Source of the DNA: Desulfotignum sp.
GTDB taxonomy: Bacteria; Desulfobacterota; Desulfobacteria; Desulfobacterales; Desulfobacteraceae
DNA length: 37,293 nucleotides
NCBI GenBank assembly: GCA_011389555.1
Contig: JAABUD010000202.1
Coordinates: 1-37,293, forward strand
Direction: 5' to 3'
Part shown: positions 1 to 37,293 of the stretch, one piece after another
How the letters are laid out: each line of letters begins with the position of its first letter
Position numbering within the stretch: the stretch's first letter is position 1
Made by a program: the position numbers and the translations under genes
Notes under the pieces: generated by a model
Told to the model about the DNA's origin: nothing
Databases searched by the model: none
The model's input: only the letters and a program-made list of their open reading frames with translations

Positions 1-60
1 CTCTTTAGCGCCGATGGTACTGCACGGGAGACTGTGTGGGAGAGTAGGACACTGCCGGAT
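1..60 (+). rRNA. rrf: 5S ribosomal RNA, 3' end only
   Basis: The first 60 bases match the conserved 3' half of bacterial 5S rRNA: GCCGATGGTACTGCACGGGA, then the GTGTGGGAGAGTAGGACACTGCC helix region split over positions 34-56. The 5' half lies left of the window. A strong terminator follows directly, so this is the end of an rRNA operon transcribed rightward. The exact 3' end (about 58-60) cannot be fixed from sequence alone. Confidence 0.93.
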
Positions 61-68
61 TATTCTTC

Positions 69-111
69 AAAAAGCCCTGATCGTTGATTTTTTCAACGGT
101 CAGGGCTTTTT
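69..111 (+). terminator. Rho-independent terminator of the rrn operon
   Basis: A long stem is visible: AAAAAGCCCTGATCGTTGA pairs with a downstream arm ending GTCAGGGCTTTTT, with a short T-rich loop and a T-rich tail (TTTTTGTTTTT). It lies about 10 bases after the 5S rRNA end, as expected for rrn termination. Confidence 0.9.
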
Positions 112-216
112 GTTTTTCAGTATCCATGTACAAGTTGAAATGGAAAGGGTGGATTTTTTGCCTTTACGAAAATGGGGATTTTGTGGTACTACCCGAAAAA
201 AATAATGGAGATAAGC

Positions 217-2043
217 ATGTCAACACATCATACCCGCGTCTCACACCATTTGATTACCCGGGAACTGGCCGCAGTGGCCATGGGGGGAAAACCGGCGGAT
301 CTGATCATGAAAAACGGCCGCCTTGTGGATGTCTGCACAGCCAGAATCCGGGATCATATGGACATTGCGGTCTACCAGGGCCATATCGCCCTGGTGGGGG
401 ATGCCGCTCATGTTCAGGTGGGTCCGCATACGAGTGTGGTGGATGTTTCCGGTAAATACCTGTGTCCCGGGTTGATCGACTCTCATATGCATGTAGAAAG
501 TTCCATGGTGGATCTGCCGTCATTTGCCACCGGCGTGCTGACCTGTGGAACCACCACCATCTGTCCGGATATTCATGAATTGACCAATGTGCTGGGTATG
601 AGAGCGGTGGACCTGTTTTATGAAAGTGCCAAAGGGTTGCCGCTGAAGGTGCTGATTGCCATGCCCGTGTGTGTACCCTCCCTGCCGGGTATGGAGGATG
701 CCGGTGCCCATGTGACCCCGTCACGGGTACAGGAAACCTATGAAAGCGGCAGGGTTTTTCTTCAGGGGGAACAGATGAATTTCCCCGGGGTGATTTTCGG
801 GGATGACACGGTGCATCAGATCATTTCAGCCGGCATCCGGGCCAACAAGGTATTGACCGGCCATTTTTCATCCCGGGATACCAATGCCGGGTTGAATGCC
901 TATATCGCTTCGGGTATGACAGCGGATCATGAAACAACGACCGCACAAGGCGCCACAGCCAGGGCCATGCGCGGTATGTATGTCCAGCAGCGGTATGGCA
1001 GTGCCTGGCTGGATCTGCCGCAGCTGGTGGAAGCCATCACCCACGATCCGGGCGGCGACACCCGGTTTTATACCCTGGTGACCGATGATGTCACGGCGGC
1101 CACCATTGTCAGGGAGGGGCATCTGGTCCGGGTATTGAGAAAAGCGATTCAGCTGGGTATCAACCCGGTCACGGCGTTGCAGATGGTGACCATCAATCCT
1201 GCACAGATGCTGGAAGTGTCCCGATGGATCGGGTCATTGACCCCGGGGAGGGCCGCGGATATCCTGGTGGTGGACAATCTGGCGCAATTCAGGATATCCC
1301 AGGTGTTTTGTGATGGCGTGCGGGTGGCAGAAGACAATCAGTTGTGCCGGCCCGTTTTCGGGTATGCGTATCCGGACTGGGCATTGAAAACCATGTTTCT
1401 GGACCGGCTGGAACCCATGGATTTTCATATCCCTGCCCCACATGAGAATCCGGTTCAGGTCCGTGTCATTCATCTGGTGCCCGACCGGGTGCATACGGTG
1501 TCAAAAATTGAGACAATTGAATCGAAAGACCGGTGTTTGCATGCAGACCCACAAAAGGACCTGGCCAAAGCCGGGGTGTTTTTCCGGCATTCTTTCAATG
1601 GGTCGGCTGACAAATCCCGGGGGCTGGGATTCGTGTCCGGAACCCGATTTGTTCCGGGATCTGCCTATGCATCAACGGTTTCCCATGATTCCCATAATTT
1701 GCTGGTAGTGGGGATGGATGATGCTGCCATGACGCTGGCTGCCAACACATTGATCGAATCAGGGGGCGGCCTGGCTGTGGTGATGGAAAACCGGGTACTG
1801 GCGCATCTGCCATTGCCTCTGGGCGGAATTATGGGGCTTTCATCCATGGAAACCGCAGCCGATGGGGTTCAGGCGATTGAGAATGCACTGGCACAAATCG
1901 GGTGTCCCCATAAATCCTTTGAAATGACGTTGAGCCTGCTGGGTCTGGTGGTATTGGGAGAGCTGCGCCTTTCCAATCGGGGACTGGTGGAACTTCTGGA
2001 AGGACAGGCACCCCGGTACGTCGATCTGATTCTTGAGCCATGA
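217..2043 (+). CDS. ade: Adenine deaminase
   Basis: Amidohydrolase-superfamily enzyme that deaminates adenine to hypoxanthine and ammonia in purine salvage; cytosolic. The ATG at 217 is preferred over an in-frame upstream start at 172 because a GGAG lies 7 bases ahead of it and the family N-terminus starts near here. This gives 608 residues, normal for the AdeC/Ade family. Visible motifs are the metal-binding segment LIDSHMHVESS near residue 90, the family segment GTTTICPDIHELTNVLG, a GH...SSDHE-like stretch (MTADHETTTAQ), and TDD followed by TALQMVTINPAQ near residue 330. The C-terminal adenine-deaminase domain (GGGLAVV, LPLPLGGIMGL) is complete. The gene stands just after an rrn operon and may share a transcript with the small gene at 2079, 35 bases downstream. 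Confidence 0.93.
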   Translation: MSTHHTRVSHHLITRELAAVAMGGKPADLIMKNGRLVDVCTARIRDHMDIAVYQGHIALVGDAAHVQVGPHTSVVDVSGKYLCPGLIDSHMHVESSMVDLPSFATGVLTCGTTTICPDIHELTNVLGMRAVDLFYESAKGLPLKVLIAMPVCVPSLPGMEDAGAHVTPSRVQETYESGRVFLQGEQMNFPGVIFGDDTVHQIISAGIRANKVLTGHFSSRDTNAGLNAYIASGMTADHETTTAQGATARAMRGMYVQQRYGSAWLDLPQLVEAITHDPGGDTRFYTLVTDDVTAATIVREGHLVRVLRKAIQLGINPVTALQMVTINPAQMLEVSRWIGSLTPGRAADILVVDNLAQFRISQVFCDGVRVAEDNQLCRPVFGYAYPDWALKTMFLDRLEPMDFHIPAPHENPVQVRVIHLVPDRVHTVSKIETIESKDRCLHADPQKDLAKAGVFFRHSFNGSADKSRGLGFVSGTRFVPGSAYASTVSHDSHNLLVVGMDDAAMTLAANTLIESGGGLAVVMENRVLAHLPLPLGGIMGLSSMETAADGVQAIENALAQIGCPHKSFEMTLSLLGLVVLGELRLSNRGLVELLEGQAPRYVDLILEP

Positions 2044-2078
2044 CAGCAAAAGGCCCTTTACCCGATAAGGAGGCGTGA

Positions 2079-2663
2079 ATGCAAGAAAATCCTCACCATC
2101 TGGTCATGGGAGAGTTGACCGATTATCTGACGGGTGAAACCCTGGCAGATACCCATGATGAACGGTTTCGACAAAAGATTGCCCGGCATCTGGTTCAAGT
2201 CTGCGGGTATGAAAAAAAACAGATTGAATCCCGTAAACCGATCACTGTCAAAGCAGGCAGAAAAACGGCGCTGCTGAAAATGGATTTTCTGGTCCGAACG
2301 GGTGAGAAAACCGGTATGATGATCCGATATGCCCCCGGATCTCTGGTGACCCGGCGGTTGCCCAATCTGGCCTTGTCCCGGCTTGTTTATCCGTATCAGA
2401 TTCCCGTGGTCGTGACCTGTAACGGAGAAGATGCCGAAGTGATCGACGGCGTTACGGGCAAGGTGACCGGGCAGGGATTGGATGACATTCCGGACCGACA
2501 GACATTGATGGCACTGAGTATTGCCGCATCCTTTCCTCCGGTGTCTCAAACACTTCATGACAAGGCGTCCCGGATTGCCTATGCCTGTGAAGTGGATGGG
2601 GCCTGTCCCTGTGACACGGATGTCTGTACTCTGGAAGCGGATTCGTTGTCCGGTCCGGCATAG
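2079..2663 (+). CDS. Small protein with HsdR N-terminal-like (type I restriction R subunit) domain
   Basis: A 194-residue protein with a perfect AAGGAGG seven bases from its ATG. Residues about 20-135 resemble the stand-alone HsdR_N_2 domain (PD-(D/E)xK nuclease fold): a DERFRQKIARHLV helix, then KTALLKMDFLV and a strand MMIRYA, then IPVVVTCNGEDAEVID. Asp69 fits the first catalytic acid, but the usual ExK is not seen; the equivalent strand reads MMIR, so nuclease activity is doubtful. The C-terminus carries a cysteine cluster, Cys170, Cys176, Cys178 and Cys183, which could bind a metal. There is no hsdM or hsdS nearby, so it is not part of a restriction system. It follows ade by 35 bases and converges on uvrA. 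The function is unknown. Confidence 0.75.
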   Translation: MQENPHHLVMGELTDYLTGETLADTHDERFRQKIARHLVQVCGYEKKQIESRKPITVKAGRKTALLKMDFLVRTGEKTGMMIRYAPGSLVTRRLPNLALSRLVYPYQIPVVVTCNGEDAEVIDGVTGKVTGQGLDDIPDRQTLMALSIAASFPPVSQTLHDKASRIAYACEVDGACPCDTDVCTLEADSLSGPA

Positions 2664-2711
2664 ATTCCGCCCGGGGTGGCGCTGTCAAGCCAATGATCCA
2701 TGGAACCGGAT

Positions 2712-5531
2712 TCAGTCGGGTTGAAGAATTTTCGACAGATAATACCCTGTATAAGATGTCCGGTGTTTTGCCACCTTTTCGGGCGTGCCCTGAACAATGA
2801 TTCGCCCGCCTTTGTCTCCCCCTTCCGGCCCGATATCGATGATATGATCGGCATACTTAATGACGTCCAAATTATGTTCGATCACCACCACGGTGTTGCC
2901 GGCGGCCACCAGGCGGTCCAGAACCGACAGCAGCCGGTTGATATCGTCGGCATGCAGTCCGGTGGTGGGCTCATCCAGAATATAAATGGTTTTTCCCGTA
3001 CTTTTTTTGGACAGTTCCCTGGCCAGTTTGATGCGCTGGGCTTCTCCCCCGGACAGAGTGATGGCAGACTGACCCAGAGTGATATAGCCCAGCCCCACCT
3101 CCACCAGGGTGGCCAGCTTGGTCTGGATGGCCGATAGGTTGTCAAAAAAACGGACTGCCTGGTGAATGGTCATGTCCAGAACATCGGCAATATTTTTGGC
3201 CTTGTAACGGATATCCAGGGTCTCCCGGTTGAACTGCCGTCCCTTGCACACATCACAGCACACATGAACATCAGGCAGAAACTGCATTTCAATCTTGATG
3301 ACACCGTCTCCGGCGCAGGCCTCACACCGTCCGCCCCGGATATTGAAACTGAACCGTCCGGGTTTATAGCCTCTGGCACGGGCCTCCGGTGTTCTGGCAA
3401 ACAATTCGCGGATGGCGGGAAGCACCCCGGTATAGGTGCCGGGATTGGACCGGGGGGTTTTACCGATGGCGGACTGGTCGATATGAATCACTTTGTCCAG
3501 ATGCGCCAGACCGGTAATCCGGTCATGGGCCCCTACCGGTTTCCGGGTGTATGTGATTTGGTTGCACAGGGCCGGATATAATGTGGACAGTACCAGCGTG
3601 GATTTGCCGGATCCGGACACGCCGGTCACACAGATAAAGCAGCCCAAAGGAAACGACACGGTCATCTGTTTGAGATTGTGGGCTCCTGCATTGACGAGGG
3701 TGATGGTGCGGCCGTTGCCTTTTCGCCGAACATCGGGGACAGGAATCTGTCTGATTCCCCCGATGTACTGGCCGGTCAGTGAATCCGGGCAGTTTGTCAG
3801 TTTTTCAGGCGGGCCGGAAAACATGACCTGTCCCCCATTGACCCCGGCAGCCGGCCCCATATCGATGATATAATCGGAAGACAAAATGGTATCTGTATCA
3901 TGTTCCACCACCACCACGGTATTGTCCAGATGTTTCAAATCCATGAGTGTTTTGATCAGCCGTGCGTTGTCCCGCCGGTGAAGGCCGATGCTGGGTTCAT
4001 CCAGCACATAGAGAATGCCGGTCAGTCGGGACCCGATCTGGGTGGCCAGACGGATCCGCTGGCTTTCACCACCGGACAGCGTATCCGCGGACCGGGAAAG
4101 GGACAGGTAATCCAGCCCCACATTGTCCAGAAAAACAAGGCGCTGGGTCAGTTCCCTGATAATCCCGGCACTGATCTGTTTTTCTTTATGTGTCAGTGTC
4201 AAAGAAGCAATGGTTGCCAGGGCCTGTGTGATGGGAAGCCCGGTGATCTCCCAGATGGTATGACCGCCCACCCGAACATGGGCGGATGCCGGATTCAGCC
4301 GGGTACCGTGGCACCGGGAACAGACCCTGGCATTCATATAACGTTGTAATTCTTCTTTTATGGATTTGGCATCGGTTTCTTTATACCGGCGTTTTAAATA
4401 GGGAATCACCCCTTCGAATTGTTTTTTACTGCGGATTGTTTTGCCGGCCTGCTCCGTGTAAAACTCGATGAGTTCTTCCTTGGATCCGTGCAGCAACACA
4501 TGTTGGAACCGGTCTGACAGGTTTTTGAACGGGGTGTAGATATCCTGGTCAAAATGGGTGGTCAAGGCATCCATAAATTCCATGAACTGCACTGAATCCC
4601 TGTTCTGCCAGGGAAGAATCGCCCCCTGGCGCAAAGACAGTCCCGGATCCGGCACAATCAGATCCGGGTCAAATTCCGTGATGGTTCCCAAGCCGTCACA
4701 AACAGGACAGGCCCCCTGGGGTGAGTTGAAAGAAAAACTGGCCGGAGTGAAGGGCGGGTAACTGATATGGCAGTGTAAACACGAAGCCGTCTCACTGAAC
4801 AGCAAATCCTGATTTTTGTCCGGATCCAGTACAATGACCGAACCCTTGGACAGACTCAATGCCAGTTCCAGAGAATCACTCAATCGTTTTTCAATGCCGG
4901 GCTTGATGATCAGACGATCCACCACCACGTCCAGGGTGTGTTTTTTTTGTTTTTCCAGAATCGGATGCGCCTGGGTCTGACAGATTTTCCCATCCACCCT
5001 CATTCTGGCAAACCCGTCTTTTTTCATCCGGGCGAACACGGCGTCATGCCGGCCCTTCTGGTTTCGGATCAATGGCGCCAGAAGCAGTATCCGGGTGTCG
5101 GCTGGCAGGGTCAGGATCCGGTCACAGATCTGGTCCACTGTCATGGGCTCGATGGGGTGGCCGCATTCATGGCAATGGGGCGTTCCCACCCTGGCAAACA
5201 AAAGCCGCAGGTAATCATAGATTTCCGTGATGGTGCCCACCGTGGACCGGGGATTGTGGCCGGCGGTTTTCTGTTCAATGGCAATGGCCGGGGACAGGCC
5301 GTCAATGCTGTCCACATCCGGTTTGGTCATTTGCCCTAAAAACTGTCTGGCATAGGTGGACAACGACTCCACATACCGCCGCTGGCCTTCGGCATACAGG
5401 ATGTCAAAGGCCAGGGTGGATTTGCCGGATCCGGACAAACCCGTGATCACGGTCAACTGGTTTTTGGGAATCCGTACATCGATGTTTTTCAGGTTGTGTT
5501 CCCGGGCCCCCTGGATGAGGATATCATTCAT
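2712..5531 (-). CDS. uvrA: Excinuclease ABC subunit A (UvrA)
   Basis: Damage-recognition ATPase of nucleotide excision repair; it loads UvrB on lesions. The start is set at the ATG at 5531 (MNDILIQGAREHNLKN), because family members begin exactly this way; an in-frame upstream ATG at 5615 would add 28 unrelated residues. The resulting 939 residues is the usual length. Two ABC modules are visible: Walker A GLSGSGKST at residues 31-39 and GVSGSGKST near 635, two LSGGE signatures, and DEP(S/T)xGLH Walker B/D-loop motifs. Zinc-finger cysteine pairs occur near 247-282 (CLHC, CPVC) and near 734 (CEAC...CDVC). The ATG overlaps the last 8 bases of pdxA, implying translational coupling. The C-terminus ends about 50 bases from the convergent gene at 2663 with no obvious terminator between them. 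Confidence 0.97.
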   Translation of the reverse strand: MNDILIQGAREHNLKNIDVRIPKNQLTVITGLSGSGKSTLAFDILYAEGQRRYVESLSTYARQFLGQMTKPDVDSIDGLSPAIAIEQKTAGHNPRSTVGTITEIYDYLRLLFARVGTPHCHECGHPIEPMTVDQICDRILTLPADTRILLLAPLIRNQKGRHDAVFARMKKDGFARMRVDGKICQTQAHPILEKQKKHTLDVVVDRLIIKPGIEKRLSDSLELALSLSKGSVIVLDPDKNQDLLFSETASCLHCHISYPPFTPASFSFNSPQGACPVCDGLGTITEFDPDLIVPDPGLSLRQGAILPWQNRDSVQFMEFMDALTTHFDQDIYTPFKNLSDRFQHVLLHGSKEELIEFYTEQAGKTIRSKKQFEGVIPYLKRRYKETDAKSIKEELQRYMNARVCSRCHGTRLNPASAHVRVGGHTIWEITGLPITQALATIASLTLTHKEKQISAGIIRELTQRLVFLDNVGLDYLSLSRSADTLSGGESQRIRLATQIGSRLTGILYVLDEPSIGLHRRDNARLIKTLMDLKHLDNTVVVVEHDTDTILSSDYIIDMGPAAGVNGGQVMFSGPPEKLTNCPDSLTGQYIGGIRQIPVPDVRRKGNGRTITLVNAGAHNLKQMTVSFPLGCFICVTGVSGSGKSTLVLSTLYPALCNQITYTRKPVGAHDRITGLAHLDKVIHIDQSAIGKTPRSNPGTYTGVLPAIRELFARTPEARARGYKPGRFSFNIRGGRCEACAGDGVIKIEMQFLPDVHVCCDVCKGRQFNRETLDIRYKAKNIADVLDMTIHQAVRFFDNLSAIQTKLATLVEVGLGYITLGQSAITLSGGEAQRIKLARELSKKSTGKTIYILDEPTTGLHADDINRLLSVLDRLVAAGNTVVVIEHNLDVIKYADHIIDIGPEGGDKGGRIIVQGTPEKVAKHRTSYTGYYLSKILQPD

Positions 5532-6579
5532 GGGCCATCGGTTCCCGGCCGGTTCGATTCCTTGCCTGGAAAACCGCCATTTTGACGGCCGCCACCAGGC
5601 TGGCGGGATCGGCACATCCTTTCCAGGCTATGTCATAGGCGGTCCCGTGGTCCACGGATGTCCGGACAATGGGCAGTCCCAGCGTGACATTCACGCCATC
5701 CTTGAAATGGATCAGCTTGAAAGGAATCAACCCCTGGTCATGGTACATGCACACCACAGCATCACAACCGGTCTTTATGGCATGATTGAACACCGTATCC
5801 GGGGGCAGCGGTCCCTGGATATCCAGGCCCTGCTTTTGTGCGGCCTTTACAGCCGGGGCAATGATCTGTTGTTCTTCATTCCCGAAAAGCCCGTCTTCTC
5901 CGGCATGGGGATTCAGTCCGGCCACTGCCAGCCGGGGCGATTTGATGTTGAACCGGGTTTTCAGATCCGTGCAGGTCAGATGGATGATCTCCAGAATTTT
6001 TTCCCGGGTCAGGGTTTCCGGGACTCTGGCCAAAGGAATATGGATGGTCACCAGTACCACTTTCAAGGTCTGCCCGGCCAGCATCATGGCAAATTTTCGG
6101 GTCCCGGTCCGATGGGCGATCAATTCAGTGTGTCCGTGGAAGCGTGAGCCTGCCATCTTGAGTCCGGTTTTGGTGATGGGTCCGGTGACCAGGGCATCGA
6201 TCTGCCGTGACAGGGCCAGATCGATCCCGGTATAAATATAATCGGCCATGGCCCGCCCGATGGATGACGTCATGGACATCCGGCTGGACATATCCAGTTT
6301 CAGAGAAGATGCCGCCAGCAGATTCAGATATCCGGGATCTTTTTCACCCTGTTTCGGGTGGTCGATCCGATGGATGCGCAGCGGGATGGAAAACCGGGAA
6401 AGCGCGGCCTGCAAGGTATCCGGATCCCCTATCACAACCGGGAGGCACTCGTGGTGAAGGGCAAATCCATATAAGGCTTTCACCAGTATTTCCGGACCGA
6501 TACCCAAAGGGTCCCCCATGGTGATTCCAATGACGGGGTTGTCGAAAAGTTCTGTTTTCTGTACAAAAGGTAAAGGCAT
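5524..6579 (-). CDS. pdxA: 4-hydroxythreonine-4-phosphate dehydrogenase
   Basis: NAD-dependent enzyme of pyridoxal 5'-phosphate synthesis (DXP-dependent route). The 351-residue product shows the PdxA hallmarks: ITMGDPLGIGPEI near residue 20, the metal/substrate segment FHGHTELIAHRTG, GLNPHAGEDGLFGNEE, YHDQGLIPFK, and the C-terminal VRTSVDHGTAYDIAWKG. It is about 20 residues longer than E. coli PdxA, mostly at the N-terminus. The ATG at 6579 has no good Shine-Dalgarno, but no better in-frame start precedes the MGDP motif. It overlaps uvrA by 8 bases, so the two are likely co-transcribed. The 10-base element TTGAACAAAT (6586-6595) lies just upstream and has an exact inverted copy at 6657-6666. 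Confidence 0.95.
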   Translation of the reverse strand: MPLPFVQKTELFDNPVIGITMGDPLGIGPEILVKALYGFALHHECLPVVIGDPDTLQAALSRFSIPLRIHRIDHPKQGEKDPGYLNLLAASSLKLDMSSRMSMTSSIGRAMADYIYTGIDLALSRQIDALVTGPITKTGLKMAGSRFHGHTELIAHRTGTRKFAMMLAGQTLKVVLVTIHIPLARVPETLTREKILEIIHLTCTDLKTRFNIKSPRLAVAGLNPHAGEDGLFGNEEQQIIAPAVKAAQKQGLDIQGPLPPDTVFNHAIKTGCDAVVCMYHDQGLIPFKLIHFKDGVNVTLGLPIVRTSVDHGTAYDIAWKGCADPASLVAAVKMAVFQARNRTGREPMAHE

Positions 6580-6741
6580 GATGTCTTGAACAAATCAGGT
6601 TAACGATTGAATGGAATATATACTACCCGCAGAAGCGATTGTAAATAAGCAGGGCCATTTGTTCAAAATACAATCAAAGTTGTGAAACCTTTGATATATC
6701 CGCATTGCCGGGAAAAATGAATTTTGTTTAAATTGATGAGT

Positions 6742-6776
6742 AAATCAAAGAAAATTGAAGGAAATCAAAGAAAATT
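6742..6776. repeat. Duplicated 15-mer AAATCAAAGAAAATT
   Basis: Two perfect copies of AAATCAAAGAAAATT lie at 6742-6756 and 6762-6776, so they repeat with a 20-base period, about two helical turns. Each contains the ATCAAAG core that also occurs forward at 6673-6679 and inverted at 6689-6695. The spacing suggests binding of a protein to one face of the helix, but this is inference. Confidence 0.8.
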
Positions 6777-7049
6777 ATTTTACTCAATTTTTGAAAATCA
6801 TGGCGATCCACCAATTTACCTGAAAAAATAAAGGGTTAAGAAAGTGGCTGTAATGGTTGAAAAAAATTGTGTTTCACGAAAAATACACTTAAATTTCAGA
6901 TAGTTGAATATATGTGCCAAAGTGAATCCTAACATGATGCCAACATGAATGATCCGGTTTGACCCGAAACAGATAATCGAATAAACAAACACATGCTTTT
7001 TTTTAAGCCCTGATATTTTCAGTGAGCGTCTTGCATTTCAGTAACATCT

Positions 7050-7067
7050 TTACCATTGGATTGGTAA
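7050..7067. promoter_or_regulatory. Palindromic operator-like element upstream of the dnaA-like gene
   Basis: TTACCATTGGATTGGTAA contains a perfect 6-bp inverted repeat (TTACCA/TGGTAA) with a 6-base centre. It lies about 60 bases ahead of the dnaA-like start, a typical place for a repressor site. The binding protein is unknown. Confidence 0.4.
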
Positions 7068-7077
7068 TGTCACATTT

Positions 7078-7098
7078 GTTGAACGTTGAACGTTGAAC
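7078..7098. repeat. Three tandem GTTGAAC heptamers
   Basis: GTTGAAC occurs three times head to tail at 7078-7084, 7085-7091 and 7092-7098, 30 bases before the dnaA-like ATG. The motif shares TTGAAC with the inverted pair next to pdxA. It could be a protein-binding array or a slippage-prone microsatellite in the 5' untranslated region. Confidence 0.75.
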
Positions 7099-7128
7099 AC
7101 AAACACGAAAGGTTTGATTGTAAACACT

Positions 7129-8499
7129 ATGGATAAATTCTGGACACAGGTCAAATCTCAAATCAAGAAAGAAATACCGGATCACAGTTTCAGGATGTGG
7201 GTAGACCCGCTTGAAGTCCTGGCCTTTCAAAATGGGCGGTTGTGTCTGTCAACGCCCAATGCGTTTTTTATCAAGCGGTTGAAGGACAATTATCTGGAGT
7301 TGTTTGAACAGGAATTTCTCAAACTGGGACAACCGGTCCAGATCGAGTTCAAAACAAGACCCTCCAGAAAATCTCCCGCCCCCCCCTCCAAAAACAACGC
7401 CGTAGATGAGGAATCAAAAAGAACGGGTTCGGTTCAAGCCTGCCTGCCCGGATTCGATCCGCGGTTCAACGGCGGCCGGCTGCTTAAAAAAGGGTATACG
7501 TTTGATGATTTCGTGGTCGGAGACAATTCCAGTTTTGCCTATTCCGCGTCTTTGTCTTTGGCCCAGGGGAACATGAACGGGGCGGGCATGCTGTATCTTC
7601 TGGGTAAAACCGGTCTGGGTAAAAGCCATTTGTCCCAGGCCGTGGGACACCATGTCATCTCTCATAAGACAGCGTTGCGCGTATATTATGTGACAGCGGA
7701 AGATTTTACCAATGAAATGATTTATGCCCTCAGGGGTAACACCATCGAATCATTCAAGGAAAAATATCGAAAAAAATGTGAGGTGCTGATTTTAGAAGAC
7801 ATCCATTTTCTGGCCGGGAAGAAAGCCATTCAAAAGGAATTGGCCGTGACCCTGGATTACCTGCTGGATGCCAGCCGGAAAATTATTTTTTCCGGCTGTG
7901 ACCTGCCCGATGATATTCCCAAACTGGATGATCAGCTCAAATCCCGGCTGACCATGGGCCTGGTGACAGAGATAAAAGCACCGGATTTTAAAACCCGGGT
8001 GAAAATTTTACGAAAAAAATCCAAAACCCTCAATTGTCTGATTCCGGGCCCGGTCACGGAATATATTGCCCAGGAATTATGTGATGATGTCCGACAGCTG
8101 GAAAGCGGTCTGTTCGGCGTGGCAGCCAAAGGACAGCTGCTGGGCCGTCATATCGATATCGAGCTGGCAAAAAGCGTGCTGGCCAATATTCGCAAGCATC
8201 AGAAGCGCATCACCATCGACGGGATCAAGAAGCTGGTGTGTCAGGAGTATGACATCACGGAGCAGGACCTGATTTCAAAATCCCGGAAAAAACATATTGT
8301 CAAACCCCGGCAGGTGGCCATCTTTCTGTCCAGGAAATATACGGATCAACCCATCAAAAAAATCGGATCCAGTTTCAAGCGGTACCATGCGACAGCGATC
8401 TATTCGGTGAATGCCGTGGAAAAAGAACTGCGGCACAAAGGGGTGCTGTATGAACAGATCCAGTATCTGTCCCAAAAAATTGAATCAGGTAAATTTTAA
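7129..8499 (+). CDS. dnaA: DnaA-like replication initiator with non-canonical DNA-binding signature
   Basis: A 456-residue protein with full DnaA architecture. Domain I is MDKFWTQVKSQIKKEI...SFRMWVDPL; a short linker follows; the AAA+ domain carries Walker A (GKTGLGKSHL, near 157-166), Walker B (ILEDIHFLAGK, near 221), an arginine-finger segment (KSRLTMGLV) and sensor 2 (DVRQLESGL). Domain IV contains PRQVAIFLSRKYT and ends in a helix-turn-helix. The usual GRDHTTV recognition signature is replaced by KRYHATAI: Arg418 and His420 remain, but the usual Asp is Tyr419 and the first Thr is Ala421. The ATG at 7129 was chosen because it matches DnaA N-termini; upstream GAAAGG is 16 bases away, so initiation is not well marked. 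Neither dnaN nor recF is adjacent. The stop abuts the glcD-like start. It may be the sole DnaA or a paralogue. Confidence 0.85.
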   Translation: MDKFWTQVKSQIKKEIPDHSFRMWVDPLEVLAFQNGRLCLSTPNAFFIKRLKDNYLELFEQEFLKLGQPVQIEFKTRPSRKSPAPPSKNNAVDEESKRTGSVQACLPGFDPRFNGGRLLKKGYTFDDFVVGDNSSFAYSASLSLAQGNMNGAGMLYLLGKTGLGKSHLSQAVGHHVISHKTALRVYYVTAEDFTNEMIYALRGNTIESFKEKYRKKCEVLILEDIHFLAGKKAIQKELAVTLDYLLDASRKIIFSGCDLPDDIPKLDDQLKSRLTMGLVTEIKAPDFKTRVKILRKKSKTLNCLIPGPVTEYIAQELCDDVRQLESGLFGVAAKGQLLGRHIDIELAKSVLANIRKHQKRITIDGIKKLVCQEYDITEQDLISKSRKKHIVKPRQVAIFLSRKYTDQPIKKIGSSFKRYHATAIYSVNAVEKELRHKGVLYEQIQYLSQKIESGKF

Positions 8500-9882
8500 A
8501 TGAGGCTGGAGGATGCGGTCTATCGACAGCTGAAAAAACGGGTGGGAGAGGCGCATATCACCCGAAATCCGGAAGACCGGGTCTGTTATTCCTATGATGC
8601 GGCTCCGGGGCCCCCCTTTATCCCGGATGCGGTCGTATTTCCGGAATCGGAAGCGCAAGTGGCGGATATCATGCGTCTGTCATGGGAAAAACGGATTCCC
8701 GTCATTCCCCGGGGCAGCGGTTCCGGCATGACCGGGGGGGCCGTGCCGGTCCAGGGCGGACTGGTCATGGCCCTGACCCGTATGAACCGGATACTGGAAA
8801 TTGACACGGATAATTTTATTGCCACGGTGGAGCCGGGGGTGATCGTGGCGGATCTGCATGCAGCCGTGGAAAGCCAGGGGCTGTTTTATCCGCCGGATCC
8901 GGCCAGCTCCGCGGTCTGTACCATCGGCGGGAATGTGGGGGAATGTGCCGGCGGTCCCCGGGCCGTGAAATACGGCGTGACCCGGGACTATGTGTTGGGG
9001 CTTCAGGCGGTATTGCCCTGCGGGGATATTATCCGCACCGGGGTGCGCACGGCCAAGGGCGTGGCCGGGTATGACTTGACCCGATTGATCGTGGGATCGG
9101 AAGGCACGTTGGCCGTGGTGACCCGGATAACACTGAAATTGCTGCCCAAACCGGGCTATGTAACCACCCTGGCCGTTTGTTTCGATGATATGGAAAAAGC
9201 GGCCCGGGCGGTTTCCGGAATCATGAGACGTGCCGTGATTCCCCGGTGTGTGGAATATCTGGATGAAGCCTCCCTTGGGCTGGTCAGACATCAGCTGCGT
9301 TTCAATCTGCCGGACCCTGCCCGGGCATTGCTGATTCTGGAACTGGACGGGGATGAAACCCTGGTGACAACGCAGACCGCACAGATCCAGTCGTTCTGTT
9401 TGCAGTCCGGTGCACTGGATATTCTCATGGCCTCGGACCCGGTTCAGGCAGCGGCAATATGGGAAGCCAGAAAAGCGCTGTCTCCCGCGCTCTATAAAAT
9501 TGCCAGCCAGAAGCTGAACGAGGATATTGTGGTGCCCATATCAAAAATTCCCGACATGGTGTCACGCATCCAGACCCTTCAACAGGAATCCGGCCTGACC
9601 ATTGTCAGCTTCGGCCATGCCGGAGACGGCAATATCCATTGCAATATCATGTATGACAAAACCGATGCCAGTCAGAAGAAACAGGCCCATGAAGCGGTGG
9701 ACAAACTGTTTGCCGCAACCCTGGCCCTGGGGGGAACCATCACGGGTGAACACGGGGTGGGGCTGAGCAAAAAAGAGTATCTGTCCTGGGAAATCGGTGA
9801 AAAGGAACAATCCATCATGAAGCAGATCAAGGCGGTATTCGATCCACGGCAGATGTTGAATCCGGGTAAAATTTTTTCCTGA
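8500..9882 (+). CDS. glcD: FAD-binding oxidoreductase, GlcD / D-lactate dehydrogenase type
   Basis: A 460-residue flavoprotein of the FAD-binding PCMH (FAD_binding_4) plus FAD-oxidase C-terminal family, which oxidises 2-hydroxy acids such as glycolate or D-lactate. The PCMH segment is clear: PVIPRGSGSGMTGGAVPVQGG near residue 70, a VEPGV motif, CTIGGNVGECAGGPRAVKYG near 145 and GSEGTLAVVT near 205. The C-terminal domain has the catalytic SFGHAGDGNIHCNI stretch and GTITGEHGVGLSKKEYL. The ATG directly follows the dnaA-like stop codon with no gap, so translation is probably coupled. No glcE or glcF (electron-acceptor subunits) lies next to it, so the substrate and electron acceptor are open. A 7-bp hairpin (CTGATTT/AAATCAG, 9879-9897) overlaps its stop but lacks a U-tract. 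Confidence 0.88.
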   Translation: MRLEDAVYRQLKKRVGEAHITRNPEDRVCYSYDAAPGPPFIPDAVVFPESEAQVADIMRLSWEKRIPVIPRGSGSGMTGGAVPVQGGLVMALTRMNRILEIDTDNFIATVEPGVIVADLHAAVESQGLFYPPDPASSAVCTIGGNVGECAGGPRAVKYGVTRDYVLGLQAVLPCGDIIRTGVRTAKGVAGYDLTRLIVGSEGTLAVVTRITLKLLPKPGYVTTLAVCFDDMEKAARAVSGIMRRAVIPRCVEYLDEASLGLVRHQLRFNLPDPARALLILELDGDETLVTTQTAQIQSFCLQSGALDILMASDPVQAAAIWEARKALSPALYKIASQKLNEDIVVPISKIPDMVSRIQTLQQESGLTIVSFGHAGDGNIHCNIMYDKTDASQKKQAHEAVDKLFAATLALGGTITGEHGVGLSKKEYLSWEIGEKEQSIMKQIKAVFDPRQMLNPGKIFS

Positions 9883-10188
9883 TTTGTTCGAAATCAGATT
9901 TCAGAAGTCAGAAATCAGTTCAATGGGGCTTGGGTGCATATTGATTGTGGATCAGCATTTTTTCAAACAAACCGATTTTGGGATGGATGCTTCGCATCAG
10001 GCAGCATTGGATCGATACGGCGCAATGGGTCTGACACATTTGGTTGGTTTTACTGAATTCTCCAAAGCACTCGGGCGTATCCACTGAATCGGCTTTTTCA
10101 TGATCAAAATCGGTCATTTTGTCGGGTACCATCCTGTATCTTTATCTCGTCTGATTATTGAAACGCCGTATATGTAAAGCAAAAAAAA
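9883..10188. other. Intergenic region with heptad-like repeats
   Basis: This 306-base spacer separates convergent genes. It opens with imperfect heptads (9891-9918). Stop-free stretches of about 65-70 codons exist on both strands (9884-10087 forward, 10132-9920 reverse), but neither has a Shine-Dalgarno or recognisable family, so neither is called. The short inverted words ACCGATTTT (near 9970) and AAAATCGGT (near 10106) flank the middle. It may be a dispersed repeat or gene remnant. Hairpin ends for glcD and hflX are not convincing. Confidence 0.5.
9891..9918. repeat. Four imperfect heptamers xxxTCAG
   Basis: AAATCAG, ATTTCAG, AAGTCAG and AAATCAG follow one another without gaps at 9891-9918, just after the glcD-like stop. 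Short heptamer arrays of this type are common in intergenic DNA and usually arise by slippage. Confidence 0.6.
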
Positions 10189-11838
10189 TCATTGGTCAAC
10201 CTTTAAATTGGATGCAGGCAGGGTGACCATGGATTCCAGTTTTTCCACCAGAACGGTCAGACTCTGCTTCTGGTGTGCGCAGATACAGACCCCTTGATTC
10301 AAAAGCCAGGGGGTGTCAAAGGATGCCAGGTCCACCCGATCTATTTTATTGAACACATACAAAGCCGGAATCCTGTCCAGATCCAGCTGTGTCAGAATTT
10401 TTTCCACGGATTCTTTCTGCTGCATATACCGGGGATTGCTGATATCGATTACATGAAGAATGATGTCGGCTTCCGCCAGCTCTTCCAGGGTGGCATGGAA
10501 CGCCTCCATCAATTCTTTGGGCAGATGCTGAATGAATCCCACAGTGTCCGTGATGATCACTTCCGTGTCCGCCGGGAACCGCAACCGCCGGGAAGATGGA
10601 TCCAGGGTGGCGAACAGCCGGTCGGCCGCAATGATTTCGCTCTGGGTCAGGGTGTTGAGCAGCGTGGATTTTCCCGCATTGGTGTATCCCACAATGGAAA
10701 TGACGGGAATATTTTTCTGACGGCGCCTGGCTTTCTGCTGGTGCCGCTGTTTCCGGATCTTTGCAATCTCTTTTTTCAGTCGTGTGATGCGGTCCCTGAC
10801 CCGGCGGCGGTTAATTTCCAGTTTGGTTTCACCGGGGCCTCGGCCCCCGATGCCTCCGGTCAATCGCGACATGGCCGTGTTCTTGGTGATGAGCCGGGGC
10901 AGCAGGTATTCCAGCTGCGCCAGTTCCACCTGAAGTTTGCCTTCCCTGGACTTGGCCTGACTGGCAAAGATATCCAGAATCAACTGGGTCCGGTCGATGA
11001 CCTTCATTTCCACAAAGTCGGTGATGGACCGGATCTGAGACGGAGAAAGCTCTCTGTCGAAGACCAGCATGGTGGCATGATTCTGAATGGCCCGGATCAC
11101 CAGAGAGGACAGTTTTCCTTTTCCCAGTACAAATTTGGGATCGATGCGCTTTCTGCGCTGAATGGCACTACCCGTGACCGTGATCCGGCTGGTTTTGCAC
11201 AATTCCTTGAGCTCTTCCATGGATGCGTAAGCGGCATCGGCATCCTGAGAGATGGCATTGATAAGAAACGCGTTTTCCAGACCAAACCCCGGTTTATGCA
11301 GCGCGTTTTTTCTGGAAAGTTCCGCTTCCAGGGCCAGGATCTGAGACAGGCAGTCATTGTCCAGATCCGACAGGGTGGCAGCCGGCAGGACCTGATAGGG
11401 CTCCCTGGTTTCATCCGGGAGCACGTGACCGGAATAAACCGGACCGGGCCGGCCGTCCGCGGTCAGACACACGGCCGTGATATAGTCCAGCCGGAGCAGT
11501 GCCAGGTCAGTCAAATCATCCCGGGTCAGGGGTTCGTCCTTTAAATGGGTATGCACGCACCGCAACCCTTTGAGCCGGCCGGGAATGGCCATGTGATCCG
11601 GGGTGACCGGAATGACGATGCGATGGGGTTCACCGGCAATGACACCGACGATTTTTCCGTTCCGGTCCACCAGCAACCCGATCTGGCGACGGATTTCATG
11701 GCTGATCTGCACCAGTTCCTCGGCAATGTCCGGGTTGATGATATATTCAGGGGAAGATTTCAGCGTATATAAATTTTCAATGCGCTTGAGCTGGGTATTG
11801 CGAAGGCCGGCCAGGTTGCCATAGACATGTTTGTTCAT
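10189..11838 (-). CDS. hflX: GTPase HflX, long form with N-terminal extension
   Basis: Ribosome-associated GTPase that splits stalled or stressed 70S ribosomes. The canonical part begins near residue 187: an HflX N-domain (VTGSAIQRRKRIDPKFVLGKG), a glycine-rich GGIGGRGPGETKLE hinge at 328-341, then the G domain with G1 GYTNAGKST at 384-392, DTVGF at 431-435 and NKID. At 549 residues it is about 120 longer than E. coli HflX. The extra N-terminal 180 residues contain VHTHLKDEPLTRDDL (His96, His98, Asp107/108) after QIGLLVDRNGKIVGV, a layout resembling the JAMM/MPN+ metal site of RadC and JAB proteins. Long HflX forms are known in several phyla; the JAMM comparison is inference. It is the last gene of the rpsF operon, with its ATG overlapping the dnaB stop by 4 bases. 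Confidence 0.93.
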   Translation of the reverse strand: MNKHVYGNLAGLRNTQLKRIENLYTLKSSPEYIINPDIAEELVQISHEIRRQIGLLVDRNGKIVGVIAGEPHRIVIPVTPDHMAIPGRLKGLRCVHTHLKDEPLTRDDLTDLALLRLDYITAVCLTADGRPGPVYSGHVLPDETREPYQVLPAATLSDLDNDCLSQILALEAELSRKNALHKPGFGLENAFLINAISQDADAAYASMEELKELCKTSRITVTGSAIQRRKRIDPKFVLGKGKLSSLVIRAIQNHATMLVFDRELSPSQIRSITDFVEMKVIDRTQLILDIFASQAKSREGKLQVELAQLEYLLPRLITKNTAMSRLTGGIGGRGPGETKLEINRRRVRDRITRLKKEIAKIRKQRHQQKARRRQKNIPVISIVGYTNAGKSTLLNTLTQSEIIAADRLFATLDPSSRRLRFPADTEVIITDTVGFIQHLPKELMEAFHATLEELAEADIILHVIDISNPRYMQQKESVEKILTQLDLDRIPALYVFNKIDRVDLASFDTPWLLNQGVCICAHQKQSLTVLVEKLESMVTLPASNLKVDQ

Positions 11839-13229
11839 TGAAAATCCTGAAAGCTCTCCGGTGCCAGTTCTTCGAACCGGGTATATTGTTCATGAAAATG
11901 CATCAAAGCGGTACCGATGGCACCATTCCGGTTTTTGGACACAATGATTTCCGCGGTCCCTTTTTTGGGATTGTCCGGTTCCTTGTTGTACACTTCATCC
12001 CGGTAGATGAACGCGACAATATCCGCATCCTGTTCCAGTGCCCCGGATTCCCTGAGATCCGACATCATGGGCCGTTTGTCACTGCGTTGTTCCAGCATCC
12101 GGTTGAGCTGGGACAATGCCATGACCGGAATGTTCAATTCCTTGGCCAGTGCCTTGAGGCCCCGGGAGATTTCAGCAATCTCCAGATCCCGGCGCTCGGA
12201 ATGGATCGGAGATTTCATCAATTGAAGGTAGTCGATGATGACCATCCCCAGTTCTCCGTGTTTCTGAAACAGTTTTCTGGCTTTGGCCCGAACATCCATC
12301 ACCGAGATATTGGGGGTGTCGTCGATGAAAATCGGCATTTCATTGAGCATGCTGGCGGCATCCGTGACATTCTGCCAGTCTTCCTGGCTGATGAATCCGG
12401 TGCGCAGCCGGTTGGAATCGATGCGGGCTTCCGAGGTCAACAACCGCATGGACAGCTGTTCATTGGACATTTCAAGGGAAAAGACCGCCACGGGTTTCTG
12501 TTCTTCCATGGCCACGTTTCGGGCGATGTTCAGGGCAAACGCGGTCTTACCCATGCTGGGACGGGCCGCCAGAATGATGAGATCCGATTTCTGAAGCCCG
12601 GAAGTGATTTTGTTCAGCCGCATATATCCGGTGGAAAGCCCGGACAATCCCCCATCTTTGCCCTGCTGGTCCTCCAGCTGATCGATGTTTAAATTGATCA
12701 GTTCGCCCAGGGGTCTGAATGCGCCCCCGGATTTTTTTTCCGAAATCTGGAATATGGTGGATTCGGCAAAATCAATGGTCTCGGGCACATCCCCTTTGTC
12801 TTCCAGGCACCGCTGGATGATTTTTGACGCGGCATCGATCATCATGCGCAACGATGCCTTTCCCTGGATGATTCGGGCGTAATGCACCGCATTGACCGCC
12901 ACGGGGGCGGCATCGGATATGGTCGCCAGATAGGCGGCCCCGCCGATATTTTCCAGTTCATCCTTTTTTTTCAGGGCATGGGCAACCGTGACCAGGTCTG
13001 CCGGTTCTTCCCGGGATGTCAGATCCAGGATGACCCGAAAAATTTTTTTATGCGCCCCCTTGTAAAAATCATCCGGCGTAAGAATGTCCGTGATATCGAA
13101 CAGAACGTCATTATTGATGAAAATAGCGCTTAACAGGGAAGCTTCCGCATCCAGATCATGGGGCGGGGTCCGGTCCAGCAGGGGGTCTGATTTTCTGGAT
13201 TGGGTCTGAGGCACAGGGGTTCCAGCCAC
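11835..13229 (-). CDS. dnaB: Replicative DNA helicase DnaB
   Basis: Hexameric 5'-3' helicase of the replication fork. The N-terminal DnaB domain (PPHDLDAEASLLSAIFINND, then DILTPDDFY) and RecA-like C-terminal domain are complete, with Walker A ARPSMGKTAF, VFSLEMS, IDYLQLM, and the terminal ALSQLNR...RPMMSDLRESGALEQDAD and VSKNRNG motifs. The start is uncertain. There is no in-frame ATG. A TTG at 13313 would overlap rplI by 29 bases and add 28 residues; a GTG at 13229 gives 464 residues, the usual size; a GTG at 13214 is also possible. None has a good Shine-Dalgarno. The GTG at 13229 is preferred because a strong 12-bp hairpin (13237-13276) fits exactly between it and the rplI stop. The stop overlaps hflX by 4 bases (ATGA). 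Confidence 0.95.
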   Translation of the reverse strand: MAGTPVPQTQSRKSDPLLDRTPPHDLDAEASLLSAIFINNDVLFDITDILTPDDFYKGAHKKIFRVILDLTSREEPADLVTVAHALKKKDELENIGGAAYLATISDAAPVAVNAVHYARIIQGKASLRMMIDAASKIIQRCLEDKGDVPETIDFAESTIFQISEKKSGGAFRPLGELINLNIDQLEDQQGKDGGLSGLSTGYMRLNKITSGLQKSDLIILAARPSMGKTAFALNIARNVAMEEQKPVAVFSLEMSNEQLSMRLLTSEARIDSNRLRTGFISQEDWQNVTDAASMLNEMPIFIDDTPNISVMDVRAKARKLFQKHGELGMVIIDYLQLMKSPIHSERRDLEIAEISRGLKALAKELNIPVMALSQLNRMLEQRSDKRPMMSDLRESGALEQDADIVAFIYRDEVYNKEPDNPKKGTAEIIVSKNRNGAIGTALMHFHEQYTRFEELAPESFQDFQ

Positions 13230-13236
13230 TTGAATA

Positions 13237-13276
13237 CCGGTACTGCCCGTTGGGTCATCCCATGGGGCAGTACCGG
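13237..13276 (-). promoter_or_regulatory. Strong inverted repeat between rplI and dnaB
   Basis: CCGGTACTGCCC (13237-13248) and GGGCAGTACCGG (13265-13276) are perfect 12-bp inverted copies. The 16-base centre holds a second small stem, TGGG/CCCA with a 4-base loop. There is no U-tract, so it is not a classical terminator. It may tune dnaB expression relative to rplI or protect the upstream mRNA. Confidence 0.75.
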
Positions 13277-13284
13277 CAAGGGGG

Positions 13285-13743
13285 TTAGCTTTCTTTCTTT
13301 TCTTCGGCTTCAACGATCACGGTGATTTCTGGTTCCACATCTTTGTAAAGCCGGATGGGCACTTTGTATTCTCCGGTTTCCTTGATGGGTTCAGCCAGAA
13401 GAATGGCGCGCCGTTCCACCACGATATTCTGACTGTTCAGCGATTCCTTGATGTCGTGGGTGGTGATGGATCCGTAAAGATAAATCTCTTCGCGGACTTT
13501 GGCTTTGAGCTTGCAGATCACCCCCTTGATTTTTTCGGCCATCTCTTCGGCCAGTTTTTTCTCTTTGGCAATCTGTAATTCCAGTTTGGCCCGGGCCTGT
13601 TCCATGACCCGTCGGTTCTGCGGTGTGGCCAGCATGGCTTTTCCCCGGGGAAGCAGGAAATTGCGGCCGTATCCCGGCGCAACTTCGCACTCCGTGCCTG
13701 CAATCCCCAGAGTATCGATGGTTTCTTTCAATATGACTTTCAT
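13285..13743 (-). CDS. rplI: 50S ribosomal protein L9
   Basis: A 152-residue large-subunit protein. The N-terminal signature is unmistakable: MKVILKETIDTLG, GYGRNFLLPRGKAMLAT and the long connecting helix rich in Lys/Glu (ARAKLELQIAKEKKLAEEM). A TTTTTGGAGG lies 7 bases before the ATG. The C-terminal domain ends in EAEEKKES. It sits fourth in the rpsF operon, between the DUF2232 gene (54-base gap containing a hairpin) and dnaB. Confidence 0.98.
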   Translation of the reverse strand: MKVILKETIDTLGIAGTECEVAPGYGRNFLLPRGKAMLATPQNRRVMEQARAKLELQIAKEKKLAEEMAEKIKGVICKLKAKVREEIYLYGSITTHDIKESLNSQNIVVERRAILLAEPIKETGEYKVPIRLYKDVEPEITVIVEAEEKKES

Positions 13744-13763
13744 GTAAAACCTCCAAAAAGGGT

Positions 13764-13784
13764 CAGCCCGTTTTTCGTGGGCTG
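13764..13784 (-). promoter_or_regulatory. Hairpin ahead of rplI within the operon
   Basis: CAGCCC (13764-13769) pairs with GGGCTG (13779-13784) across a 9-base loop. On the transcribed strand it is followed after four bases by a run of five T, then the rplI Shine-Dalgarno. This resembles a weak intrinsic terminator or attenuator that would separate DUF2232 from rplI-dnaB-hflX expression. The opposite strand also has a long T-run (13790-13796). Confidence 0.5.
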
Positions 13785-13797
13785 AAGGGTTTTTTTA

Positions 13798-14730
13798 TCA
13801 TTTTTTCTGTGTTTCCAGCTTTCTGAAATTGATCCAGTTGTCAAAGAAGCCCAGACCGATGACCAGAATGAGAAAATAGATCTGCACGGCAATCAGGCCG
13901 TAACAGAAAACCTTCAGAAAGGTCGGGGATTCTTTTTTCTGGAAATAAAATGATATAACAGCAATTCCTTGAAAAAAATAAATCAGCAGTAAAACAATCA
14001 GACAGTTGATGCCCACATATTTGACAGGTCCCACGGGCAGTGCCAGAAGCACTCCGAAACCGATCACGGCCCAGACAAGTGAATCCGGTGCTTTGAAACG
14101 GTTCAGGCTCTCCATGTTTTTCAACCGGATGCCGATCCGGGCCAGCAGCCTTTTGATGATCAGGATATTGAGCCAGACCGTGGTCATATAGGACACAATG
14201 AACATTCCGGGCATGACAAGCATAAAAGCGGCATTCAACGCATCGATCTGCGTTTGTTCAATTCCCATGTCCGTGTACATCGCCGAGGTCAGATCCAGGT
14301 ACTGGGAGATATAACTGCGGGTCATTTCCCCGATCCCCCGGGCCTGAAAAAAGGCATATACCCCGAATGCGGCCAGTGACACGGCAAGAACACCGAAAAC
14401 GGAGAACATCATGGTTTTTTCGATGCGGCACTGTCGTTCGATGCATTCGCCCAGAAACAACCCGGTCATGAGCAGTGCCCCGAAATACAGGGTATCGAAT
14501 GCCACTCCCCGGCTCATCACCAGCAGCACCAGAAAACTGGCCAAAGCAATGATACTGCCGCTGTTTCTGCCCAGTTTCAGTCTAAAATACAGCACCGGCA
14601 GCGGCAACAGCAGCAGCGCAAACACCCCCAGCAATGGAAACGTGTAGCTGACGGCAAATATCAGGATACACAGGCAGGTTCCCAGAACGATGTCCTTGAT
14701 GGCGGATGGATGCGGGATGATGGCGGGCAC
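13798..14730 (-). CDS. DUF2232 (YybS-like) integral membrane protein
   Basis: A 310-residue polytopic membrane protein. About eight hydrophobic segments are visible, for example IVLGTCLCILIFAVSYTF near 14-31, GVFALLLLPLPVLYF near 35-49, MMFSVFGVLAVSLAAFGVYAFF near 107-128, and the C-terminal pair around 245-300. Proteins of this DUF2232 family lie between rpsR and rplI in many Desulfobacterota and Firmicutes (YybS). Its function is unknown; the fold suggests an ECF-transporter-like or membrane scaffold role, but no motif supports that here. It is third in the rpsF operon, 24 bases after rpsR. Confidence 0.85.
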   Translation of the reverse strand: MPAIIPHPSAIKDIVLGTCLCILIFAVSYTFPLLGVFALLLLPLPVLYFRLKLGRNSGSIIALASFLVLLVMSRGVAFDTLYFGALLMTGLFLGECIERQCRIEKTMMFSVFGVLAVSLAAFGVYAFFQARGIGEMTRSYISQYLDLTSAMYTDMGIEQTQIDALNAAFMLVMPGMFIVSYMTTVWLNILIIKRLLARIGIRLKNMESLNRFKAPDSLVWAVIGFGVLLALPVGPVKYVGINCLIVLLLIYFFQGIAVISFYFQKKESPTFLKVFCYGLIAVQIYFLILVIGLGFFDNWINFRKLETQKK

Positions 14731-14754
14731 CTTGAATGACTCCGGTTGTCTGAT

Positions 14755-15018
14755 TTATTGCGGGGGTCTGCCCACAAACGGAAGCAATGCGATCTGGCGG
14801 GCCTGTTTGATGGCCAGCGACAGTTTGCGCTGGTGCTTGGCACAGGTGCCTGTGATCCGTCTGGGTATGATTTTTCCCCGTTCCGTAATAAACTGCTTTA
14901 ACGTTTTGGCATTTTTGTAATCGATCACCATGTCGTTGTCCACGCAGAACCGGCATATTTTGCGCCGCTGGTAGAATCTGTTTTTGGCACCACCTCTTTG
15001 GGCCTGGTTTTTATACAT
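14755..15018 (-). CDS. rpsR: 30S ribosomal protein S18
   Basis: An 87-residue small-subunit protein that pairs with S6 in the ribosome. Core motifs are the [10 protein letters not shown] start, then [19 protein letters not shown] and [29 protein letters not shown]. Cys22, Cys25, Cys59 and His62 form a CxxC...CxxH set, so this is a probable zinc-binding form of S18 rather than the cysteine-free form. The Shine-Dalgarno AAAGGA precedes the ATG, and the gene begins 18 bases after rpsF, as expected for coupled S6/S18 expression. Confidence 0.98.
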
Positions 15019-15036
15019 AATCAGTGTCCTTTCATC

Positions 15037-15543
15037 CTATATTGAATTCTGATCGTCGGTGACGGTTTCTTCGGAAACTTCAGAATCGGCCTTCGATTCC
15101 TGGGTTTGGCTGTCTGTTTCGGCATCCATGGCTTCTTCAGCTTCCCCGGCTGCGACCGGTTCATCCTGTACCGTTTCAGCATCCCCGGCTGTGGCCGTTT
15201 CAGCCTGTGCCGTTTCGGCATCCCGGGCTTCATTGGCCAGCGCTTCCGCAGTCTCATCCGTGGAAAGAAGGATGGTCATGTATTTCATGACATTGTCACT
15301 GAGTCCCAGATTTCTTTCAAGTTCCTTGACCAGGTCCCCGGTGCCGCCATAGGTCATACAGGCATAGTGGCCCCGCTGTTTTTTGTTGATTTCATAGGCC
15401 AGTTTTTTGCTGCCCCACTCGTCAACATACAAAAGAATCCCATTTTCTCTGGCAATGATATTTCTGATTTTATCAAACAGCTCGGTGCGTGATTGATCCT
15501 GAAGATCAGGGTCAGAAATAATGACGGTTTCGTACTTCCTCAT
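15037..15543 (-). CDS. rpsF: 30S ribosomal protein S6 with long acidic tail
   Basis: A 168-residue S6. The start is the ATG at 15543 (MRKYETVIISDPDL), which has AAGGAG 5 bases upstream; an in-frame start 24 codons earlier is not family-like. Residues 1-100 are the S6 fold, with KLAYEINKKQRGHYACM and ERNLGLSDNVMKYMTI. Residues 101-168 are an Ala/Glu/Asp/Thr-rich low-complexity tail with repeats of the form AET and GDAET. Glutamate-rich S6 tails are known substrates of RimK in gamma-proteobacteria, but here the tail is long and encoded. It is the first gene of the six-gene operon and has a structured leader. Confidence 0.97.
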   Translation of the reverse strand: MRKYETVIISDPDLQDQSRTELFDKIRNIIARENGILLYVDEWGSKKLAYEINKKQRGHYACMTYGGTGDLVKELERNLGLSDNVMKYMTILLSTDETAEALANEARDAETAQAETATAGDAETVQDEPVAAGEAEEAMDAETDSQTQESKADSEVSEETVTDDQNSI

Positions 15544-15639
15544 TTCATCTCCTTGCGGATATAAAGCCCCGGCCCATGAAGTTCGGTTCGGAGCAAGGAT
15601 TAAACAATACAACACCTGCCTTTCAGGTGTTTATTAAAA
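15544..15639 (-). promoter_or_regulatory. Structured rpsF 5' leader, candidate S6:S18 autoregulatory site
   Basis: The leader of about 95 nt holds two stems. The first is AACACCTG/CAGGTGTT (15611-15631; 8 bp, 5-base loop). The second pairs CCTTGC (15593-15598, coding in minus sense) with GCAAGG (15551-15556); the latter includes the AAGG of the rpsF Shine-Dalgarno. Several CCG triplets lie inside the loop. S6:S18 complexes are known to bind a CCG-bearing hairpin in rpsF leaders, so autogenous control is a reasonable inference. Confidence 0.55.
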
Positions 15640-15645
15640 CCATTC

Positions 15646-15674
15646 TGTATACCATTGGTGCAGGGCAGGGTCAA
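15646..15674 (-). promoter_or_regulatory. Sigma-70-type promoter of the rpsF operon
   Basis: On the minus strand TTGACC (15669-15674) and TATACA (15646-15651) are separated by exactly 17 bases. Transcription would start near 15639, giving a leader of about 95 nt before the rpsF ATG. Confidence 0.65.
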
Positions 15675-15704
15675 GCTGAAAATGGATGGGTGTCAAGATT
15701 TCAG

Positions 15705-15733
15705 TTGACAAAAGGGGAAGGGTTGTCTTACTC
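15705..15733 (+). promoter_or_regulatory. Candidate promoter of the transglutaminase-ABC operon
   Basis: A perfect TTGACA (15705-15710) is followed after 17 bases by TTACTC, a poor -10. It lies 29 bases ahead of the gene start, facing away from the rpsF promoter. The Shine-Dalgarno GGGAGGAGG follows at 15750-15758. Confidence 0.35.
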
Positions 15734-15761
15734 CTGATGATAATCAACCGGGAGGAGGGAT

Positions 15762-17261
15762 ATGGCACTTTACCGGCAAAAATGGTTCTGGTTTGCAACG
15801 GTTCTGGGAATCGTTCTTTTTTCCGGGCTGCTCTGGTTCCGGTTTTACACGCCCCCTTTGTCTGTGCACCCCGGCCGGGACCTGCCGCACGAAACAGTGC
15901 CGGCTGTTGTGCCCGGAGAAACCTGGAAAGCCATTTTCATCAAAGATGAAAAATCCGGGTATGCCGTGTCCCGGGTGAACCGGACCGGCACCGGATATAC
16001 GGTGGAAGACACGGCAGCGGTCCGGTTCAATGCCATGGGGATGATTCAGAACATCGATATGGCGACCCGATCTGAACTCAACATCGATTTCAGCCTGGAT
16101 GCGTTCGATTTTTCCATCCGGTCCGGGCTGTTTGATTTCAAGGCTTCCGGAGTGGTGGACGGGTCTGTTTTAACGGTTTCCACCACCGGGGCCGGCTTTG
16201 GTGAGCACCGGTATGACATCCGCAGCAAAACCCGGCCCTATACAGCGGCCGGGATCCTTCTGGATCTGTGGACAAACCGCCCGGCAACCGGGACCCGCCG
16301 ATCCTATTCCCTGTTTGACCCGGTTGCCTTGCAATTTGTATCTGCAACCGTCCATGTCAGGGGCTTTGAAACCGTTCAGGTCTTTGGTGTCCCGGTTCAG
16401 GCCCGGGCAGTGGATCTGTCGGTCAACAACCTGACCCAGACGGTCTGGATCAATCCCGAAGGCCGGGTGGTGCTGGAAACCGGCATGCTGGGCATGCGGC
16501 TGGAAGCCGGTACCCGAGAACAGGCCATGGCAGGGATCACCCAGTCGCCGCGCCATGACCTGACCCGTCTGGCCGCGGTCATACCTGACAAATCCATTGA
16601 AAACCAGACCGCCTTGACCGGGCTGGTCATCGGTCTGTCCGGCATCGATCTGTCTGCCTATGATTTTGAGACCCACCGGCAGACCCTTGACGGCAGCCGG
16701 CTGACCATTACCCAAGAGCCGCTGGCACCGAATTTTGCTTCCCCGGCCCTGCCGGACCCGAAAGCACCTCAGACCCGGCCGGACCCGGCCCGGTTTCTGT
16801 CCCCCGGGCCGTTCATCCAGTCCGACCATCCCGAGATCATCCAGCTGGCCCGATCCATTGTCCGGGAAACATCTGATGATCTTAAGAAGATCAGAAACCT
16901 GGTTACCTGGGTGTTTGAACAGATTGACAAACAGCCGGCCCCGTCCATTCCGGATGCATTGTCCACCCTGGCAGTCAAAAAAGGGGACTGCAACGAACAT
17001 GCCGTTCTCCTGGCGGCCCTGGGCCGGGCCGCCGGGATCCCCACCCGCATCGAAACCGGGCTGATCTACCTGGATGGCCGGTTCATGTACCATGCCTGGA
17101 ATGCTTTTTTTATCGGGCACTGGGTCACGGGTGATGCCGTATTCAACCAGGTGCCGGCCGATGTCACCCATGTGGGGGTTATGACATCGGAAAACGGAAC
17201 AGGAGCCGCCCTTGCCGGCATGATCGGCAACCTACAGATCACCATTCTGGAAGCCAGATAA
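15762..17261 (+). CDS. Membrane-anchored transglutaminase-like domain protein
   Basis: A 499-residue protein with a strong GGAGGAGGG site. An N-terminal hydrophobic segment (WFWFATVLGIVLFSGLLWF, residues 8-26) acts as an anchor or uncleaved signal, so the rest is probably periplasmic. Residues about 50-330 form a beta-rich domain without recognised motif. The C-terminal transglutaminase-like fold carries the catalytic triad Cys410 (KKGDCNEHAVLL), His444 (MYHAWNAFF) and Asp458 (VTGDAVFNQVPAD). Such folds act as proteases, amidases or transamidases. The ABC ATPase gene starts 2 bases after its stop, so it likely acts with that exporter-like transporter. The substrate is unknown. Confidence 0.82.
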   Translation: MALYRQKWFWFATVLGIVLFSGLLWFRFYTPPLSVHPGRDLPHETVPAVVPGETWKAIFIKDEKSGYAVSRVNRTGTGYTVEDTAAVRFNAMGMIQNIDMATRSELNIDFSLDAFDFSIRSGLFDFKASGVVDGSVLTVSTTGAGFGEHRYDIRSKTRPYTAAGILLDLWTNRPATGTRRSYSLFDPVALQFVSATVHVRGFETVQVFGVPVQARAVDLSVNNLTQTVWINPEGRVVLETGMLGMRLEAGTREQAMAGITQSPRHDLTRLAAVIPDKSIENQTALTGLVIGLSGIDLSAYDFETHRQTLDGSRLTITQEPLAPNFASPALPDPKAPQTRPDPARFLSPGPFIQSDHPEIIQLARSIVRETSDDLKKIRNLVTWVFEQIDKQPAPSIPDALSTLAVKKGDCNEHAVLLAALGRAAGIPTRIETGLIYLDGRFMYHAWNAFFIGHWVTGDAVFNQVPADVTHVGVMTSENGTGAALAGMIGNLQITILEAR

Positions 17262-17263
17262 TC

Positions 17264-17998
17264 ATGATATCCCTCCAAAACATTACCAAACAATATCAGG
17301 GGATCACGGCCATCAAGGACCTGACCCTCACCATTCCCGCAGGGTGCCTGTTCGGCTTCATCGGTCCCAACGGGGCCGGGAAAACCACCACCATCCGGAT
17401 ACTGGCCGGCATACTGCTGCCGGACGCAGGCCGTGTTGAAATAGCAGGCATCAACCTGAGCACCCACCCGGAAAAAGCCAAACAGAAAATCGGATTCATT
17501 CCGGACCGGCCCTATCTGTATGAAAAACTGACGGGCAATGAATTTTTACAATTCTGCGCCGATATCTACCGGGTGGGGCCTGAAAACTTTATTGCGGCCC
17601 GGGACCGGTATCTGTCGCTGTTTGCCATGCATGAGTATGCCGATCATTTGATCGAATCTTACTCCCACGGCATGAAGCAGCGCATGGTCATGGCATCGGC
17701 CCTGATTCATGACCCTGCGATCATCATTGTGGATGAACCCATGGTGGGCCTGGACCCGGCCGCCATCCGCCTGGTGAAAAAACTGTTCCGGGATCTGGCC
17801 AGTAAGGGAAAAACCGTGTTCATGTCCACCCATACCCTGGAAATCGCCGAAAGCATCTGTGACCGGGTGGCCATTATCCACAAAGGCAGGATCCTGGCCC
17901 AGGGAACCGTTGCCGAGCTCCAGGCCCGGGCCGGTGACTCCCATGACCGGCTGGAAGATCTGTTTTTGGATCTGACCGGGTCAGGAGAAGTCCCGTGA
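17264..17998 (+). CDS. ABC transporter ATP-binding protein
   Basis: A 244-residue single nucleotide-binding domain of the ABC-2/CcmA type. Walker A GPNGAGKTTT lies at 34-43, a Q-loop-like FIPDRPYLYEKLTG near 80-95, the signature YSHGMKQRM (replacing LSGGQ) near 133, Walker B IIIVDEPMVGLDP near 155 and an H-loop in STHTLE. A short C-terminal extension (LEDLFLDLTG) is typical of the family. It overlaps the permease gene by 4 bases (GTGA). Confidence 0.93.
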   Translation: MISLQNITKQYQGITAIKDLTLTIPAGCLFGFIGPNGAGKTTTIRILAGILLPDAGRVEIAGINLSTHPEKAKQKIGFIPDRPYLYEKLTGNEFLQFCADIYRVGPENFIAARDRYLSLFAMHEYADHLIESYSHGMKQRMVMASALIHDPAIIIVDEPMVGLDPAAIRLVKKLFRDLASKGKTVFMSTHTLEIAESICDRVAIIHKGRILAQGTVAELQARAGDSHDRLEDLFLDLTGSGEVP

Positions 17999-19680
17999 AT
18001 GCGGTGATCCTGCTGTTGACCCCGGGACTGCGGGGCATGAAAAATCAGCTGTGTCACAAATCCGCATCCCGCATCCCCTGGAAGCTGTTCTTTCTGGCGT
18101 TGCTGGGCCTGTGTTTCTGGGCCGGCACGTTCTGGATCTCCTGGCGGGTCCTGATGTACTTTTCCGGTATCGATGAGATCGGAACACTGCTGTCGTATAA
18201 AATGCTGTCCATGATTATTACCGTGGCGTTTTCCTTGCTGTTCATCAGTGCCGTTATCACAGCCGTGTCACGGTTTTATCTGTCCAAGGACCTGATCTGT
18301 GTTCACGCCATGCCCGTGCCGGCCTGGCAGGTGCTGTTGTCCCGGTGGACGGCCGCTTATGTGGATGGCTCCTGGATGGTGCTGCTGTATCTCATCCCCG
18401 TGCTGCTGTCGTATGTGCTGGTTTTTGACAGCGGGTGTCTTACGTTGGTGTTGATGGGCATGGCCGTCATGTCCCTGTCGGTGACGGCGTCGGTTCTGGG
18501 AGGCATTTTTGTCATTATTCTGGTCCGGGTGATTCCGGCCGGCCGACTGAGAAGCGTTCTGGTGGTTTCCGGCGTTCTGGTGTTCTGCCTGCTGTATCTG
18601 GCTACCCGCATGATCCGGCCCGAACAGCTGGTGGACCCGGAAGCCTTCAACACCGTGCTGTTGTACATCGCTTCATTGGAAATCCCGGCATATCCCTGGT
18701 TTCCCGGCACCTGGTGCTTTGACAGCATCCAGAACCTGCTGGAAAAAAACACAGGCCCGGCCCTGATCGATATGGCCCTGTCCTGGAGTTTTTCTCTGGT
18801 GGCTTTGCTGGTCATGCTTCTGGCGGCCGACCTGTATTATAAAAAAGGGTTGTCAAAAAGCCTGGGCAAAAAGCAAAAAACAGTGAAAGGACCGGACAAT
18901 GCCCGCCTGATGCAAAAAAAGCAGCCCTCTTTGACCCGGGCCCTGGCCTTCCGGGAGATTTGGTCCTTTATGCGGGACCAGACCCAGTGGAGCCAGATTT
19001 TTCTGGTCCTGGCCCTGATCATCATCTATATATACAATTTTACCCTGCTGCCTCTGGATCGATCCCCCATCAAAGCATTTTATCTTCAGAACCTGCTCAG
19101 TTTTCTGAACATGGGCCTGGCTCTGTTTGTGCTGACGGCCGTGGCCGGCCGGTTCGCCTATCCCGCCGTCAGCATGGAGTCCGAGGCGTTCTGGATTATC
19201 CGGTCTTCTCCTGTGTCCCTGTCACGGTTCCTGTGGATCAAATTTCTGGTTTATCTGGTCCCGTTGTTCATCATGGCCCAGGTGCTGATCGTCACCACCA
19301 ATATCCTGCTTCATGTCACGGTCTTCATGATGATCCTTTCCATTGCCACCACAGCCCTGGTGGTCCCGCCCGTGACCGCGCTTGCCATCGGCATCGGCAG
19401 CATATTTGCGGATTTCAATCTGGAGAGCCCGTTGAAAAGTGTTACCAGTTTCGGCGGCATGGTCTACATGACGGCCTGTGCCGCGCTGGTGGCTGCAATC
19501 ATCCTGCTGGAAGCCGGGCCCGTCTACACCATTTTCATGGCCGGTATCAAAAACCGGCCCCTGGCCGGATATGAAATAGCGTGGAGCGCGGTCAGTTTTG
19601 TGCTGGTTCCCCTGATCTGCACGGCCTGTGTCATCATTCCCATGCGGCTGGGTGCCAGGCACCTGCAACAGCGGCAGTAG
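17995..19680 (+). CDS. ABC transporter permease (ABC-2-like), large
   Basis: A 561-residue polytopic membrane protein starting at a GTG that overlaps the ATPase stop codon. Roughly a dozen hydrophobic segments are seen, in two halves: residues 33-290 and 345-555, split by a basic cytoplasmic loop around 285-325 (KKGLSKSLGKKQKTVKG). Examples are MIITVAFSLLFISAVITAVS, LVLMGMAVMSLSVTASVLGGIFVIIL and TACAALVAAIILLEAG. Together with the ATPase it forms a likely exporter or envelope-modifying transporter. No substrate motif can be seen. Two halves in one chain mean one copy may suffice per transporter with an ATPase dimer. Confidence 0.85.
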   Translation: MNAVILLLTPGLRGMKNQLCHKSASRIPWKLFFLALLGLCFWAGTFWISWRVLMYFSGIDEIGTLLSYKMLSMIITVAFSLLFISAVITAVSRFYLSKDLICVHAMPVPAWQVLLSRWTAAYVDGSWMVLLYLIPVLLSYVLVFDSGCLTLVLMGMAVMSLSVTASVLGGIFVIILVRVIPAGRLRSVLVVSGVLVFCLLYLATRMIRPEQLVDPEAFNTVLLYIASLEIPAYPWFPGTWCFDSIQNLLEKNTGPALIDMALSWSFSLVALLVMLLAADLYYKKGLSKSLGKKQKTVKGPDNARLMQKKQPSLTRALAFREIWSFMRDQTQWSQIFLVLALIIIYIYNFTLLPLDRSPIKAFYLQNLLSFLNMGLALFVLTAVAGRFAYPAVSMESEAFWIIRSSPVSLSRFLWIKFLVYLVPLFIMAQVLIVTTNILLHVTVFMMILSIATTALVVPPVTALAIGIGSIFADFNLESPLKSVTSFGGMVYMTACAALVAAIILLEAGPVYTIFMAGIKNRPLAGYEIAWSAVSFVLVPLICTACVIIPMRLGARHLQQRQ

Positions 19681-19733
19681 TCAGGAAAAAACTGGACACG
19701 GAATTCTGGTTTTTGTACAGTGAGGCAGATATT

Positions 19734-20039
19734 ATGAAACCTGACAAACAACTGACAATCAGAGAGCAGATCATCCGCTGCCTGGAAGCGGAGCCCATGA
19801 CCGCAAGAGATCTTTCAAAGGCCCTGCGGATCAGAGAAAAAGAAGCATACTCACACCTGCCATCCATTGAAAAAAGTATGCGCCACCGGAAAAAACAGAT
19901 TACAATAACCCCATGCTACTGCCTGGGCTGCGGATTTGAATTCAAGGACAGAAAAAGTTTCAAGAAACCCGGAAAGTGTCCGGAGTGCAAGAAATCAAGA
20001 ATCGAGCCGGCTGTATTTCAAATTTTTGCAAGTTATTGA
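19734..20039 (+). CDS. HTH plus zinc-ribbon transcriptional regulator (COG3357-like)
   Basis: A 101-residue protein; the ATG at 19734 has GAGG 8 bases upstream. Residues 8-50 form a winged-HTH-like domain (IREQIIRCLEAEPMTARDLS, then EKEAYSHLPSIEKSM). Residues 61-85 are a zinc ribbon with CYCLGC (Cys61, 63, 66) and CPEC (Cys82, 85). This HTH-Zn-ribbon arrangement is that of COG3357 regulators, best known in archaea but present in sulfate reducers. The target is unknown. It ends 6 bases from the convergent gene at 20046. Confidence 0.8.
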   Translation: MKPDKQLTIREQIIRCLEAEPMTARDLSKALRIREKEAYSHLPSIEKSMRHRKKQITITPCYCLGCGFEFKDRKSFKKPGKCPECKKSRIEPAVFQIFASY

Positions 20040-20045
20040 TGTATC

Positions 20046-20429
20046 CTAAAAGACTTTCAGCAGGCCATCTTCTGTCATCTGGATCTTCTGATTTTTTTTC
20101 AGCTGAAAAACACAGTTTGAGATTTGTTTGGTAGAGAAGCCGGTTTCCTCCTGCAGGGTTTTTCTTGATATCCCCTCTTTGTTTTGTTTGATCATCTTCA
20201 AAACAGTGCCTTTTATTGTTTTTTGGGCGCTTGGTTTTTTTTTGGTGGCCGGCTTGGTTTGTTTTGTTGGTGTTGGTTTTGGTTCAGAGATACTTTCGGT
20301 CGTTACAGACCAATCAGATTTATCAAAAATTCCTTGCAGGCTTTTCATCCCCCTGGAAATCTCTCGAACCGTTTCCATGATAGCCGTGGCCAATTCCTTG
20401 TCAAATTCAATGGAAATATCGACTTTCAT
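20046..20429 (-). CDS. Hypothetical protein with C-terminal winged-helix domain
   Basis: A 127-residue protein with AAGGGG ahead of its ATG. Residues 1-40 are a charged helix-rich segment (ISIEFDKELATAIMETVREI). Residues 45-68 are a Lys/Pro/Thr-rich linker (PKPTPTKQTKPATKKKPS). Residues 70-127 look like a winged helix: TVLKMIKQNKEGISRKTLQE, then TGFSTKQISNCVFQLKK and a wing QMTEDGLLKVF. It is probably a DNA-binding regulator or small chromatin-like protein, but no family was recognised. It is convergent with the zinc-ribbon regulator. Confidence 0.7.
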   Translation of the reverse strand: MKVDISIEFDKELATAIMETVREISRGMKSLQGIFDKSDWSVTTESISEPKPTPTKQTKPATKKKPSAQKTIKGTVLKMIKQNKEGISRKTLQEETGFSTKQISNCVFQLKKNQKIQMTEDGLLKVF

Positions 20430-20768
20430 TTTTTCCCCTTTTATCTATGTGGATATACATTTGGATCACAGATTATTATCAAGAATATCCTGATAAATCA
20501 AGAAGGTAAAATTGTCTTATGAGATGCTTTGAACGGGTATTCGATATCTGTTTACATATCCAGGTTTTTTTGAGGTTTGACATTATGGGCGAATCAGGAT
20601 ATCTGAATGGGTAGATTTGAGTTCAGAAACGGTATTCGGTCTGATTTTATTGGACACGGTCCCGAAATTCTGAAAAAATGATTCAATGACTCCACGACTG
20701 TCGAACCCAGGTTACATCGCAGTCATATTTTTTTACATCAATCACAAAACATTCATGAGGATTTACTC
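20430..20768. other. Intergenic region upstream of two divergent small genes
   Basis: This 339-base AT-rich spacer lies between the divergent genes at 20429 and 20769. Two copies of GATATCTG (20543-20550, 20598-20605) are the only repeat seen. No RNA gene, hairpin or convincing promoter was recognised. Confidence 0.5.
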
Positions 20769-20924
20769 TTGTTCAAACCAAACTATTCATTTGAAAAGCG
20801 CCAGAAAGAAATGGCAAAGAAAAAGAAAAAAGAAGAAAAAAAGCAACGCAAACTGGAGAAACAAAAAAATCCTGTCAAAGAAAATGAGGACACCTCTCCT
20901 CCTGAAGAGTCACCCGTTGGCTAA
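20769..20924 (+). CDS. Small lysine-rich protein (51 aa), TTG start
   Basis: A 52-codon reading frame with GAGG 8 bases before a TTG start. The product begins FKPNYSFEKRQKEMAKKKKK after the initiator, continues as a charged Lys/Glu/Gln helix, and ends in an acidic/proline tail (NEDTSPPEESPVG). Codon choice and the good Shine-Dalgarno support it over the longer overlapping frame at 20686-20943. I recall similar FEKRQKEMAKKKKK small proteins in other delta-proteobacteria, but could not search. The charge pattern suggests nucleic-acid or ribosome contact, which is inference. Confidence 0.7.
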   Translation: MFKPNYSFEKRQKEMAKKKKKEEKKQRKLEKQKNPVKENEDTSPPEESPVG

Positions 20925-21116
20925 AAACGAGCGCAATTTATGAACCGCTAGCGTTTGAACGTTACAACTGACTGTCCGGATGACTGGAATGAGCATCTAT
21001 CCGCCCTGAAAAGCTTCAGACTGTGCGATCGCTTCACCCATTGTCCAAACCGCGGAACGTGAAAAATATGCTTTTTTCACATTTGCATGATCACATATTA
21101 CGGAGATAAAATTTCA

Positions 21117-21932
21117 ATGGCATTGGATCCATCCTTTCTGGGCCGTCTGATTGCAATCGGCGGCAATGAAGACAAGGCAGGTGAATTGATCGTACTCAAA
21201 CGGGTGGTTCTTGAAACCGGCAAAAAAGACTACAACGTCGGTATCATCACCACGGCAAGTGAAGATCCTGAACAGCGCGGCAAAGATTATCATCGCGTGT
21301 TTTCCGCTCTGGGTGCGTCCAGGATAGACATATGCAATATGAAAGAAAGGAGTCAGGCAAACGATCCAAAAACAGCCGCAAAAATCGCGGATCTGGATTT
21401 GATCTATTTTACGGGGGGAGACCAGTTACGACTGACAACCATTTTGGGGGGGACAAAGGTGCTGGACGCCATCCAGGCGCGTCTGGAGAAGGGCGCGCTG
21501 ATTGCAGGCACCAGTGCCGGGGCTGCCGTGTTTTCCGACACCATGATCTATGAAGGCAAAAGTGAGGAAGGGCTGTTCAAAGGCAGTGTCCTTTCAACCC
21601 CCGGATTCGGTTTTGTGGGTAATATCATTTTTGATACCCATTTTATGGCAAGGGGCCGTATCGGGCGGTTGATTCAGATTGTCACTTCCAATCCCACCTG
21701 TATCGGCGTGGGTATCGGTGAAGATTGCGGTGTTGTTCTCAAGGGAGACGGGATTGCCGAAATTGTGGGTACCGGCCAGGTGATTATTGTTGACGGAAGC
21801 GGTATCGGGTATTCCAATATCATGAATATCCAGCCGGGAGAGCCGATTGCCGTAGAAAACGTTCGAATCCATTCGCTGGTGGATGGATATGGATATGATT
21901 TTAAAACAAGACGGTTTCTTACGCCATCGTGA
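21117..21932 (+). CDS. cphB: Cyanophycinase
   Basis: Serine-type exopeptidase that degrades cyanophycin to beta-Asp-Arg dipeptides. The ATG at 21117 (MALDPSFLGRLIAIGGNEDK) is chosen because GGAG lies 11 bases upstream; an ATG at 21087 has no such site. The 271 residues match the family. Visible motifs are the N-terminal IAIGGNEDK, FTGGDQLRL near 102, the nucleophile elbow GTSAGA with Ser133, and a DTHFMARGRIGRL segment near 175. It lacks an export signal and so is an intracellular depolymerase. The synthetase gene starts 13 bases downstream. Confidence 0.95.
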   Translation: MALDPSFLGRLIAIGGNEDKAGELIVLKRVVLETGKKDYNVGIITTASEDPEQRGKDYHRVFSALGASRIDICNMKERSQANDPKTAAKIADLDLIYFTGGDQLRLTTILGGTKVLDAIQARLEKGALIAGTSAGAAVFSDTMIYEGKSEEGLFKGSVLSTPGFGFVGNIIFDTHFMARGRIGRLIQIVTSNPTCIGVGIGEDCGVVLKGDGIAEIVGTGQVIIVDGSGIGYSNIMNIQPGEPIAVENVRIHSLVDGYGYDFKTRRFLTPS

Positions 21933-21945
21933 GTGAAGGGTAGAT

Positions 21946-24555
21946 ATGATCGAGATTAAAGAATTACGAGCATTGCGCGGTCCCAATAGACATACGCGGC
22001 ATACCGCCATATTCATGGTCCTGGACATTGGCGCCTATGAGGAGCTGCCTTCAGATAAAATACAAGGGTTTTCAGGCCGCTTGTTGACATTGATTCCAAC
22101 GCTTCAGGAACACGAATGCTCCATCGGAAAACCCGGTGGTTTTATTCAGCGGCTTGAACGAGGCACCTGGGCCGGTCACATTATAGAACATATCGCCATT
22201 GAGCTTCAGTGTCTGTCCGGGATGGCCGTCGGATACGGCAAAACCCTGGATACATCACAAAAGGGAATGTATATTGTGGTTTTCCGGTACCTTGTGGAAT
22301 CTGTGGGGTTACAGGCGGCAAAAGAAGCGGTCGCTTTGTTTGAAGCCGTTGCTCAGGGCAAATCGTTTAATATCAACCAGGTGATTGCCGATCTCAAGGT
22401 GTTGCGGGAAGACCACATGCTGGGGCCTACGACCTGGAGTATTGTCAAAGAAGCCCAATCAAGGGGCATCCCTTTTATCCGGCTGAACGAAGACAGCCAT
22501 ATCCAATTGGGCTATGGCGCGTATCAAAAACAGATTCAAGCCTCCATAACCAGCCATACGTCGGCCATTGCCGTGGAAACCGCCGACGAAAAAACCAGGG
22601 TCAAGACATATCTGAAAAGAGCCGGCATTCCGGTTCCGGACGGCCGGGTGGTTTTTTCTGAGGATGAGGCCCTGGCTGCTTTCAAAGAACTGGGCACTGC
22701 CGTTGTTGTCAAGCCGGATGTGGGGAATCACGGCAACGGGTCCACCATCGATGTGAAGGATCCGGATCAGTTGAAAAAGGCGTTCCATGCCGCCCGTGCC
22801 TATCACCCCGATGTGATTGTTGAAGCCTATGTCAGCGGGGGTGATTTCCGTCTTCTGGTCATTAATGGCAAATTTGTTGCCGCGGCAAAAAGAGAGCCGG
22901 CCCATATCATTGGCGACGGCAGATCCACGATCCATGATCTCATTGAAACCGTGAATTCAGACCCCCTTCGCGGGTTCGGGCATGAACGAGTGCTCACCCG
23001 GATCGAGGTCGATGACATGACCCGACGGCTGTTGTCCTTGAAAGGCCTGTCGATGGAGTCTGTTCCGGAAAACCGGGAGAAGGTCTATCTCAAGGCCACG
23101 GCCAATCTCAGCCAGGGTGGCACGGCCACGGATGTCACGGATGAGGTGAGCCCGGATATCCGGTTCATGGCGGAGCGGGCCGCCCGTATTATCGGGCTGG
23201 ACTGCGTTGGTATCGATGTCCTGGCAAACGACATCTCGCTTCCTTTAGAGGCTTCCGGCCTCAAGGTGGTTGAAGTGAATGCCGCCCCGGGGTTCAGAAT
23301 GCACCTTGAACCCACAAAAGGGCAGTCCCGGAATGTTGCCGCGCCCGTTGTGGATATGCTTTTTCCCATGGGGTACACCCAGGTCCCTGTTCTGGCCGTG
23401 ACCGGAACCAACGGTAAAACAACCACCTGTAAACTGGTTGCGCATACGTTGAAGTATTCCGGAAAAATCGTCGGCCTGACGTGTACCACCGGTATTTTAC
23501 TTGACGGCAAACCGATTGTATCCGGAGATTACAGCGGCCCGGAAGGGGCCGGGATCGTTGTCAGGGAACCATCCGTGGATCACATCGTGCTGGAAGTGGC
23601 CCGCGGGGGCATCGCAAGACGCGGCTTAGGCGTCAGTGAAGTGGATGTGGGGGTTGTGCTCAATATTGGCGAGGATCACTTGGGTAATGACTGGATAGAG
23701 ACCCGGCAAGATCTGTGCATGGTAAAATCCACGGTCGTGGAGGCTGTCAAGGAAACAGGAATTTCTGTTTTAAACGCGGATGATGAAATGACCATGGAAA
23801 TTCTGGATCGTGCCCGGGGAGATGTTATTTTGTTTTCGTTGGACCCGGAAAATCAAACGATGAAAACCCATATCGAAAATGGGGGCACGGCGGTCACGGT
23901 GGTTGACCGGAATGTCATTATCCGGGAACGTGAACTGGATGTCATCATCTGCACGCTGGAAGAAATTCCCATTACATTCGGCGGAATGATCGATTTCAAT
24001 ATTTCAAACACCCTTGCCGGCATCGGTGCGCTGCATGGTGTGAACATTCCCGTGGAACAGATTCGAAACGGCATTATGACATTTCATCCATCCCCCAATC
24101 AAAACCCCGGCCGTATGAATTTATTTGATTTCCAGAAATTCAAACTCCTTTTGGACTATGGACATAATCCGGAATCCGTCCGTGCCATGGCCGGGTTGTT
24201 GCCGCGGCTCTCGCCCGGGAGAAAGGTCGCGTTGTGCCACGGGACGGGAAATCGTACCACCGCGCAAATCATTGATTATGGAAAGGCCCTGGCGCTGGTG
24301 TACGATTATATCCTGCTCACCGATTTTGACCCCCGGAACAGACCGGCCGGGGAGACCACGGCCCTGGTTTATGAGGGATTGATGCAGGCGGGTTTTGAAA
24401 AAGAACATATTGAAATCGTTCCGGATCCGGACAAGGCCGTGGATACGATTTTTTCACGGGCCCGGCAAGGGGATCTGCTGGTTATCCAGCCGGATGATCT
24501 TGAACCGGTCATGAGTCAGATCCTGGAACGATTTCGGGAAATGGTGGCAGGATAG
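21946..24555 (+). CDS. cphA: Cyanophycin synthetase
   Basis: ATP-dependent ligase that builds the Asp-Arg polymer cyanophycin, a nitrogen and carbon store. The 869 residues hold an N-terminal domain (1-160), an ATP-grasp domain (KPDVGNHGNGST near 253-265, then VIVEAYVSGGDFRLLV and VNAAPGFRMHLEPT), and a Mur-ligase-like domain starting with the P-loop VTGTNGKTTT near 485-494, followed by GEDHLG and LLDYGHNPESV. All modules of CphA1 are present and uninterrupted. AAGGG precedes the ATG. It is co-directional with cphB, 13 bases apart, so polymer synthesis and mobilisation are probably co-transcribed. A short hairpin GGTGGT/ACCACC follows the stop (24561-24574), without a T-tract. Confidence 0.97.
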   Translation: MIEIKELRALRGPNRHTRHTAIFMVLDIGAYEELPSDKIQGFSGRLLTLIPTLQEHECSIGKPGGFIQRLERGTWAGHIIEHIAIELQCLSGMAVGYGKTLDTSQKGMYIVVFRYLVESVGLQAAKEAVALFEAVAQGKSFNINQVIADLKVLREDHMLGPTTWSIVKEAQSRGIPFIRLNEDSHIQLGYGAYQKQIQASITSHTSAIAVETADEKTRVKTYLKRAGIPVPDGRVVFSEDEALAAFKELGTAVVVKPDVGNHGNGSTIDVKDPDQLKKAFHAARAYHPDVIVEAYVSGGDFRLLVINGKFVAAAKREPAHIIGDGRSTIHDLIETVNSDPLRGFGHERVLTRIEVDDMTRRLLSLKGLSMESVPENREKVYLKATANLSQGGTATDVTDEVSPDIRFMAERAARIIGLDCVGIDVLANDISLPLEASGLKVVEVNAAPGFRMHLEPTKGQSRNVAAPVVDMLFPMGYTQVPVLAVTGTNGKTTTCKLVAHTLKYSGKIVGLTCTTGILLDGKPIVSGDYSGPEGAGIVVREPSVDHIVLEVARGGIARRGLGVSEVDVGVVLNIGEDHLGNDWIETRQDLCMVKSTVVEAVKETGISVLNADDEMTMEILDRARGDVILFSLDPENQTMKTHIENGGTAVTVVDRNVIIRERELDVIICTLEEIPITFGGMIDFNISNTLAGIGALHGVNIPVEQIRNGIMTFHPSPNQNPGRMNLFDFQKFKLLLDYGHNPESVRAMAGLLPRLSPGRKVALCHGTGNRTTAQIIDYGKALALVYDYILLTDFDPRNRPAGETTALVYEGLMQAGFEKEHIEIVPDPDKAVDTIFSRARQGDLLVIQPDDLEPVMSQILERFREMVAG

Positions 24556-24718
24556 AACTGGGTGGTTGACCACCTGTGTGTCAATGCCCGGAATGCCATC
24601 ACCGAATTATTCTATCCTGTTTTCTCTATCCCTTGCTATTTACACAAGGTTGTGGCATCTATTGGGATTCAATGAGTGAAACCGATATTTACGATGCGTG
24701 TGAAAGGATAAGATAACA

Positions 24719-27328
24719 ATGGAGGAACGGTACAACCCTGCGGATGTGGAACCCAAATGGCAGGCTTTCTGGAAAGACCGGGGGCTTTTCAAGGTCACAA
24801 AAGACCCTTCGAAGGAAAAATACTACCTGCTGGAGATGTTTCCCTATCCGTCCGGGAAAATTCATATCGGTCATGTGCGCAACTACACCATCGGTGATGT
24901 GGTGGTGCGGTACAAGCGGATGCAGGGATACAACGTGCTTCATCCCATGGGATGGGACGCGTTCGGCATGCCGGCGGAAAACGCGGCCATCGACAACAAC
25001 ACCCACCCGGCGGCCTGGACCTATGACAACATCCGCACCATGCGGGCCCAGCTGAAAAAAATGGGATTTTCCTATGACTGGGACCGGGAGATCGCCACCT
25101 GCCGGCCGGAATATTACAAATGGGAGCAGTGGCTGTTTCTGAAGATGCTGGAAAACGGCATGGCCTACCGCAGGGAATCCTTTGTCAACTGGTGTGAAAA
25201 ATGCCAGACCGTGCTGGCCAACGAACAGGTGGAGCAGGACAAGTGCTGGCGGTGTTCCCGGCCGGTGAGACAAAAAAAACTGTGGCAGTGGTTTTTCCGG
25301 ATCACCGATTTTGCCGAGGATCTGCTGGTACACTGCGACCAGTTGCCGGGATGGCCGGATAAGGTCACGGTGATGCAGAAAAACTGGATCGGCAAAAGTG
25401 TCGGCTCGGAACTCAAATTCCAGGTGGCCGGCATGGACGAGGAAATCGAGGTGTTCACCACAAGACCGGACACGATTTTCGGGGCCACGTTCATGTGCCT
25501 GGCGCCGGAACATCCCCTGGTGGAGACCCTGTGCCGGGAAACGGACCAGGCCGGGGCTGTGGCGGATTTCGTGGAAAAGGTGGGCACCCAGGAACGGTCC
25601 CTGGAGGGCCTGGAAAACTATGAAAAAGAAGGGGTGTTCACCGGGCGCTACTGCATCAACCCGGCCACGGGTGAAAAAATCCCCATCTATACGGCCAATT
25701 TCGTGCTCATGGGATATGGCACCGGTGCGATCATGTCCGTGCCCTGCGGGGATCAGCGGGACTTTGATTTTGCCAGAAAATACAATCTCGAGATCCGGGT
25801 GGTGGTCCAGCCCGAAGGTGAGACCCTGGACCCGGATGCCATGGAAGCCGCATATGCCGGCCCCGGATGGATGGTCAATTCCGGCCGGTTTGACGGCATG
25901 GACAATGACACGGCCATGGAAGCGATCACGGACTGGCTGGCAGCGAAGGGCCGGGGGAAAAAAGCGGTCTCTTTCCGGCTCCGGGACTGGGGCATCTCCC
26001 GGCAGCGGTACTGGGGTACGCCCATCCCCGTGGTCCACTGCAAGGACTGCGGGGTGGTACCTGTGCCGGAAACCGATCTGCCCATCATTCTGCCCGAAGA
26101 TGCCAACCTCCTGGAAAAAGGCGGATCCCCGCTGCCATCCCTGGACGATTTCAACCAGACTCCCTGTCCGGCATGCGGCCGGGAGGATGCCCGGCGGGAC
26201 ACCGATACCATGGACACGTTTGTGGAATCTTCCTGGTATTACCTGCGGTACTGCTCCCCCCGGTTCGAACAGGGTATGTTCGATCCGGAAGACGTCAAAT
26301 ACTGGGCCCCGGTGGATCAGTACATCGGCGGGGTGGAGCATGCGGTGCTGCATCTGTTGTATTCCAGATACTTTATGCGGGTGCTGCACCATTTCGGCAT
26401 GATCGATTTCAAGGAACCGTTCACCCGGCTGCTCACCCAGGGCATGGTGTGCAAGGAAACCATGACCTGTCCCGAACACGGGTACCTGTTTCCGGAACAG
26501 GCCCGGAAAAAAGGGGATGATGCCCTTGTCTGCACCCGTTGCGGAAAAGATGTGGAAATCGGCCGGGTCATCAAGATGTCCAAGTCCAAAAAGAATGTGG
26601 TGGATCCCAATGATCTGCTGGAAAAATACGGGGCGGATGTCACCCGGCTGTTCTGTCTGTTTGCGGCCCCGCCGGAACGGGATCTGGAATGGAGCGAAGA
26701 CGGGGTGGAGGGCAGCAACCGGTTCATCAACCGGGTGTGGCGGCTGGCTCTGGAATGTATGGAAAAGATCGACACCCGGCAGGTGGCAAAGTTCACCGGC
26801 CCTGCCAAGGAGGTAAAGACCCCGGCCGCCAAAGCCCTGTATATCAAAACCCACCAGACCATCCAGAAGGTGACCGCGGATATCGATGAAAGCTTTCACT
26901 TCAACACGGCCATTGCCGCGGTCATGGAACTGGTGAACGCCGTGTACACCATTGACCTGGACGCGGCCGATGCCGAGACAAAGGCCGTGGTGCTGACGGC
27001 CATGGAAAGCATGGTGCTGCTTCTCAGTCCCATCCTCCCCCATTTTTGTGAAGAGCTGTTTGAAACGATGGGGGGGCAGGGCAGTGTACTGGAACAGGCC
27101 TGGCCTCAATGCCGCAAGGACAGTCTGGAAACCGACGAGACCCTGGTGGTGGTTCAGGTGAACGGGAAGCTGCGGTCCAAATTCAGCGTGGCGGCCGATA
27201 CGGGCGAGGCGGTTATCAAAAAGATGGCGCTGGCAGATGAAAAAATCATCCGACATATTCAGGACCAGCCGGTGAAAAAGATCATTCTGGTCAACAAAAA
27301 ACAGATCCTTGTAAACATTGTGGTGTGA
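24719..27328 (+). CDS. leuS: Leucyl-tRNA synthetase
   Basis: Class I aminoacyl-tRNA synthetase charging tRNA-Leu. The 869 residues include the HIGH motif ([14 protein letters not shown] near 46), the zinc-1 CxxC pairs (CEKC near 158, CWRC near 175), a complete CP1 editing domain ([30 protein letters not shown]), and KMSKS near 619. Just before KMSKS is an insertion with CPEH (near 583) and CTRC (near 604), which may bind zinc. An AAAGGA site precedes the ATG. lptE begins one base after the stop. Confidence 0.98.
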
Positions 27329-27329
27329 T

Positions 27330-27872
27330 ATGAGTCTTTTCAAGCAACCCGTGAGACACGTCCCGGCATGGGGGATACTGCTGCTGTCACTGCTGTCACT
27401 GCTGTCGTTGTCTGCCTGCGGCTATCGCCTGGAAGGCGGAGGCCTGATCCATCCGGGCGTTTCCCGGGTGGGAGTGACGGTCTTTACCAATCGAACCGCC
27501 CGGACCCATGCCGGCATCGATTTTACCAATGAGCTGATCCGGGAAATTCAGGACCGGACCGACACGCGGGTGGTGAGCCCGGATGAAGCGGCTTATCGGA
27601 TCGAGGGGGCCATCACATCCATCACTTTTTCGATTCTGTCCCGGTCTTCCACGGAAAATGTGACGGAACGACGGGTCAAGGCCGTGGTGGATGTGCAGTT
27701 GCTGTCACCCGATAAAAAAGTGATATGGTCGGTGACTCGTTTTTCCGCGGCCGAGTCTTTTTCAGTTGGATCGGATACGATCGATGATGCGGCCAATATC
27801 CGGAAAGCGTTGGAGATTATTGCACAAAGAATGGCGGAACGGCTGGTCAGCCAGATGTCGACCAATTTTTGA
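27330..27872 (+). CDS. lptE: LPS-assembly lipoprotein LptE
   Basis: A 180-residue outer-membrane lipoprotein that plugs LptD and helps insert lipopolysaccharide. The ATG at 27330 follows leuS by one base. A signal peptide with a leucine/serine-repeat core ends in the lipobox LSAC, with Cys30 to be lipidated. After it come GYRLEGGG and the LptE-like segment VSRVGVTVFTNRT. Residues 90-170 alternate strand and helix (FSILSRSSTENVTERRVKAVV). It shares a transcript with leuS, as in many proteobacteria, but holA, which often follows, is absent here. Confidence 0.9.
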   Translation: MSLFKQPVRHVPAWGILLLSLLSLLSLSACGYRLEGGGLIHPGVSRVGVTVFTNRTARTHAGIDFTNELIREIQDRTDTRVVSPDEAAYRIEGAITSITFSILSRSSTENVTERRVKAVVDVQLLSPDKKVIWSVTRFSAAESFSVGSDTIDDAANIRKALEIIAQRMAERLVSQMSTNF

Positions 27873-27893
27873 CATGGTCGAAAAGAGGAAGAA

Positions 27894-27932
27894 AACAAGA
27901 CAGGATCTACCCGGGGTAAATCCTGTCTTTGT
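27894..27932. terminator. Bidirectional terminator between lptE and rpsT
   Basis: GACAGGAT (27899-27906) and ATCCTGTC (27920-27927) form an 8-bp stem with a GC-rich TACCC/GGGTA centre. It is flanked by AACAA and TTTGTT, so it can end both the lptE transcript and the opposing rpsT transcript. Confidence 0.85.
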
Positions 27933-27935
27933 TAT

Positions 27936-28190
27936 TTACGCGTGCACAAGTCTGGAAAGTCTTGAAATTTTTCTGGAAGCGGAATTTTTATGAATAATGC
28001 CTTTTTGAGAGGCTTTTTGAAGGGCGGACTGGTTTTGCCGCATCAATTCCATGGTGGCATCATCCCCCGATGCCTTGGCCGCGCGCAATTTTTTTTCCAA
28101 TGTTTTCAGTGTGGATTTTACAGATCTGTTTCTCTGTCGTCTGACCAGGTTCTGTTTTGCCCGTTTTTTTGCGGATTTGTGGTTGGCCAA
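27936..28190 (-). CDS. rpsT: 30S ribosomal protein S20
   Basis: An 84-residue basic small-subunit protein binding 16S rRNA. The family start ANHKSAKKRAKQNLVRRQRN is clear, with the C-terminal GIIHKNSASRKISRLS helix. It begins at TTG, with AAGGAG about 10 bases upstream; no ATG is available. E. coli rpsT also uses UUG, where it is linked to translational autoregulation. It stands alone and ends at a bidirectional terminator. Confidence 0.97.
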   Translation of the reverse strand: MANHKSAKKRAKQNLVRRQRNRSVKSTLKTLEKKLRAAKASGDDATMELMRQNQSALQKASQKGIIHKNSASRKISRLSRLVHA

Positions 28191-28252
28191 TTTACGTTCA
28201 CTCCTTGTATTCGTCGGTTGAATTTTAACAAATCAGATATTTTAAAACCAAA

Positions 28253-28281
28253 TATTTACAAAAATTCTGCTTTTTTGTCAA
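28253..28281 (-). promoter_or_regulatory. Sigma-70-type promoter of rpsT
   Basis: On the minus strand TTGACA (28276-28281) is followed after 17 bases by TAAATA (28253-28258). It lies about 60 bases from the rpsT start. Its -35 overlaps the murJ ribosome-binding region on the other strand. Confidence 0.6.
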
Positions 28282-28294
28282 GGATAAATTTGTC

Positions 28295-29863
28295 ATGGCC
28301 CTGATCCGACATACAGCCGCTGTCAGCGGGTTGACCCTTTCAAGCCGGATATTCGGGGTGGTAAGGGACGCGTTCATCGCCATGATGATCGGAACCACTG
28401 CCGCAAGTGACGCTTTTTTTATCGCATTCCGGCCCTTTGACCTGCTCCGAAAAATGTTCGGCGATGGCATTTTCAGCATATCTTTTGTGCCGCCGTTTGC
28501 CGGATATGTGCAGGCCGGCCGGCGAAAGGAAGCCGTCACAATGGTCACCAGCGCTGTAGGGATTCTGTCTGTGTTAAGTGCGTTTCTGATACTGGCCGGA
28601 TGGTTGCTGGCCCCCTGGATGCTGCATCTCATGGCACCGGGATTTGCGCCCGGCGGAGATCGGTTTGCCCTGACCCTGACCCTGTTTACAATCATGATGC
28701 CGTATCTCTGGGTTATTATGATGATATCTCTGTGCATGGCGGTTCTCAACACCTTGGGTCAATTTTGTGTTCCCGGGGCCACCCCGCTTGTCTTTAATCT
28801 GGTGGTGATCGTGTTTGCGTTGACAGTGCCCGGGGCAGCGGGCGATCCCGTGACCTGGCTGGCGGTCGGTGTGGTGGCGGGTGGCGGGATTCAGCTGGCG
28901 TTTCAGGTCCCTTTCATGGTCCGGCACCGATTGGTTCAACCGGCCCGGTTTGTCTGGTGTCATCCCGAGGTGATCCACAGTATCAAAAAAATGGTTCCCT
29001 GTATGGTGGGGGCTGCGCCGTATCAGATCAACATGCTGGTGATCTCTTTTTTCGCCTCGTTTCTCGTGGATGGCAGTGTCTCGTTTCTTTATTATGCGGA
29101 CCGGCTGGTACAGTTTCCCGTCGGTCTGATCGCGGTATCGGTTTCCACGGTGCTGCTGCCGTTTTTTTCCAGAAAAGCGGCAGCCGGAGAAATTGCGGGC
29201 ATCAGCGAGGTGTTCGATACCGGGGTCCGCCTGGCCGTGTTTGTGGCCATACCGGCCATGGCCGGACTGATGATTTTACGCGAACCCATTGTCCGGCTGT
29301 TGTTCGGCCAGGGCGCTTTTGACACCCCTGCCGTGACCCGGACCGCTGAATGCCTGTTGTATCTGGCACCGGGAATCGCCGCTTTCATCGGCACCCGCCT
29401 GTTCGTGACCCTGCATTATGCCTTGAACCGTTCCCGGGATCCGTTTTATGCCGGGATGATCTCCGTGGGCATCAACCTGGTATGTGCCCCGGTACTGATG
29501 CAGTATATGGGGGGGCGGGGGCTGGCACTGGCGGTGACTCTTTCATCCATGGCCGGATTCTTTTTTTTGATGTGCCGCCCCCTGGCCGGGGTGGTTGTCT
29601 CAAAACTCGGTATCCTGGTTTCAGCTTGCAGAGCCATTTTCTTATCTGCTATAATGGCAGTGTCAATCCAGTGGATGAAACCGCTTCTTTTCATGGAGGA
29701 TGGGGGGAAACTGCTGCTGGGAACAAAAGTGATGGCGTGTGTGGTGCTGGGGATGGCCATTGTATGGATCGGGGCCAGACTTCTGCGGCTGCCGGAACTG
29801 AGCATGGTCGGACAGTGGTCCGAAGACCATATGAAAAAAGGGGATTCCCATGGGTCGCATTGA
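28295..29863 (+). CDS. murJ: Lipid II flippase MurJ
   Basis: A MOP-superfamily inner-membrane flippase that moves lipid II to the periplasmic face during peptidoglycan synthesis. The 522 residues carry MurJ hallmarks: the N-terminal TLSSRIFGVVRDAFIA, ASDAFFIAFRPFDLLRKMFGDG near 43-64, APYQINMLVISFFAS near 240 and YYADRLVQFPVGLIAVSVST near 262-281. About 14 transmembrane segments are visible. The ATG has AAGGAT upstream. The stop overlaps the next gene by 14 bases, so a cell-wall/division operon is likely. Confidence 0.95.
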   Translation: MALIRHTAAVSGLTLSSRIFGVVRDAFIAMMIGTTAASDAFFIAFRPFDLLRKMFGDGIFSISFVPPFAGYVQAGRRKEAVTMVTSAVGILSVLSAFLILAGWLLAPWMLHLMAPGFAPGGDRFALTLTLFTIMMPYLWVIMMISLCMAVLNTLGQFCVPGATPLVFNLVVIVFALTVPGAAGDPVTWLAVGVVAGGGIQLAFQVPFMVRHRLVQPARFVWCHPEVIHSIKKMVPCMVGAAPYQINMLVISFFASFLVDGSVSFLYYADRLVQFPVGLIAVSVSTVLLPFFSRKAAAGEIAGISEVFDTGVRLAVFVAIPAMAGLMILREPIVRLLFGQGAFDTPAVTRTAECLLYLAPGIAAFIGTRLFVTLHYALNRSRDPFYAGMISVGINLVCAPVLMQYMGGRGLALAVTLSSMAGFFFLMCRPLAGVVVSKLGILVSACRAIFLSAIMAVSIQWMKPLLFMEDGGKLLLGTKVMACVVLGMAIVWIGARLLRLPELSMVGQWSEDHMKKGDSHGSH

Positions 29864-30131
29864 AAAATTCGGGTTTTATCTGACACTGGTTCTGATGGGG
29901 GTGTTTTTGATCTTCATTTTTTTCTCCCCCCATGGTATCCGTGATTACCGCGAGCTCAAACTGAAAAAAGAATCGGTATTCGGCCAGATCGATATTGTGA
30001 AACAGGAGAACCGGCAGATCGAAAATCAGATCCTTCGCTTGAGACAGGATATTGAATACATCAGGCATCTGGCAAAACATGAGCAGGGTATGGCCGCTCC
30101 GGATGAATTGATTTTCAAACAGAAAAAATAA
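29850..30131 (+). CDS. FtsB/DivIC-like septum formation initiator
   Basis: A 93-residue bitopic membrane protein. A short cytoplasmic start (MGRIEKFG) is followed by a membrane helix (residues 8-27) and a coiled coil (LKLKKESVFGQIDIVKQENR, then QIENQILRLRQDIEYI). The C-terminal RHLAKHEQGMAAPDELIF resembles the FtsB/DivIC end, where an arginine-glycine region contacts FtsL/FtsQ. The start codon lies within murJ (14-base overlap) behind AAAGGGG. It would act in divisome assembly. Confidence 0.85.
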   Translation: MGRIEKFGFYLTLVLMGVFLIFIFFSPHGIRDYRELKLKKESVFGQIDIVKQENRQIENQILRLRQDIEYIRHLAKHEQGMAAPDELIFKQKK

Positions 30132-30146
30132 GGATAGGAACCGATC

Positions 30147-30422
30147 ATGGACCATGCGTATCATACCCGGGAACTGGCAAAGGCATATGAGACTCAAGGG
30201 TATTATCAGGATGCATTGGATATCTATATACGGCTTGACCGGGAAAACACGGATGTGCTGGCTGCCTGCCGACGACTGGAAACCCTTTTGGCGGAAAAAG
30301 AACCCATACGCAGTGAAACGCGTCTGACAGCACTGATTGAAGACTGGGTGAAACTATGGTGGACCACGCACCACCTGACAACCATGGACAACCTGATGTC
30401 ACAGGTAAGGAGAAAAAAATGA
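30147..30422 (+). CDS. Small TPR-like protein
   Basis: A 91-residue protein with AGGATAGGAA upstream of its ATG. Residues 5-48 look like one to two tetratricopeptide helices (AKAYETQGYYQDALDIYIRL, then VLAACRRLETLLA). A tryptophan-rich stretch follows (DWVKLWW near 65-71), and the C-terminus is basic. No signal peptide is seen, so it is probably cytoplasmic or peripheral. It lies between the FtsB-like and LysM genes and overlaps the latter by 4 bases, suggesting a partner role in the same envelope complex. No family was recognised. Confidence 0.75.
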   Translation: MDHAYHTRELAKAYETQGYYQDALDIYIRLDRENTDVLAACRRLETLLAEKEPIRSETRLTALIEDWVKLWWTTHHLTTMDNLMSQVRRKK

Positions 30423-31129
30423 AACATAAGGAAAAACCGGCTTCCAAAATTTCCACCACCCAGACCAATACCAACCGGAAAAAAAAGACGGAAGGCAGTG
30501 CCGGCCCCTGGGGTATCAATACCTCATTGTTCAAAAAAAACGATACCACCCTGATTATTGCCGGTGCCCTGGTCGTGACCCTGATCGTGTTTTTTGTTTT
30601 TTTTCTGTCACCCGGGTCCCGGACCGACCAGGCACCGTCCTCTCTTGAAAACACCCGGTTCCAGGATATTGAAACCCGCCTGACAGACCTGGAACAATCG
30701 TTTGCCGCCCTGACGTCAAAACTGGACACTCAACTGGCCTCTATGGCGGACAGCACAACACGGCCCGATGTGGACATGGATACGGCCCTGGCACCGGTCC
30801 GCAGGCAGATGGCCACACTGGAATCCGGTGTTCAGGTCAAAATGGATGCGTTGACCCGTCAGATAGCCCGCCTGGAAGAAAAAAACATCCAGGAAAAAAC
30901 CCCCATCGTTACCGTGAACTCGGACATTCAGGAAAAAAAGGCCCCTGAAAAACCCGCGGCCCCGGCTGACAGCGCTGAAACCACTGCGTTGTTTCATACC
31001 GTTCAAAAAGGGGAAACCCTGTGGCGTATTTCCCGGAAGTACGACATCACTGTTGACCAGCTGCGCCAGTTGAACGGCCTGGCCCCTGATGCGGATATCT
31101 ATTCGGGCACAAAACTGCGGGTAAAGTGA
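30419..31129 (+). CDS. Membrane-anchored LysM domain protein
   Basis: A 236-residue protein. The start at 30419 is preferred over an in-frame codon at 30356, because AAGGAG lies 7 bases upstream and it gives the usual 4-base ATGA overlap with the preceding gene. A basic N-terminus is followed by a transmembrane helix (LIIAGALVVTLIVFFVFFL, 45-63), a coiled coil rich in Leu/Asp/Gln (residues 80-155), a Pro/Ala linker, and one LysM domain (FHTVQKGETLWRISRKYDIT near 192-235) that should bind peptidoglycan. It links the inner membrane to the cell wall. It is the last gene of the murJ operon and its 3' end overlaps the opposing megasynthase gene by 31 bases. Confidence 0.9.
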   Translation: MKHKEKPASKISTTQTNTNRKKKTEGSAGPWGINTSLFKKNDTTLIIAGALVVTLIVFFVFFLSPGSRTDQAPSSLENTRFQDIETRLTDLEQSFAALTSKLDTQLASMADSTTRPDVDMDTALAPVRRQMATLESGVQVKMDALTRQIARLEEKNIQEKTPIVTVNSDIQEKKAPEKPAAPADSAETTALFHTVQKGETLWRISRKYDITVDQLRQLNGLAPDADIYSGTKLRVK

Positions 31130-34100
31130 TCCCTGGTTGTTTCATGTCCGGCAGGCACGAACGCCAGCCCGAAATTCTTCATTTCATAAATCGTGCGGCC
31201 ATCCACACACAGGGCCCCGTCCGCCACGGCCGAAAAAATATCGTTTTCCCGGGATACCTGACGGATATGGGTGTGAACCGTGACCTCTTTGTGGGTCGGG
31301 ATGATCTGCCCCCGGTACACCCATTCATGGGTGTCGCCCAAAATCTGTGTCGGGGTATGGGTGGCCGGGTCGATTGCAACGGTTTCCAGTAAAAAATACC
31401 GCACGGTCTGCAAAAACGATTCAATGCCCAGAGATCCCGGGCAGACCGGATCCTGATAAAAATGCGCATCAAAGAACCATTCATCGGGTGTCACGGTTTT
31501 TCGGGCACGGATATATCCATGGTGGAAGTTTCCGCCGGATGGATCCAACACGTCGATGACATCGATCATCCGCAGGGCATCCCCGGGCATGCCCGTATCC
31601 GGACCGGTAAAACGATCTGCCGGTGTCCGGGGCGGATGGGATGAAAACACCTTGACCGGTTCTCTGGAAACAGAGGGGGTTTCGGAAACCAGGCGGCTGT
31701 TCGGAATGCCTTTTTGACTGGCCAGGGCCGGGGCCGTGAAAAATCCGAAGCGGGTGGCGCCTTCATAGACTTTTTGGCCATGGTTGTTCACCTGGATGTC
31801 GAACGACTGAAGAATCATGTCTCCGGCCCTGGATACGTCGGTCATCCGGACCCGGACCAAAAGGGTGCCGGCGTCCCGGGGCACCTCCCGGAGGCATCGG
31901 GCCGTGCCGCCCAGGTTTCGAAAATGCAGCCGGTCATCACTGTGCAGTGCGGAGCCGGCATACGCAGCCAGCCATCCACACGGCTGCAAAGCGATCTCCA
32001 GCAGAATGCAAAACGGCAGGGTGCGGGTGTGATTGGCCGTGAAATACCAGGCATCCACGGGCACATCGTATGCGGTTTCAATCCATCCGTCCGGCTGCAT
32101 CTGCCAGGGGACATGATCCGCCGTCAGCACCCGGTCCATGAAAAAATAGGGGGGCCTGGGCAGGCGGGCGATCTGCCGGTCTTTATCAAATATCTGGTAT
32201 CGGGAACCAAATGCGTCGGACGGGTTTCCCTGGGCAAAGGCCAGAATGGCTTTTTTGTCAAATAACGGCGCTGGCTTGAATTTGTCGTGCAGCGTGGTGT
32301 CCACCACGGCTTCAAATCCCATGACACTGGCTGTCACGTTGCCGCGATCATCCGAAAAGGTGAAATATCCCTTGATCTGATGGTCTGTGTTTTCATTGAC
32401 GGTAAACCGGATATGGATGCCGGCATTTTCGGCCGGCACCTGTCGAAACGAGGAATAAATCCGGAGCCCGGCCGCAAAACTGGGCAGACAAACCTGTTTC
32501 CGGGTTTCCCAGGTCCAGAGGATGGCGGCCTGAAACGCCGCATCCAGCAGCAGGGGATCCGTGATCCAGTGAGTCTGCTGCGGTGTGTCCAGCCAGTGGT
32601 CCGGGGAAGGGGCCTGCGTGGCGGTCACTTCGATTCCTTTTTCCGAGATTCCGGAAATGGCGGTAATGGCCTGGAGGTCTTTGCCATGAAACAATACCGT
32701 GTCATACGCCGATTTTACACTCAATCGGCAGGGACTGAGATCCATGCGGTTTTTGCCGGACAACACGGGCGGGTCCGGCAGGGTGTTTTTCAACACGGCC
32801 GTGGCCGTGGCATGGGTGACAGAATCGTTGCTGTCAGACAGGGATGTCAAAGACATCGGAACAAGGTATTGGGTGTCAGTACAGGTGCATCGGCCCAAGT
32901 TCACCCCCAGAAGGATGTCCCGGTTTTCAGGCCGGACCCCTTTTACCAGCCGCAGATCATCCAGCCCGGTAAACACCAGGCCCGGGTGGTTTTTTTCAGC
33001 CGCATGGGCCATGATTTCAGCCATCAGGGCAAACGGCAGGACCGGTTCATGGTTGATCTGATGGGATGCGAGGATGGGAACAGTCCTGCGGCTGATCACC
33101 ATCTGGCCGACCCGGTTCAGTCGGGGAGGAGTTTTCTTTTTCCGGTCCGATGAAGGGGCGGTAATGACAACTTCCGTGTGATCCCGGTCCGGATTCGCCA
33201 TCTCCCGGATCAGTTGCCGGGCACCGGCTGACAGAGGAATCAGTCCGATCCCTTTTTGGGCAAATACCTGTTTGAGCCCGTCATGAACCATGCCCCCGTC
33301 CCAGGGCCCCCAGTTGATGGCCAGACATTTGCAATCAGGTTTTTTTGCCGCCATGTCATCCATGTATTTGTTGAGCACCTCATTGGCCATGGCGTAATCG
33401 CACTGGCCCGGATTTCCGGTTCGGGCCGCAATGGATGAAAACACGATCATGTATTTCAATGGATCGGTCTGTGTGGCCTGAATCAATGCGTTCAATCCGT
33501 TTACTTTGGTGTCAAACACCCGGTTGAACTGGTCGGGATGTTTCTCCACAATCCATTTGTCTTCCAGCACGCCGGCACCGTGGATAATCCCGGAAACAGG
33601 GGCGTTGAACCGGGTGCGGACTTGATCCAGAGCGGTTTGAACCGCTTCGGGCTGCCGGATGTCCGTGGAAACATACACCACTTCGGATCCATGGGACCGG
33701 ATTTGTGCCAGGGTCTGCTGAATCTGGCGGTTGGCACGGATGGCCTGAAATTTTTTTTCCAAATCGGCCGGGGTGGGCTTTTTCCCGGCAAAGTCATGGG
33801 TGAGGATCGCTTTTTTCAATTCAGCCGGATCAGTCAGGGAGTTTGCCCAGTCCGGTTCATCAGAGGGGGCACGAGATCGTCCCAGCAGAACCAGGGTCAA
33901 GGGGCCGGTTTTTGCCAGTTCTTGTGCACAGGCGGCGGTCACTCCCCTGGCACCGCCGGTGATCACCACCACGTCATGGGGTGCCAGGTTCAGGCGGCCC
34001 GGTTGGGCCGGTACCGTCTCCAGGGCGGGGATCCGGCAATGATCCGTGTCCAGCCCCATCTCCACAGGTCCCTGGGTCATCATCAATGCCGCGGCTGCAT

Positions 34101-37100
34101 CCGCACATTCAAAGCAGGCATCTGCATCACCGGGCAGATCCAGGGCATGGCACAGCACCTCTGGCCATTCCAGGGCCGCTGTTTTGGCCAGACCGGCCAG
34201 GCCGCCATACTCGGGCAGGGTGTCAAACCGGTAGGGCAAAATGCCGAATCCCCCGCCGGAAAAAGTGATGGTTGCCAGAAACGCCCCTTTTTGAGCGGCA
34301 GCTGTCTGAAGATGTGGACCGTTTTTGTGGATCAGGGCAAACGCGGCTTTTAAAAATGCAATGGCCTGGGGCTTGTCAGAATGAGACCATTGGTTCTGGA
34401 CCATCACCAGACCGGCGGCATCGGTCAGGTCCGGGATGTTTTCAGGTGTCAGGTCGAAAAGTTCGGCGTGCTGGCCGTGTTTGTGAAACGCCTGCTTCAA
34501 CCGGTCGGCCATCCCTGCCTGATCCCGGGTGATAAAAATTTTTCCGGTTTCAGGCAGCTGGATTTTTGAGCCGTTGAAAAAACGGACCTGTTGAATGGGA
34601 ACGGTTTTCAGATGGATTGTCTGACGGATCAGATCCGGGATTTCGGGCGATTTTCGGGCATCATCCCTGTGTGAAAAGTTTTTTTTTACGTCCGCCTCTG
34701 GCGGACACGGTGTCGGGTCCAGAAAGTGAACCATGTCCTGGATGGTTTTCAACCGGGTCATGTCATCTCCGGACAGGCGGGATGCCCTGTCTCCCAGCGT
34801 TTGTTCCAGCCGGGATAAAATTTCCACCCGCTTGATGGAATCGATCCCCAGATCCGATTCCAGGTCCATACCGGGTTCCAGCATCTCTTCGGGAAACCCC
34901 GTCAGTTCACTGATGATGGTGACAATCACATTCATCACCCCGGAACCGGGGCTCGGGTCTGAAGACGGCGGAACAGCGGTCTGGGCATCGGCCCCGGTAT
35001 CGGCCCCGGCGGCGGTTCCGGCGGCGGTTCCGGCGGCGGTTCCGGCGGCAGCCCCGGTATCGGGTTCAGGTGTGTCAGCGTCAGGTGTGTCGGATGTACG
35101 GGAAAGCGGGGTGTCCGAAGATTCAGAATCGGGTGAGTCAGCGGTTGCGGATGAAATGGCCCGGCAGATATCGGTCAAGGTTCTGGCGGTGCCGATGTTT
35201 TCCGTGGTCAACCCCCGGGTGTCGGGCAGCTGTTTTTCCAGTTCGGAAATGATTTCTACTTTTTTGATGGAATCCACCCCTAAATCCGATTCAATATCCA
35301 TGTCCGGTTCCAGCATTTCTTCGGGGAACCCGGTCAAACGGCTCACGATGTCAAACAAAATGGACTGTATCTTTATTGACGGGCGGGCAGGGGAGGGGGC
35401 CGACGGCACCGGCGGGTCCGAATGTTTACTTTGGGGCGGTGTGCCACCATTCACTTTGTCGGGCAACGAGGGTTTGTCAGGCAAAGAAACGGCGGCCCGG
35501 GGCGTGCTGATCTCAGCCGGCCGGGTCGTTACAGGCTCTTTGGCCGGTACCGGCGGGGTGCCATCCACAAACTGCCGGGTTTGAGACATCATGTCTGCCA
35601 GGGTCTGGGTCGCCCGGGCCTGGGTATCGAGAAATTTTTCATGGGCCCGGGCGGTCTGGGCCTGCAATGCCTGCATGGCTTCCAGGCCCTTGTGAACCAG
35701 GTGCATGGCCTGTCCGGTATCTGCCCCATACATGGTGGTGGGGGGGGCATCGGTGTTTGATTCTTGTTTCAAAGCGGGGGAAGATGATGACAAGGGATGC
35801 ATATCAGGTCCTTGTTGTTGGGCCGGTTTCGTTTCCGGCCGTAACTGTTTCTGGGTTTCGGACGAACCGGGAAAAGACGAAACATCGGCTTTGCAGGCGC
35901 AACCCCCGGTTTGAGGTTCAGAATGATTCAGGGGCCGGAACGATCTTTTTTCGATTCCGGGTCCGGGGTTGGCACCGGACAGCGGTATGCGCATGCGTTT
36001 CGGGGCCAGTGGCGGTACCGGGTCTTCCCATGGGGTCAGATCCACGGCAAAGCCTCTGGCTGCCAGATGACACAGGGCATGGGCCAGATCGGCAAGCCCG
36101 GATTTTTTTCCACTCGAGGCATCCAGGCCGATGGCAGTGATGGGATCCGATGCCAGTATTTTTTTTGCCAGACCGGTCAAAACGGTTTTGGGACCGATCT
36201 CCATGAAAAAATTCACCCCCTGTTCATGCATGGTTTCAATGTTCTGCTGGAAACACACCGGGTGCATGAGCTGATGCCCCAACAGCGACTTGATGGTGTC
36301 AGGGTCAGTGTCATACACGGAACCCGTGGTGTTGGACAGCACCAGAACATCGGTGGGGGCAATGGATTGATCGGCCACAAACCGGTGAAACGGGGCAGCG
36401 GCATCTGCCACCAGACCGCTGTGAAACGCGGCTGCCACGGGCAGTTTGACACTTCGGATCTTGTTTTTCCGACACCATTTCATGGCTTGTTCGATCGCCG
36501 GAGTCGGGCCGGACAAGACACCCTGGTCCGGGCTGTTCCGGTTGGCCAGCACCAGGTCGGAAAACCGGTCGTTGATCCAGGTTTCAATGTCGGTCAAAGG
36601 GGCCTGAACCGCCAGCATGCTGCCGCGGTCCGTTCCCGTGTCACCGGCATGGGCCATGTGCTTTCCCCGGACGGCCGCCAGGGTCAGCAGAGTGGTGTCA
36701 TCCATCCAACCGGCGGCATGCAGGGCCGGCAGTTCCCCGAAACTGTGGCCACAGGTCATGTGCGGCCGGACATTGAATCGTTTGAGCACCTGGATCATGG
36801 CAAGGGATACCGCACCGATACTCATCTGGGCGGTCCTTGTATGTCTGAGCCGGGATTCGGACACCGATTTTTCCTGGCAATGCAACGGCAGGACAAACAT
36901 CCGGTCCGCCAGATCCGGAAAAGGGGTTTCCGGATCCACAGGGTTCGGGGAATGGGCCGTGAAGATGTCCTGTGCCAGATCCAGAACGGCCATGGCTTCA
37001 GGAAAGACAGCAAACAGGTCTTTGCCCATATCCGGATACTGGCTGCCCTGTCCGGGAAACAAAAACCCCAGTTTTCCCTGAACCGGGCCGGATTCAAAAT

Positions 37101-37293
37101 ATATGGGCCCGGCTCCGGATTTTTTCTGTTCAATCATGTCCCGGGCTGTTGCCGCCAAAGCAACGGGATCATCGGATTTTTCCATCACCATGAGCAGGCG
37201 AAAATCATCCCGGGTGTGAAAGGTTTTCCTGGATTCAGCGCATTCCCTGGAAACAAGATGCTGCCTTTCGTCATCATCGGGTGAAAAATCGGG
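31099..37293 (-). CDS. PfaA/PfaC-like polyunsaturated fatty acid or polyketide megasynthase, 5' end outside window
   Basis: An open frame runs from the stop at 31099 through the right edge, more than 2,060 codons; numbering below starts at the internal Met at 37191. Domains in order: acyltransferase 40-345 (LFPGQGSQYPDMG, GHSFGEL with Ser150); Pro/Ala/Thr linker; ACP1 605-660 (GVDSIKKVE, Ser641); Gly-Thr-Ala repeat linker 712-730; ACP2 753-800 (GIDSIKRVE, Ser785); ketoreductase 1070-1300 (VVITGGARGVT, FSSIAARTGN, Tyr1266, Asn1270); PKS dehydratase-like 1365-1640 (His1377 before PVLP, LLLDAAFQA); two FabA-like hotdogs 1685-1830 (CILLEIALQPCGWLAAY) and 1900-2015 (DAHFYQDPVCPGSLGIE, His1910). 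The first parts match PfaA and the last two PfaC. A ketosynthase is expected to the right but is not visible. The product is unknown; a secondary lipid is likely. Confidence 0.9.
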   Translation of the reverse strand, partial: PDFSPDDDERQHLVSRECAESRKTFHTRDDFRLLMVMEKSDDPVALAATARDMIEQKKSGAGPIYFESGPVQGKLGFLFPGQGSQYPDMGKDLFAVFPEAMAVLDLAQDIFTAHSPNPVDPETPFPDLADRMFVLPLHCQEKSVSESRLRHTRTAQMSIGAVSLAMIQVLKRFNVRPHMTCGHSFGELPALHAAGWMDDTTLLTLAAVRGKHMAHAGDTGTDRGSMLAVQAPLTDIETWINDRFSDLVLANRNSPDQGVLSGPTPAIEQAMKWCRKNKIRSVKLPVAAAFHSGLVADAAAPFHRFVADQSIAPTDVLVLSNTTGSVYDTDPDTIKSLLGHQLMHPVCFQQNIETMHEQGVNFFMEIGPKTVLTGLAKKILASDPITAIGLDASSGKKSGLADLAHALCHLAARGFAVDLTPWEDPVPPLAPKRMRIPLSGANPGPGIEKRSFRPLNHSEPQTGGCACKADVSSFPGSSETQKQLRPETKPAQQQGPDMHPLSSSSPALKQESNTDAPPTTMYGADTGQAMHLVHKGLEAMQALQAQTARAHEKFLDTQARATQTLADMMSQTRQFVDGTPPVPAKEPVTTRPAEISTPRAAVSLPDKPSLPDKVNGGTPPQSKHSDPPVPSAPSPARPSIKIQSILFDIVSRLTGFPEEMLEPDMDIESDLGVDSIKKVEIISELEKQLPDTRGLTTENIGTARTLTDICRAISSATADSPDSESSDTPLSRTSDTPDADTPEPDTGAAAGTAAGTAAGTAAGADTGADAQTAVPPSSDPSPGSGVMNVIVTIISELTGFPEEMLEPGMDLESDLGIDSIKRVEILSRLEQTLGDRASRLSGDDMTRLKTIQDMVHFLDPTPCPPEADVKKNFSHRDDARKSPEIPDLIRQTIHLKTVPIQQVRFFNGSKIQLPETGKIFITRDQAGMADRLKQAFHKHGQHAELFDLTPENIPDLTDAAGLVMVQNQWSHSDKPQAIAFLKAAFALIHKNGPHLQTAAAQKGAFLATITFSGGGFGILPYRFDTLPEYGGLAGLAKTAALEWPEVLCHALDLPGDADACFECADAAAALMMTQGPVEMGLDTDHCRIPALETVPAQPGRLNLAPHDVVVITGGARGVTAACAQELAKTGPLTLVLLGRSRAPSDEPDWANSLTDPAELKKAILTHDFAGKKPTPADLEKKFQAIRANRQIQQTLAQIRSHGSEVVYVSTDIRQPEAVQTALDQVRTRFNAPVSGIIHGAGVLEDKWIVEKHPDQFNRVFDTKVNGLNALIQATQTDPLKYMIVFSSIAARTGNPGQCDYAMANEVLNKYMDDMAAKKPDCKCLAINWGPWDGGMVHDGLKQVFAQKGIGLIPLSAGARQLIREMANPDRDHTEVVITAPSSDRKKKTPPRLNRVGQMVISRRTVPILASHQINHEPVLPFALMAEIMAHAAEKNHPGLVFTGLDDLRLVKGVRPENRDILLGVNLGRCTCTDTQYLVPMSLTSLSDSNDSVTHATATAVLKNTLPDPPVLSGKNRMDLSPCRLSVKSAYDTVLFHGKDLQAITAISGISEKGIEVTATQAPSPDHWLDTPQQTHWITDPLLLDAAFQAAILWTWETRKQVCLPSFAAGLRIYSSFRQVPAENAGIHIRFTVNENTDHQIKGYFTFSDDRGNVTASVMGFEAVVDTTLHDKFKPAPLFDKKAILAFAQGNPSDAFGSRYQIFDKDRQIARLPRPPYFFMDRVLTADHVPWQMQPDGWIETAYDVPVDAWYFTANHTRTLPFCILLEIALQPCGWLAAYAGSALHSDDRLHFRNLGGTARCLREVPRDAGTLLVRVRMTDVSRAGDMILQSFDIQVNNHGQKVYEGATRFGFFTAPALASQKGIPNSRLVSETPSVSREPVKVFSSHPPRTPADRFTGPDTGMPGDALRMIDVIDVLDPSGGNFHHGYIRARKTVTPDEWFFDAHFYQDPVCPGSLGIESFLQTVRYFLLETVAIDPATHTPTQILGDTHEWVYRGQIIPTHKEVTVHTHIRQVSRENDIFSAVADGALCVDGRTIYEMKNFGLAFVPAGHETTRDHFTRSFVPE
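35008..35043. repeat. Three perfect 12-bp repeats encoding Gly-Thr-Ala-Ala linkers
   Basis: GGCGGCGGTTCC repeats without error at 35008-35019, 35020-35031 and 35032-35043, with a partial fourth copy. The minus strand reads a GTAA tetrapeptide repeat between the two ACP domains. The repeat is prone to slippage, which would change linker length in steps of four residues without breaking the frame. Confidence 0.9.

Follow-up and report, generated by a model that had tools for sequence, protein, structure and literature searches.

The open reading frame at the end of the window, by which we mean the whole 37,293-nucleotide stretch of Desulfotignum sp. DNA analyzed here, encodes the PfaA subunit of a Pfa system, with the order KS-AT-ACP2-KR-DH_PKS, and it ends in a FabA-type dehydratase unit of the kind that stands at the end of PfaC in other families of the order. 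From the gene content of this and related genomes, we give an even chance to the proposal that this chain, together with PfaD, produces the membrane's saturated and mono-unsaturated acyl chains, wholly or in part, in lieu of the missing FAS II enzymes, and that together with PfaC it feeds OleABC.

Domain architecture and completion of the gene

Pfam searches placed an AT, two ACPs, a KR and a PKS-type DH, followed by two FabA-like hotdog domains, in the window ORF (Table 1), which is the order that the original prediction had read from the letters of the sequence. The limits given for ACP 1 are approximate: they were drawn about its DSIKK motif on the model of ACP 2. The His and Asp of the DH_PKS are kept in all seven aligned rows. 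The segment ALQPCGWLAAY, also named in the original prediction, is present at 31960-31992, inside hotdog 1, and is invariant in alignments of five and of seven relatives.

Table 1. Features of the PfaA-type chain, in window coordinates
Feature	Position	Strand	Basis
PfaA-type megasynthase with C-terminal FabA-type dehydratase unit	31099..37293	-	KS-bearing 5' end beyond contig end
Overlap with same-MAG contig C228 (L013:1-744)	36550..37293	-	744 bases, 96.2% identical
AT, malonyltransferase-type	36148..37065	-	Pfam Acyl_transf_1 aa 77-382; GHSFGE at 36733-36750
ACP 1	35152..35361	-	PP-binding stretch; DSIKKVE at 35254-35274
ACP 2	34720..34929	-	PP-binding aa 789-858; DSIKRVE at 34822-34842
KR	33298..33969	-	Pfam KR aa 1109-1332
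PKS-type dehydratase DH_PKS	32311..33105	-	weak PKS_DH_N and PS-DH (PS-DH aa 1522-1661)
Hotdog 1, pseudo-dehydratase	31759..32163	-	PF07977 33.3 bits; groups with PfaC hotdog 3
Hotdog 2, His and Glu kept	31177..31587	-	PF07977 124 bits; groups with PfaC hotdog 4

The single ORF is 2064 aa long, contains no stop and runs off the contig end, and its best NCBIfam model is TIGR02813 (PfaA), on which the partial piece in the window scored 665.5 bits and the C228 piece, scored separately, 728 bits. Contig C228 of the same genome carries the frame on into a KS, and the ATG at 37191 is therefore not the true start. The translated KS contains DAACASS, EAHGTGT and GHTKAAAG, an intact Cys-His-His set that aligns in G062, HRM2 and Hxd3, and just upstream of it lies pfaD (L013:2368-4086; 622.6 bits against a cut-off of 449.25). 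Both contigs are collinear with the uninterrupted gene of a Desulfotignum relative (G062, 2581 aa). One unbroken chain with the KS-MAT-tandem ACP-KR order is present in G062, G056, G021 and G058; in our genome the KS is on C228 and the remaining domains are in the window. The original prediction had called for a search beyond the contig end for a KS, a pfaD, a CLF and a phosphopantetheinyl transferase (PPTase), and had named a KS-less upstream region as one outcome that would undo it. The KS and pfaD are on C228 and the CLF is in PfaC of the same genome, while the PPTase was seen beside another synthase in a relative and nowhere else.

No conserved catalytic His is found in hotdog 1 (H in 7/31 aligned rows), and hotdog 2 has both His and Glu in all 31 rows and matches FabA by sequence as well as by fold. 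The predicted structure of the pair (pLDDT 90.4) consists of two helix-plus-sheet repeats. Taken with the residue conservation and the FabA matches, this model suggests that the pair looks like a single FabA-type unit, pseudo plus core, and we dropped the description of two dehydratases for it; both hotdogs of the original prediction are FabA-like, as it had claimed. The concept of a pseudo-dehydratase in PUFA synthases, and the roles of DH_PKS and DH_FabA, are described in PMC9667614 and PMC9702510, respectively.

Relocation of the dehydratase unit

In a FastTree phylogeny, whose topology was read without support values and whose rows did not include ordinary PKS dehydratases, the window hotdogs fell together with hotdogs 3 and 4 of PfaC from other families and apart from those of their own PfaC. 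The last dehydratase unit of PfaC is therefore now on PfaA. The joining of PfaA to a part of PfaC had been proposed originally and is borne out by this tree; the related claim that the dehydratases group with PfaC is upheld by the tree and by their Pfam assignment as FabA, not PS-DH.

Of the 76 loci taken from titled records, 55 have the unit on the PfaA side (five of them, L164, L165, L167, L170 and L197, show the first hotdog only) and 19 have it at the PfaC C-terminus, with 2 unresolved. On a tree of 69 hotdog pairs, from which 7 of 75 pairs had been dropped as shorter than 300 aa and to which our own pair had been added, a single change of position is sufficient. A relocated unit on PfaA is usual in Desulfobacteraceae. 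With the best candidates (up to four) scored per genome, a match to the chain was absent in 9 of the 86 family genomes. The idea that the presence of a second hotdog pair tracks FabZ loss was dropped because such a pair is common across the order, and it is its location that varies.

A separate PfaC, with the order KS-CLF-hotdog-hotdog and thus one dehydratase unit, is encoded elsewhere in the same genome (L010), beside oleABC-like genes and apart from the PfaA locus. No CLF was found in the window chain, so it does not have the PfaC layout of KS and CLF followed by a FabA-type dehydratase. The "one condensed enzyme" of the original prediction is accordingly not supported, as PfaC is separate and the chain holds only one of the two units of PfaC.

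FAS II genes in the family and the order

The samples surveyed were 86 family genomes, 242 order genomes (including 10 family members) and 14 control genomes. No family genome had fabZ above the cut-off, versus 188 of the 242 order genomes; 9 of the 14 control genomes were above it, these being all the matching controls. With the best candidates (up to seven) scored per genome, none of the 10 family members searched had a fabF match, and fabF was above the cut-off in 184/242 order genomes. The order genomes without above-cut-off fabZ (54/242) or fabF (58/242) both far exceed those 10 family members in number. In the family genomes, fabD was above the cut-off in 6/86 and acpP in 76/86, so that a free ACP is kept. 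The acpP gene had neither fabG nor fabF beside it in the four family loci read, and was followed by fabF in all four loci read from other families (gltX, glyA, rpiB, comEB, ribD, nusB and fabG were named by eye, and acpP and fabF were placed by searches). In our own genome (93.7% complete), no FabA/FabZ-type domains were found beyond the four in the window protein and PfaC. FAS II decay does not go strictly hand in hand with relocation, because Desulfococcus oleovorans Hxd3 (G154) has an ordinary four-hotdog PfaC and yet lacks fabF at the cut used; its fabZ match (1.7e-44) falls, by E-value, just below the cut-off.

Proposed role of the chain

Since the family seems to be without key parts of FAS II, the chain may help make membranes. 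Together with PfaD it would hold all the activities of one elongation cycle, in which KS_A would condense, the KR would reduce, and DH_PKS with PfaD would complete a saturated step; as an alternative to DH_PKS and PfaD, the FabA-type unit would introduce a cis double bond. The chain could in this way supply the membrane with saturated and mono-unsaturated acyl chains where FAS II enzymes are missing, its AT doing the work of FabD, and, acting with PfaC, could give OleABC polyunsaturated chains for conversion to long-chain hydrocarbons. That PfaA is able to replace FabD in vivo is reported in PMC8174602. The "unusual lipid" of the original prediction is too narrow, as the architecture is widespread in the family and the lack of FabZ and FabF is at least as suggestive of ordinary membrane fatty acids.

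The alternative with the most in its favor is that the chain is the PfaA subunit of a polyunsaturated-hydrocarbon pathway only (PfaA-PfaD-PfaC to OleABC), with core membrane fatty acids made by a second megasynthase; we consider this a serious possibility, though somewhat improbable. The second megasynthase (ER-KS-KS-AT-KS-ACP3-KR-DH_PKS) was matched in 74/86 family genomes and in 42/42 good ones when the best candidates (up to seven) per genome were scored, and in G014 a PPTase gene lies beside it. Because it is equally widespread, we lowered our claim that the window chain is clearly the core synthase. In addition, oleA- and oleB-like genes come after pfaC in all seven loci on which this gene order rests, and an oleC-like gene does so in six (PfaC itself was matched in 74 genomes, an upper figure because the matches in at least two, G015 and G017, are other large synthases), and the supply of Ole by Pfa genes is known from PMC3098273 and PMC6463001. 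Against it, oxygen-free formation of cis-unsaturated chains would be left unexplained, because Pfam found no FabA-type domain in the second megasynthase and the only FabA-type domains found in our own genome are in PfaA and PfaC; the loci of PfaC and PfaA are also separate.

It is unlikely that core fatty acids come instead from uptake, reversed beta-oxidation or a FAS II too diverged for our searches, with a secondary role for the Pfa chain. In its favor, the FAS II survey covered FabZ, FabF, FabD and ACP, and 14 of the 86 family genomes do have fabZ-like matches below the cut-off, the best at 153.1 bits (G026) against 155.15, those of G025 and G026 having free-standing KS and ACP genes clustered around them. 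The contrast between family and control genomes in above-cut-off fabZ argues against this explanation. The D. autotrophicum genome (G058) carries the same chain as the window. We take DSM 3382 to be the same strain as HRM2. The 16:1 fatty acid that D. autotrophicum contains during growth on H2 (PMC4969296) opposes a need for uptake and is in keeping with the proposed membrane role of the chain.

A polyketide synthase of the ordinary kind, modular or iterative, that merely resembles PfaA would share the AT, ACP, KR and PS-DH, but we rule this out as very improbable from the Pfam domains, the hotdog tree and the TIGR02813 scores: the unbroken orthologues of G062 and G058 reach 1317.1 and 1417.1 bits, above the PfaA cut-off of 1010.1, pfaD adjoins the gene, and the last two hotdogs are FabA-like by Pfam and group with PfaC hotdogs (in a tree without PKS rows). 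That misassembly of a fragmented MAG created the fusion, as the cut at the window end and the 28 mismatches in the 744-base overlap might suggest, has practically no probability left, given that G062 has the gene unbroken with matching neighbors and that the same chain recurs in G056, G021, G058 and in loci of titled records.

Relation to known systems and significance

The chain described here shares with marine and thraustochytrid PfaA/OrfA (TIGR02813) the KS-MAT-ACPs-KR-DH_PKS order and the pfaD partner; in those systems the FabA-type unit is on PfaC/OrfC, whereas here one is additionally on PfaA. The nearest kin of the pair, within the set of sequences compared, is the C-terminal hotdog pair of PfaC/PfaBC in other families of the order, such as that of Hxd3 (Type K of Shulse and Allen), from which our case differs in that the pair is on PfaA and the Desulfobacteraceae PfaC keeps the first unit only. 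The position of pfaC directly before oleA-, oleB- and oleC-like genes resembles the Pfa-Ole pathway of Shewanella and Geobacter, in which Pfa products feed Ole (PMC3098273 and PMC6463001). Unlike in that pathway, pfaA and pfaD are here at another locus, PfaA bears an additional unit, and there is no FabZ or FabF. Shulse and Allen (2011) noted missing fabA and fabZ in connection with the Type S secondary lipid synthase cluster of Desulfobacterium autotrophicum HRM2, which belongs to the same organism group as ours, and in the same paper raised the possibility that a Pfa-like cluster of D. autotrophicum has a core function; the Type S cluster is probably the second megasynthase and not the window chain.

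Organisms of the Desulfobacteraceae type are important in marine sulfate reduction, and the lipids of such sulfate reducers are used as biomarkers. We tentatively propose, at slightly short of even confidence, that Desulfobacteraceae gave up dissociated fatty acid synthesis and build their membranes by means of type I megasynthases descended from PUFA synthases. The enabling step may have been the move of the cis-forming dehydratase from PfaC to PfaA; the two genes pfaA and pfaD would then suffice for both saturated and unsaturated chains, with a second single-chain synthase sharing the load. If the family is truly without FabZ, FabF and FabD, this would be a type I route to bacterial membrane lipids beyond FAS I of Corynebacterineae. 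The 2011 guess of a core role in D. autotrophicum becomes testable, and the family, if the proposal is true, would be a natural experiment on how a PUFA synthase becomes a general fatty acid synthase by one domain transfer.

The chain and its missing front

The window is an entire contig (C194) of a fragmented assembly (3.79 Mb; completeness 93.7%, contamination 5.5%), and the PfaA-type chain is a minus-strand frame of 2064 aa that is open from the right contig end down to a stop at 31099. Pfam assigns it an AT, two ACPs, a KR, a PS-DH and two FabA-like domains, and its top curated model is PfaA (TIGR02813), so the motifs listed in the original prediction were read correctly. The KS and pfaD gene that it proposed to seek beyond the right end were both found on another contig of the same genome, C228, which overlaps the window without gaps at 96.2% identity and runs on into a KS (Pfam), with a PfaD-family enoyl reductase (622.6 bits, cut-off 449.25) immediately upstream. 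Mismatches between the overlapping ends may reflect strain variation, as in an assembly of mixed strains. In a relative of the same genus (G062, assembled in 5 contigs), C194 and C228 both align to a single uninterrupted stretch, where pfaD (558 aa) is followed by a 2581-aa chain with the order KS-AT-ACP-ACP-KR-PSDH-hotdog-hotdog.

Coordinates of the synthases and neighboring features
Feature	Location	Description
Contig overlap	window 36550-37293; L013:1-744 (C228)	last 744 bases of window, first 744 of C228
Other megasynthase, own genome	L011 (C110) 2-9286	
Other megasynthase, G014	L051:4638-16076	3812 aa; ER-KS-KS-AT-KS-ACP3-KR-DH_PKS; PPTase gene adjoining
PfaA-like protein, own genome	L012:5055-11960 (C243)	2302 aa; KS-AT-ACP-KR-PSDH and terminal PlsC-type acyltransferase; 1062.6 bits on PfaA model, above cut-off
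Partial chain, own genome	L009:2-3274 (C27)	opens with nitronate-monooxygenase-like domain and KS; cut by contig end
Corresponding chain, G062	L056:6426-13871	2481 aa; ER-KS-AT-KR-like parts
Peptidase S51	window 21087-24555	cyanophycinase-like; adjoins cyanophycin synthetase-like gene

The peptidase S51 and its neighbor suggest a nitrogen storage polymer. Several ketosynthase matches in short ORFs on contig C253 (L014) are possibly an aryl-polyene-like cluster, and the PF07977 search of the genome gave no FabA/FabZ match there.

One dehydratase unit

The predicted structure of the chain's C-terminal pair consists of two similar helix-plus-sheet repeats (pLDDT 90.4). A fold search retrieved as its top match a chain with two FabA copies (352 columns), followed by single FabA chains, and in sequence searches solved FabA structures matched the second half only, within residues 208-353 of 361. 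Hotdog 1 has no conserved His (H in 7 and R in 20 of 31 aligned rows); hotdog 2 has both His and Glu in 31/31. The pair thus fits the pseudo-plus-core layout described for the DH_FabA domains of PUFA synthases (PMC9667614), with the motif ALQPCGWLAAY in the pseudo-hotdog. A reading as two separate dehydratases was rejected on this fit and on the conservation of both catalytic residues in hotdog 2. On the same layout, the chain bears one of PfaC's two dehydratase units.

The genome's own PfaC (1435 aa, L010) has the order KS-CLF-hotdog-hotdog and is followed by OleA-, OleB- and OleC-like genes, the last recognised by eye from sequence. The CLF is without the active Cys, and the KS triads of PfaA and PfaC are intact. 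The gene order PfaC-OleA-OleB occurs in 7/7 family loci read, with OleC in 6/7.

Origin and spread of the relocated unit

PfaC in the order's other families has the layout KS-CLF-(AT)-four FabA-like hotdogs in all 14 loci with a whole hotdog end (a fifteenth, L114, is cut and stands outside this count), with an ole-like gene within the stretch in seven. PfaA there stops after the PS-DH in 4/4 loci read (L076, L110, L111, L113). In a FastTree of 94 hotdogs, the first hotdogs of PfaA-borne pairs group with PfaC hotdog 3 (12/12) and the second with hotdog 4 (12/12), apart from PfaC hotdogs 1 and 2, even those of the same genome. Of 76 titled-record loci, 55 have the FabA-type unit on the PfaA side and 19 have it at the PfaC end; two are undecided. 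A single change between these places suffices on an IQ-TREE of 69 pairs, and the support of the dividing branch, 89/56, makes a single origin likely rather than firmly established. Two PfaA-side loci, L168 and L172, are assigned to G102 and G166, respectively, genomes of a different family within the order (f18); L168 carries the title Desulforapulum despite this assignment.

The 2064-aa piece, with at most four candidates scored per genome, has matches in 77/86 Desulfobacteraceae genomes and in 41/42 of those with completeness ≥90% and contamination ≤5%. Desulfotignum is nearest; other members are Desulfobacula, Desulfospira joergensenii, Desulfobacter vibrioformis, D. latus, D. postgatei, Desulfocicer vacuolatum and Desulfamplus magnetovallimortis. 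pfaD lies before the chain in 6/6 family loci (L053, L054, L057, L059, L061, L067). Two genomes from the genus that includes Desulfobacter latus, G012 and G014, have the chain as two ORFs with the break between ACP 2 and the KR; a third genome of this genus, G021, has it unbroken. The Desulfamplus chain is also split. Pfam found no PS-DH in it (L175, L176, L179, L180, L196), and the FabA-type unit directly follows the KR, so that this unit may perform every dehydration there.

FAS II genes lacking in the family

No fabZ (TIGR01750) exceeds the cut-off in any of the 86 family genomes (best 153.1 against 155.15 bits, G026). In an even draw of 242 order genomes, fabZ exceeds it in 188 and fabF (TIGR03150) exceeds its own cut-off in 184, with 0/10 family members matching for either. 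fabD is over its cut-off in 6/86, a count from family genomes alone, and free ACP in 76/86. In four other-family genomes, acpP is directly followed by fabF (4/4), with a recognisable fabG before it and gltX nearby in 3/4 each. Four family loci were read, from the own genome, G014, G021 and G062; in each, acpP is flanked by gltX on one side and by rpiB or glyA on the other, leaving no space for fabG or fabF. The own genome has four PF07977 domains, all within the chain and PfaC; this search found no FabA-type domain outside these two proteins.

A strict link between dehydratase relocation and FAS II loss has evidence against it. fabZ is not over the cut-off in 54 and fabF in 58 of the 242 order genomes, some of them incomplete, and both counts exceed the ten family members. 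Desulfococcus oleovorans Hxd3 (G154, L076) has an ordinary PfaA, a four-hotdog PfaC and no fabF at the cut used; its fabZ hit (1.7e-44) would lie just below the cut-off. In f18, G102 shows no match for fabZ or fabF, and G166 has a weak fabZ (4.2e-22) and no fabF.

A second megasynthase

Core fatty acid synthesis could instead be performed by the family's other megasynthase, which has matches in 74/86 family genomes and 42/42 good ones; however, a Pfam search of this protein detected no domain of FabA type. Its KS 2 keeps the Cys and has lost both His, and its KS 3 has only 14-23% identity to the other KS domains compared. For D. autotrophicum HRM2, Shulse and Allen put forward its Type S cluster as a candidate core synthase, on the ground that the organism has no fabA or fabZ (PMC3098273). 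The other megasynthase is probably this cluster, a guess based on the PPTase and on KS identities: the HRM2 chain KS has 68% identity to the Hxd3 PfaA KS, and the other synthase's first KS 34-37%. The chain and the other megasynthase may divide the work.

Proposed working

A core role for a Pfa-like cluster in one species, D. autotrophicum, is already proposed (PMC3098273). In the literature searched on Desulfobacteraceae fatty acid biosynthesis, polyketide and PUFA synthases and pfaA, we met neither the transfer of a dehydratase unit from PfaC to PfaA nor an absence of FabZ and FabF across the family.

In PUFA synthases, DH_PKS and the enoyl reductase serve the saturated steps, DH_FabA forms cis double bonds via isomerisation, and KS_A and KS-CLF prefer chains of different lengths (PMC9702510). 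FabD is replaceable by the PfaA MAT in living cells (PMC8174602). When its growth substrate is H2, D. autotrophicum has 16:1 and 18:0 among its fatty acids (PMC4969296), and thus very likely makes them itself. Given these dehydratase roles, the MAT replacement and the lack of matches to FabA-type domains elsewhere in the own genome, the chain and PfaD would suffice to make ordinary acyl chains, both saturated and mono-unsaturated. Together with PfaC, judging from the parts, they would make polyunsaturated acyl chains that OleABC could join.
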